Shown here piece after piece: positions 1 to 64,000 of a stretch of 64,000 nucleotides of DNA; the first letter of the stretch is position 1; every line of letters starts with the position of its first letter. This DNA is from Heliocidaris erythrogramma (Eukaryota > Echinodermata > Echinoidea > Camarodonta > Echinometridae). The notes below the pieces were generated by a model, which did no database searches, was not told the origin of the DNA, and saw nothing but the letters and a program-made list of their open reading frames with translations. A program made the translations under genes and the position numbers. The stretch spans positions 53,931,597 through 53,995,596 of the forward strand of contig CM046862.1 in the NCBI GenBank assembly GCA_025617745.1, in the 5' to 3' direction.

Positions 1-8
1 AAAAGAGA

Positions 9-52
9 CATGATAACGAAGCTTTTCGACCTGCACTCATCAGGTTATCACG
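9..52 (-). ncRNA. Type I hammerhead ribozyme motif with minimal helix III
   Basis: Read on the minus strand, the core CUGAUGA (43 down to 37) and GAA (27-25) frame a short helix II region (28-36). GAA is followed by the six bases AAGCUU, giving a one- or two-base-pair helix III, then C17 at position 18. Bases 17 down to 9 pair with 44-52, giving a 9-bp helix I with one G-U pair. Helix II is weak: the outer G-C pair is followed by U-U. Hammerheads with minimal helix III are known from Penelope-like terminal repeats, and a Penelope endonuclease fragment lies next to it. Activity is not shown. Confidence 0.65.
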
Positions 53-127
53 CAGGTATATAACAAATTACTTGAAATCAACTATATTATACTCGATGAA
101 CCCGGACGCAACCCAGACGCCGTAATT

Positions 128-484
128 TCAGAACAATCGCAAAGCTTGGACGAACTCCTTTTGTCTGCACAGAAGAGGTTCGTGCGATTGAATGTAGGCG
201 GCTTCCAGAAAGCGTAAATGCGCTGCGCTTCTGGCCCGGGACATAATTGAGAATTGATCGTCGGCATAGCTTTGTGCGCAAGCTGGATTGTTCAGCAAAT
301 GGAGACCAATCGCTGAATCGCATTTGGCTATCTTTGGCCTTTTTGCGTGCATTTCAGATTTGCAGGCAGGGACGGGCTGCGTGCGCTGATTGGTTGTACG
401 GTTCCGAATAGTCGAGGGGACGTGTTGTTTAATGCGATCAGCCAACAGCTGAGAAGTACGGTCCACGTACCTGGCACCTGGCAT
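128..484 (-). pseudogene. Penelope-like element: C-terminal GIY-YIG endonuclease fragment
   Basis: A 118-codon open frame reads ARYVDRTSQLLADRIKQHVP near its start and ends with HLRFLEAAYIQSHEPLLCRQ just before its terminus. This is the pattern of the C-terminal GIY-YIG nuclease of Penelope-like retroelements: the family usually has YVGRT followed by a helix with an LxxRIKQH signature, and here the glycine is replaced by D. No reverse transcriptase lies upstream, so it is an isolated fragment. It sits between inverted arms with hammerhead motifs. It is presumably nonfunctional, and the family assignment is by recognition only. Confidence 0.75.
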
Positions 485-509
485 ATAGTTGATTTCAAGT
501 AATTTGTTA

Positions 510-546
510 TATACCTGATGAGTGTAGGTCGAAAAGCTTCGTTATC
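510..546 (+). ncRNA. Degenerate hammerhead motif in the right arm
   Basis: The core CUGAUGA (515-521), GAA (531-533), AAGCUU and C17 (540) are the mirror copy of the motif at 9-52. The 5' strand of helix I is missing because this arm lacks ~12 bp just before the core, so only one or two helix I pairs remain. It is a relic. Confidence 0.5.
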
Positions 547-586
547 ATGTCTCTTTTTCGTGCCATTTATTATTATTATTATTATT

Positions 587-622
587 ATATTCCGATGAGT
601 GCAAGACGAAAAGCTTCAGTAT
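587..622 (+). ncRNA. Third hammerhead-type motif, core substitution at U4
   Basis: CCGAUGA (592-598) differs from the CUGANGA core at one base. Helix II is GU...AC with a five-base loop (599-607), followed by GAA (608-610), AAGCUU (611-616) and C17 at 617. Bases 587-591 pair with 618-622 (five pairs including one G-U). The layout matches the motif at 9-52, so this looks like a tandem, mutated copy. Confidence 0.5.
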
Positions 623-795
623 GTAGTACTAAACATCTTTTCATATATATAAGATGCAAATCCTTACTGCTATCCTTATTACTACTCGTAATAAAACTGA
701 ATCCCATCCACTGAAGATTTCCTTCTGTTCAAAGTGATTAGATATATTTAAAAAAAAGGCCGATATTATGTATCATTCACATGTGCTGTCCTTAC

Positions 796-1021
796 CTTAT
801 CTATTTCACAGATGAGGTCAAATTTCTCCATGATCTTCAGTAGGTCCTTTTTTGTTCGGCATTGTCTTTCCACACATGGTCAATCAGTTGCTCGGTGAGT
901 ATTCCTTCTTTTTCAAGTTTGTCCCAAGCATCAAGAGTACTTCGCTGTACATGGAGGTGAACTATGTCATTCATCACAATTTTTACAAAAGGTAGGTTTC
1001 GGAGCTTCGTCGTAATTGTGA
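796..1021 (-). CDS. ROCO-type Roc-COR GTPase gene: COR-domain exon, with frameshift
   Basis: The exon is bounded by a TAG acceptor on the right (minus-strand 5') and GTAAGG on the left. It reads ...LPFVKIVMNDIVHLHVQ, then LDAWDKLEKEGILTEQLIDH, then after a frameshift DLLKIMEKFDLICEIDK. This is the WDxLxxxGILxxxLLxxxW pattern of the COR (C-terminal of Roc) domain, which acts in GTPase dimerisation. At about 846-855 the strand has six A where seven are needed to keep frame, giving an early stop (EQKRTY*). This could be an assembly error in a homopolymer or a real inactivating deletion. It is the furthest-downstream exon seen; the gene probably continues left of the window. Confidence 0.75.
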
Positions 1022-1085
1022 CTACAACACATTCATGTTCATATTTGCATTATATTTATCTAGGGCAGACACTCCACCATTTGCA

Positions 1086-1260
1086 TCTTCAAATAGACCC
1101 TCCCCCCCCCCCAAAAAAAAAAAATAAAATAAAAAAAATAATAAAAAATAAATAAATAAATAAAGAAAAAGAAAAAGAAAAAAAAAAAGAAATAATCAAT
1201 AAATAAATAAAAAAATTAAAAAAATAATAATAATAAATAAATAAAATTTAAAAAAGGAGG
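1086..1260. repeat. Poly-C followed by A-rich low-complexity tract
   Basis: A run of C is followed by about 160 bases of A-rich (AAAT)n/(AAAG)n-like sequence. The remainder to 1600 shows no gene or repeat that I recognise. Confidence 0.8.
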
Positions 1261-1611
1261 GAGAGAGTGTGTAAGAGCAGAAAGACAGAAAGAAAATCGT
1301 GATTCGCCTTGCACATCGTCCTTGCTAACTGACTCACAAACCTAAACGAAGAAGAATAAACATGATCTGAAACGTGAGTTAAAACCGAGTCAAATGCGAT
1401 AAACAATATTCATCAAATAATGCATGTGGAAGTAGATGTACACAATTAAAACAGAGGACACGGTGTCAATTACAAATGGAAAGGGAAATTGAAATGATTT
1501 TTTATGAGGTCACCAGCGGATATATTCAGTTGCCAGCCATGTTCGGTGGAAGAGATAAAATGAGTTTGCTATTGAATTGGAAAACAAAGATTTCGTTGCC
1601 CGGAAAGAAAC

Positions 1612-1743
1612 TAATATATATATATATATAGATATATATATATATATATATATACAAATTATGTATAACAATGCGGCCTCCCGGCTATTACCATAATGGC
1701 TTTATGGCAACACAAGGACTTGGGACCCTTGTTGTGCGATTCA

Positions 1744-1779
<36 letters not shown>

Positions 1780-1792
1780 TGAATCGAATAAG
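1612..1792. repeat. Two (TA)n microsatellites, the second a hairpin with matching flanks
   Basis: (TA)n runs lie near 1614-1654 and 1749-1776. The second is flanked by CGATTCATCTGTA on the left and its reverse complement on the right, forming a perfect inverted repeat. Between the runs is a short unique stretch. Confidence 0.8.
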
Positions 1793-1927
1793 TACCATGA
1801 AAATTTAATCATAAAACTATACGGTTAAAAAATAATGCAGTTTGTACTGACTTTGTATCTCGATTACTCTAAAGTACGATGCACTTTGTGTAGTTACAAG
1901 CATGTTTTAGAAAAACACATTACTGAA

Positions 1928-2951
1928 TTATTGAGTTATCATACCACGGGTGTGATTGCCATGCGACGACACCACCTCCACCAGCTGAGCTGCTAGGGCA
2001 TTCAGGGCAACCGTACGAGTGCCTCCCTGCCGATTGATATATGCCGCCACAGTAACATTGTCCGTGAGAATCAGAACCACACGACTGAGAAGTCGACTTC
2101 TGAAATGGAGCAAGGTCAACAGAACTGCCATAGACTCCAGGACATTGATATGAGGAAGAGTCCCAAGATGAGACCAATCCCCCGCAACCGTGCTGCCGTT
2201 GCAGTGTCCTCCCCACCCCAACCGAGAGGCGTCCGTCGAAACCGATATCGACGGAAGAGGGGCAGAGAAGGACCTGCCTCGCGCGAGAAACACCTCGCTC
2301 GTCCAACAAGAGAGAAGAGACTTGAACCTTACTGGTACTGGAATCCAGACCAAAAGAGAGTCTTTTCCCGGCTTGAAGAACCTGAGGAGATGTCTCTGAA
2401 AGGGTCTCATGAGGAGCCGGCAGTCCTCTAAAATCACTGTCTGGCCGAGATTCTTCTGGCCAGCAAGAGCTTGCGAGCCGCAGAGACAATGGTGAGAATC
2501 CTGTCTCGACTGGGCCGAGCCAACTGATTCCTTATGTCTAACACCGCCCCCAGAAAAAACTGGGCTGCGAGTGGGAACTAACTCTGACTTTTCCCACTTT
2601 ATTAGGAAACCTAAGTCTTGAGTAAGATTGACGAGCAAACTAGTCTCGTCCAACAAACAATCGCGCAACTCCGCTAGGCGAAGCCAATCGTCCAGGTAGC
2701 AAAAATAGCCGAAGGCCGCATCGCCTCAGAGAGGCTGCCAGCACGGCTACAACCTGAGTAAGAACCCGAGGGACTGGGCACAGCCCAAAGGGAAGAGTGC
2801 GAAAACGATAAGTCTCTGAGAGGAAGAAAAACCCCAGAAGATCGCGCAAAGCGCGAAGAACGGGAAAGTGGAAATACGCATCTTCGAAAACTATCAAGAC
2901 CGCGTAGTCCTTCCTCTTGATCAACGGGAGAATGGAGGCGAGAGTCTCCAT
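1928..2951 (-). pseudogene. DIRS-like reverse transcriptase / RNase H, frameshifted
   Basis: The first frame (2951 to about 2640) has ETLASILPLIKRKDYAV, then EDAYFHFPVLRALRDLLGF and YRFRTLPFGLCP. A shift gives CYLDDWLRLAELRDCLLDET, carrying the RT YxDD-type box. The second frame (2668-1928) has LGFLIKWEKSELVPT, then STDASRLGWGGH and the RNase H-like HINVLESMAVLL...LTDNVTVAAYINRQGG. These blocks in this order are characteristic of DIRS/Ngaro-type RT-RH. The first conserved aspartate block (usually ...DLKDAYFH) is altered to VFEDAYFH. It is a fossil, not an intact enzyme. Confidence 0.8.
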
Positions 2952-3296
2952 CCAAAAAAGTACTGAAGTTTTCCCGAGCGCTTGGGAATAACAAAAGTCG
3001 GAGAAAAGGAAAAAGACAGCCTGTGAGGTGACCGAGTTCCTATAACACCTCCGGGGAGCGGGGCGGACAGATCTATGAAGAATCCGTCTCGTCCGTCAAA
3101 GAGAACAAAAGCGTCCGCGGAGATGGCCTCCCAAGCGGGGAGAAAGGAACGAAGACAGCCACCAACCAATACTCTGCGACGGTATAAGACCGAGGCAGCT
3201 GCAGTGGAAAACTAAGACCACTGCAAACCAAACATGACGCTCAAAAAGAAGCACCGCTTCAATGCATCCAAAATCCAGCTAGAAATCCTCCGCGAG

Positions 3297-4900
3297 AGAA
3301 AAACGCTCGGAGGAATCCCGCTGCCTGAACCCAAGCAAAGTCAAACCCTGCGCGCGGGTTGACTAAAAGTCAGGGAAAGTTTAGAACAGAGCAATCACTT
3401 CTACCCACAAAGGGAAAGCAACTAAGGCTCTGCCTGCCCCAGCGATTCGGAGACCGAAGCTTGAGAGGCTGCTTCCAAAACTGGATTCGCCTGAAATGAT
3501 CGTGACAAAGAATCACGAACAAAGGCCGAAACGGTCGGATTCACGCATGAACCGCCGTAAGCCTCCTCACCCGACGGAGCCCCGAGGCTGCGAGACTAGG
3601 AGGCTCATGTGATCTCATCACAGACAAAGAAGAATAAACCATAAAAGGCTAATTAGTCTCGATGTCCGACCCAAAAAAGGGACAAGAGCAGGGGATGCAA
3701 ATCCTGGCACAAGGGACCAACCCTGAGTCAGGGCAAAGGCCATCTCACACTGAACATCTCAGCTTGAGAGACCGGAGGGTTAGCTAAACCCGATGGGCAA
3801 GAGGCCAGCAAAACCTTGCCTCTTTTAGCCCCTTCCCTAGGCTTCTGATTGGCCCAAAAAGAGCCGAAGTCGAAACCCGCTTTTCAGAGCGTTTATTCGG
3901 TTTCGTTCGGATCCCCGAAGCCCTTCGGGAACACGAACCGAACCCTCCACTGAGGGACGCTCACCTCCCTTTATGGGAGAAGTGCGCTGAGGGTATTGAA
4001 CCCAAAGACGCGCACCAATTACCCATATCGGCCGAGCAAGGAGATGCAACAGCCATGGGCCGGACGCCAAGGCGCCCAGAGCAAGGGCGGACCGGGATGA
4101 CCCGGCAAAGGAACGCCAACAAAGGACTCAGCAGGAATCCCGCTGCTTAAACCAACGCGAAGTCGAACCCTGCGCGCGGGTTGACTAAAATTCAGAGAGA
4201 TATCTGGATAACAAAGCAATCGCTTCCACCCCGCAGAGGGCGAGCGATTGAGACTCCGCCTGCCCAAGCGATTCAAAAACGAAGCTTGAGAGGCCAGCTC
4301 CAAATCTGATTCCACCCGAGTGGAAAGAGACAAAGGAACGCTAACAAAGGCCTCAGCAGGCAGAGCCCCGCATGGTTCAACGAAAGTCTCCTCGCCCAGC
4401 GGCGCCCCAAGGGCCGCGGGAATAGGAGGCACATGCGAAACCGACTCAGACAAAGACGAATCAAACACAAAAGGCTGATTAGTCTCAAAGTCAGACCCCT
4501 GAAAAGGGACAGAAGTCAGGGTTGAAGTAGCCGGTACAAAGGCCCAACCCTGATTCTGAGCAAAAGCCCGCATCATGCTGAACATGTCAGCTTGAGAGGA
4601 GCTAGCTAGTTAGCCAGGCCAGACGGGCAAGAGGCCGGCAAAGCCTTGCCACTTATTGCCTTCTTCTTGGCCTTTTTCTTGGCTGGCTCGACAAGAGTCG
4701 TAGCCGAAACCATTTTGTTAGAACGCTTAATCGGATTCATTCGGATCTCCGAAGCCACTTCGGAAACACGAACCGATCCCTCCGCGGAGGGACGTTCACT
4801 TCCCAAAAAGGGATTGGAGCGCTCATGGCGTAAGCCTAGAGAATCGTCCAAATCACCCATATTGGCTAAGCAAGAAGATGCAGTAGCCATGGGTTGGGAG
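3297..4900 (-). repeat. Internal ~0.82-kb tandem duplication in the DIRS gag-like region
   Basis: The segment around 3300-4070 is repeated, diverged, at about 4130-4900. The shared block CGCGCGGGTT lies at 3351 and 4173 (offset 822). Matching pairs of segments encoding EGSVRV-like sequence lie near 3950 and 4787 (offset ~835). The frames contain acidic, Ser/Pro-rich sequence and a basic KKKAKKKA stretch (4660-4690). No gag domain is recognisable by motif. Confidence 0.65.
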
Positions 4901-5720
4901 CTAAAAGCTCCCAGTGCGTGGGCAGACCGAGATGACTCGGTATGTGCCCGATGACTACTAAAGGCGTGTCAACCCGCTATTGGACCGCTCGAAAGCAGCA
5001 ATAGGGGAGCACTAGTAGTCACGCACTCAGGTGAAAACACCTGTTGCTCCGAAGAGCGTCCATAATTGTTAGCTCGAGCATTCCCATCAGCTGGCAACTG
5101 AGACAGCCCAGAAAGTACTCGTTCCCCCATATGGCGTTTGCCGGGGGCTAGGGTTTTAGAACCCAGACCAACATGGACTAAGCCCGTGGGTTGCCCTGCA
5201 GTAGTGGGGCGCGTCTCCCCTAACGGATCAGAGCGAGTGAACGCTACCGTACGGGAAACAGCCCCCCCCCCCCCCCCCCCCCCCACCCCCCCCCCCCCCC
5301 CCTCTGGTCTCAGCGACCGGGGGATTGGATTCGTTAGATATCCAAACCACTAGAATCTGACGCCACCCACCCCGAAACCACGGGCTTCGGAGTTGACAAT
5401 CCCGATTCAGTTAACGCCACCCGTCCCGAAGCCGCAAGCTCCGAGACTGGCAAACTCTGCAAGGAAACACCACTAGGCAACTTACCCTTAGCCCTCCTCC
5501 CTCCCCCATGTACCGAAGTACTCGGGAGAGTTCTGGAAGGCCGAGTCGTCTTGCTAGACGACTCTTCGGAAGAAGCAGGTCTCCGTGACCTAGCTGCTTC
5601 TTCTTCCGAATTCAAACCACTGCAATAAAACAGACAATAAAGCATACATTTCGAAATAAGAAATACTTCAACTGAATGCAGTAAAATAAGAGTAAAATTT
5701 ATTTGGGAGATACGCACAAA

Positions 5721-6440
5721 AGATTTTCACAGCCAAAAAACCGTAAGAACAAACACCGAACCCAAAGGCTCGGTGACAAACGGAAACACCCGCAAACACA
5801 GAAATATCTACGTGGGGCTGACCGTGAAAGGGAAAAATAAATGCCAAGAAAAGGATATCAAAAATCCCTTGCAATCGGCAAAAGTGACTACTAAAACACA
5901 CAGTACTATAATCTAAGCGAATATAGGTACCTAAAAGTGCTTTAAATGTGCGAAAAAGCGCACCTAAAAGATACTATACGACCTGATTTCAGGAGCGCTG
6001 TGACTATACGTCCTATCTCGTCGGGGGCGAGCAAGAAAGAGGAAGATGGCCGTAGCGTGTTGACGCGCGTGAGTGGCGAAGGGGACAATAGGATTACGGG
6101 GGGTGCGCACAATATTGTGACTCATGTGTGTTAAATTCTCGAAGGGGTCCCGTAGTCAAGACTACAGGCATAATAGGTAGGTATATATGATTTATTGCAG
6201 TAAATTATAAAGGTAAGAAAAAGGCATCTTTCTGTAATTTGCTTTTTAAAAATTTTTTATTGCAAGGAGTCCCAACGTATTTCAACGTATCGCACAATTC
6301 GTGCAGTGCGTCACAACATCAATATCTATAAAGAAATAAATCACAGTGTTTATGGTTTATGGTTGCCCGTAAAGGAACGTATAATTTTTAAAATCCTTCT
6401 TTTGGTCTATTACATTATTAACGGAACAGCCCCTTAATAT
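5721..6440. other. No recognisable feature
   Basis: The stretch holds a few short chance frames. It could include the 5' terminal repeat or promoter of the DIRS-like element, but no repeat partner lies in the window to show this. Confidence 0.4.
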
Positions 6441-6790
6441 AACAAGTCTTTGTTACGCCAGTATCAACCCACACGAACCCTACGATCCTCCAACTCTGGT
6501 CTTCTACATGTTCCGCTTTCTAAGAAATCTTGGGGGAACGAGCTTTTGCTCATGCCGGACCAGCCCTGTGGAATTCACATCAACATGAGCTGAAGAACTC
6601 CAACTCCTTTAAGGCCAACCTAAATCCCATTTGTTCAATCTTGCGTTTTGAAGACAGACATTTTTTGTTTGTTATTCATTTTTTGTTATGTTTGTATAAT
6701 TTTCTTTATGTTGTAAAGCGCCTTGAGCAGTTAATTAAAATGGATAATGGCATAATAGAAATCTTATGTATTATTATTATTATTTCCACA
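6440..6790 (+). mobile_element. 3' end of a CR1/L2-like non-LTR retrotransposon
   Basis: A plus-strand frame reads RSSNSGLLHVPLSKKSWGER, then AFAHAGPALWNS...ELKNSNSFKANL. This is the usual C-terminal tail of CR1/L2/Rex-type LINE reverse transcriptases (GERxFxxAxPxLWNSLP). It is followed by TGTAAAGCGCCTTGAGCA and an (ATT)n microsatellite, a typical 3' terminus for this clade. It is 5'-truncated, as usual for LINE insertions. Confidence 0.8.
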
Positions 6791-7237
6791 AATACAAGCG
6801 CAGAATCGCAAAAAAATTAATGATGTGGGTACACTACTACTAGGTGTTACAAAAAACATTTCCCACTTTTGATCCTTAATAGTTCAAAAACTATATATCA
6901 GATAACACTGTCAATGATATGAGTAATAGCGGAATAGTGTACAATTTAGTTGGAGGTGATTTGAATATGAAAGCATAAATAAGTTTCATTAAATCAATGA
7001 TTAATTTTAAAGTAAGGCTCCCCAATTTTGGTCAAATTTTTACCCTCCGTACAAAACTTGAACTTCACACAGGAACCAATGATGTGTATGTGAGTGTGTG
7101 CTTACAATGACCCTGAACAATGGACATGAATACCACCTTTCCAGAGCTCTGCTGATCAGGCTTCTGGTCTCTTGCTCAAAGGCACATGAATGCTTAATAA
7201 TAATTCATGATGGATTGCCCTGGGCACTGCTAGTCTG

Positions 7238-7476
7238 AATAGACCTGTTTACTAAGTGATTCAAATTTTATGCATACTTTTGAAACGAATGTTGTTCTTG
7301 ACAACCTGAAAGCTTTCCAGAGGCTTATCAGACATAGCAACAAGTAATGTATGCAAACTGGATTCCAAGCATTATAGTTCATTCATTAATAACAGGTTAA
7401 TGGTATACCTCGTTACTAGGTCCCCAGGAAAGAAGCATCCATAAATTTGAATCACTTAGTAAACAGGTCTATTCAT
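7238..7476. repeat. Inverted pair of ~35 bp inside the mariner-type element
   Basis: ATAGACCTGTTTACTAAGTG near 7239 recurs as its reverse complement near 7455-7474, spaced about 160 bp. It could be a small nested MITE or a subterminal structure of the host transposon; no target duplication was identified. Confidence 0.65.
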
Positions 7477-7724
7477 GGTAAAGGGTAAAATGCATGCACA
7501 TGAATTAAAGTAAGCACATGTTTCCATGTGCTTGCATACACTACATTTCATTCGAGCTAACAATCATTTTCAAATTTTGTCTCACAGATCACTATAAAAT
7601 TTGGAATATAAATAAGCATAAAATCTATCTAAATTTTTTTCATTTTAACACAACCGTCTACTAATAGTCTGACAAGTTCGTCGCTTTTTTCGATACAAAG
7701 ATATATGTTTTTGGTATAGAGTTC

Positions 7725-7787
7725 TGCAGCATTTTTCATTGGGGCGATTTGTTTGTAAAACAAATCGCCCCAATGAAAAATGCTGCA
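7725..7787. repeat. Perfect 30-bp hairpin, 3-base loop
   Basis: The arms 7725-7754 and 7758-7787 are fully complementary around the loop GTA and contain TTGGGGCGATTTGTTT. No mismatches were seen. Confidence 0.9.
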
Positions 7788-7894
7788 TTTTATTTGAGGC
7801 TCCATATACTCTAATTTATTTTCTTTGCTTCTTGTCATCTTGTTTACAACAGAACAGAAGGTATTCATTGTAATTTCTTTTTTCAGAAGTAGGA

Positions 7895-8802
7895 AGAGCA
7901 CTGTCGTAACTCAACGACAGTATCGCAGGCGTTTGGCCAATACCCCTCACGAAGGAGCATCAGAAACATCATCAACAAATTTACAAAACATGGGAATGTT
8001 TTGAACAGGTGGAAAAATAATTCGGGTTGCAACAGGACAGCATGCAACAATAATACACAGAGAAAAAAAAACAGGAAATTTTGGATGAAGGCAGAGTATC
8101 CTCTCTTAGGGATATGGCATCTCAACTGGGTGATGTCTCATATGGTTCAGTTACTCTTGATAATCTGCCCTACTTCGATTTCATCTAGATGGGCATGTAG
8201 CGACCCATAATGCAATTATCTGGGCAACATATGACAACAAACCACAACACCATCACACTCAGACAATGTTAAATCCTCCTGCAGTAGTTGTGTGGTGTGC
8301 AATATCTGCCTCTATGCTAATGCTAATAGGTCCGTTTTTCTTTGACGGGAATTTGAATGGAGAAACATATCTCCAAATGCTGCAGGACCAATTTCTTCCA
8401 GAACTCCAAGCTTTGATGGGGGAGGATATCGAGCATGCTGTATTCATGCACGATTGAGCAACACCGCACCGTACTCGCGCAGTTAGGGCTTGGTTACAGG
8501 AGACATTCCCGGAGAGAACTGTTGGTCTTCAGCTCCATAGAGAATGGCCCCCAAGAAGTCATGACCTCACGGTTTGTGACTTCTATTTGTGGGGATATCT
8601 AAAGGAGTTGGTCTATCAGGTCTATGTTCGACGGCCATTCCAGGACCTTGATGAATTGCGTCAGGTAATTGTTGATGTTTGTGATGGGCTAAGAGGGTGT
8701 CCTGACTTCATGCAGAAGTCTTACTCTGCTTTTAGGGCATTTCGGCACAGAGTATTGGTATTGGGGGAAGACAAGTGGAGAGTGGGAGGTTTTAAATTTT
8801 AG
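7895..8802 (+). pseudogene. IS630/Tc1/mariner-family DDE transposase, decayed
   Basis: Blocks are read across shifted frames. An N-terminal helix-turn-helix block is VVTQRQYRRRLANTP, then RRSIRNIINKFTKHGNVLNR. A middle block is ILDEGRVSSLRDMASQLGDV. The catalytic core is VVWCAISA...IGPFFFDGNLNGETYLQMLQ, then AVFMHD, then WPPRSHDLTVCDFYLWGYLK. The family motif HDGAxPH is interrupted: the glycine codon after FMHD (about 8453-8457) is TGA, so a single base separates it from sense. The third catalytic Asp block (DLTxxDFxLWG) is present. At least three frame changes lie upstream of the core. Confidence 0.8.
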
Positions 8803-9194
8803 TGCATTTAATCCAGTTTACAATAGATTTATTTTTACCATTTTCAATTTTGCTTCAGTTGCATTCTAGCATAAATAAAGCCACTTAATTCCAAGATAGG
8901 AAACTATACATACAGTAAACTGTCAATTCTTTATTTAATTCCAAGATACGTAGGAAATGTAAAAACAGTCAACTGTCAACTCTTTAATTTAATTCCAAGA
9001 TATGAAAATGTAAATACAGTAAAGTTTGGTAAACTGTCAATTCTTTAATTTCAAAACGAATTACAAAATAGGTCACAAACAAAACCATTTTCACTTTATT
9101 TTCAATATCTAATTTCGAATACAGCAAATAGCGTGAGAATATTTTGGTCATCTAAAGAAAGCCACTGAATTTTATTCATTTCATGTAATGCCCT

Positions 9195-9560
9195 ATTTTC
9201 CATTGCAACATAATGGGGCAACATCATCATCACTATCATCATCGTCATCACCATCAATATCATCATCGTCGTTATCATCATTATTATCATCATCATCACT
9301 GTCACTATCATGGTCATCATCATTAATAGCAGCAGCAGCATTATCATTTCCATCATAATCATCATCATCCCCGTCATCATTATCATTATCACCATAATCG
9401 TTATCATCATAATCATCACTATCATTGTCATCATAATCATCACTATCATTGTCATCATAATCATCACTATCATTGTCATCATTATCATCACTATCATTGT
9501 CCTCATCATTATCATCATCACTATCATCTTCGTCCTCATCATCATCATCAAGGACAACAT
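9195..9560. repeat. (ATC/TCA)n microsatellite, Asp-rich if read on minus
   Basis: About 360 bp of imperfect ATC trinucleotides, with a subrepeat of about 30 bp (ATAATCATCACTATCATTGTC) repeated near 9410-9490. Minus-strand frames read as poly-Asp and poly-Met. I treat this as a microsatellite rather than a protein. Confidence 0.8.
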
Positions 9561-10358
9561 CAATATTCCCATCCTTTGAATGACTTAAATCATTTCGCAT
9601 TGCTTTGATTGCTTCAAAATCCATTAAAATTACATCTCAGTGAAATGACTTTACACAGTTAATGCCAGAGGATGATTAAAGACTAGCTGTGATAGTGGAA
9701 TTCCTCATGAATGAATAATAAAGCATTCAAACCCTGGCCATTGTCCAGGACCATTGTCTGGGTGTTAACCAAACACTCCCATACACACCAACTGACCCCC
9801 TGTGCGTAGTTAGTTTTGTACAGAGGGTTGAAAATAGAGCAAATTCTGAACCCTAACTTAAAAAGTAATCTTCAATTTAATGAAACTGATTTATGCTTCC
9901 ATTTTAAATTACCTCGAACAAAATTGTACACTACTCAGCTATTGCTCATATCAATGTCAGTGTTATCTGATATATAGTTTTTGAACTATTAAGGATCAAA
10001 AGTGGGAAATGTTTTTTGTAACACCTAGTACAATGGGTTTGTATTATTTACTTATAACTGGAAAGTCGCCAAAAACATATAATATCTTTATCATTATTAT
10101 CAATAACGATAATATCAAACTGATTGTTGTTTTGCTAATATGGCTAATATTAAATGTTTGTGTAAATTATGTTAAAGTAAAGGTGGATTTCGGGTAAAGG
10201 TGACTATAACTTGTCGCCACATATTTTTTTTTTTATTGTTATTTGTTTACTTCTTTGATTAACGGATACTCACTAGTTTCACAATTCAATCGCTAGACAT
10301 GAAGTCAACTCTTCTTATTTAATATATGATTCGTAAGGTTGTTGTTGTTGTTTTTTAC

Positions 10359-10502
10359 CTCACAAAATGGAAGGTGGAATGTCCTCTGCGATGTTAACTT
10401 GAATAAAAGGTCTTCAAACAGAACCCATCTGGTTGGTACTTCTTCTTTCATGAAGGGGACTTCATTCATTTGATCATCGACAGTACGACGAATTTCTTGA
10501 AT
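10359..10502 (-). CDS. ROCO gene: COR-domain exon
   Basis: A 48-codon exon in phase 0 at both ends, with a CAG acceptor after 10502 and GTAAAA donor before 10359. It begins IQEIRRTVDDQMNEVPFMKE and continues VPTRWVLFEDLLFKL. The pattern 'M-P-x-M-x-E-E-x-P-x-x-W-x-x-F-E' is typical of the start of COR after the Roc GTPase. Phase matches the upstream exon 12811-12918. The next coding segment before 796-1021 was not found; the intervening 9.3 kb is filled by three transposons. Confidence 0.85.
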
Positions 10503-10602
10503 CTGTTAACAGAGAGGCATATTGAACTTGATAAATTTATGTATATATATATATATATATACAGACAAAATAGGAATGAAAAGTCCGTATACGATGAAAA
10601 AA

Positions 10603-10637
10603 ATCGAATTTTCGGCCATAGGCCTTCATCAGGAAAT
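10603..10637 (-). ncRNA. Hammerhead-like relic, GGCC stem
   Basis: On the minus strand CUGAUGA is followed by one extra A, then a GGCC-UAU-GGCC hairpin, GAA, AAUU and C. The stem is perfect, but the bulged A before helix II and a helix I of only about two pairs make it a relic. A (TA)n run at 10541-10561 borders it. It lies downstream of the PLE endonuclease fragment at 11310-11657, as expected for a terminal repeat of that element. Confidence 0.45.
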
Positions 10638-10740
10638 GATGAAAATTTATTAGATAGGTACACAAAAGAGCGTGAAGCGCAAAAAAAAAAAACAACGCAA
10701 AAGCTCCATGGATACCAGCGCAACCATGGTAGAGATCAGG

Positions 10741-11300
10741 AAGGAGAGGAGAGAGAGAGAGAGAGAGAGAAAGAGAAAGATATAGAGGCGTAATAGAGCA
10801 GAAGCGCAGAAAGGGACAAAGCTCCATGGAAACTCGCGCAACCATGGTAAAGAAAGTTAAGAGGAGAGAGAGAGAGAAAGAGAGAAAGAAATAGAGATAG
10901 AGGCGTAATAAAACGTCATAAAAGAAGAGAAAAAAGAAAACAAAAAAGGAGAAGGAAGGAAAGGGAGAGAGGATGACGTAGTAAAACGTCATAAAGAAAC
11001 CAAGGGAAGATGAAAGAGAGAAAGGGGTGGTGGAAGGGGGGAGAGAGAGGGGGAAGGGAAAAGAAGAGAGGAGAAAAAAAGGGGGGAGAGGGAGAGAGAG
11101 AGAGAGAGGGAGAGGAACAAAGAAAATAAAGAGAGGAAGATGAAGCACAACGGAAAGAAAAAAAAAGAAGAAAAGGGGGAAAAGGAGGAAGTAGTGAAGA
11201 AAGAGAGTAAAGAGCAAAAGGAAGAGAGGGAGAGAGAGGGGGAAAAAAAGTAGAAGAAAAGCAGAACGAAGAATGGAAGAGAAAGGTGGAAAGGACAAAA
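10741..11300. repeat. GA-rich (purine) low-complexity region
   Basis: About 560 bp of nearly pure AG on the plus strand, with two diverged copies of a ~115-bp unit containing AAAGCTCCATGG and CGCAACCATGGTA (near 10700 and 10818). Long minus-strand frames here (S/F/L-rich) result from the composition and are not proposed as genes. Confidence 0.85.
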
Positions 11301-11309
11301 AGAAAACAT

Positions 11310-11657
11310 TCAATTCGTACGAAATGATCGAAATGTTACATTCATCCCACGAGGATGAAGGGTTCCCAGGTGGAAAATCAGTCTTTCCTCCCTTCTCTTC
11401 CTGGATAGATCATCGCCATTGCACTTGATGGCGCCGATCACTTTGAAGTCTGCAACCGAGTGGCCGGGGAGGTTGAAATGGCGTGCAACAGGCAAGCCAC
11501 TTGTGTTCAGACGTATGGAACGTAGATGTTCAGTAACCCGGTCCGCTAGACGCCGCTTGGTTTCGCCCACGTTTCGCCGCGAAAGCAAAGTTAACTGATG
11601 CGTGTCATTGTGGCGCCACCTTAATTCATGACAACCCATGTGCACGAGTAGAGTCAT
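11310..11657 (-). pseudogene. Penelope-like element: GIY-YIG endonuclease C-terminus
   Basis: A 115-codon frame has NVGETKRRLADRVTEHLRSI, then PVARHFNLPGHSVADFKVIG, then RKRREERLIFHLGTLHPRGM. The GETKRRLxxRxxEH block and ARHFxxxGHS block are the usual second half of the GIY-YIG nuclease in Penelope-like elements. The first GIY-YIG residues are missing or diverged. It represents a different subfamily from the fragment at 128-484. Confidence 0.8.
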
Positions 11658-11796
11658 TGCAAAGAAATAGTTGTAGTTTTAGGTATTCGAATGAGATGAT
11701 ATTGGTAAAGTATATATATATATATATAATAAGTCAGGATTGGTCGACTTTCGCTACTAAACAGTGCTTTTACATAATGTAGAGCTAAATAAATAT

Positions 11797-11960
11797 ATAT
11801 GAAGAAAAGTACACAACTACGTATACCCGACAAGCCTGTTTCGTAGATCTCTCCACTCTTCAGCGGTAACGCATTACCCCTGAAGAGTGGAGAGATCTAC
11901 GAAACAGGCTTGTCGGGTACACGTAGTTGTGTACTTTTCTTCATATATATATATATATGC
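11797..11960. repeat. Near-perfect palindrome (~66-bp arms) embedding hammerheads on both strands
   Basis: The left arm (about 11798-11863) and right arm (about 11879-11945) are reverse complements with very few changes, separated by about 15 bases. Short AT runs border it. Each strand reads a hammerhead core; only the plus-strand copy has all helices intact. Confidence 0.9.
11869..11924 (+). ncRNA. Hammerhead ribozyme, type I, all conserved positions present
   Basis: Core C3-A9 is CUGAAGA (11880-11886). Helix II is GUGGA/UCUAC with loop GAGA (11887-11900). G12-A14 is 11901-11903. Helix III is ACA/UGU with loop GGCU (11904-11913), and C17 is 11914, the predicted cleavage position. Helix I pairs 11875-11879 with 11915-11919 (UACCC/GGGUA). 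It resumes after an internal loop with 11869-11871/11922-11924 (ACG/CGU). An internal loop in helix I is where tertiary contacts form in natural hammerheads. A PLE endonuclease fragment lies 0.2 kb away. Only the fold is seen; activity is inferred from the family. Confidence 0.85.
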
Positions 11961-12714
11961 GTAAACAGAAGGAAAGTCTAGGAACTGTACAAAGACGTAG
12001 CTGTTATACATACACGTTTTAATCGAGCTTTCGGCTATTTAGGCCTTCTTCAGGATCTGAAGATAAGTCATAAAACAAAAACAAAAACCAATACATCGTA
12101 GCGATCATATATGACATACTATGTCATATATCATATATCGTATTACATCAATTAAGCATCAACAATCATGGTCATCATACAATCACAGTCAAGATAAATT
12201 AAAATGACATATAATTAGGAACGAAGCGGGAAGAAAATTGCGTGAATTCAAATTATTTACCTAATGGCTCGTGATGAGTTTTTGATGTTGTTGCTGCTAT
12301 GTGTGTTTAGTTGGCTTGTGTGTTTAAAGCGTAAAGAGGGTGTGAGGTCAAGTGTGAAACGGTCAGTGTATTGACCTGTGTCGGGGGGGGGGGGGAGGAG
12401 GTCGTTCTGAGACGATAATGGTGTGTGTCATCCGACGAGTTGCAGTATGGTTATTGGTACTGCATTGTGTCACTCATGCGTAACTTTGGCTTGAGAGCAA
12501 ATGAAAGTGAAAACTAAGAGATAAAATGAGCATGAGCATATATGTATATACAATTATATTAAATCTAACAAACTGCGTTTAGGAGATATCATCACTGTGC
12601 CGAGCTTTGGCATGCAATTTAAAGAACATATATGAAAGATGAGTGACGACCATTATACATGTATACCAGCTACGTCTTTGTACAGTTCCTAGACTTTTCT
12701 TCTGTTTACGCATA
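11959..12714. mobile_element. ~755-bp element with ~55-60-bp inverted ends and a hammerhead relic
   Basis: GCGTAAACAGAAGGAAAGTC at the left recurs inverted at the right (12655-12714), with over 90% match across about 60 bases, through AGGAACTGTACAAAGACGTA. No protein is encoded. A hammerhead-like motif lies at 12021-12057. A poly-G run lies near 12385. I read it as a non-autonomous Penelope-derived or fold-back element. Confidence 0.65.
12021..12057 (-). ncRNA. Hammerhead-like relic with bulged A
   Basis: On the minus strand, GAUC precedes CUGAAGA, then an extra A, the stem GGC/GCC with a seven-base loop, GAA, AGCU, C and GAUU. Four helix I pairs (including one G-U) and the AGCU mini-helix III match the hammerhead layout. 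The extra A next to helix II departs from the consensus. Confidence 0.5.
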
Positions 12715-12810
12715 TCTATATCTGGAACACCGTCGGTCATGTATAAGTTGAGCATCCTTACACTCCTATAGTTTGTCTGATATTAAATACATGTCTTTAC
12801 TATGACATAC

Positions 12811-12918
12811 CTTTGGTTCTTGGTCATTTTTATTGTCAACGTCGTAATATCCTGTGATCATGTCGCTATAGGGCTTCTGTTGAAGACCAGCTTTGACTTC
12901 CTCGAGTTTGCTTTGTAC
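12811..12918 (-). CDS. ROCO gene: exon linking Roc to COR
   Basis: A 36-codon phase 0/0 exon between a TAG acceptor and GTATGTC donor. It reads VQSKLEEVKAGLQQKPYSDM followed by an acidic, Asn/Asp-rich end. It continues without a phase break from 13326-13481 and into 10359-10502. It corresponds to the end of the Roc GTPase and the linker. The role comes from position, not from a motif. Confidence 0.8.
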
Positions 12919-13325
12919 CTATGTTCCATGAAATAACAAGAAGCAGCCTCAATGCAGAAATATAAACTGTAAGTTTACATGAAACAGTACCAAAGGTGTG
13001 TGTGGGGGGGGGGGGATAACTAGTTATTCTTGAAAAATGTTGTTGGGGGAGTTGCCCGCCACTACATTCAGTGACATTACTGATTCGGCCAATTTGAAAT
13101 TTCTAGTTGTATAGTAATTACAACTTTTCAAAATTCATAACTTTGATATTGCTTATCCGATTTCGTTCAAACTATCACGAATATGCTTCTTTGATTTTTC
13201 CCCGCTTTCTGTCATAGCAACTGGCAACTGACGTTGAATTTCTCTTTGAAAATAGGACTAAAACCACATATTGATTCAAGATAACATGAGCTAAATCCTA
13301 TCGATTGTTTGCAACAGAGACTTAC

Positions 13326-13481
13326 CTCCTGCCTCACATCGTCTGCATGCGTGCCAACTACTATGAACTTGGTACTATCATTTCCAGGAGAGGCGTCCTT
13401 GTGAGCCTTAGGCAGATCTTGGGGGCGGACAGCATAAGTGTAAATGGACATCATCCAAAAATGCACCTCCTCAACAATCTC
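13326..13481 (-). CDS. ROCO gene: Roc GTPase exon with G4 motif GTHAD
   Basis: A 52-codon exon in phase 0 at both ends, with TTCAG acceptor and GTAAGT donor. It reads EIVEEVHFWMMSIYTYAV, then DSTKFIVVGTHADDVRQE. VVGTHAD is the G4 guanine-specificity motif as seen in ROCO proteins (position of NKxD). The segment that should join this exon to DFGGQ...HITHP at 18016 (normally VF-x-S/T-R-x-x-Y-x-x-x-F) was not found in the intervening 4.5 kb. Confidence 0.85.
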
Positions 13482-13544
13482 CTGAAGGATAAAACAATCA
13501 TGGGGATAATTTTTATTTTATTTTGCAAATAGAAATATAGCTGG

Positions 13545-13695
13545 CAGGAATGCAAGAGCGCCGTAATATTTTAGCCATTCTAAAGCCGGTGATAATTGTG
13601 GAGCGCTGAATGTCATGTCTGACAGACATGAGCGCTATACAAGAACCAATTATTAGTAGTAATATTATAATTATTACTACTATTTTTTATTATTA
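13545..13695 (+). mobile_element. 3' tail of a tRNA-type SINE
   Basis: The tail has GGAGCGCTGAATGTCATG and GAGCGCTATACAAGAACC, then an AT-rich trinucleotide tail. The same tail type follows the full SINE at 42183-42450. Beyond it, 13700-14400 shows only AT-rich sequence without recognisable features. Confidence 0.6.
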
Positions 13696-14697
13696 TCAGT
13701 ATTATGCAATACAGGAAGTTTCCAAATAATATACATTGATCCACCAGGTTATTGTAATTTTACCAGGAATGGGGTACGCAAACTAAATTACCGAAACCAT
13801 AAGGGCCCCATTCCGATTTGCAATACTATTGTGGGTCAATAATTACAAATAAAACAATAAATAAAATAACAAGTAAAAACAAAGAAGGAGTAACCAAATA
13901 TTATGGAAAACAATATCAACAGTCGGAAAATGGCGTTGAGTGTATGCCTTTTTGGTTATGAAGTTATGAAGTTCCTTTATGTTCCAAACAGTTTTACAGA
14001 GTCACTAAAATTCAAGTCGTGAAGGCTATATTTTATTGACGTTCATTATTCATAATGTAAGATACTCATTCTGGTGTCTCTGGACAAATGCTATGTCTTC
14101 AATTGTTCTGGTCTAAGTTATGGTGTAAATGTCAGGTTTCAATAGAGGTATTTTATTGGAGCGGTTTCCTGTGGTTATCTTTTTTATTCCAGGAGTTTGC
14201 GTTTATCATTTTTTTTTAAATCCTGGAAAAGGGGAAAGAGAGTAGGGAAGGAAAGAAGAGGTCACGCCATTGGGTATTGTTGAGATAATGTGATGTTCGC
14301 CCTCTGTTGGCAATAATGTACATCGGCCTCTTTGAGACGCTGCTGGACGTGCCGAAGCATTAAAGGGAAAGTAAATCCTGGCGATTTACTGTTTAGTTGA
14401 AGGGCACATTGTTGATTATATATGTCGAATTTCAACACATTTGGGCCCCCCTAACGCCGTCAACAAGTAGTTAGAAAAATCATTTTGTCGTCTGCTAGAA
14501 AGTCCTATATCGATCGTGTGCGTCGCCATTTTGAACAGATAAGCCCCGCCCGCGCGTTTACGTTTTACAACCTTGCCTAGGCAGATTTTTCCAAAATCGC
14601 AACGAAACGGCTTGAGCTCAACCCTACGCATTGTAGCAACCCTACACATACGTAGCGAGCGCATTACGTAACGTAGAGAGATCGAGACGCGGGTTCT

Positions 14698-15042
14698 TTG
14701 AATGAATTAATGTGCACGTTTTGTCGTTCATATCATTCGACGTCGGGTGTGTTAGCTAGAATCAATTTGCGACGCGCGGTCGAAGACGAAGTAGATATCG
14801 ACATGATGGAGGTGGGTGATGATGAAGTCTCAAGCTCAGCCTCAGGTTCAGGGTTAATCGCTGAAGGCTCCGAGTCTGACTCTGAGTCTGACTGCAGTGT
14901 TGTTAGCTCTGCCTCTGCCTCTGCCTCTGACTCTGTCTCTGAGTTTGCCCATATGTCCATGTCCATGCCTCTGACTCTGTCTCTGAGTTTGCCCATATCC
15001 ATGTCCATGATGATGGTGTAGAGGAAATTCCAGCATCTCTTC
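14698..15042 (+). CDS. Possible first exon, acidic Ser/Asp-rich, unknown
   Basis: The frame opens MNELMCTFCRSYHSTSGVLA and becomes acidic and Ser-rich (DEVDIDMMEVGDDEV, then many S/D/E). A 44-bp unit at about 14923 is repeated as a 42-bp unit at about 14967. The 2-base difference changes frame, so the ATG frame ends at 15021. The shifted frame continues HIHVHDDGVEEIPASLQ to a good donor (CAG|GTAGGT) at 15043. I cannot assign a function; it may be an exon broken by the unequal duplication. Confidence 0.3.
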
Positions 15043-15762
15043 AGGTAGGTCTAAATGACTCTAACGTTAAAATCTAGTGGAAATATTGCCCTCATTTTTT
15101 TTTAATTAAAAAAGAGGCATGCCAAAAAAGAAATACAAGTGTGTACGCTATTTGTGAGTGGTATGCCATGACCATGATGACGGCATGAGATGTGACTGAC
15201 TGATTAAACGAATTATGATGTAGACCTAGGCCCTTGCTCTTGTAAGGCTTGTCACTTCCTTTTATATTTGTTTTGTTTTAATACCTGTGTCATAGATCAC
15301 TTACTGAAAACTGTTACTGTTAGCTTGTAACTTAGCTCCTTTCCTCTTTTTTCTTGATTATTTTTGGCCGTTCAATTGGAGGGGGGTTGGGCACCTGCCC
15401 CCCCCCCCCCCCCCACACATCACTTGCATTATCACTTATCCAGTGACTTAGACTGAAAATACAACAGAGAAGAAAAAGAAAAAATGACAGCATTCTATTT
15501 GATTTTGTTTAATTTATTTAATTTCAAGGAACTTAACATTGTTTATGTAATAGCATATGCAATAAAAAGTATAATATAAACAAAATAATGCTTTGCGATT
15601 GCCCCAAACACAAGTTTTTGATGTTTACTACAAATACATAGTAAAAATGATAGTAAACATAAAAAAATTGGGGGAAAAAGGGGGAAAAGTAAAACAAACT
15701 ACACCCTCCCTTTAAGCAGCAGCCTCATGAAATTGCACTAAATTTTCCGAGATAAACTGGTG

Positions 15763-15990
15763 CCCCCCCCCCCCATGATGCCAGTGCCTCCCCCATATGC
15801 CCCCTTAATGGCTGGGCTAGACTATGCCACTGTTTTCTTGTCAGCCCCCCCCCCCCCCCATATGCCCCCTTAATGGCTGGGCTAGACTATGCCACTGTTT
15901 TCTTGTCAGCCCCCCTCCCCCCATATGCCCCCTTAATGGCTGGGCTAGACTATGCCACTGTTTTCTTGTCAGCCCCCCCCCCCCCCCCAA
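15763..15990 (+). repeat. Minisatellite, ~64-bp unit with embedded poly-C, 3+ copies
   Basis: The unit contains CATATGCCCCCTTAATGGCT and GCCACTGTTTTCTTGTCAGC followed by a variable run of C. Units start near 15794, 15859 and 15922 and differ mainly in poly-C length. Confidence 0.9.
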
Positions 15991-16670
15991 TGTTTTTATT
16001 GTGGACTTATGTTGGTATATATTATATATAAGAGCAAGACAGAAGAGAATAAACAAGAAGACATGACAAAATCAAAGTCATGTCTATTTACATCACACAG
16101 ATCAGTGATTTACATATGCTTTAGTCATTCATTAATACTTTGATTACATAATCAGTATTTGTGATAGTGCTCACTCGCCACAAGCTTTATATGCTTTTTG
16201 AGTTGTTGCCTTAATTATATTTTGACTCAAACTTGATATTTTTTGTGTGCATTTTTTTTTTGGTAAATAAATGTCATTTTGAACTGAACTGAACTGATGC
16301 CAACTGATTGTCAACCCCCCCCCCCCCCTTCCCCCTGCATAAATGTGAATGTGCCCTTGTTCGTTTATCTCATCCCCTCATCACGCTTCATTTGTCAAAT
16401 ACACACGTCTGTCAAATACACACGTCTGTGCTTCAATGCGTAGCTGCCTACATCAGTGTATGGAGTGTACAGGTGACAAAACGGAATATATACGCATTCG
16501 ATCCAACGCCACAGTCAGTACTTAGAGTGAGCTCGAGCCGTTTCGTTGCAATATTTGGAAAATATGCCTAGGCTAGGTTGTAAAACGTAAACGCGCGCCC
16601 CGCCCTGTGACGTTTTGTCGGACCTCTCGGACCAGAAGTACCCGGATGCCGCCATTATTACGCGTTTCAA

Positions 16671-16855
16671 AATGGTTTACTGCCAGGCGTTCGGATGCTC
16701 CAATATAATAAAAATGAACAAGACGTTCCGAATTTCAGCCAATCACAGTTCCCCCTTGGCATGTCCGACAAAACGTCATCATAGCGCGGGTGAATCAAAA
16801 ATATGGCCAACCCCGATAGCAGGCTGTAGCAGACGATCATTGCTCACAAAAGTGT
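16671..16855 (+). CDS. Possible start of a THAP zinc-finger frame (fragment)
   Basis: The frame begins MVYCQAFGCSNIIKMNKTFR. The opening MVYCxAFGCSN is the usual beginning of a THAP zinc finger (C-x4-C with the first cysteines). The later WxxF, C-x2-H and AVPTIF parts are not in the same frame, so this is at best the first third of the domain, either split by an intron or a fossil. Overall weak. Confidence 0.3.
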
Positions 16856-17104
16856 GAATTACTCCACCGTCAAGCGTTCATAAGAGGTAAATTTTCACAG
16901 TAATGTCAAGAATTGTGCTCTTAACACTCTCAGTAGGCCAAAAGTCCAGGGTTTACCTTCCCTTTAATAAAGTTATGCTAAAATTGAACCGTCGTTGTGT
17001 GACTGATCTTTTATCTCAGTTATGGCGTAGAATAATATTTCAAACAATTGTGGAAATTCGCGCTAGACGGGTTTCCTTCTCCGCCAAACACGACCGGCTT
17101 CATC

Positions 17105-17183
17105 ATGACGGATGACTTTGTGGTTGACATGTTGCAGAACAGCAGAGGTTCCAAATGCCGGAAGCTGATTGATACATTCAGAA
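17105..17183 (+). CDS. Possible first coding exon of an unrecognised gene
   Basis: ATG at 17105 opens MTDDFVVDMLQNSRGSKCRK, ending at a consensus donor (AGAA|GTAAGT). The upstream 0.5 kb is CpG-richer, as for a promoter. I found no convincing second exon on the plus strand, so it could be part of a transposon or a truncated gene. Function unknown. Confidence 0.3.
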
Positions 17184-17755
17184 GTAAGTATTTAGAATAA
17201 CTATATTGTAATCTGATCGAGTTTATACTCAAAACATATGTGTGTTGTTATGACATCTATATGATGTCTAGATCTAGACTACAGTCACAGAATAAATTAC
17301 AATCTAGACCTGCAACTTTGCAAGTTGCCTTTGCAGCGCAGCGCAGTTTAAGTTGCGCACAGAGAACGCGCGTGGGTCCGGTCCTATAATCTATGTGCAA
17401 CGAAACTGAAAAGTCTAATTTACCAGAAGTATTTTAATTTTCTTATAGTTTAAGTGCCCGCCGAATATAAGATGGTGATCATCTAATGTATATTCTTTAT
17501 TCATCAAAGTGCGGAAGTAATCATACGATTACATCGGGTGAGTTTTTTTTCCGAAATATGATGGGTTTTTTAAGAGTCTGTTGCACTAAATTCATTTATG
17601 ATATTTCAGCACTCTTTCGTGTTTGTTCTTCCCCTTATTTTTTCCAGTTTTTAGAACGGATTTTTCGCCCATCCCGTAATATTAAGATTAAAAGAATCAT
17701 TTTCATTTTTTTGGCAAAGTTAATGAGCTGTGGTAAAAGATTTTAACTGCTTGAT

Positions 17756-18313
17756 AGATAACCGAAAGTTAACTTTTAACTTTCAATATTGCATGAAATG
17801 AAGATCAATGAGGATATTGATACGACATACCTTGAGTGTTTTAGACAGATCAAATACAACTACGAAGACTGCTCTCCAAGTAAGGAAAATCTAACCACAA
17901 GTAAAGAGAGAGGAAGAAAAAGAAATATGTCACCAGACTCCTTACTATACATGAAGAATTCTCTGGATAATGCAATCATTCAAACTACAATACATGACAA
18001 TAAAGAACAACTCACGGGGTGGGTGATGTGGTAGACTCGCTGCCCACCAAAATCCCACAGATGATATGTGATTTTATCATCTTGATTTGGCATATGATTA
18101 GTTTCCTTCGCCTCCGAGAGAACTTTTGATTTGGTGTCTGAAGGAACATCAGTAGGAACCTCTCTAGGATGTTGCAAGCCCTCCTCTGAAAGACAGTCAC
18201 AATAAAAGGAACACAGTATGGTCTTCGCGCAACGCTCATTATCTTTGTTGGTTATGAGCCTCTCCCCTTTTTAATAGAAGATAACCGAAAGTTAACTTTT
18301 AACTTTCAATATT
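17756..18313. repeat. 35-bp direct repeat flanking a ROCO exon
   Basis: GATAACCGAAAGTTAACTTT and the following ~15 bases occur at about 17757-17791 and 18278-18312, in the same orientation, on either side of the exon at 18016-18185. The repeat itself contains a short palindrome (GAAAGTTAACTTTTAACTTTC). Confidence 0.7.
18016..18185 (-). CDS. ROCO gene: Roc GTPase exon with switch motif DFGGQ
   Basis: A 170-bp exon with acceptor TTTCAG and donor GTGAGT; it enters with two bases completing a Glu codon and leaves in phase 0. The N-terminal half is a variable, charged linker (EGLQHPREVPTDVP...), followed by ITYHLWDFGGQRVYHITHP. WDFGGQxxYHxxHP is the G3/switch II signature of Roc domains in ROCO proteins, here with both glycines and Gln intact. 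Confidence 0.9.
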
Positions 18314-18465
18314 AGTTTACTCCGTTTTGGTTTGATATAAAATAGAAGCAATAAACTTTAGCAAAGGCATGATAACTTTAAGTAGATTTTTCAATTACAC
18401 GGACGTTTGGGTGCGTATTATATCGACAAGTCCACCTGGAATTATGCCAACCGACCCTGCTCTAT

Positions 18466-18785
18466 GTAGAGGTGTCGTAGTCGAGTGGTTTCAACACCTG
18501 ACTGGAGATGTGAAGGTCATGGGTTCAATTCGCCGGCACGAAACATATTCTTGAGCAAGGCATTTGATCTACATTGCTCCTTTCCACCCATGTGTTAAAT
18601 GGTACCCGGAAGATGCAAACGTCATTGTGGCCTATTCAGCATTGGCAGCGAATTTAAAAAAAAAAGAAAAGCGCCTGGCCGGAATGCTTGCGGGAAAGAC
18701 TGGATCCGATGACTGGGGTAAATCTGTAAAGCGCTGAGAGACATTGTGGATGTATAAGCCGCTTTATAAATCCAGAATATTATTG
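18466..18785 (+). mobile_element. tRNA-type SINE
   Basis: The head has GTGTCGTAGTCGAGTGG (box A-like) and GGGTTCAATTC (box B-like). The body has CTACATTGCTCCTTTCCACC and TGTTAAATGGTACCCGG, and the tail GTAAAGCGCTGAGAGAC...CCGCTTTATAAATCC. Body blocks are shared with the SINEs at 27815, 35545 (inverted) and 42183. Confidence 0.75.
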
Positions 18786-19110
18786 TCATGAAAATTACCA
18801 GTATTATAAAGGTGATTTATGTACGCTGGTCTTCGTTATCTTTACCGATTCAAAATGACTTTTGAACGAAAATTTCACCAGCCATCAAAAACTCCTTACA
18901 TGGACTATCCAGCGTGTGTGGCAGAACTTATCATGTGGCTATGGTAAAAGATAATGGATATTGGTCCTCATGAAAATGGTCATGTTCTATTCATTAATTT
19001 CCTCATTTGGGGTGGATTGCCCTTTAAATGAAAGTTTTATTATTCGACTTTTTTACCATTCTTTTCAGTAAAAATGATTGATCACTACTGCTCCTTTCTT
19101 ATATATTTAC

Positions 19111-19140
19111 CTTCCTCGCCCTCATCTTTACTGTAGTCCT
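19111..19140 (-). CDS. ROCO gene: 30-bp micro-exon
   Basis: Acidic sequence K|DYSKDEGEE|E between a CTTCAG acceptor and GTAAAT donor. Its phases (two bases in, one base out) join exactly to 25658-25770 and 18016-18185. An upstream AG at 19148 is an alternative acceptor, but that frame fits the neighbours less well. Support is phase and composition only. Confidence 0.6.
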
Positions 19141-19954
19141 CTGAAGTCCTAAATGAGAAGGACTGTAAATGAAAACAGAAATGCCGTTTCACTACACTGT
19201 TAAAAAAATATGGGGAAGTATTAGACAGTATATGAATAGCTTCGTTCTAAAACATGCTACATCTATAAAAAGTAAGCTCTAATGTAGGAGCCTAAATTAA
19301 AAAAGGCCAATTACTTTCGAATATCTGTAGATGAAGCATGTTTCCGAAACGACATCTTGATCCCCCGTGCGTACAGTTCTTAGAGTGCAACTTGCCACAC
19401 AAAATTGTGACATATATACTTTTGCTCAAGAATTAGATCTACTCTCTCTTTCTCTCTTTCACCTTGCAAGCTTTGTTATTATTCTTAGATGATAATATTT
19501 CACATCTCCTTTCAAAAATGTAACTGCAAGTAGGTTTATGCCGGATAGGACGTACCTTTTTGACATTTGGTGACGTTAATGTTCGCCGCGTGACCCTCGC
19601 AGTTTCTTCTGTATTTAGAGAGGTACATTATTCAAGGAAATCAACAAACTTTGACATCAGTTCTGATGAAGTCCAACGACGAAAGTCTAAATTTTCCAGA
19701 GTATCCTGCGTCATTTTTAGCTTAAATTCATCCCACCTTGTTCTGTACCACCCAAACCAAAGCGAATGGTAACATTACATTGAACATTATCACATTATAT
19801 ACGGTGCGTCCCAGAAAAAAACAAACAAACCGAGATTTATCGATGTTTAATCATTTCTTAATCACAATTATGATTAACAAAATGACACATATAATTATGT
19901 AAAGCTTGGAACCCCTTCTTTTATTTGATGCCCCTCATATGGGGGTAACCTCGC

Positions 19955-20705
19955 TAGTCATAAGGACCGCTAGTCATAAGGATCAGTGGCTCATAAGGAC
20001 CGCTAGTCATAACGTGTAATTTCCTATACCTGTAGGGTCGCTATTCATAAAGCGAAAAGGGGGTCACTATTCATAAACTCATAAGGAGCATTATTCATAA
20101 GGATTGCTATTCATAATATGAGAAGAGGGTCGCTATTCATAATCGAAGAAAAGGGTCATTACTCATGAGGGCCGCTATTCATAATAAGTCATAAGGGTCG
20201 CTATACATAATACAGATACAGGGTCGCTATTCATAATACCAAATCGGGGTCGTTAATCATAGGGGTCGCTATTCATAAAGGTCAATATTCATAAGGGTCG
20301 CTATTCATAATCGGAGAAGAGGGTCGCTATTCATAATCAGAGAAGAGGGTCGCTATTCATAATCGGAGAAGAGGGTCGCTATTCATAATCACAGAAGAGG
20401 GTCGCTATTCATAATAAAAAAAGAGGGTCGCTATTCATAATCACAGAAGAGGGTCGCTATTCATAATCGAAGAAGAGGGTCGCTATTCATAATCAGAGAA
20501 GAGGGTCGCTATTCATAATCAAAGAAGAGGGTCGCTATTCATAATCAGAGAAGAGGGTCGCTATTCATAATCGAAGTAGAGGGTCGCTATTCATAATCAC
20601 AGAAGAGGGTCGCTATTCATAATCGAAGATGAGGGTCGCTAATCATAATCAAAGAAGAGGGTCGCTATTCATAATCACGAAAGAGGGGCGCTGTTCATAA
20701 TCGAA
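19955..20705 (+). repeat. 26-bp tandem array, left copy
   Basis: The unit is GGGTCGCTATTCATAATC plus a variable 7-8 bases (mostly AGAGAAGA), about 20 regular copies from about 20290. The first ~300 bp are shorter, irregular variants (CGCTAGTCATAAGGAC). Spacers are not unique sequences, so it is a satellite rather than CRISPR. Confidence 0.95.
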
Positions 20706-20959
20706 GAATAGGTTAGGGTTAGGATTATTTGTCAAATATTATAATATGATTTTCATTGTTCAATGAACACTCAAATATGAAAGAACAAAAATAATAATAT
20801 TGGATGGGATCTAGACACTCCACGGCTGTGTCGAGCCAATATGGGGACGGGCGATGAAACAAATACACCCCTTAAAAACAGGCGAGAGCGAAAAAGCGTG
20901 AGGAAGCGGAGGAAGAGAACGATAAAAGCTACGAAATTTGCGTCAGTATTCGCGCTTCC

Positions 20960-21245
20960 CGTGGGGAGGGGGAAGTAATTCCCCATCCATGCATCCACCC
21001 CTGATACATGCAGTGCAGCATCGCGTGGGTGTCGAACTAACTTTCCGCCTAAAAGGAGGTGCTACATGTACGAGCCTTTATCTTTCTCTCAAATTTGCTA
21101 CAAAACGTCAGAGGGACCCCCCCCCCCCCCCCCCTCTCCATGCACCCACACCTGTTAAATACAGTGCAGTATTGCGACGAGCCATTATCTTTATCTCAGA
21201 TTTGCTGTAAAACGTCAGAGCTTTCGCACGGGAGGGGGAAAATCA
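20960..21245 (+). repeat. Short tandem duplication with poly-C at the junction
   Basis: A ~135-bp segment (CATGCATCCACCCCTGATACA ... AAAACGTCAGAG) is repeated from about 21138 (CATGCACCCACACCTG ... AAAACGTCAGAG). A poly-C run separates the copies. Confidence 0.65.
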
Positions 21246-21584
21246 TATAGTTACATACCCCTAACAACGCAAAGAGTGCTCGTCACCAAATTGGCACGCT
21301 TCGCGGGCTCACAAACGCCCCATATTGAAAAATCCTGGCTACGCCTGTGTCACCCCCCCCCCCCCCCCCCCCCCATCAGTCCGATCACGTTGCGCTATTC
21401 TACCCATCTTGTTTCGGTACAAGCACATATAGTACCGACAATTTTCGTCAAAGCAATTCATAAATGGCATAGTCTGTGTGCGGGTGGCGGGGGGGGGGGG
21501 GGGGGGGGTGCTGTAGTAGGTGTTGCCACCAGATGTTGTTCTATCATGTCCATAATCCTCAGAGATAGGCGAGATATCTCGATC

Positions 21585-22440
21585 AGAGGTCGAACAGTGG
21601 CTTTGTAACTGAAGGATGCGTGTTTGAAACCAGGATGCACTCATGTCCTTTGGTAAGGCATTAACCTCAAGTCCCTCGGAGAGGACTTAACCCTAATAGG
21701 CCCGGGGGCGGATTCCCCCCCCCCCCCCCTCGACGTTTCGCGTAATATGTTCGCATTGCGAAAAGCAGTCACCACGCCGCTTCACTACTTTTTTCTTTCA
21801 AGTCTTGCGCAACTTTTGAGACCAAATTTGTGATGTCCGCGCGTGCGGTTCCGGAGTTACCCAACATTTCGTAAGTGCATGTCAGACCCAAAATTGTTCA
21901 AAAACGTGATTTCGTGTACAAATCCAATCCAAATTGTGTTTCCAGCTAAAATTCATAAATGTTTCATTACTTTTACTTTTACTGTTTAAAAACAATTAAT
22001 TTTATGTTGTTTAGGATTAAAATAGTGTCGCCGACAAATTCCATCGAAAAAACAATAAAAAACATAAGAAAAAAAGGATTTTTACCGGTTTATTTGATCA
22101 GAATCTGACAAAGAGTCTCTATACCAAAAATTAGCAGTTTTGGGGCTTTAATTAATTAATTAGAGCAAATTAATTTTATGCATAAATTAGCATAATTAAT
22201 TAGTTATTAAATTTTTCGGAGAAATTGACTATACAGTTTTGTAGATTACGTGGTCGGCGACGTTTGTGCCGATTTTCGTTGCGAATGCGCGGTGGACGGC
22301 CGAGATCTTAGGGGTGGAATCAGCCCCCCACCCGGCTGTGAGATGGGTCTAAAATAACCCGGCTCTGTTAGGGTTAAATCCGTTGGTCCTGTGGTTGTTT
22401 ACATACAACCAATATGCTTTACATTATAAAGAAATGGGAA
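21585..22440 (+). mobile_element. tRNA-type SINE split by a TTAA element
   Basis: SINE sequence (AGTGGCTTTGTAACTG..., CATGTCCTTTGGTAAGGCAT, TCCCTCGGAGAGGACTTAA) resumes after 22373 with TTAAATCCGTTGGTCCTGTGG. Joining at TTAA restores one SINE body. Confidence 0.7.
21691..22373. mobile_element. 683-bp TTAA-flanked MITE
   Basis: The ends CCCTAATAGGCCCGGG and (inverted) CCCTAACAGAGCCGGG are bordered by TTAA at 21687-21690 and 22374-22377. TTAA targets are used by piggyBac and Kolobok elements. No coding sequence. It contains a poly-C run and a repeated AATTAATTA-rich segment. Confidence 0.75.
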
Positions 22441-23894
22441 TAAATTTGATAGAATTGAATTAAGATCAAACAAACATAGAAAATACATGATGCGCATGCC
22501 CTTGTAATGGGGGGGGGGGGGGGGTGGCCTGTAGGATTGGCTTGTATCATCCCCCGCAATAATTCACCTTCAATAAATGACATGATCAAATAATATGATC
22601 AGGAGGAGGAGGAGGATGACCATGATGATTATTATTCATAGGATCACGATCGATCAACATGGTGATAATTTTTGTCATGATTTTTGTTAAGATTATCATA
22701 AGGAAGACCGAAATAAAGATTTCAAAGAATATAATGAAATAAATAAGTTAGTAATTACCATGAAAGAACATGCACTGAAATGCTCTGAGAGGTGATTTTA
22801 AACTCGGGGAAATTTGAAAGTCCCAACCGTGGGAGGGCATACTTCATTCCCATCCATGCCCATAAACAGGGGCACACTGTAAAAACGGTAGATGCCAATG
22901 AATTGTACGTTACTAAAATCACGTATTATGAAAATATTACTATCCCACCCCAAAATAAAAACGAAAACAAATTTTTCGCGGCAATTTCTAAGCCCGTATC
23001 CGGACAACTACCCCTACAACTAATCTCCAGGACAAATACCCCCTACGAGAATCCCACCCCCCCCCCCTCCTCCCCGCCCAACTTTCCCCTCATCTCCCCC
23101 CAAATGAACGATTGCTGGAACTTGAGATAAAGGCTAAGGATTAGGTCTTCACAGGAGTTGAGAAACGGGAGGATCTGGATGATTCAGTGATTCATTTATT
23201 GTCATGCAACAAGGATACAAATTGTGTTACAATCTGATTTCCCAATTTCAAGCATAAAAAATTGCACGTGATGGATAAGAATGAATACAGAAAAATATAT
23301 TAATGCACATGTATCAAAAATATATTAACACATTGAGAAAGAGGCATGACAATAATTATTCCATGATAAATCTACGTAAACAGTATACAAAAGGAAATAA
23401 GAGTACAAGCAAGAGGTCCATGTCTTGCAGAAAACCATGCAGAAACAAAGAAACAAGAAGCTGGAAAAGGAAGGAAAGAGGAAGAGAGAGAGAGAGAGAG
23501 AGAGGAGGAAAAAGAAAAAAGAAAGAACGAAAAGGGTACATAAATAGACAACCAGTAAGTACTTCCCCTAACTCTAAAATAGGTGTGGCAATGACACTCC
23601 AATATTCAAAACAAAGCACATGTCTGCGTGTATGTGGGTGTGTGGATGGGGGGGGGGGGGGTCCTCTCCTCCCACGTAGATGTATGGATTAGACATCGTT
23701 TTTTTTAATTATTAAGGCACTGGCAAAGCGCCTTTCAAAGTGTGGGGAGTATTGATAAATATAGTTCACTTTTTTAGAAAATAGGGATATATTTGACAAA
23801 AACCGGAAATGCATTGTATAGAGCTTTCTTAAATACAATACCGTTGGGCCTTGGGTTGTCCTTCCTCCATATCCCTTTCTTATTTGATTTAAAT

Positions 23895-24440
23895 GACAAC
23901 CCTCTTCTTTGATTATGAATAGCGACCCTCTTCTGTGATTATGAACAGCGACCCTCTTTAGTGATTATGAATAGCGACCCTCTTCTCCGATTATGAATAG
24001 CGACCCTCTTCTGTGATTATGAATAGCGACCCTCTTCTCCGATTATGAATAGCGACCCTCTTATGTGATTATGAATAGCGACCCTCTTTTGTGATTATGA
24101 ATAGCGACCCTCTTATCCGATTATGAATAGCGACCCTCTTCTCCGATTATGAATTGCGACCCTCTTATGTTATTATGAATAGCGACCCTCTTCTTCGATT
24201 ATGAATAGCGACCCTTATGAATATTGACCTTTATGAATAGCGACCTTTATGAATAGCGACCTTTATGAATAGCGACCCTATTTTCGTATTATGAATAGGG
24301 ACCCTTATGATTAACGACCGCGTCTGATTTGGTATTATGAATAGCGACCCTCTTTCCATATTATGAATAGCGATCCTTATGTCTTATTATGAATAGCGGT
24401 CCTTATGACTATTTTTTTTTTATGAATAGCGGTCCTTATG
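23895..24440 (-). repeat. 26-bp tandem array, right (mirror) copy
   Basis: The same GTCGCTATTCATAATC unit as at 19955-20705, here on the minus strand, about 20 copies including shorter variants near 24210-24260. The mirrored placement inside the same element is a direct observation. Confidence 0.95.
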
Positions 24441-24470
24441 ACTAGCGAGCAGACCCCCTCATATGATACT

Positions 24471-25075
24471 TCACGCATGACTGAATATTATGAAGCAGGG
24501 TTGCCAATTAGTCATTTGGCCAACGATACCTGAATTTCAAAGAAATAATATAATTTCTAGAAAGTTTATTTTCTGCTCTTTCATATGATACCTCAATCGG
24601 GAGCCAGGGATGACAAATCTCTTTTGTTGTAAAGTGATGCCTGCATTTGCATGATTTATTAAACGAATCCGTTTGCACTGGCTGCCTGCACGAGCAATAA
24701 TCAAACAAGACAAAAAAAAATAATGCATGGCGATCTTCAACAAAATGGAGTGGTGAGTACAATGATAAAAGCTGATTGAAAAGGAGGTACGTTTTCATTA
24801 ACCTACTTGACGATGCAGTTAGCAACAGAGCAACTTGTATTTCTGGTAGCAGAATGGGGACGATCTGGGAGCCTTTACTAAATCATGAAAATGCAATCAT
24901 TTTACTCCAACAGAACTTTGTCATCCCTGGCTCATTTTTCCCAATTGAGGTGTAATAAGAAAGAGCAGAAAATGAATCACTAGAAACGTGATATTTTTGA
25001 AATTCAGATATCGTTGGCCAAACGACTTTTTGGTAACTCTGCTTCTTATTGTCTTTATTCACTCATGCGTGAAGT
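24471..25075. mobile_element. ~600-bp nested inverted-repeat element
   Basis: The segment 24471-24620 (CACGCATGACTGAAT ... AGCCAGGGATGACAAA) recurs inverted at about 24925-25075. It interrupts the right TIR of the enclosing element: sequence on both sides (ATATGATACTT / AAGTAAGTATCTTATGGG) matches the left TIR continuously. It is a later insertion. Confidence 0.7.
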
Positions 25076-25219
25076 AAGTATCTTATGGGTGGCATCAAAT
25101 GAAAGAAAAGGTTCCAAGCTTTACAAATATGAGTCATTTATTAATCATAATTTTGATTAAGATATGATATAACATCGATTATGAGCCTAAATCTCGGTTT
25201 CGTTTTTTTATGGGATGAC

Positions 25220-25267
<48 letters not shown>

Positions 25268-25657
25268 ATTTCTTAAAATTATTAGAACATCTGCTAAAAA
25301 TTACCAAATTTTATTTTCATTTGTTTATCAATATTCAGTTTGATATATCTGCAATCTCTGGTTGGTGAATGCTGTGATGGGGTATAAGTATTACCAAACC
25401 ATGTCAAAGATGTCGGTCATAGTGAAGTCAATATTTATTGAAATTCGGTGTGTTTTTTTCTATACCCATCCCACCTCTGAAGTTCATTGCAATCTGATAG
25501 TGTGGTTAGGATTTTTACCTTTATTTTTTTTATACGCTGGTGTAACATTTCCAGTATTTTTTATTTTTTTTTTACTAAGTGCAACTTTAGCAGCAAATAT
25601 CAACGGTATGGCTGTAGGAAGGGTATTGACAAGGTAAAAAAAAACCAAGGTACTTAC

Positions 25658-25770
25658 TGATGGGTTCTCTCTCTATTTCTTGAATATCCTTTTCTTTCCA
25701 ACCAGAAACATCTACAGTGTAAATCTTGTCCTGATCTACTCCAACCGTAGATACCTCATTGGGGTCGAAT
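25658..25770 (-). CDS. ROCO gene: Roc exon after the P-loop
   Basis: A 113-bp exon, acceptor CGCAG and donor GTAAGT. The first base completes a Lys codon from the previous exon. It reads FDPNEVSTVGVDQDKIYTVD then GWKEKDIQEIEREPI. 'F-x-P-x-x-x-S-T-x-G' is the switch I region after the P-loop in ROCO GTPases, with the conserved Thr present. It leaves in phase 1. Confidence 0.9.
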
Positions 25771-26241
25771 CTGCGATGTTACCATAAAACATAAAGGTTT
25801 TTTTTTATTCTATTAAGAATATTCTAAAATTAATATTTTTGATATTAATTTACAAACAAATACATGTTGATATCCATTTGCAAAATGAAGTGTTTTCTTA
25901 AAATAAATAATCCATTGGAAAAATATAAGTTTTAACAGAAATGTGCAAATAGGTGGGTTGCACTCTTGTATACAGTCAAGCCAAGAATTGGTATTCTTCT
26001 TTATGTCACGAAACAGGTGATGATTTATGTTACATAATAGCTAAAAATATGAAAGTTCTTGATCAGTGTATGGTGTTTAATCTAAACAACAACAACAACA
26101 AAGTGTGAACAAATAAAAACCTTGTTGTATTTCTATTCCATCGAAATCATCTTGTTTCTTGTAAAGGTTAGTAATAAAGTTTTCTGGTTTTGAAAAATAG
26201 AAATACGTAAACCATTTTTGTTCAATAGTATACTATTAATA

Positions 26242-26395
26242 CATGGTTGGGAGTGCGTTGGTGCGATCTGTCAACACAAAGGTTTTTATCGTGGTGTACT
26301 ATACACACGAGGCGCAAGCCAAGTTTGTTTGACACCACGATAAAAACCTTTGTGTTGCCAGATCGCACTAACGCACAAACTCATGCACAACCATG
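26242..26395. mobile_element. 154-bp MITE, 6-bp TTAATA target duplication
   Basis: The ends CATGGTTG.../...CAACCATG and most of the length pair as a hairpin (GCACAAAGG-type arms around TTTTTATCGTGGTGT). TTAATA directly flanks both sides (26236-26241, 26396-26401). Confidence 0.8.
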
Positions 26396-26401
26396 TTAAT
26401 A

Positions 26402-27810
26402 GTTTTATAAACGGGTCGGCAATATGATTATGAAGTCTATAAAAAATGGTTACGAACCCCATAGAAACGCTTAGAGTCGCGCAGTCATGGAGGCTGCCAT
26501 TTGCTTTCCTGGATGACATCACAGAAACGCAGCCAACAGAAGTCATGCGCGTTTCAGTGCGCGCATGTAATCCCTGCGATTTCATTGCGTTTTAAGTTTG
26601 CACGCACCAGAGGTACGCTTACGCGCGGCCCATCCGTGCTTTAGAGCTTTTCTGCCGTATGTTATCACTTTTTTTGCACGGTCACGTGGTGTTATTTGAC
26701 TAATCAGTATGGCTACATTCTTGAACCCGTTTTATAATCTTTTTTAAAGGAGGGTTATTTTAAACCATTAGGCATAAATTATACTATTCTACAGAGTTAT
26801 ACCATATTTAAACACGAAATGTAATTTAACCAAACGCACGGTCTGAGTTTCAGCAAGTCAGCTGATTGTGTCGATTTTTTTGTCTTTTCTTCTTTCCTTT
26901 TTTTTCCACGCCCGCAGTTCCAGTACTAAAGTGAAAAATGCCAAAGTGCCAAAAAAAAAAAAAGGGAAGGGGGGGGGGGGGGGGGAATGAAGAAAATTGT
27001 TGACGTGCAGAACCAGTGGATGATGACTATTATCTGGCAATTTTTGTGCGCATTGTTGATAGACAGGGCAGATATTTTCGGATCATTGCAATAAAACTAC
27101 TGCAGTCATATACGTAAACTTCGACTTATTCTTTGGTTGAGTCCCGGTACAGTGGCGGATCATAGTGACAATAATTCTAACATTACTCTGCAACCCCTAT
27201 CCAGACTAGTCACACTGCAAATTGCATACCTGTGATCCGTCGTTTGATATTTTTACGAATGACAATGATCGTATTGTGTGAGTGTGAAATGTTCATGTTC
27301 AAGGGAAAATCTGAGTTTCGGAATATCTATATCAATCATACATTACGATGTATTATAAAAGATTAAGCATTTGATTTTTTTTCATATTCTAACAGATTTC
27401 TGTTTCAAATTAAATTTAATTACATAAGAATAACAGCAATTTGAAGAGGTAAAGAAATTATATATATAAGAAATGTTGAAAAAGACCTTAAACACATAAC
27501 TTACGAAATGTATCGAAATACTCTCACAGAGTGAATCGAATTTTTTGCCCATTGACTACTGAATTCTCTGATTTCCATAGGCCTAACACAGGGACCATCC
27601 GGTTCCCGTAGGCAGTGGGTTAAAATTAAATTATTATACCAAAAATCAAAGAGAAATAGATGATAATCCACTTTTTAGGATGGAAAGCAGGATATTTCAC
27701 CCAGTTTCATTAATAATTGCTTACTGCGTTCAAATCGATCCAAATAAAAAAACCCAAATGGATTTAAGGCGACTAAAACATTAATGATGATGTTTCCTAA
27801 ATGTTTCAAT
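26402..27810. other. No recognisable gene; poly-A/poly-G run near 26950-26985
   Basis: Short frames only. A poly-A then poly-G run is the one simple feature. Confidence 0.5.
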
Positions 27811-28022
27811 GTGTGGAGGTGTCGTTGTAAAGTGGTTCATTCACTTGACTCTCAATCCAAGGGTTGAGGGTTCGAATCTCAGCCCAGCACTAGTGTCTTT
27901 TGGTAAGACATTAATTCACGTTTGCCACTCTCCACCTAGATGTTAAATGGGTACCTGGCAGGATTTATTCCTCGAAATGCATTGTGCGCTCATTGCGGCC
28001 GCAGGAGCTGAAGCCAGGGTAA

Positions 28023-28829
28023 CCCTGATAGCAGAAAGTGTTAAAAATGACGTGATATTTACGTCGTGGTTTTCGTCCTTTTTACGTCCTGCAATTACGT
28101 CAATAAGACGACAACTTGCACCAACGCAAGACGTCAAGACGTCAAGAGGACGTCTTATTTTGACGTCATCTATACACTGTAAAAACTGAAGTGCTGTATA
28201 TAGCACTTTTTGAGGGCATGCATAGGGACTGCACTCAGAGTGATATTGAATGCACACAGCGTGCTATTTCAGCACTTTCACTGGAGCTGGACCGGCTCCT
28301 TAAACTGCTAAACATTCATTAAAAAATGATATTGGCGAGCCTCGAACCAGGGTCCGCTGATCGAGAATTGCTGGCATTAACGCTAGACTAACTCACATCG
28401 TACGATTTAGAGCAAATCATATTGTTACATAGTGAATTTACGACACCACATAGTTCATGTTATCTACTTGACTCCCATGACTAAACTGGATTGCAAGAAG
28501 CATTCGTTAGTCCATCGGTAACGTCAGCGCCTCTCAATCAGCGGAACCTGGTTCGAGGCTCGCCACGGTCACATTTTTTTTTGCCGGTAAATTAGCACAC
28601 TACAAGAGCTAAAAACAGCATTTCAGGTGCATGCAGTCATTATACATGCCCCTAAAAGTAGCACTTTAGTTTTTACAGTGTACAAGACGTAGAGATGACG
28701 TCAAAATAAGACGTCCTCATGACGTCTTGCGTTGGTGTAAGTTGTCGTCTTATTGACGTAATTACAGGACGTAAAAAAGACGTAAATGACGTAAATATCA
28801 CGTCATTTTTCCTCTTTCTGCTATCAGGG
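28023..28829. mobile_element. 807-bp relative of the 12.8-kb element: CCCTGATAGCAG ends, ACGTC-rich arms
   Basis: The ends CCCTGATAGCAG and CTGCTATCAGGG are flanked by AA on both sides. About 130 bp of ACGTC-rich arm on each side (TTACGTCCTGCAATTACGTC...) are inverted copies of each other and match the left-array unit of the element at 45037-57801. A further nested element (28174-28681) occupies the middle. No coding capacity. Confidence 0.85.
28174..28681. mobile_element. ~508-bp nested element with ACACTGTAAAAACT ends
   Basis: The ends ACACTGTAAAAACT and AGTTTTTACAGTGT are perfect inverted repeats. Two inverted tRNA-like segments with GGTTCGAGGCTCG (one on each strand, near 28340 and 28550) lie inside. 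Superfamily not assigned. Confidence 0.7.
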
Positions 28830-29149
28830 AATATTATCCAAACCCTTTGGAAGCGCATAGTGACGTTATATCATAATGTGATATGCCCTATATACAAGAC
28901 CGGTTTACTCAATGTTTCTATACAAGCAACTGAAGAATAGAGAATTATACAAGTAGTTAGAAAGTTAAATTAGAAGACATACCTATGTCATGATTGTATT
29001 AATGCCAGTGTCATAAATCAAACCACACATGTATTGATATCACCTTTGAATCATATATTCAACGTATCTTTTGAGTTTACTTAATTTCTATAAAGTCTCA
29101 AACTAGGAACTTTATGACCCATATTTAAAACAAGGTTATTTACTGGCAT

Positions 29150-29884
29150 GCGGAAAGTGAAATAAAAAAGTATATGTAACATATACTTTATCTTGGGCAT
29201 AAAACGCTACCCTTGTATAATGTACTTGTATCCGTATTATGTATATCGTTAAAACGAAACAACGGATTTCAATTAAATCATAAATACGAAACTAGACACG
29301 CACATCACATCCATCTGCCCAAGCACAGAACCTTATTATTCCAACATAACATCCGGTACTCAGGACCTAAGCTGTGGAACGTTATCCCTGACACAATAAA
29401 GTACCCTGCATCTCTTGCCAGCTTCTCAAGAAGGATTAAAAAAAATCACTTCATCTTACAAATTATATATCTTTAAGATTCTTCCTCACACTCCAGTGGG
29501 TCTATTCTCTCCCTCTCTTCTCTCTGCTTCTTTGTGAATACATCTCTTCTCCGTACTCATTTTATGTTGCACCTCCATCCTTCCCCCCTTTTTCCCCCTT
29601 TTTTTTCTCTCTTTCCTTATTTCTTTTTCCCCCTCCAATTAAGCTCAGCGGTCTAGGAATGTTATCCTTTTTTGTATGCAGTTATTTTCTTTTTACATAA
29701 TATTATGTATTATGTTACTAAGGGCAACCTCGCCTGAAGCTTTTGCTTTTAGAGGTGTGTCATCCAACTATGTATGTACCACATGAATGTGTATTATGTC
29801 GCATTTTTTGTTTAAAACACATGTACATTATTTCGCTCATTTATTACTTTGTACACCTATATTGAAAAGTTGGAAATAAATGTC
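29150..29884 (+). mobile_element. 3' end of a second non-LTR retrotransposon
   Basis: A frame at about 29270-29476 reads NHKYETRHAHHIHLPKHRT then RYSGPKLWNVIPDTIKYPAS and SFSRRIKKNHF. The pattern Y-x-T-R, G-P-x-x-W-N-x-x-P, F-x-x-x-x-K is the C-terminal tail of LINE reverse transcriptases. It is followed by a pyrimidine-rich 3' region and ends near GGAAATAAATGTCTTAA. Confidence 0.7.
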
Positions 29885-29888
29885 TTAA

Positions 29889-30448
29889 AGGGAAATCCAA
29901 CCTTCATAGCAAGTTCCTTTGAAAGAAAGAGGAAAAATCAGAGAAACAGATTGGTGAAAGTTTGAACGAAAGTTATGAGTTTTTAAAAGTTGTAATCAAT
30001 ATACAATTGGGAATTTCAAATTGGCCGAATAGGTAATGTCACTGTGATGTAGCTGTGGACAACTCCCCCATTCGCTCCAGCACACAAAATGACTAAAATG
30101 TCACTTTTTTCAAAATGTATTACTCAGTAGGATCTTTTTCTTTCATGAGGACCTATAACAATATGCTATCTCTAATATACTTTGACCCGAGGGTAAAAAC
30201 GCCTCGAAGAAAACCGCAAATTAAGGATATTTTTTTGTGTACGACAAACGGGAGAGTTGTCCACAAAAATGTCACAATCGACTCACCAAATTGCCAATTT
30301 GAGATTGGCATAGATGTAGTGCTCTCATTTTTCAAACATCCATAACTTTCTTAGTCCTTGTCCGATTTCTTTCAAACTTTCACCATCCTGTTTTTCTTAT
30401 TTTTCTGCTTTCACACAAATCATCTTATTACCAATGTTGGATTGCCCT
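29889..30448. mobile_element. 560-bp TTAA-flanked MITE
   Basis: The ends AGGGAAATCCAAC and GTTGGATTGCCC(T) are flanked by TTAA (29885-29888, 30449-30452). Inverted similarity extends into the subterminal region (GGTGAAAGTTTGAA). Related subterminal blocks, without both ends, occur at about 13020-13200 and 19005-19030. The open frame inside is not convincing as a gene. Confidence 0.7.
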
Positions 30449-30811
30449 TTAAATTGAAATGAAAATATTTTTTTCACACTGAATGGGAGTGTTCGACATG
30501 TAAGACATCTACTATAAAGGCATTGTCAATTAGCAGTTACCCAGCAATCGAATTTCTTAATAACGTACACTATTTTCTTTCTGATGATTTTGATGCATCA
30601 GCCCAAGCCCCTCTTTTAAACAAATAATAAAGAATCCCTTAATTTGGTTTCTCTACTAAAATGAACATAATACTAGAAAAAACCCTGATAAATAAAATAT
30701 TAACAATAATAGTAATATTTTAATTTGTAAACAAATCTTTCGGCATATTACTCCCAGTGTTAAAGATCGTATGCTCGATCTGTAATGAAAAACACAAGTC
30801 AGAAAAAAATG

Positions 30812-30883
30812 GAACCAGCGGGATTCGAACCTGTCATCTACTGCTTGCCGGGCAGCGACTTAACCACCAGGCCATTCTGGTTC
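30812..30883 (-). tRNA. tRNA-like cloverleaf, GGC at the anticodon position (SINE head or tRNA pseudogene)
   Basis: Read on minus, acceptor GAACCAG/CTGGTTC pairs 7 of 7. Box A is TGGCCTGGTGG and box B is GGTTCGAATCC. The anticodon arm GCUGC/GCAGU encloses CCGGCAA, so GGC lies at the anticodon but position 33 is C rather than the invariant U. An inverted duplicate lies 250 bp away. Pseudogene or SINE head is more likely than a working tRNA. Confidence 0.5.
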
Positions 30884-31133
30884 ACGGCCAAGTCACGGCC
30901 AAGTCACGACTGGTTCCAATTTTTTCTGACTTGTGTTTTTCATTACAGATCGAGCATACGATCTTTAACACTGGGAGTAATATGCCGAAAGATTTGTTTA
31001 CAAATTAAAAATTCCTCCCCAGTCAAGCTTCTTCGTTTACTAACCATTGTCTACGGCGGACCGTTTGAATATTAATGAGTCAGAAAGAAGAGGATCTTGG
31101 GTATTTGATTCTAGTTCGTCGTGACTTGGCCGT

Positions 31134-31206
31134 GAACCAGAATGGCCTGGTGGTTAAGTCGCTGCCCGGCAAGCAGTAGATGACAGGTTCGAATCCCGCT
31201 TGTTCC
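31134..31206 (+). tRNA. Second tRNA-like copy, one acceptor mismatch
   Basis: Same sequence as the copy at 30812-30883, but the 3' acceptor strand is CTTGTTC, giving one mismatch. It is followed by the same downstream block. Confidence 0.45.
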
Positions 31207-31506
31207 AATTTTTTCTGACTTGTGTTTTTCATTACAGATCGAGCATACGATCTTTAACACTGGGAGTAATATGCCGAAAGATTTGTTTACAAATTAAAAA
31301 TTCCTCCCCAGTCAAGCTTCTTCGTTTACTAATAGTGATATTAATAATAAATACGGGAAATAAATACTTCCTCTGTTTTTTAACAAGGTTTTTGATTATT
31401 TCTTTTCCGGGTCAATGAAAACAGTAATGCCTATGAGAAATATGTTTGCGACCTAAAGTACATTCTTCTAAATAAGTAGACCTTTCAGAACAGTGAGCAT
31501 ACTTAC

Positions 31507-31636
31507 TTTTCTCCGATGAGGCGTTTGAGAAGAGAGGTTTTTCCTGCTCTTGATGGTCCTACAAACATCACTCTTCCCCTTTTCAGTTTACTAACGCCGT
31601 CTTTCAGCGCTGCTTCGAAGGCTTCTTGCAAACGTT
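31507..31636 (-). CDS. ROCO gene: P-loop exon of the Roc GTPase
   Basis: A 130-bp exon between AACAG acceptor and GTAAGT donor, phase 1 in and phase 2 out. It reads RLQEAFEAALKDGVSKLKRG then RVMFVGPSRAGKTSLLKRLI. GPSRAGKTS is a Walker A/P-loop GxxxxGK[ST] motif in the form usual for ROCO/MFHAS1-type proteins. The preceding helix (QEAFEAALKDG) is the typical linker before Roc. It anchors the gene call. Confidence 0.95.
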
Positions 31637-32336
31637 CTGTTATTCATATATAAATAAAGTATGCAGGTGACATAGTGAATAAGAAATGATTATGGTCTAA
31701 AGATATTTTACATGATATTACATTGTATATACCCAAATGCATAATTATGCAGGTATATCATGTCGCGAGCAATTTCAGATTTTTTTTTTTTTTTTTTATT
31801 TTTTTTTTTTTAGGCTGGGACGTTTGCATATTCAAAATAATAGAGGCGTATGGGAAGGTGGACGGATGCAACAAGGGACACATGGGGAACGCGTATCCTT
31901 TTGCTCTGTCATCGTCGGCGGCTTCAATCTGTTTCGCATTTGTTGGGTGAAAGCAATGTGCCCAGTATTGTGGTCATTATCATGCAATAAACTGATGGAA
32001 TGTGAAATGGACGTCCCGTATATTGGAGATCCAAACACGTTAAGAAATCGTTTTAAATCGAAGAGTGACCCTGTATATCACAACCAACATGCGCGAAGTC
32101 AGATTGGTCAGAATGGACAGGGCGTGGTTGACGACCTTAAAAGTCCACTACCCCATTTTTCCCCACTTTTTTGTTAAGAATCTGTAAAAGATTTTTTTTC
32201 ATATAACCCCCTTCCCCTTCGCCCCCCAACACACACTGGCTTATCGAGTGACGAATATGCATTGTATATATATATATATATAATATATATATATATACAT
32301 AATGATATTTCATAACCGCGTGTTGGAAAAGCATGA

Positions 32337-32677
32337 AGAGAGAAACAATTAATGAAGTCCAGAGAAGACATTGGTAATGCATTGAATTCCAACTTTTATA
32401 TTTATTTTCACCAAATTTTCGATCCTCACGGATCTTCTTATGTATTTTGCGCTAATTATAAAATAAGCGCTCAAAACTTTACCTAGCAATTAAGCGCGTT
32501 ACCATGGTATATTACATTGTCAACCTTTTCTGAGCAGAGCTTCACATACATATTTCACTTTGTTCATTACCCTGAGGAAGATCCGTGAGGATCGAAAATT
32601 TGGTGAAAATAAATATAAAAGTTGGAATTCAATGCATTACCAATGTCTTCTCTGGACTTCATTAATTGTTTCTCTCT
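32337..32677. mobile_element. ~340-bp element with ~100-bp inverted ends and a hammerhead relic
   Basis: AGAGAGAAACAATTAATGAA at the left and its complement at the right begin arms of about 100 bp with few differences. The arms end in the stem-loop GATCC-x-GGATC. (TA)n lies outside on both sides (32265-32297; 32676-32697). Non-coding. Confidence 0.8.
32567..32606 (+). ncRNA. Hammerhead-like relic with bulged A
   Basis: CUGAGGA (32572-32578), an extra A, GAUCC/GGAUC helix II with GUGA loop, GAA (32594-32596), AAUU, U17 and GGUGA. Bases 32567-32571 can pair with 32602-32606 (five pairs including one G-U). It has the same bulged-A class as 10603-10637 and 12021-12057. Confidence 0.5.
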
Positions 32678-33427
32678 ATATATATACATATATATATGGG
32701 TAGTTGACAATTATACTGTTCTTCATGGAACACAAATCATAGAACAAATTCAAAGAACATACCAAAATCGATTTAATAGATATTCCTAGAGATAAGCAGT
32801 GGGGGACTAGCCCTATAATTTGCGAGCGATTGTCCATTGAATTGACCCCCTTTGACCTCGCCAGTTCTTGCATTTTCCCACGATTTACGTAAAGTCGTTT
32901 ACATATGCAAACTGAAAAATAATGTATTAAACATCACTTTTTGTAAACATAAAGTTCGAAAAATGATGAAATAAAAATGTATGTTTCACAACAATACTGC
33001 AAAGTCAAAGCTCGACCAACGAAAAATATGAAATTATAGCGATATTTCTTCTGTTACAAACAGAAAATTTTACCTGTTAAACTTACCCTAAAATTCCTCA
33101 TTTCGGCTACATTCGCAAGAAAATCACTGTGATGGATCATTTTTGTACAATCGTATAGTATTTATTTAGGTGAATTTTCCGCACAGACTTATGTCAGAAA
33201 AACAGGATGTCGGTGTCAGATCGCCGAGGCTGACATACCAGAAAAAATATTACAACCTTGTCCCACACCTTGAAAGCTATGTACGGCTGAGCTCTGTGCG
33301 CGAGTGCTACATGGGCCACGCGCATGCGCAGCCATGAATAAGCTGATTACGGCTGACTCATGAATATCGTACGTGCAGATCGTGAATTTGGCATCACTGC
33401 GCATAATACAGAATATATTTTTTTAAT

Positions 33428-34465
33428 TTAAGACCCTGTGAATGGGTATAAAGCATAGTCTATACTACAGAAAAAAAAATCAATACTAAGGCCCTGTATA
33501 ATAATCTTGTGTATAGATCATAGTCTGTGTTCCAGAACCAGTTATTGGAAATACTTCAAAACTAAGACCCAACCATCTTCAAAACTTAAAGACCCTGTTT
33601 AATACCCATGGGTGTAGAGTAATATTGGGGCTCAGATACCATTGAGCAACGCCAACAATATGTTTTAGCGGGCCTTATATTCATTAAGACTGCCCCTCCC
33701 GAAATAAATGGGTGGGGTTTGGGTATCATTGAGCCCCTACTATTTTAAGTGGGGACGAGATATAATTGAGCCGCCCCTAATAGTTATTGTGGGCTTCTGT
33801 TTTCTAATGGTTTTGAAGATGGTTTGGTCTTATCATGGGCTTAGGATTCAGGGGAGGGGGTTTTGGGGTGCAGCCCGAGCCCCCCCCCCCCCAAAAAAAA
33901 AAAAAAAAAAAATAAAAATATATATAGGTGTGGGGTAGCATCAGTATTACACAGGGTCTTAGTTTGAACTTTTTCCAATAACTAGGTCTGGAGTACAGAC
34001 TATGTTTTTCACCCATTCATGAGCATTACACAGGGTCTTAATTTCGAACATGGTTGGGTCTTAGTTTGAAGTTATTTTTCAACAACTTGGTCTGGAGTAC
34101 AGACTATGCTCTACACCCATTCAGGAGTATTACACAGGGTCTTAGTTTTGAAGATGGTTGGGTCTTAGTTTTGAAGTTTTTTCAACAACTGGGTCTGGAG
34201 TACAGACTATGGTCTACACCCATGACTATTACACAGGGTCTTAGTTTTGAAGATGGTTGGGTCTTAGTTTTGAAGTTTTTTTCAATAACTGGGTCTGGAG
34301 TAGAGACTATGCTCTACACCCATGATTATTACACAGGGTCTTATTTTTGAAGATGGTTGGGTCTTAGTTTTGAAGTTTTTTTCAATAACTGGGTCTGGAG
34401 TACAGACTATGCTCCACACCCATTCATGAGTATTACACAGGGGCTTAGTTTTGATTTTTTTTTTG
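33428..34465. repeat. Mirrored ~105-bp satellite
   Basis: Plus-strand units of about 105 bp (ACACAGGGTCTTAGTTTTGA...GGTCTGGAGTACAGACTATG) run from about 33950 to 34465, about five copies. Inverted, more diverged copies lie at about 33428-33610 (TAAGACCCTGTGAATGGG). The centre holds a poly-C/poly-A run. The arrangement repeats the mirrored design of 19803-25220. No flanking TIR was identified. Confidence 0.8.
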
Positions 34466-34828
34466 TAGTATGGATATGATCTAGATCTTATAGGTCTTAG
34501 GTCTTAGGTCTTAGTTTTGTAGACCCCCCTGTAAGGACGGTTTAGAACAGCTGGAGATTATATTCCGTGGCCCGTATTATTGAAAGCTATCTAAATATAA
34601 GCCAGGTTTATAAATAGAGTTAGCCTACCAATCTATAGAGAGCCAGATATCATGTTAACATTTACCTGTAAGCGATAAAGAAATATAATTATGTGAAATT
34701 AATTTCTTATTTTTATATATCAATCTTATTTCGTTTTTGTTGTACATTATAGTATAGTATAGTATAGAGAGTATGGGGGTTGACACTTGGCTTGCAAGAA
34801 AGCAGTGAGCTAATATAATAGTTAATAC

Positions 34829-34879
34829 CTTGGTCTCGTAACTGCTGATTTCCTTTACCCGTTTTGCCTGTAGAGTAAC
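34829..34879 (-). CDS. ROCO gene: short exon upstream of Roc
   Basis: A 51-bp exon (ATAG acceptor, GTATTA donor) reads GYSTGKTGKGNQQLRDQ and leaves with one base that joins the P-loop exon to give ...RDQERLQEAF. Phase match on the 3' side is the main support. The protein upstream (often LRR, ankyrin or death-fold repeats in this family) lies beyond 34.9 kb and was not found. Confidence 0.65.
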
Positions 34880-35538
34880 CTATCATAAAGAGAAAGTAGA
34901 CAGAGAAAAAAACAACAACAATAAAACAAACTGAACTTCCGGTTTACTGTCTGATGTCATGGATGAAGTATGATTTGCATCATATCATAACATATCTGTT
35001 TCTTTTTCCGCCATTGATGTTCCAACAATTATATGTTTATACAATTCCCATCATATTTTCATGGATTTATTGACTTTTAAAACGTTGCAAATCCGCCAAA
35101 ATTTAAGATAGGATGTCCGATTTTTTAGGCTATATCATGCATTGATTATTGCTTTTGAAATTTATTATTGGTTTTCCTCCTACAGGAAAAGTTCACCTCC
35201 AAAGTACGTCCATTTTCCATCAACTTCCGATTGCTTGGCCTTTTGACATTTTTACGATGTCAACTGAAATATCAAGGGAAAATACTGTTAAACCTTTGAA
35301 TCACAAATGTTAATAATTTTACCATATATATATGGTAATATAATTAACATTATTAACATTTATTAACATATATATATTCCATACAAAATCAAGCGTTGGC
35401 ATAAGAAGACACAAATATAAACAAAATTAATTTCATGCTTTAATCCAACGTTTAATTGGTCTTTCCACGAATTTTCGATACTTCCTATTGCATTTATCAA
35501 GTGATAATGACACAATGTTATCCTTGCAGTATTTGTAA

Positions 35539-35544
<6 letters not shown>

Positions 35545-35573
<29 letters not shown>

Positions 35574-35870
35574 ATACTATTCTGGATTTATATAGCGCCT
35601 ATTACATCTACGATGTCTCTAAGCGCTTTACAGATATCTTATTACCGCGGTCATTGGATTCATGGCTTGCCCGTACACAATGCATGCACCTTCCCTAATC
35701 TCTACTCTTTAGAGAGCATCGCAGCCAGTCGCCTATTTACAGACGCTCACAGTGCTGAACGAACGACAATGACTTTAGCATCCTAACGGGTACCCATTTA
35801 ACACCTGGGTGGAGAGAAGCAATGTACATAAAATGTGTGCCTAAGGACTTTTAAGGCAATGCGCATTAGT
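35545..35870 (-). mobile_element. tRNA-type SINE (minus), with (CTA)n tail
   Basis: Read on minus: CTCTCCACCCAGGTGTTAAA, ATGGGTACCCGTTAGGATG, ...GCGCTTAGAGACATCG...GGCGCTATATAAATCC then a (TAG)n tail. These are the same body and tail blocks as in the other SINEs here. Confidence 0.75.
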
Positions 35871-35895
35871 TTTCAGTGGCGCAAATACATTTTGA

Positions 35896-36180
35896 AATAC
35901 GGGGGGGGGGGGGGGGGTGTTCACCACATTTGTTGTCAGACAACCAATCAAATTAACACATTATTGGGGTCTAGTTTTCCAAAAAAGTCCTATTCCATAT
36001 TTTTTTTTCTAATTTAATTTTTAATTTTTTATATTTATTTAATTGATTAATTTATTTATTGTATTTATTTATTTTTTATTTTTTATTTTTTATTTTTCAT
36101 TTATTTTTTTATTTATTTTTTATTTTTTATTTATTTATTTATTTATTTATTTTTATTTTTTTTTTTTGGGGGGGGGGGGC
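35896..36180. repeat. Poly-G bounded T-rich low-complexity tract
   Basis: A poly-G run near 35900-35916, then about 170 bases of (TTTA)n/T-rich DNA, then poly-G near 36167-36179. From 36180 to 37230 I see no gene or repeat. Confidence 0.85.
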
Positions 36181-37229
36181 ATTCGCCTGTCTTCAAAATA
36201 GTCCCCCTGTCCCCCTGGGTTTTTGCCCATGATTAGTTTATAAGAATGTACACAGGAGCATTTTTCTTGTACATACTTTACAGCTCACAACATTTTCATG
36301 AAAAATTTGAACACGTCACTGAGACGTCACAATGAAATAATAAACGTTTCTTGATATGATGAGAAGTAACTAGTTTAATAGAAGCACAAAAAAGTGCAAG
36401 GTAAAAATAAAATGAATGGGAGCATATTACTCACACGTCATAATAGAATTCAAACGTAAAATTAACAAATATGAATTTGCGCGAAAGATTTGCTGATTTG
36501 TCCTCATAAGATTTAAGTTTGAAAGAAATAGTGGAGCACGGGAGGAATAATCATTGTCTTTTGAACGCGTTCAAGCCCAAAAATGAAAAGACATGAAATA
36601 TTTTGATACGAGAATTAAAGCGAGGTGATACGCAGTGAAACTTGCCTTCGGCCGTGAAAAAAAAATGTAAGAAGGCTGTAACTGATGGCAGCTGATATGT
36701 GATCTATGATTCACAGTTCATCCACAACGTGAAAACCAGTAATAGTAATGTCTTCATAAATCCCCAATTAATCTAATACTTTGAAAGTCTTTAGGCAAAT
36801 AATTGTAGGTATCATGTTCCAAAAACATCATTGCTCATTATTTGCATAATGATCTATATCAAAAGAACTTCATAAACATTCCAATTAACTGATCGACGTT
36901 GACTTTCATTAACAGAAAACAGGGTCGTAATTCCGATAGCCATATATTTATAATATGTTTAAGCTTGTGTATGAATATGCTCATTATAATTTAACGTAGT
37001 TACTACTTCCCAGGTCACGGTCATTAAGTTAACACTAAGCATATACTTCAATCTGGGATTATTCAATCCCCTTATATTAGGAGATTATTAATGGTATGGA
37101 GAGACGAGGAAGAAAACAGAAGAACGGGAAAAGTATTGAAAGATGGGGAAGTTAAGAATAAGAACGAAAAGACTAGAAAAACAAAGAAAGACTCACATCA
37201 ACTGCATGTGGCCTTTAGTTTAACACTTG

Positions 37230-38810
37230 TTTTATAGAGTGCTGCCATCAGTTAGGGTTTGATATTTCCATGATGTCAAGATGGAAGATAAAACCCGCGC
37301 TAAGCATGCCCGTATTATTGCGTCGCTGAAGCAGGACCGATTCGGTAGCGCTATTAAGGACACCGCTGTACATGTTTGGAAAATTTCGGAAACTGTAGAA
37401 TTTGTGCTTGCGCACGGGTTCAATTTTGGCATACCCAAACCTCACATTAGCCGTGAAGAGGTGTTTATGGAATTTAAACTCCTCTATTCACAGCTAATGC
37501 GGCACAATCCTACTTGCAAGGATGACACAGCTTCAGCCAAGGCGCGTTTGGCTGATCTCGCGCACTCGTATTGTGGCATACCTAACGACATGTCCGATTT
37601 CCATATGACGCGCGAATGTATGACGGCTGTGCATGGTCTTAGGTCTAACAAAGACATTCACATTTATAAACCCGACAAAGGCACCGGTGTTGTTCTTTTG
37701 AATAAGCGTGATTATGTTGGTAAGATGATGGATGTTCTTGATGATGATTCCAAATTTCGGTGCATTGGTCCTGCATGTAATCACGATCGGTCCAGTTGCC
37801 TGGAGGGTAGGTTGCAGCGGTACCTGCTAGATTTGCGTAAGAATGATCAGCTAGCACATAATATTTATGATAGGATCCGCCCGCATGTCTCTCAGCGCCC
37901 CCGTATGTATGGCTTACCCAGTGGCGGATCTAGCCTGGTAAGACACAATACATTATACGGGCCCGCCATTGTGCACAAACAAAGCGGGCCGATAGAATGT
38001 ATTGTGTCTAATCCGGCTAGATCCGCCACTGGACTTACCGAAGACACATGAAGCCAATACTCCGCTCCGCCCTATTCTTTCCATGACTGGTTCAGCGCAG
38101 CATGAACTGGCTAGGTTGTTGAGGGAGCTCCTGCAACCTGTGCTTGAGCGATACTCAACCTATGCAATTAAGGACTCTTTTACATTTGCTCGGTCGGTTC
38201 GTCAGATGGTAATTAGTGAATCTGTCTCTTTATGTTTGTTTGATGTCTGTAGTTTGTTCACCAACGTGCCACTAAAGGAGACCATTGATATCTGTGTCTC
38301 CGCCCTCCATCATGGTGAGTTGGATGAACCTCCTATCTCCGAATCCGTGTTTGTTGAACTAATGAAACATGCTACAAGTGCTGTCGAGTTTAGCTTTAAT
38401 GATATCATGTATTCGCAGATCTATGGTGTTGCTATGGGTTCCCCGTTGGGCACCGTGCTTGCTAATATCTTTGTTGGCTTTCATGAAGCCCCCTTCATGA
38501 AAACATCACTGATCTTAGCCTTACCCCGCTCGCATACTTTCGTTACGTTGATGATACCTTTGCTATGTTTGATTCAAGCGCTGCGTGCAAGGACTTTACA
38601 CAACTCAACTCGCTTTATCCACCGCTTCGGTTTACATGTGAGATGGAGCAGTCTAACGCGCTTCCATTTTTGGATGTTCTGGTAGAGAAGAGTGGCGGCA
38701 AACTTCTCACGTCCGTATATCGTAAACCTACGTTTACGGGCCAGTACACTTGATTGGATTCGTACAGTGCTACATCGTATAAAACTGGTTTGATTAAAGA
38801 TCAGCTCCGA
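37230..38810 (+). pseudogene. Penelope-like reverse transcriptase, interrupted and 3'-truncated
   Basis: The first frame (37281-37918) includes DIHIYKPDKGTGVVLLNKRD and RPRMYGLP. After a 113-bp MITE it resumes with KTHEANTPLRPILSMTG, then CLFDVCSLFTNVPLKETIDI, then GVAMGSPLGTVLANIF. A frameshift at about 38500 then gives AYFRYVDDTFAMFD and NALPFLDVLVEK...VYRKPTFTG. KxDKGxxxVxL, SLFTNVP, GxxMGSPL and YVDD, in this order, are the RT blocks of Penelope-like elements. It stops near 38810, before the endonuclease. The catalytic Asp pair is intact, but the gene is dead from frameshift, MITE and truncation. Confidence 0.9.
37919..38031. mobile_element. 113-bp hAT-like MITE in the RT frame
   Basis: CAGTGGCGGATCTAGCC at the left pairs with GGCTAGATCCGCCACTG at the right, and pairing continues to a short central loop. 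The flanks GGCTTACC (37911-37918) and GACTTACC (38032-38039) form an 8-bp duplication with one mismatch. An 8-bp duplication and CAGTGGCGGAT-type ends fit hAT. Removing it restores YGLP|KTH of the RT. Confidence 0.85.
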
Positions 38811-39139
38811 ACAAAGCAATATCTATTTTATTTGAAAGCAAATGATACTTGTATACCAAAAATGTAACATTTTTAGCAAGAAAATATTTTCCGGCGGAGA
38901 TATAAGCAAAAATCTAAGTTTACGGCGAAAACTTTTTTGATGACTATCGGTCAACTCTGTAAAAAAACGTGACGTCATCGTATGAACATACGCTAACAGC
39001 TCGCTCACGTGTTATGTACATGTACGTACACATCGTGCTGCAGTTCTACGCTGATAACAGACACGAAGCATTGTTGGGGTTAAATTCAGACGACAGTTTT
39101 GCCCATTCTCCGTATTTTTTTTTTCGTTTTTTCACAATA

Positions 39140-39629
39140 ATGTCGAAGAGAGCAGTTGGAAGGCGTTGCATGGTAGGGAAATGCAGCAATGTGGCAGGAA
39201 GAGGAGAGTTTGGCCGGGAGTTTAGCATTTTCCAGGCACCACAAGCTACCCGGAAACTATGGGTCAAGTTTTTGTTACGAACACGTACATTTGACGATGA
39301 GGCCATGCAAAATGTACACATTTGTAGTGGACATTTCTTGAAGTCGGACTTCGTTCAGTCTCAGATCGTTCCATTCACATTAGGACACCGGAAAGCTGCA
39401 CCACAGTTGGAGTCTGGGGCAGTCCCGTCCATTAAGACAGCTGTGCCTTTTAGTGTTTTGCTTGGCTTTGAGAAGACCAGAGACCAATTTTGCAAGTCGC
39501 CAATCAAAATTGAGACGTTGAATCTGCCACAACGTCGACCTGCCATTGCGTACGACTACGAGAATACATCATGTACGTCAGTCTCTACAAGTTGCACAAC
39601 TGCAACATGTAGTTTTTTTTTTCCGTTGA
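39140..39629 (+). CDS. THAP zinc-finger protein, first exon
   Basis: The chosen ATG gives MSKRAVGRRCMVGKCSNVAG, then FSIFQAPQATRKLWVKFLLR, then NVHICSGHFLKSDF and SGAVPSI. C-x4-C, the W after about 25 residues, C-x2-H followed by F, and a terminal AVPSI box are the THAP C2CH zinc-finger layout, a sequence-specific DNA-binding domain of about 90 residues. A longer frame starts at 38969, but the 39140 Met sits just before the finger as usual. A donor (TTGA|GTAAGT) follows residue 163. THAP domains occur both in host regulators and in P-element/Kolobok-type transposases, and no further exon was found to decide. A PLE fragment adjoins it upstream. Confidence 0.75.
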
Positions 39630-39839
39630 GTAAGTCTTGTTTTCACATTTATGTAATCTTCGCCTACTTTATAAAAATGTTATTATGTTTTATTTTGCTA
39701 CTTTAGTACATTCTTATTACTTGTCGTACGTGTACGACGGTCTTGTAGCCGTACTAATGTGTTTTCTTAGTGTATTTTTTAATCAGTTATTTAGGTATAA
39801 GGACCCCATTGGAAATAAGCCAATTCGGCTTTCATGGGC

Positions 39840-39915
39840 TATCCTGTCATGGTACCTGGTTATGTTTGTATTGCAATATACCCGACGAATAAAATCAAAT
39901 CAAATCAAATCAAAT
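39840..39915 (+). repeat. Possible retroelement 3' tail with (ATCAA)n
   Basis: TACCCGACGAATAAAATC followed by five ATCAA units ends exactly where copy A begins. It looks like the simple-repeat tail of a non-LTR element. Confidence 0.45.
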
Positions 39916-41942
39916 CATTTATCTACCATTTCTTGTATGCCATCTTTCATCAAAAAACACGGAGAATGGTGAAATATATCCTCATATCTGCAATCACTTC
40001 AGGAAAATCCAGCAGATGTTTCATTAGACGATAGAATAACATTTGAGTCCATTTGAGTCCAAGAAACCAAATATGTTATTAAACTATGTAGAATAACTTC
40101 CTCTTTCCGTTAATGGATGTCAATGCATGGGCTATAAAGCTAGTCCCGTTGCAGGCTGTTTCGCGTAGTATAAACGTCCTCGAAAATTGTTATTATGTCT
40201 AATTGCATCCATGGTGTCACACAGAATTATAATCTGTAAAGTATGTCAAAAAATAATTACATTCGCCATTTGGATATCGATTACTAAAGAAATCGTTTTG
40301 CAATATGAGAACTTATTCTGGAATATGAAAATATAGCTACTTCTCTACCAGGCAGTGGAAACCCCCATCCGCTTTGCTTAAGTAGTCACAAAGAAATAGG
40401 GAATTGTGTGAAGCGTGTCATGCGTCCCTTTCTTCCATTTTTGTCTCTTGGGTGTCCTTGGCATTCACATTTTTACTAACTATAATTATGCAAACCATTC
40501 TAACAAAGGTTGTTCCTGATCACGTTAATAATGTCTTCCTAAAAAGATCAAAACAACTCATTCATTAAACAGGCGCATGATTTTGTTGAATTATTTATAT
40601 CAAGTTACAAAATTAATGGTCAACATCTTTACCATTGCTCAGCTTTTCACATTGATGAAAAATTAAGTTTTAGAAAAGAATATTCAGATGCCTTTCATCT
40701 TCAACAACAAAAACAACAGCGAGAACGATGATAATTATGATGCTAAACTCAGCATTGCCATAACAATAATAGCAGATAAAAACAAAACAGATATAAGTGT
40801 GCCATTGTTTATTGTGCGTTGTGAGTCCCCCTTTTGTCAAAACTTGGATGAAAGGAACTTATCACATATATACATACAAGATAAAGTTCGGGTTCTGGTC
40901 ATAATAGTGTGAAATAAACTTTCTCAAAGCAATTGGGAAATGTTAATTATATAGGATATCTCTTGTGCTGAATACTATTGTGTTTTGCTCTGATTTTTTA
41001 TTTATATAAGCCGAACTTAATGTATATTTTTGCTGTCAGATTTGTTTGCAAATGTCTTTTTTTACTGTCAAGTAGAAAAGAGAATATTGTTAAACTTGCA
41101 ATGTATAGTACACATATCACTTAGGAACTCTGAATTTGTGCTTCCAAAGCGTGTATGTCCTACCTTCCTGAATAATGGTGTGAATGCACTTGTAGGAGAG
41201 TCCATTTAGTTTTGTAGGGGGGGGGGGGGGGGAGTGGTGTGCAACACATTTGAATTCATTTCTATTTTCTATACATCACTCATTCTTCTTAATAGTGATA
41301 TTTTATTACGATTGAATGAAATCCAGCTTTGCTTCCTACTTTATCTTTCTTTTAATGAAATGTGACAATAACCATTAAAAATGTAGACTTAATAACTTAA
41401 TAACTTAGTATTTAATAATTAACTTTCAAAGAGTATTTTCTCGAGCAAACTGTTCAAAGTTATATTGCATAATAATAAACATTATACTGATGGCACAGGT
41501 TTCTGTATGAGGAAACATTTTCAAGCCATTCTGAGCCTAAACAAAATGTTCAACACTCAAAATTTTGGGCGGGATTTGCCGCCCACGGCATGGTAGGGGT
41601 TAAAATTAATAACTTTATGGAGACCAATCACCCAAAAATATCTTTCTCTGAATGCTTTGGTTTCTGTCCCAGTGTAATTTTTAAAATAGCAGCTTTTAAT
41701 ATTACTTCTGTAGAGAAAAAGGCAAGTTCCAATACACTTTAAATGCAAGCGAAAGCAAATATGAATCGACTCCCATATGTGCATGCACACACTCGTTCAA
41801 TACATCTTACTGTAGTCCTGTACACAGGTTTTCATGTTATTATTTCCTTTATACTCTTAACATATGTCGGGTAAAGGTTTTTCGTGTTGATTTTACTCGC
41901 TTTTACACATATATTTTTGGGTGACTGGTACCTCTGAAAAAG
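39916..41942. repeat. Copy A of a ~2-kb duplicated sequence (uninterrupted)
   Basis: It matches copy B (43891-45036 plus 57802-59603) almost base for base, aside from small indels: B has about 130 bp extra at 44160-44290 and about 40 bp extra at 44572-44613, and lacks about 125 bp present in A near 41020-41145. A contains the uninterrupted insertion sites for three elements found in B. No protein is recognisable; the open frames are short and shared only because the DNA is duplicated. Confidence 0.9.
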
Positions 41943-42182
41943 TTTATGCTTATTGATTATAGTCTATTTCATCTTATTCCTCCTTCATTCAGAATGGTTG
42001 TTCTAATTTGCTTCACAATTTGCAATTGATCGCAACTTTCTTGCAACACTCCATTAGCCTCATTACGCTCACGAATAGCTTGTATCATATCATCTTTGAT
42101 CCACAGTGATTCTTCTCTACCCATTAAGTCATGATATATCACTTGCAAAAGCTATCGTGCAATTACAATTTATTATTAATCA

Positions 42183-42450
42183 GGTGTTGTGGTCTAGTGG
42201 ATAAGTCACCGGACTGTAGATCACAAGGTACAGGGTTCAATCCCACCATGGCACTAACGTCCTTTGGCAAGACTCTAATCTACATTTGCCACTCTCCACC
42301 CAGGTGTAAATGGGTACCTGATATGCTTGAGCGCTAGTTACTTTGGTGGCTCGGCTATAACCAGGGTAATAATAATATCTACGCGCCATGAACGTCACTG
42401 CGTGACGGATATGAGCGCTATATAAGTGGCCACTATTATTATTATTATCA
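42183..42450 (+). mobile_element. Full-length tRNA-type SINE
   Basis: Box A TGTGGTCTAGTGGATAAG, box B GGGTTCAATCC, body CACTCTCCACCCAGGTGTAA ATGGG..., tail GATATGAGCGCTATATAAG then (ATT)n. It is the best-preserved member in the window and was used as the reference for the other copies. Confidence 0.85.
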
Positions 42451-42899
42451 TTGCTCTGTGCTAAACCTGAATTATTTCAGTTGAAAAATGGCCTAAGGAA
42501 TGGGAATAGTCATTGAGCTATTACTGTGAGCTTTTACTGTTATTTTATCCTTAAAATTTTAAGGTTTTTGAAATCTTCTTATTTAGCTGCAATACCATTC
42601 AAAGTACGTCTTCTCTATAAAAAAAAACAGTACAGGTTCTTCTTATTCTTACTTGATAACTGAATTCTATTGGGCTGTCTTTATCAAAATTTAGTTACAT
42701 TGTTTTGAAATAATATTGGGACCATAATTCACGCCTTTTTCCTTTATGCTGAATCTTTTAACCATGTCCCCCTTCTCTATACGTCACATTTTTGTATCAA
42801 TATAACAATACCATGGAGTCATATGTAGATTTATATGTATAGTAATACTGCTAAATGAAGATGTAAAATGCATACTTACAAATGTAATTATGAGTAATT

Positions 42900-43890
42900 T
42901 TTGTATAACACGGGGTACGGTCAAATGTATCCTCATAATCTGTAATTACAGTACTTCATGAATCTAGCTGATATTTCATTAGACGATAGAATAACATTTG
43001 ACTCCAGCTTCAAGAAACCAAAATTATGTATTAAACTTCGAAGGATAACTAACTACCTCTTTCCGTTAATGTACGCAGATGCAAGGCATTTGGCTGTTGC
43101 GCCAAATGCGCATGCTTCGCGTAGTCTAACCTTCCATAAAATTGTGCCAATGAAAAAGCTGACCGAAGTAAATATCTTCCAGTACGATATTTGCCTAATT
43201 TTGTTTATTAATGAGGAGTTGTTTGTACTTTGTATATTTCTTCTGTCTTTATCTCTCTCCCTTTCTCTCTTACTATAAAGTTATGTGAGCTGATTACTTT
43301 TACCGCTTAATGTTTATTATGTGTGATTGCATCCATCATGTGACCCAAAATTATATCTCTACAGTGTGTCCAAATAATAATTACAATCTCCATTTACAGT
43401 CAGACCCAACTTTGGAAAACCGAGCACAGGTTTATACTCCGAAAACGGCGTATAGAGCAAGATGAATATAGAGCCCTCATCGTTCAGTGCGAGACAGTGT
43501 GTACAAAAGCCATGGGGAAAATCCTGCAATGTCAACCTGCTGTTGATAATATAATTTTCAAAAATAATGCTGCGGATATATTTATTTCAAATGTTTGTCA
43601 TTTGAAAGTCATTTCATATGGCGAATCATTCACGAAGTTTGAAGTTAATTAACAAGCAGCATTATTTTTAAGAATATGCCGTTGGCAGGTTGACTTAGCA
43701 AGATTTTCCACATGCCTTTTGTACACACTGTCTCACACTGAACGATGAGGGGTCTATATTCGTACGCCGTTTTCGGAGTATATACCTGTGCTCGGTTTTA
43801 CGAAGTTGGGTCTGACTGATTTAGGTATCGATTACGGCAGAAATAATTTTGCTATATGAAAAGTGTCACTCTAGATTCGGAAATTATAAC
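42900..43890. repeat. Copy C: diverged, partial copy of the same unit, split by a MITE
   Basis: ATTTCATTAGACGATAGAAT and CCTCTTTCCGTTAATG blocks match A and B at lower identity. After the MITE (43397-43818) it continues with GGTATCGATTACGGCAGAAA, and copy B starts at once. So C and B lie in tandem. Confidence 0.75.
43397..43818. mobile_element. 422-bp MITE, CAGTCAGACCCAACTT ends
   Basis: The ends CAGTCAGACCCAACTT/AAGTTGGGTCTGACTG begin ~200-bp inverted arms with moderate divergence. ATTTA flanks both sides. The matching site in copy A (CGCCATTTGGATATCGATT) is uninterrupted. Confidence 0.8.
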
Positions 43891-45036
43891 CATTTATCTA
43901 CCATTTCTTGTATGCCATCTTTCATCAAAAAACACGGAGAATGGTGAAATATATCCTCATATCTGCAATCACTTCAGGAAAATCCAGCAGATGTTTCATT
44001 AGACGATAGAATAACATTTGAGTCCATCTTCAAGAAACCAAATATGTTATTAAACTATGTAGAATAACTTCCTCTTTCCGTTAATGGATGTCAATGCATG
44101 GGTTATAAAGCTAGTCCCGTTGCAGGCTGTTTCGCGTAGTATAAACGTCCTCGAAAATTGTGCAAAGAAAAAAAGTTCGTCTATCTAATTTCGTTAAATA
44201 ATGAGGAGTTGTTTTTAGTTTGTATATCTGTCTCTTACTGATAGATCTGTGGCTTTATTACTTTCCCGTTGTTTGTTTTATTTTGTTTTATTATGTCTAA
44301 TTGCATCCATGGTGTCACACAGAATTATAATCTGTAAAGTATGTCAAAAAATAATTACATTCGCCATTTGGATATCGATTACTAAAGAAATCGTTTTGCA
44401 ATATGAGAACTTATTCTGGAATATGAAAATATATAGCTACTTCTCTACCAGGCAGTGGAAACCCCCATCCGCTTTGCTTAAGTAGTCACAAAGAAATAGG
44501 GAATTGTGTGAAGCGTGTCATGCGTCCCTTTCTTCCATTTTTGTCTCTTGGGTGTCCTTGGCATTCACATGAATGAAAATATTTTATTCAGAATATACAG
44601 ATTTCCTCACATATTTTTTTACTAACTATAATTATGCAAACCATTCTAACAAAGGTTGTTCCTGATCACGTTAATAATGTCTTCCTAAAAAGATCAAAAC
44701 AACTCATTCATTAAACAGGCGCATGATTTTGTTGAATTATTTATATCAAGTTACAAAATTAAATTAATGGTCAACATCTTTACCATTGCTCAGCTTTTCA
44801 CATTGATGAAAAATTAAGTTTTAGAAAAGAATATTCAGATGCCTTTCATCTTCAACAACAAAAACAACAGCGAGAACGATGATAATTATGATGCTAAACT
44901 CAGCATTGCCATAACAATAATAGCAGATAAAAACAAAACAGATATAAGTGTGCCATTGTTTATTGTGCGTTGTGAGTCCCCCTTTTGTCAAAACTTGGAT
45001 GAAAAGAACTTATCACATATATACATATAAGATAAA
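43891..45036. repeat. Copy B, left part
   Basis: Left portion of the copy interrupted by the 12.8-kb element. It ends ...CATATAAGATAAA, where copy A continues GTTCGGGTTCTGG. Confidence 0.9.
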
Positions 45037-45049
45037 CCCTGATAGCAGA

Positions 45050-47295
45050 GAGTGGTAAAAATGACGTGATATTGACGTGATATTTACGTCGTGGTTTACG
45101 TCTTTTTTACGTCCTGTAATTACGTCAATAAGACGACAACTTGCACCAACGCAAGACATCATGAGGACGTCTTATTTTGACGTCATCTTTACGTCTTCCA
45201 GGTCAGTGAATGACAACTTCATGACGTCTTGCAAATCACCAAATGATGACTTTTTGACGTCTTTTGGACGTCTTGCTGGTGACTAAATGACCACTTTATG
45301 ACGTCTTTTAGAGGTCTTGCGGGTGGTAAAAAATGACGTGATATTTACGTCGTGATTTACGTCTTTTTTACGTCCTGTAATTACGTCAATAAGACGACAA
45401 CTTGCACCAACGCAAGACATCGTGAGGACGTCTTATTTTGACGTCATCTTTACGTTTTGCAGGTCACTGAATGACGACTTCATGACGTCTTTTGGACGTC
45501 TTGCAAATCACCAAATGACGACTTTTTGACGTTTATTGGACGTCTTCCAGGTCACTAAATGACCATTTTATGACGTCTTTTAGAGGTCTTGCGGGTGGTA
45601 AAAACTGACGTGATATTTAAGTCATAGTTTACGTCTATTTTACGTCCTGTAATTACGTCAATAAGACGAAAACTTGCACCAACGCAAGACATCATGAGGA
45701 CGTCTTATTTTGACGTCATCTTTACGTCTTGCAGGTCACTGAATGACGACTTCATGACGTCTTTTGGGCGTCTTGCAAATCACCAAATGACGACTTTGTG
45801 ACGTCTATTGGACGTCTTGCTGGTCACTAAATGACCACTTTATGACGTCTTTTAGAGGTCTTGCGGGTGGTAAAAAATGACGTGATATTTACGTCGTGAT
45901 TTACGTCTTTTTTACGTCCTGTAATTACGTCAATAAGACGACAACTTGCACCAACGCAAGACATCGTGAGGACGTCTTATTTTGACGTCATCTTTACGTT
46001 TTGCAGGTCACTGAATGACGACATCATGACGTCTTTTGGACGTCTTGCAAATCACCAAATGACGACTTTTTGACGTTTATTGGACGTCTTCCAGGTCACT
46101 AAATGACCATTTTATGACGTCTTTTAGAGGTCTTGCGGGTGGTAAAAAATGACGTGATATTTAAGTCATAGTTTACGTCTATTTTACGTCCTGTAATTAC
46201 GTCAATAAGACGACAACTTGCACCAACGCAAGACATCATGAGGACGTCTTATTTTGACGTCATCTTTACGTCTTGCAGGTCACTGAATGACGACTTCATG
46301 ACGTCTTTTGGGCGTCTTGCAAATCACCAAATGACGACTTTGTGACGTCTATTGGACGTCTTGCTGGTCACTAAATGACCACTTTATGACGTCTTTTAGA
46401 GGTCTTGCGGGTGGTAAAAAATGACGTGATATTTACGTCGTGATTTACGTCTTTTTACGTCCTGTAATTACGTCAATAAGACGACAACTTGCACCAACGC
46501 AAGACGTCATGAGGACGTCTTATTTTGACGTCATATTTACGTCTTGCAGGTCAGTGAATGACAACTTCATGACGTCTTGCAAATCACCAAATGACGACTT
46601 TTTGACGTCTTGCAGGTCACTAAATGACCACTTTATGACGTTTTTAGACGTCTTGCGGGTGATAAAAAATGACGTGGTATTTACGTCGTGGTTTACGTCT
46701 TTTTTACGTCCTGTAATTACGTCAATAAGACGACAACTTGCACCAACGCAAGACATCATGAGGACGTCTTATTTTGACGTCATCTTTACGTCTTGCTGGT
46801 CAGTGAATGACAGCTTCATGACGTCTTTTAGAGGTCTTGAGTGTGGTAACAAATGACGTGATATGCTAGACGCCCAAAAGACGTCAAAGAATCGTCATTT
46901 GGTGAACTGCAAGATGTCCAAAAGACGTAATAAAGTCGTCATTTAGTGACCTGCAAGACGTAAAGATGACCTCAGAATAAGACCTCCTCATGACGTCTTG
47001 CGTTGGTGCAAGTTGTCGACTTATTGACGTAATTACAAGACATAAAAAAGACGTAAATCACGACTTAAATATCACGTCATATTTTACCACCCGCAAGACG
47101 TCCAAAAGAGGTCCAAAAGTCGTCATTTGGTGATTTGCAAAGTCATCATTTAGTGACCTGCAAAACGTAAAGATGACCTCAAAATAAGACGTCCTCATGA
47201 CGTCTTGCGTTGTTGCAAGTTTTAGACTTATTGACATAATTACAGGACGTAAAAAAGACTTAAATCACGACTTAAATATTACGTCATATTTTACC
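45050..47295. repeat. Left ACGTC array: ~272-bp units, alternating types, with inverted units at the inner side
   Basis: Direct units begin at each GGTAAAAA(A)TGACGTGATAT, near 45053, 45329, 45598, 45870, 46142, 46414 and 46661. Neighbouring units alternate between two variants, giving a ~544-bp higher-order repeat. From about 46867 to 47295 units lie in the opposite orientation. Each unit has TTACGTCCTGTAATTACGTC and many TGACGT palindromic cores (CRE-like). Confidence 0.9.
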
Positions 47296-49520
47296 ATCTG
47301 AACCACTAATTACAATCTGTTTAAGTGTAATGACGACCTGTCAAAAGCATTCATGAGCACATGGATACCAAAATTCAAAGTACATACATGTACAATCACT
47401 GAAAAATAAGTTATGCATAATATACAAGGCAGACATAAAATCAGTTTCACATTTTTAATGCCACTGGTATGAAAATCAGCTGCAAACATCCATTCATAAA
47501 ACATACATAACAATGATAATCAAAACTGATGTGTGAGTAATTATATACAGGTATATGTTAACAGGTGGATTATTTAATCACACAGTGGGAAACACAAGCT
47601 ACCCTAATGAAAAGAGTTGTGAAAATGAATGGATTTTTGGCACGAAGTAAAAAAAGGGTAAGAAAATACATTAAGTATTTGAACATTTACCAAAAAAACA
47701 GCATCACTGACAAAATTGGAGGGGAAAGTACCTGATTTCTATGGTCTCAAAAATGGTAATGTTGAATGTAAATGAATTACTAACTCATGAAAAAGCTTGA
47801 GTATAAGATTTTGTTAAGAATGTTTTGCCTCATTTGCATAAAGTAGATACTCAAAATTATTTGCAAAGCATTTTTTTTTCAATTTGGGTTTGAATCTAGA
47901 TCTTGCACCAGAACAATGTTTTATACAAGAACAAGGAAAAATAAAGAAAGTTAATTATGGAACGAAATGCTAGGAATCTATGTAAGACAACAAACCAAAT
48001 GGTGGAACTGTAATCAGAATAAGTTGGTTCAAAATAATGCAAGTTGATTTACCCTTGAATTTCTTTGACAAATATATTTTTCACAAGGAAAAATGCCTGA
48101 ATGAAGCATATTAATTGTACGTAGCATTTCAGTCCAGTTCATAAGAAATAAATACGCACAACTTGGTGACTATGAAAAGTTCATTATTAACATAAACTTC
48201 ATAGTGGCTCTTTGAATAATTGATGTACATGTATAACTAATGAATTCTCTGTCCTGTGGATTGGCAGACGAATATAGTCTTAGGAATAATAAAATAAAAG
48301 ATTTTGAGTTATGAAAACTGCAACTCTCAATCATTGCAAGATATGGCATATTGACAAAATCTATCAAGCTCTTCTCCTAAAGAAAATGCGCTATTGGTAA
48401 AAATACCCTTTTACATCTACCAATATATTCTGCAAAAAGTATGAAAGTGCTGAAAATTGCATACACAGTTTCAATTCAGTTCAATTTTATTTTAGTTTCT
48501 AATATTTTATATCAAATAAAACTTTGTCATATGTTTAAAGGTTATCAGGAGTACTTGCAGTGTGATTTCAGTTTGACACTAACTTTACTTTTGAATTGCT
48601 TGTCAATTGCCATGTTTTAACTTCCAATTCTACAAATATTTAGGACATTTTAGGTGCTTTATTTTCATGGAATGTATTCATAAAATGCTATTAGGTTGGA
48701 TACAAATGGATGGGAACTCTCTTCATTTCTTCCATACATTACCAATACTCCAGATGACATTTAAATGTACATTTATGGACAGAACTAACTGCAGTTTAGT
48801 ATAAGTTTAAGTTTCATGTCATGCAATCATGAAACAAGTAAAACATTTACATTTTATGTGAATAAAACATTTAGCGCTCCTTATGGAGATAGAGGCACCG
48901 AAAATGTATATGAAATACATGCAAGCATCTGTGGAATTCTTAAGAGCATCCCAAAAAACAGATAGTTGTTTGAAATATAGAAGAAATCCACTCCAGAATT
49001 TATTCTTCTTATTTCATGAGAAAACATCATACAGAACAGTACAAATGTCACACAAATCTCATACAGGAAGATATGACATTTCAAAATTTCATTTTTATTT
49101 TCTTGACCAGTCCTTGCAAATATTTAAATGGGCGAGTAGATGTCATCACCTCATAATTTTTTTCAAATACACTGTATATGGATTTCTAAAAAAACTTTAA
49201 GCTCACACTCGTAACACATATCCCCATAGCAAAATGTATTATTTCTCCTTTATTTCGGGCGGTGATAAGACAAGTTTTAGATTCTCATAGCTGAAATATG
49301 AAACGGATAGCAAATTGTGAGGCAATGATATCATCACCTCGCTCATTAAAACACTAAGGACTGGTCAAAAAGTGTTTTTCCCTCAAAATATGAACTTTCA
49401 TAATGTCATAACTTCCTTATTTCTTATCTTTTAGCACTGTTTCATATTTAATTTGTTTCTGTATGTTTTAAACCTGTAGAGAGGATTCTTTCTTTAATTA
49501 TTGCCAGTTGTAGCTACAGC
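47296..49520. other. AT-rich sequence inside the 12.8-kb element, no gene seen
   Basis: No open frame with splice or family support. It lies 3' of the DUF4806 gene and may hold its 3' UTR. Confidence 0.5.
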
Positions 49521-49523
49521 TTT

Positions 49524-49720
49524 TTACAGATTATTTGAGTATTCCTCTGTGTCCATTGGCAAGGCTTCTTCTTCCTCCTGCAGTTCTGGAGTTACAGGCC
49601 TCCGAAGCTCCAGATCATTCTTTGGTATGCTTTGATAAATGTACTTCAAGTAGTATTGAATGCCACTTTCCACCTCGTCAAGCGGAGCAGATCTTGTCCG
49701 TTCGTTGCCCCTCACAGTCA
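49524..49720 (-). CDS. DUF4806 gene: terminal exon with stop
   Basis: With the preceding base it reads VTVRGNERTRSAPLDEVESG then IQYYLKYIYQSIPKND, an acidic tail EEEEALPMDTEEYSNNL and TAA at 49524-49526. 'V-R-x-N-x-x-T-x-x-A-x-x-x-E-V-E-x-x-I-Q-x-x-L' is the end of the DUF4806 domain. The acceptor is TTTCCAG, and the phase matches the exon at 50639-50800. Confidence 0.8.
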
Positions 49721-50013
49721 CTGGAAAAGAAATAGAATGTGAAAGGAAAATATAATTAAAAATTTAAATATTACCTCTCAGATCCGAAAGATACTGTATT
49801 GCTTCACTTCTTTTATTTCTCACATTTAGCAAATACCTGAAATACATGGCCTGAAAATAAACTGCAATGGCCTGAATTCAGGCTTTTGCCTGGAAACTGG
49901 CATCTTTGTACACATATACTGACCACTAAAATTGTTTTGTAGACCTTTCTCTTTTTTTTTCTTTTTGTACCACGGGAGATGGCGACTTCACTTCTAGGAA
50001 ACTTTGGCAGTAA

Positions 50014-50189
50014 CAGGCGCGGATCCATAGGGGGGCGCAAGGGGCGTGCGCCCCCCGCCCGTTTTGTCTGACAAAGTATGCCCCCGGACCCCTTAGATGG
50101 CCGTTTGGCTTCGTCAAACGGAGGGTTCCTCAGTGTGCGCCCCCTTTCTGAAATGCGCCCCCTTTCTGAAAATCCTGTATCCGCCCCTG
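50014..50189. mobile_element. 176-bp MITE in a DUF4806 intron, CAGG-GCGGAT ends
   Basis: The ends CAGGCGCGGATCCATAGG and (minus) CAGGGGCGGATACAGG are imperfect TIRs of hAT-MITE type. AGTAA borders both sides. It is richer in GC than its surroundings and creates a spurious minus-strand frame of 161 codons. Confidence 0.7.
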
Positions 50190-50638
50190 AGTAAAGCTGT
50201 TTTTCAATTAAAAACTGAATGCTAGAAGCATAACGAACTTCAAAAGGCACCAGTTCAAACACTGTAATGAAGCTAACAGCCCTTAGAGGTAAAAACATCT
50301 CTGAAGATCTTTATCTTAATTTCTGCCTAATGATGCAAACAGCAGTCCTTCTGGATTAGAGCATTATGGCAGTTAAGCAGAGGGAAGGCAGAAAGAGTTA
50401 AGCATACAAACATACCTATCTGACAATATTTTGAAACACTAAAAAAAAAAATATATATATATATATATATATCCAAGTTATATATATCCAAGTTACTTTG
50501 TGATAAATAATGTGGGGGTCCAAAAAATAATTTAAATGTAATCTTCTAGATGTCTGCAACTATCTGCTTATGATTCAAGAAGAAAAGATAATCAACAGAC
50601 TCTTCTGAAGATGAGAAAATGTATATACATTTAATTAC

Positions 50639-50800
50639 CAAAGATAACATCTATCATCGCCTTATATCCCGAAAACTTGTGCTTCTGCCACGTTGTCCCA
50701 TCCAACTGAATTGCACAGACAACTGAGGGTCCATCATTGTGTCCAGCACACGCCTTACTGATTCTTTGGTGGCCCCTCCACATCTCTTTAAGTATGACAT
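50639..50800 (-). CDS. DUF4806 gene: core-domain exon, homology in a shifted frame
   Basis: A 162-bp exon (TTCCAG acceptor, GTAATT donor). The frame required by neighbouring splice phases is open (VILKEMWRGHQRISKACAGH...). The next frame reads YLKRCGGATKESVRRVLDTM then LSVQFSWMGQRGRSTSF, which is the DUF4806 core ('L-x-x-x-GG-x-x-x-x-x-x-R-x-L ... F-x-W-x-G'). The domain returns to the splice-phase frame at MIDVIF, after an in-frame TGA at about 50660. One extra base upstream and one missing base here would reconcile the frames. Function of DUF4806 is unknown. Confidence 0.7.
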
Positions 50801-51415
50801 CTGGAAAAATGAAAGGGAATAGCAGTAAACATGTATTATTCTCACTTTCATGCATCTTCCTATCTGATTTAAACATGCATAAGATCTCACAATTGAAACC
50901 GATACTGATTTCAAAAGTTCTTTCAAACTTAATTATTCCAAGCAGAGGTCAATTTCATTATAGGCAGGCAAACTCTGGAAGACCTACAAGGTGGATGCAA
51001 AGCATTGTTTTTCCTCCTGCAAGCTCTGTAAACAACCTGAGGCTGAAATTGATAACTATATTGCAAAGAAAATGCATTTAGCAGCAGCTTTGCAAGCAAG
51101 ACAAAAACAAACTTTCTGGCTGTTTGAAGTCATGACATAGCTGCAGAACAATTTATTGACCTCTCCTGTATGTAATAATGGAAATCTCCAAAAATCTCCA
51201 AAAATAATTGTCAATTTCAATTCTGGAATGAACATGCATGTCACTAACAGTATATTTAATCCAACTTTCTACAATAAACAAATATGCTGTTGAAATTCTG
51301 ATAGTTAATTTTCCCAATTAAGCTGAATGTTTGCATTAATAATTGAGTATAAAGTGCAGAAGAAAGTTAATGAATCAACTGTATAACACTATTATAAGCA
51401 GATAAAGACACTCAC

Positions 51416-51631
51416 AAATTGCTTTTTTTGCAAGATCCTCCTGAAGGATCGTGTTGACCTCACATAAGTCTTGAACGTTATTAAGTGGAAGAGAGGGTAT
51501 TCCTTCTGGTATATCAGCAATTTCAGCCACTCTGCCCTTCTCCATTTTGGCACGGATTGCCCCAAGAAGTTTCCGGTTTTCCCTCACCTCCGACATGACT
51601 TCCTCCATCTTATTATGCAATCGTCTCAATT
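51416..51631 (-). CDS. DUF4806 gene: coiled-coil exon
   Basis: 216 bp, acceptor TTTCAG, donor GTGAGT. It reads LRRLHNKMEEVMSEVRENRK then GAIRAKMEKGRVAEI, a heptad-like helical stretch, then EGIPSLPLNNVQDLCEVNTI LQEDLAKKAI. Helical segments and the 'LPL-x-x-x-x-x-L' lead-in usually precede DUF4806. Seven A at about 51426-51432 (AAAAAAA) would be six if the following exon is to be read in the DUF4806 frame. Confidence 0.8.
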
Positions 51632-51935
51632 CTGAAATTAAATTGAAATATGAGAGCATTTATTTTTGTTTCTTTTTTGTATTTTTTCCTTATTCAATCG
51701 TAAATATTGTACATTCCAATCCAATCAGGGTATTTATATAGCACCAATATCTAGTTGCCTAATCAAAGGCCATGTTGAGACTGAAAAAAATACCAAAATG
51801 TCTCTTTTGATTTCTGCCTGACACCATACAATTTTAGGCAAATTATTTATTTCCCCTAATTTTTTACCTTCAATTTCATGACATTTTTAATTTAGAAACA
51901 CATTTGATGTGACATTTGGGAGTAAATTTCATGAC

Positions 51936-52100
51936 CTTTGAACTGGGCCATATTTGCCCACGATCTAATCAGCTCATCTCGTGTCATGCACTGCCGGTTT
52001 CCCTGAGCCAAATAGGAACAACATTCTTCCAAGGGTTCTCTTGATATTGTGTACATGGTGTAGGTGCGATTTTGTTCAGGCAGATGGATGGACCGACAAC
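51936..52100 (-). CDS. DUF4806 gene: upstream exon, unknown domain
   Basis: 165 bp in matching phases (two bases in, one out), acceptor TTTTTAG, weak donor AAAG|GTCATG. It reads CRSIHLPEQNRTYTMYTISR then EPLEECCSYLAQGNRQCMTR and ELIRSWANMAQFK. If the weak donor is not used, the frame ends at 51892-51894 (…HQMCF stop) and would form a short alternative protein. Met at TYTM is the first possible start if the next exon is non-coding. Confidence 0.6.
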
Positions 52101-52732
52101 CTAAAAACATAATGCACCTACAAGCCCTAACAGGAGTATAGGAATAAAAGACAATCATAGAATATGTTTGGTTTGTTTAGAAATTTCAAATTTTCACTCT
52201 TTTTTCTGAAATGTACGTATGAACAGATCGAGGTGCCATCATGAATGCCCCCCCCCCCCCCCCAAGAAAAGAATAAGTGACATAAACTAATAAATAATAA
52301 TCAAATGAATAAATTCATCAGAGACTTGCCTGATGGTGCCTTATATTTAAAAGCACTTCACTCTAACTCTAACAGTTTAATATTACAGTAACGTTAGTAA
52401 CAATATTATTGGACAAAAGACATAGCCTATAGGGTACACTGCCTAACAGTTAGTATTTAGTCTACTTATTTCGATGTTTACTTCAATGTAAGTAGACTTA
52501 ACTCTGGCAGTATTTAAATGATCACTAAATGATAATTTGTAATTGTATATATAATTTAATGTCCCAATGAAAGTGACAAAATACAGCACTCAGCAGATGC
52601 ATAATTTCGATTGTAATGTATAATAACGGTCACTTGACAAATGTGATTGATAGTATACTGACAGTTCTACAAACAGTGTGACTAATAATAACACACGTTG
52701 TCTCACTATGAACATGGCAAACAAAGAAGCGG

Positions 52733-52935
52733 ACAAAATATACAGCTCCTCATTGTACCTTCCACACTTGCTCTGGTAGACAAAAGAATATCCCTTCATT
52801 GCTATTATGTAAGATTATGTAGAGCAGGTGTCACATGCATATTCACCTGTTCTACTTATCTTACATAATAGCAATGAATTGATGTTCTTTTGTCTACCAG
52901 AACAATTGTGGAGGGTACAATGAGGATCTGTATAT
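52733..52935. repeat. ~93-bp inverted repeat with short spacer, in a DUF4806 intron
   Basis: The left arm (about 52733-52828) and right arm (about 52842-52935) match inverted at about 85-90% (GGTAGACAAAAGAA; GCTATTATGTAAGAT; CCTCATTGTACC). The spacer is about 13 bases. A fold-back of this size is typical for a MITE; no target duplication was found. Confidence 0.75.
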
Positions 52936-53039
52936 TTTCTCCACTCTCTTTTGTCATTGCATGCATCGTGTTCCTAGTGTCTATCTGTTACTGTCTTAGC
53001 TACACATAATGCACAGTGTGGTGTGAATACCTAACTTAC

Positions 53040-53119
53040 TTGCCACGAAACCTGAACTTAAACTTTGATGGAAGGTCTTTAGAAGATCACCGAAGACGAG
53101 TTCGTATGCCTCATAATGC
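53040..53119 (-). CDS. DUF4806 gene: most upstream exon seen
   Basis: 80 bp, acceptor TTCTCAG, donor GTAAGT. It reads HYEAYELVFGDLLKTFHQSL SSGFVA and joins in phase to 51936-52100 (A|GT gives Ser). No in-frame ATG is present, so it is an internal exon or part of a 5' UTR that happens to be open. A CpG-richer stretch lies just upstream (53160-53230), as for a promoter. Confidence 0.5.
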
Positions 53120-53559
53120 CTGAGAAGTTAGAGTAACCTGTTCCACTGCTATTTTTTCACATGCACACACTCCACACTGAGTCGAGCAGCGCGGCAATGC
53201 ACGCACGTGAAACGACGGACGAGTAAAACGATCACGTTAAAAAACAAAAACAAAAAACAAAAAACAAACAAAACAAACAAAAAAAAACCATTATGTCAGC
53301 AAGATAATTGTATACATTGCGTACCGGCAAAAGGTACCGGCCGTGCATGCCTAGCCTGCCAGGCTAGCTAGCCGTGCATCAATATCACGCGCTAGTTGAG
53401 TGGCTCGATGACGTAGCCTGCAGTCAATATCATTTAATTGTATTAATTATCCTTTCTTCTTCTTTCCCTTATGTTTGCAATAGCAAAAAATTATTTAGCT
53501 TTTATATCCAAAGTCTAGCGAATGCATGTTCTGATATCCTTTTTTTTTAGGGCACATAT

Positions 53560-56500
53560 CGAACCATAAGTTGTATATTGACGTCAAAATCACGTCATGA
53601 ACTAGTCATTAAAAAAATATAGACATTGTCTAATTAATCCCAAACCGTTCCCATGTTTAGATTTAAACTGAATAATCGTTCATAAGTGGTAAATAATATT
53701 ACGTCATGAACTAGTCATTCGGAGCTGGTCGTCAGTTGGCAATGAAGTCACGTAATATTAGGTGGTTTTTTTTGGTCTTGAATAATTGTTCATATAAGTG
53801 GTAAATAATTGACGTCAAAATCACGTCATGAACTAGTCATTCTTAGCTGGTCGTGAGTTGGAATGGAAGTCACGTAATATTAACGTCGAATTTTGGTCTT
53901 GAATAATCGTTAAACAAGTGGTAAATACTTGACGTCAAAGTCAAGTCGTTAACTAGTCATTCGTAGCTGGTCGTGAGTTGGCATTGAAGTGACGTAATAA
54001 TTACGTCGTTTTTTGGTATTGAATTGTTCATATAAGTGGAAAATAACTGACGTCAAAATCACGTCATGAACTAGTCATCCGTAGCTGGTCGTGAGTTGGA
54101 ATTTAAGTCACGTAATATCAACGTCGATTTTTGGTCTTCAATAATCATTAAACAAGTGGTAGATACTTGACGTTAAAATCGCGTCGTGAACTAGCCATTC
54201 GTAGCTGGTCATGAAATAGTAATGGATAGTGCGTAATAATTACGTCGTCTTTTGGTCTTGAATAATGGTTCATAAGTGGTAAATAAGTGACGTCAAAATC
54301 ACGTCATGAACTAGTCATTCTTAGCTGGTCGTGAGTTGGAATGGAAGTCACGTAATATTAACGTCGAATTTTGGTCTTGAATAATCGTTAAACAAGTGGT
54401 AAATACTTGACGTCAAAGTCAAGTCGTTAACTAGTCATACGTAGCTGGTCGTGAGTTGGCATTGAAGTGACGTAATAATTACGTCGTTTTTTGGTATTGA
54501 ATTGTTCATATAAGTGGAAAATAACTGACGTCAAAAGCACGTCATGAACTAGTCATCCTTAGCTGGTCGTGAGTTGGAATTTAAGTCACGTAATATCAAC
54601 GTCGATTTTTGGTCTTCAATAATCATTAAACAAGTGGTAGATACTTGACGTTAAAATCGCGTCGTGAACTAGCCATTCGTAGCTGGTCGTGAGTTGGCAA
54701 TGAAGTGACGTAATAATTACGTCGTTTTTTGGCCTAGTTGTTCATATAAGTGGAAAATAACAGAGGTCAAAATCACGTCATGAACTAGTCATTCTTAGCT
54801 GGTCATGAGTTGGAATGGAAGTCACGTAATATTAACGTCGAATTTTGGTCTTGAATAATCGTTAAACAAGTGGTAAATACTTGACGTCAAAGTCAAGTCG
54901 TTAACTAGTCATACGTAGCTGGTCGTGAGTTGGCATTGAAGTGACGTAATAATTACGTCGATTTTTGGTCTTCAATAATCATTAAACAAGTGGTAGATAC
55001 TTGACGTTAAAATCGCGTCGTGAACTAGCCATTCGTAGCTGGTCGTGAGTTGGCAATGAAGTGACGTAATAATTACGTCGTTTTTTGGCCTAGTTGTTCA
55101 TATAAGTGGAAAATAACAGAGGTCAAAATCACGTCATGAACTAGTCATTCTTAGCTGGTCGTGAGTTGGAATGGAAGTCACGTAATATTAACGTCGAATT
55201 TTGGTCTTGAATAATCGTTAAACAAGTGGTAAATACTTGACGTTAAAATCGCGTCGTGAACTAGCCATTCGTAGCTGGTCGTGAGTTGGCAATGAAGTGA
55301 CGTAATAATTACGTCGTTTTTTGGCCTATTTGTTCATATAAGTGGAAAATAACTGACGTCAAAATCACGTCGTGAACTTGTTCATCGTAGCTGGTCGTGA
55401 GTTAGCAATGATGTGACGTAATAATTACGTCGTGTTTTTGGTCTTGAATTGTTCATATAAGTGGAAAATAACTAACGTCAAAATCACGTCGTGAAGTAGT
55501 CATTCGTAGCTGGTCGTGAAGTCACGTAATATTAACGTCGATTTTTGGTCTTGAATAATTGTTAAACAAGTGGTAAATACTTGACGTCAAAATCACGTCG
55601 TGAACTAGTCATTCGTAGCTTGTCGTGAGTTGGCAATGAAGAGACGTTATAATTACGTCGTTTTTAGGTCTTGAATTGTTCATATAAGTGGAAAACAACT
55701 GACGTCAAAATCACGTCATGTGAGTTGGAAATGAAGTCACGTAATAATTACGTCGTTTTTTGGTCTTGAATAATCGTTCATATAAGTGGCAAATAATTTA
55801 CGCTAAAATCACGTCATAAAATAGTAATGGATACTGCGATTCTTAACTGCTCGTGGGTTGGTAATGAAGTGACGTAATAACTACGTCGTTTTTTGGGTCT
55901 TGAATAATCGTTCAAATTAGTGGTAAATACTTGACGTCATAAATAACTTCAGGAACTAGTCATGGATAGTGCAATTCTTAACTGGTCGTGAGTTGGCAAT
56001 GACATGACGTGATAACTGCGTCGTTTTTTGGTTTTGAATAATCGTTCATAAGTGGTAAATAATTGACGTCAACATCACGTCAAGAATTAGTCATGGATGG
56101 TGAAATAACTGATCGTCAACTTGCAATGAAGTGACATAATAATTACGTCGTTTTTTGGTCTTGAATTGTTCATATAAGTAGAAAATAACTGACGTCATAA
56201 TCACGTCGTGAACTAGTCATTCGAAGCTGGTCGTGAGTTGGCAATGAAGTGACGTAATAATTACGTCGTTTTTTTGTCTTGAATTGTTCATATAAGTGGA
56301 AAATAACTGACGTCAAAATCACGTCATGAACTAGTCATTCTTAGCTGATCGTGAGTTGGAATTGAAGTCACATAATATTAACGTCTATTTTTGGTCTTGT
56401 ATAATCGTTAAATAAGTGGTAAATACTTGAGGTCAAAATTACGTCATGAACTAGGCATTCGTAGCTGGCCGTGAGTTGGAAATGAAGTGACGTAATAATT

Positions 56501-57700
56501 ACGTCGTTTTTTGGTCTTGAATAATCGTTCATATAAGTGGTAAATAAATGACGTCAAAACCAGGTCATGAAATAGTAATGGATAGTGCGTAATAATTACG
56601 TCGTCTTTTGGTCTTGAATAATCGTTCATAAGTGGTAAATAAGTGACGTCAAAATCACGTCATGAACTAGTCATTCTTAGCTGGTCGTGAGTTGGAATTG
56701 AAGTCACGTAATAATTACGTCGTTTTTTGGTATTGAATAATCGTTAAACAAGTGGTAAATACTTGACGTCAAAATCACGTCGTGAACTAGTCATTCGTAG
56801 CTGGTCGTGAGTTGGCAATGAAGTGACGTAATAATTACGTCGTTTTTGGTCTTGAATAGTTCATATAAGTGGAAAATAACTGACGTCAAAATCACGTCAT
56901 GAACTAGTCATTCTTAGCTGGTCGTGAGTTGGCAATGAAGTGACGTAATAATTACGTCGTCTTTTGGTCTTGAATAATCGTTCAAATAAGTGGTAAATAA
57001 TCGACGTCAAAATCACTTCATGAACTAGTCATGGATAGTGCAATTCTTAACTGGTCGTTAGTTGGCAATGACATGACGTGATAATTGCGTCGTTTTTTGG
57101 TTTTGAATAATCGTTCATAAGTGGTAAATAATTGGCGTCACCACCACGTCAAGAATTAGTCATGGATGGTGAAATAACTGATCGTCAGCTTGCAATGAAG
57201 TGACATAATAATTACGTCGTTTTTTGTCTTGAATTGTTCATATAAGTGGAAAATAACTGACGTCAAAATCACGTCATGAACTAGTCATTCGTAGCTGGCC
57301 GTGAGTTGGAAATGAAGTAACGTAATAATTATGTCTTTTTTTGTCTTGAATGATCGTTCATATAAGTGGTAAATAATTGACGTCAAAATCACGTCATGAA
57401 ATAGTAATGGATAGTGCGATTCTTAATTGGTCGTGAGTTGGCAATAAAGTGACGTAATAATTACGTCGTCTTTTGGTCTTGAATAATCCTTCATATAAGT
57501 GGTAAATACTTGACGTCAAAATCACGTCATTAACTAGTCATGATTGTAGCTGGTCGCGAGTGGTCAATGCAGTGACGTAATAATTACGTCGTTTTTTTGT
57601 CTTGAATAATCAATCATATAAGTGGTAAATAATTAACGTCAAAATCACGTCATAAACTAGTCATCCAAATAAGACAATACATACTCGTCTTAGAAAGTCG
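53560..57700. repeat. Right ACGTC array: ~118-bp units, about 35 copies
   Basis: The unit contains TGACGTCAAAATCACGTCAT, GAACTAGTCATTCGTAGCTG, GTCGTGAGTTGGCAATGAAG and TGACGTAATAATTACGTCG. Blocks of two to four units are themselves repeated (for example near 53815-54170 and 54285-54640), a sign of unequal exchange. It is not the same unit as the left array, but shares the ACGTC core. A distinct ~110-bp ACGTC-rich end piece (57690-57790) leads to the TIR. Confidence 0.9.
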
Positions 57701-58664
57701 TCACGAAGACGTCGTAATAACGTCATTCATACGACGTATGACCAGTTGACCAGAATACGACCAATATACGGCGTCTTTAAGACGTCCGTCTGCTATCAGG
57801 GAAGTTGAGTTCTGGTCATAATAGTGTGAAATAAACTTTCTCAAAGCAATTGGGAAATGTTAATTACATAGCATATCTCTTGTTCTGAATACTATTGTGC
57901 TTTGCTCTGATTTTTTATTTATATCAGCCGAACTTCCAAAGCGTGTATGTCCTACCTTCCTGAATAATGGTGTGAATGCACTTGTAGGAGAGTCCATTTA
58001 GTTTTGTAGGAGGGGGGGGGGGGGGGGTGAAGTGGTGTGCAACACATTTGAATTCATTTCTATTTTCTATACATCACTCATTCTTCTTAATAGTGATATT
58101 TTATTACGATTGAATGAAATCCAGCTTTGCTTCCTACTTTATCTTTCTTTTAATGAAATGTGACAATAACCATTAAAAAATGTAGACTTAATAACTTAAT
58201 AACTAATAATAATTACTTAATAATTAACTTTCAAAGAGTATTTTCTCGAGCAAACTGGGCAAAGTTATATTGCATAAGAATAAACATTATACTGATGGCA
58301 CAGGTTTCTGTATGAGGAAACATTTTCAAGCCATTCTGAGCCTAAACAAAATGTTCAACACTCAAAATTTTGGGCGGGATTTGTCGCCCACGGCATGGTA
58401 GGGGTTAATAACTTTATGGAGACCAATCACCCCAAAATATCTTTCTCTGAATGCTTTGGTTTCTGTCCCAGTGTAATTTTTAAAATAGCAGCTTTTAATA
58501 TTACTTCTGTAGAGAAAAAGGCAAGTTCCAATACACTTTAAACGAAGTGAAAGCAAATATGAATCAACTCCCATATGTGCATGCACACACTCGTTCAATA
58601 CGTCTTACTGTAGTCCTGTACACAGGTTTTCACGTTATTATTTCCTTTATACTCTTAACATATG

Positions 58665-59322
58665 TGACCCGCCGCCTCAAAACCTACAATAAGTCGCATG
58701 GACCACAACGTAGCAAACAGCCCAAAATAGTAAATTTGCTTGGATCAGTCGATTTTCTGTTTTTGATAGAAATGGGTAGTTTCATTATCATTCTATCATG
58801 TCTCAAGTTTGTGAGTCGTAATTCGATATAAAAATATGTTTTTGGGGCATTTTAAAATGACTCCTTTTTTTCACCTGTCGAGCTAATGAATGTTTGGAGA
58901 GCTTTTGTAATACTTTCATTCAATGCCAACTTACTACTTTAGCTCTAAAGGTATTAAATTGATTTTTGGAGTGAGCAATGAATAGGTCCTCCTGGAGCAG
59001 TGTCCAAAAAATCAGCCTAATCTGATAATCCCTTCATACCGGTTGCTATGGCCATTTGAATAACCAGTTTTACTCGCGCGCACACAGAGAGCGAAGGTTT
59101 AGCACTCTTTTGTTCCGAACTTAAATCGCCATTCTCTCTGAATAGGAGTTATTGATTGCTGGTTAAATACTGATTCTACATGTGATATTTAAAGGTGTTA
59201 TCGTTGAGTAAACTAGGCAAGTGATATACCGTTGGAAAGCTGAGAATCTCTACTTTCAGAAAATGTATAGAACAAGAAAAATAATTTTGGCGACTTATTG
59301 TAGGTTTTGAGGCGTCGGGTCA
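58665..59322. mobile_element. 658-bp MITE, TGACCCGCCGCC ends, CATATG target duplication
   Basis: TGACCCGCCGCCTCAAAACC at the left and its near-complement at the right (one change) extend about 33 bp. CATATG occurs at 58659-58664 and 59323-59328, and once at the empty site in copy A (41861-41866). No coding sequence. Superfamily unassigned. Confidence 0.9.
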
Positions 59323-59371
59323 CATATGTCGGGTAAAGGTTTTTCGTGTTGATTTTACTCGCTTTTACACA

Positions 59372-59555
59372 ACTGGGCGTTGTGGCGTGCGCCTGTAATC
59401 CAGCTACCAGTGGAAGTTATAAACTGATTCAGCGGACCCAGGTTCGAGACTGAGTCACGTCTTTCGGATGGTGACGTTAAAGGTCGGTCCCAGACGTAAA
59501 TAATCATATCTGATTGATACACGTCTGTAAAAACCCAATTACACAACACACACAC
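59372..59555 (+). mobile_element. 184-bp SINE with 7SL/Alu-like head and (AC)n tail
   Basis: The head GGCGTGCGCCTGTAATCCAG resembles the 5' domain of 7SL RNA and Alu-type SINEs (GTGGCGCGTGCCTGTAGTCC). A box B-like GGTTCGAGACTG follows. The tail is (AC)n. A perfect 15-bp target duplication, ACTCGCTTTTACACA (59357-59371 and 59556-59570), and a single copy of this site in copy A show insertion by target-primed reverse transcription. Confidence 0.8.
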
Positions 59556-59603
59556 ACTCGCTTTTACACATATATTTTTGGGTGACTGGTACCCCTGAAA
59601 AAG

Positions 59604-62130
59604 GTATAGACTAGATAACTGTCAATAGCATAATGATGATATATACCTGAACAATTTGTATTCTGACCTGCACATGTATTCTTATAGGTGGGACTGTTAC
59701 AATGATTTTGTTCTATTTTGATACTTTATGATATGCCATGGATAGACCATCGTAAACGTCTTTGCTTACTAACAATTTTTTCACTAGCCTCTTCTAAAAC
59801 GGTGGCAGGGTTATGCTTATTTTTAGGGTTTTACTATATTCTATAATGGTGAGGAAATTATATGCAATTTACTCGATTCGTTTTGTAATGAATTGAACCA
59901 AATCACACCATTGACAATTGATGTCAAGAATGCATATTAAAGATTGTTAATTGATTGTTGAATGACGAACCACCATTCTTTTTGAGATGAATTTTGGGGC
60001 ATGTTTGATTTGTCATGTTTCTTTCTTTTTTTTCTATTCCCAGATCAAGGCTTGTATACTCCAAATTAAAAAAAAATATATACCCACCTTGAAACTAGTG
60101 GTTCTATAGATGTAGCCTCATCATAAAGAAATAAAAAAGTAAATGAATTGCACAATCATGAAAAGTGCATTGGGGGAAAAAGCCACAAGAACTTACACTC
60201 CTTACTGAGAAGTACCCATGTTTTTAGAAGCCAAAGATCCTTAATTTACCAAGGGACAGGTTTTATTCATCAAATTGGCAATACTGATGTTTTCCTTCCT
60301 TTGCAACATTTTTCCATTAAGAAGTCAAGTATCTGAAAAGGAAATACATCAGCAAAGATTTTGTTGAGAAGTTATAGATTGCTAATTTGGAAAGAATTTT
60401 TTTGCACAAAATAGATATGGTGGTCATGAACGATAAAATTAAAAATTGAAATTAGAGAGCATGATAGATTAAATTTAATATTGCCCACCAATGGGGCACT
60501 TTCATATTTCAAACCCTCCTTTTTCAAGTTGTGTTATAAGGTATAGTCAGTACTATGGATCAATGTATTTTGAATTGAAATGTCATTAATCTTAATTCCA
60601 ATGTGAATTGTTAATTTTTATATTGTGAAACAATATATCTCTTTATGACTGTATATTTATTAACGTAATACTGACTTGCAAGAGCTGTACAAAGAAAAGA
60701 AAAAATAATATGATATTTTTCATTTTTTCTGTTGGAACAAACATGGGGTTATGTATTTGCTGTACAAATTTTTATAACAAAAAATTTAAAGAGCGAGCAT
60801 GTGATTTTTGCAATGCAGTACGTTTTCTTCTCTTATATATTTCAGAAGATATGATTTAACAAAAAAAATTGTTACATCTCACGATATGAATTCCTTTTGT
60901 TTGTTTTTTGTGGTTTTGAATGTAAAGTTCTGTATTATGCATTTCTTCATATTTTTTTATTTATTGTTTTGTTTCTTATGACACCACTGTGCATATCTTG
61001 TCCAAATCATTCCCTATGTAGATTTCAAATGAACTGGCCATCACATGTTGAAAAATAAAACTCGACTTTCATGGAATCCCCAAGTTAATTATTTAGCAGA
61101 TGGTTGCTATATTTTGGATGAATGGGACTACACGCTCGCATTTGGCATTAAAGTTTGTTTTAAATTATCAGCTTTTTTCTGTCATATTTCTGATAATATG
61201 AGGGGATTTGAAGAGCAGTCCTTTTCAGGGGACATGTCTTTTATGATCTTCTGCAGTGACGTATTATTGTTCAGTAAGTGAAAGAATGATCAAGCTCATA
61301 AGTTATTTTTCGCTTTTACTAGAACTCAACCTTCTTTTGAACTGTGAAGTGTAGCAATATACCATTGTCAGTGTAATACCCTGGTATGTAATCACCTACA
61401 AATCTCACCATTTATCCTCATTTTATATTTGACGTGTGTAAGAAAATTTTCACTGGGATGTTTTATTACAATACGTTTCTCTTTAATATTTAAATCTTGG
61501 GGCTTTAAGCATACTGTATTTGAATTCATTTTCAACATTTCTTAAAATTTTACCAGAAACTGAAAAAACAAAAGGCTTTTATCTAAACCTGATACTATTT
61601 CTGGGTTTTTTTTTAGGGAATATTTAGTCCTATTCCTGTGTGAAATATGGCTAAGAGCAGCTGCTGCATAAGCTTGACAGAAATTTTGTTTTTTAATGAA
61701 AAGCACTGGTGAATATGTTTTCTTTAACAAATACGAGTATAAATGTAGACTCTTGTTTCACTTTTGGAAAGTAACAGATGGAAAACACGTATAAAGAGGG
61801 GGAAACTTGTGTGTCCTGATGGTGCAAAAAGGAATTTGTGTATCACTGCACACCTTATCTGAGGTACCATACGTTACTTACCAAGGTTATGTAGAGGAAA
61901 CCATTCAAAACTTTGAATTAAAAAGGGGGATTGTTTAAATTTGCCCCTTTGTCATTTGCTTTCAAATTCTGGTTGAGGTGGACGAGAATATAGGGAGTAT
62001 TTCATTTTTATTTCGTTTCCATAGTAATTATGTATTTGACTTGTACAAATATTTCCAGTGCATTGTCTTTCTGGAATTACAATTGTGAATAAATAAAGAG
62101 AGAATTCTGTCTGTCATAATTAAACATTGA
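59604..62130. other. AT-rich sequence, no gene assigned; AATAAATAAA near 62087
   Basis: Only short frames. The end (62040-62100), with TTGTGAATAAATAAAGAG, resembles a plus-strand 3' UTR with a polyadenylation signal. If so, the coding part was not recognised. Confidence 0.35.
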
Positions 62131-62131
62131 G

Positions 62132-62353
62132 TCATGTATTATTTCTTTTCTTTCTATTTTTGGGGGTGTTTTTTCTCTCCTTGACAGCTTTTTTAGACAA
62201 AAGTTGTGCCTGGCCTATTTTTTCCTCGAAATCCTGCAGCAGCCCCTTGTAAGCATTGCAGATATGAGCACCCTGGCTATCCGTCTTCCTGATAATACAC
62301 AACTCTTTTTCTATAGTACTAAACGATACACTCATCGTAGGGCTTGGACTTTT
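62132..62353 (-). CDS. Possible terminal exon of an unrecognised gene
   Basis: A TTCCAG acceptor at 62354 opens KSPSPTMSVSFSTIEKELCI, then QGAHICNAYKGLLQDFEEKI, ending in a Lys/Arg-rich tail (KERKNTPKNRKKRNNT) and stop. Composition is coding-like: helical, with a basic C-terminus. No upstream exon was identified before the window edge, and no family was recognised. Confidence 0.35.
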   Translation of the reverse strand, partial: KSPSPTMSVSFSTIEKELCIIRKTDSQGAHICNAYKGLLQDFEEKIGQAQLLSKKAVKERKNTPKNRKKRNNT

Positions 62354-64000
62354 CTGGAAGTGAAAAACATTCCTGAAATTGCAATCGAAATAATTTTTTT
62401 TTTACAATTTTTGAAAAAATAATCTCCACTTTCTTGGAGAAAACTTTCCACAACATTAAATTGAGCAATATGCCAAGTTATAAGATTCCGCTAGATGGCT
62501 TTTCGGCGCTATCACAATTCGAAAGAGTCCCATTTATTTAACAAGCAGTGTTTGATATGAGAATAAAGTATTTTGAATTAAAACATAATTTAGTTTCGAG
62601 GAATCAATGGCTGAATGCCCCATATGGTATAATCATGGATGTGCCCCTGTCTCCCCACATATTGAATACGTCAGTGACACACTGAATTCAGTATGTATGA
62701 AATAAGACATTGTCACTCAAGTTTGATCAAATATATACATTTTTTTAATTTCATTATTTTTTTTAAAGTAAGCAGACAATGTGTTTGGTGCAAGTTATAA
62801 AACATCGTTTGCTCAAAGCATTTATCAAATCTATTTTTAGTAAACGTGATCCATATACTCACATATAACCTTATAAATAAGGTATTGCCTTACAAATACT
62901 TTAAGAAAAACTGCACTAGGAACGTCTCGTTATTATACACGCGAGAAAACGTATGTGTTTGTTTTTTCGACATTGCCTGCAGGTTCCTTTTTTTAAAAGA
63001 ACAATGAACCAGACTAAATAAAGAAAGGTGCAAGACATATTACAAAAAATACATTAATATGTAAATATACAATTTTATTAAACATATTTTGTTGGTATCT
63101 TTAAGCCAAAAATGTTCAATGATATCATCAGGGTTATGATTGCTATTTATGACTATCTATAATAACTTGTTGCAATGAATCCGTTCAGGAATCACACAAT
63201 ACAGTAAATGTGTTTACTACTATCTACAATAAGATTGAAAAGTTAAGTCATCTTTATTTTGCTCTTATACACATTATCATGGTAATGTTGCTACAGTTTC
63301 AATTATCAGTGGAATACATAACCGATTTCTCATACAGTAGGCCTATTTACAAACATTCGTTATGTTATCGGTAACATTATAATCTTTGCATTTTTCATTT
63401 TACGCAAGTATAGAAGAAATCACAACCAAACAAAAAAACAGAAACCGAAATAAAAATTAAGTGGTAAAGAATCACGCTACAAAATGGTAACAAATAATGA
63501 ATAGATCATGGTGGTAAATCAACGTAAACTATAAAAAAAACTTTTCAAATAATTAAGTACATGTAAAACTCAAATGTACGAATGAAACATTTTCATTTTG
63601 AATTTTGATTTCGAGTTAAAATACACTGCATACAATCATAAGAGTATATACATCGAAGTACGTGCAATATCTAACACATTCTAAAGCTTGGAGTGTTTGG
63701 ATGCACCTATGGCATATATGACAACATACATGTATTACTAAAACAAAACAGGATAGAAATCGAGAAAAACAAAACGTAAATACAAAATATACAGATTACA
63801 ACAAGTAAAACAATAATCCAGAAAACATATTATATGGAAGCTTCTTGATTACTTCATATAGTGCATCTGGGAAAAAAACAACACAAATGATGCTTATGGA
63901 TACGTGTTATAAAATACGCATGGAAAAAATATTGAGAAGGCACAATCTGATGCGATAATGCAAAGTATGGCAAAGTATATAAACTGATTTAAGTATATAC
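62354..64000. other. AT-rich sequence, nothing recognisable
   Basis: No coding, repeat or RNA feature could be supported. Confidence 0.5.

Follow-up and report, generated by a model that had tools for sequence, protein, structure and literature searches.

A 12,765-bp insertion at positions 45037-57801 of the stretch analysed here, a 64-kb window of Heliocidaris erythrogramma contig CM046862.1, belongs to a real, recently mobile and multicopy family, and exons of a DUF4806 gene form part of the mobile unit. We consider, with moderate confidence, that this insertion (element W) and its relatives represent a large, probably non-autonomous family of cut-and-paste DNA transposons that works in the manner of CACTA/EnSpm elements. 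The superfamily of the W family is unproven; a new superfamily is not demonstrated, because no transposase was found inside the element and its anatomy lies near that of CACTA/EnSpm, and we do not file the family as a CACTA member because neither its end sequence nor the outcome of the transposase searches agrees with that assignment.

The insertion is defined by a clean paralogous empty site. The window contains a tandem duplication (39.9-41.9 kb versus 43.9-58.7 kb), W lies inside its second part (copy B), and the duplicate about 4 kb upstream of the insertion (copy A) carries the empty site at 40881-40890 on the plus strand, which reads GATAAAGTTC. Copy A is 98.3% identical to the left flank of copy B over 421 bp ending at 45036 and 94.8% identical to its right flank over 135 bp starting at 57802. 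The left end of W is the 13-bp terminal inverted repeat CCCTGATAGCAGA (45037-45049, plus strand), and the right end (57789-57801, minus strand) is its exact complement. Across the window, exact matches to the 12-mer CCCTGATAGCAG occur at 28023 and 45037 on the plus strand, at 28818-28829 and 57790-57801 on the minus strand and nowhere else. Because a single AA is present in the empty site and AA stands at both sides of the insert (45035-45036 on the left and 57802-57803 on the right), W generated a 2-bp target-site duplication. A sequence-only reading of this DNA had proposed one inserted unit with perfect 13-bp inverted ends and AA on both sides; the ends and the empty site, together with the other full copies described below, bear it out. 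Scans with Rfam and for tRNAs gave no matches in the 64-kb window, the left end had no match in a scan of viral contigs, and the papers in which the 12-mer occurs appear to concern other subjects. Elsewhere in the window, long open frames at 1920-5726 (minus strand) are, judged by eye, presumably of a DIRS/Ngaro-type retroelement, and open frames at 37263-38685 (plus strand) resemble what we take, again by eye, to be a Penelope-type reverse transcriptase, followed at 38963-39706 by a frame that we likewise assume to be THAP-like.

We searched the assembly (1.064 Gb in 26 contigs) with both ends and with the first DUF4806 exon; the copy numbers given here are first-look candidates, of which 40 per query were scored. 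The left-end query (first 300 bp) gave 490 candidates and the right-end query (last 137 bp) 221, and all 40 of the scored right ends matched at 98% or more. The exon query gave 142 candidates, and among the 40 scored, 32 matched all 224 bases at 100% (405 bits, the full score) and eight scored 400 bits; for at least 23 of these 40 places, one of the listed left or right ends lies no more than 14 kb away, correctly placed and oriented. Nine further copies, picked from the best left-end matches, were then read whole (17 kb each), making ten with W. Both ends joined to the interior of W were found in all nine, and thus the outcome named beforehand as fatal to the proposal, the lack of any other such copy, did not arise. 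The ten copies are 8.6-15.1 kb long, with most of the variation coming from the arrays, and the left end begins with CCCTG in nine and with TCCTG in one. Recent mobility is indicated by the interiors of W and of the copy C7, which are 99.9% identical.

In two of the copies, at C21:13977603 and C21:12255847, the left end carries the same damage, loss of the first C, and the DNA to its left is 99.8% identical between them for 1.5 kb or more; on the right, both flanks start with AC and then diverge. A larger unit may have moved together with the DNA on its left. In the copy C21b (C21:3154421), a 23-bp stretch of the outer left flank recurs inverted in the right flank, and this copy may lie inside another inverted-repeat element.

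The inner structure of the element is asymmetric. The left subterminal array (45073-46839) consists of 272-bp units rich in ACGTC and is followed by an inverted stretch (46865-47296; 46412-47296 matches its own complement at 78.5%), and the right array (53701-57664) consists of units of about 120 bp that have GACGTCAAAA and GACGTAATTA in common with the left array. The earlier description of ACGTC arrays with a different unit length inside each end is therefore correct. Counting ACGTC and GACGT together, W has 138 occurrences in its left 2.25 kb and 129 in its right 4.23 kb, against one in the 6.26 kb between them. The 10-mer GACGTCAAAA occurs 9 times in the left array and 17 times in the right, and nowhere else in the window outside an 807-bp relative; several 10-mers are common to both arrays and, within the window, are confined to W and this relative. 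As a whole, the two arrays of W are weakly alike, the best matches being 32 bp at 84%. Arrays are present in all ten copies, at 1.2-2.3 kb on the left and 1.2-6.5 kb on the right. The middle part (47300-53556 in W) is 96.4-99.9% identical between pairs of the ten copies, gaps not counted; its length is 6.2-6.6 kb in eight of them, with single copies at 5.6 and 7.4 kb, and a small palindrome within it (52723-52951) was found in every copy. The observed/expected ratio of CpG is 1.57 in the left array, 1.83 in the right array and 0.46 in the middle.

The DUF4806 sequence lies in the middle part on the minus strand, in three exon-like pieces whose splice sites were placed by eye: exon 1 (51416-51631), with a coiled-coil-like stretch and the start of the domain; exon 2 (50639-50800), with the rest of the domain; and a probable last exon (49524-49720). 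A G+C-rich, repeat-like stretch at about 50015-50186 lies between exons 2 and 3, and the few gaps there in the ten-copy alignment indicate that most copies have it. The peptide obtained by joining the three pieces by hand matched PF16064 with E=7.1e-7 and 29.9 bits (cut-off 25), and a protein database search with the joined piece returned no homologue at E 0.001 among 138 candidates. The proposal of a spliced DUF4806 gene in W stands as far as this domain match goes, but the domain frame changes inside exon 2, and an intact gene is not supported. With splicing placed by eye, exon 2 starts outside the domain frame and has rejoined the frame of exon 3 by its end. This two-frame picture recurs in nine of the ten copies (C3 was matched in the first frame only), so either the exon boundaries are off or the DUF4806 gene of the founder was already altered. 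Small indels are present at the end of exon 1 in some copies, and exon 3 has in-frame stops in five of the ten (C10, C21b, C3, C6a and C6b) and none in W.

Whether DUF4806 recurs in independent full-length copies was the check put forward with the original proposal. All ten copies have exons 1 and 2 and also exon 3, which is partial in one; the exons are thus part of the element, and a one-off captured gene is rejected. The pattern of variants among the ten copies bears on the state of this gene. Variants common to at least two copies fall at 1 of 392 sites in exons 1 and 2 (intervals that include 8 and 6 intron bases) versus 123 of 5,614 sites outside the three exons (p=0.005), a test that hangs on one shared variant and gives p=0.09 and 0.05 for the two exons taken singly. 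Single-copy variants number 11 in these exons and 235 outside, a reduction that is not significant (p=0.23). Exon 3 has no deficit of shared variants (5 of 197 sites) and is enriched in single-copy variants (19, p=0.001), and some non-exon stretches, for example 48.96-49.37 kb, are likewise free of shared variants. The deficit in exons 1 and 2, over few sites, is as would be expected if the source copies kept a working gene.

The target-site duplication was then examined in 18 paired copies, namely the ten read, seven, 9.5-17.6 kb long, paired by the coordinates of their ends and compared by their flanks, and the one at C21:12255847. Identical 2-bp flanks were found in 14 of them (AT in five, TA in three, AA and AG in two each, GA and AC in one each); the composition of 30 right flanks implies a chance match of 0.17 per copy, at which 14 or more matches have P ~2e-8. 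The four copies with no matching duplication are C10, in which the right end is mutated, C21b, in which the ends are intact, and C21a and its partner at C21:12255847, in which the left end is without its first C. The AA-type target suggested for W did not hold up: with six different dinucleotides among the 14 duplications, an AA-specific target is rejected. The first base of the 30 right flanks is A in 22 and the first two are AA in seven, and the AA at W is a coincidence within this general leaning of the flanks towards A.

Searches for a transposase within the family gave negative results throughout. Pfam found none in the six frames of the middle of W, a scan that also missed DUF4806 and is weak for split genes, and none in 20 separate open frames. 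No open frame in the ten copies exceeds 176 aa, and tblastn with four CACTA-type frames of the host had no match in these copies. Transposase_21 has 14 matches in the host assembly, of which 13 pass the cut-off, and the longest open frame among them is 877 aa. We inspected four of these loci together with flanking sequence of 1.5 kb, one of the four over 10 kb as well, and saw no CCCTGATAGCAG ends or arrays there. At the locus C8:46487000-46496999, an open 877-aa frame of Transposase_21 type is accompanied 1.1-1.5 kb downstream by clustered GCAAGCTTGC palindromes, which resemble the subterminal repeats of a CACTA element; over its 10 kb this locus has no CCCTGATAGCAG end at two or fewer mismatches, no ACGTC array (at most 6 motifs per 500 bp) and no definable ends.

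Comparison with known systems narrows the possible affiliations. Tc1/mariner and Mirage elements duplicate TA, and TA accounts for 3 of the 14 duplications found here. Helitrons and Helentrons have neither target-site duplications nor terminal inverted repeats, whereas the W family has 2-bp duplications and 13-bp inverted ends. ISL2EU elements, as characterized in the relevant passages of PMC4482050, resemble the W family in making a 2-bp duplication, but this is AT within AATT, and they encode a THAP-bearing transposase and a YqaJ protein; AT makes up 5 of our 14 duplications, and Pfam reported neither a THAP nor a YqaJ domain for W. The fungal Plavaka elements, which the relevant section of PMC12730594 places in the wider CACTA group, likewise have duplications of 2 bp or of 2-3 bp, but they differ in their ends (TGT..ACA or CATCA..TGATG) and in encoding a transposase of their own.

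The CACTA/EnSpm group offers the closest anatomy. The soybean CACTA element Tgmt* is described in PMC2613891, in the part available to us, as a 20.5-kb element that has 13-bp ends, duplicates 3 bp and carries asymmetric subterminal repeats, and the same source states that the TNPA protein of En/Spm recognises the subterminal repeats and that TNPA and TNPD are both required. The W family is like these elements, so far as those passages describe them, in its 13-bp ends, its asymmetric arrays of a subterminal motif and its large size. Short-motif arrays at both ends belong to the definition of the group, and W has them (138 motifs on the left and 129 on the right versus one in the middle). In the excerpted descriptions, the ends of the group begin with CAC (CACTA in plants, CAC..GTG in fungi), whereas those of the W family are CCC..GGG, and plant elements duplicate 3 bp, whereas the W family duplicates 2 bp, which falls within the 2- or 3-bp duplication of any sequence expected of the group. 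The W family further departs from the elements so described in its long-unit arrays, which reach 6.5 kb, in its DUF4806 exons and in the lack of any transposase found. A DDE transposase of Transposase_21 type is a further mark of the group; none was found in the W family, and a non-autonomous member would lack one.

These differences lend some weight to another explanation, that the family is an undescribed transposon superfamily with its own transposase, of a kind that Pfam does not know, and that its likeness to CACTA is convergence. In its favour, CCC..GGG ends and 2-bp duplications stand together with ACGTC arrays and DUF4806 exons in an element in which Pfam, frame lengths and tblastn all failed to reveal a known transposase; moreover, the literature passages that name both DUF4806 and transposons or transposases describe no element of this kind where they deal with DUF4806. 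However, 13-bp ends and subterminal arrays occur jointly in CACTA elements (passages of PMC2613891), duplications of 2 bp are known in the wider CACTA-like group, where they range from 2 to 5 bp and the ends are mostly CA..TG (relevant section of PMC12730594), and the missing transposase is most simply a matter of non-autonomy. We therefore regard a separate superfamily as unlikely. A more specific form of this idea, to which we give equally little credence, is that what we see here is one part of a superfamily, probably of animals and not yet described, whose kilobase-long ACGTC arrays are bound by a BEN-type DUF4806 protein acting as a transposition factor, with a cutting enzyme that is either encoded elsewhere or goes unrecognised.

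The 807-bp relative at 28023-28829 bears on a further explanation. The sequence-only reading had given it the same ends as W, the same flanking AA and the unit of the left array, all of which it has, but each of its ends is a left end, the two stand inverted to each other, their arms being 88-100% complementary, and a further small element with ends CACTGTAAAAACT and TA at both sides lies inside it (28173-28682, TA included). Without the inner element, what remains of the relative is a palindrome, some 300 bp long, and no shortened full copy. Such a palindrome of left arms would suit a foldback-type element, in which the tandem arrays are expanded inverted repeats and the middle is passenger DNA, as would the inverted part of the left array and the variable array lengths. 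According to its abstract, the foldback element Tetris of Drosophila virilis carries 220-bp tandem repeats within its terminal repeats (PMC4079207); it further resembles the W family in being apparently non-autonomous and in having a small relative with only the ends in common, whereas the abstract makes no mention of a DUF4806 gene. Long inverted ends made of tandem subrepeats are the defining foldback feature, and the 807-bp relative does consist of inverted left arms, but the two arrays of W differ in unit length and are weakly alike (best 32 bp at 84%), and one and the same middle in ten copies is no random passenger. A foldback origin is accordingly more doubtful still. Although W lies within a tandem duplication of the window and one other pair of copies has 1.5 kb of left flank in common, an assembly join or a segmental duplication in place of transposition is highly improbable, since copies that share these sharp ends and carry 2-bp duplications lie on many contigs and the flanks of the ten read copies (98 bp left, 600 bp right) have no match between copies, and an assembly join is rejected by the independent copies with the same ends and interior.

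Our data are thus best accommodated by a CACTA/EnSpm-like mode of transposition, for which we suggest the following model. A DDE transposase provided in trans would cut at the CCCTGATAGCAG ends, and the ACGTC-rich subterminal arrays would serve as the binding region that brings the two ends together. By analogy with TNPA in En/Spm, a small DUF4806 (BEN-type) protein made by source copies may bind the arrays, which makes the DUF4806 protein a candidate array-binding factor. Palindromes of two left ends, such as the 807-bp relative, may move as small derivatives of the same system.

The family is a concrete example of a transposon through which DUF4806 sequence has become multicopy in a genome. 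Outside plants, it also provides a parallel, open to testing, to the system of TNPA and subterminal repeats in CACTA elements. In addition, the satellite-like arrays inside its mobile ends, whose lengths differ several-fold between copies, may be a source of dispersed satellite DNA.
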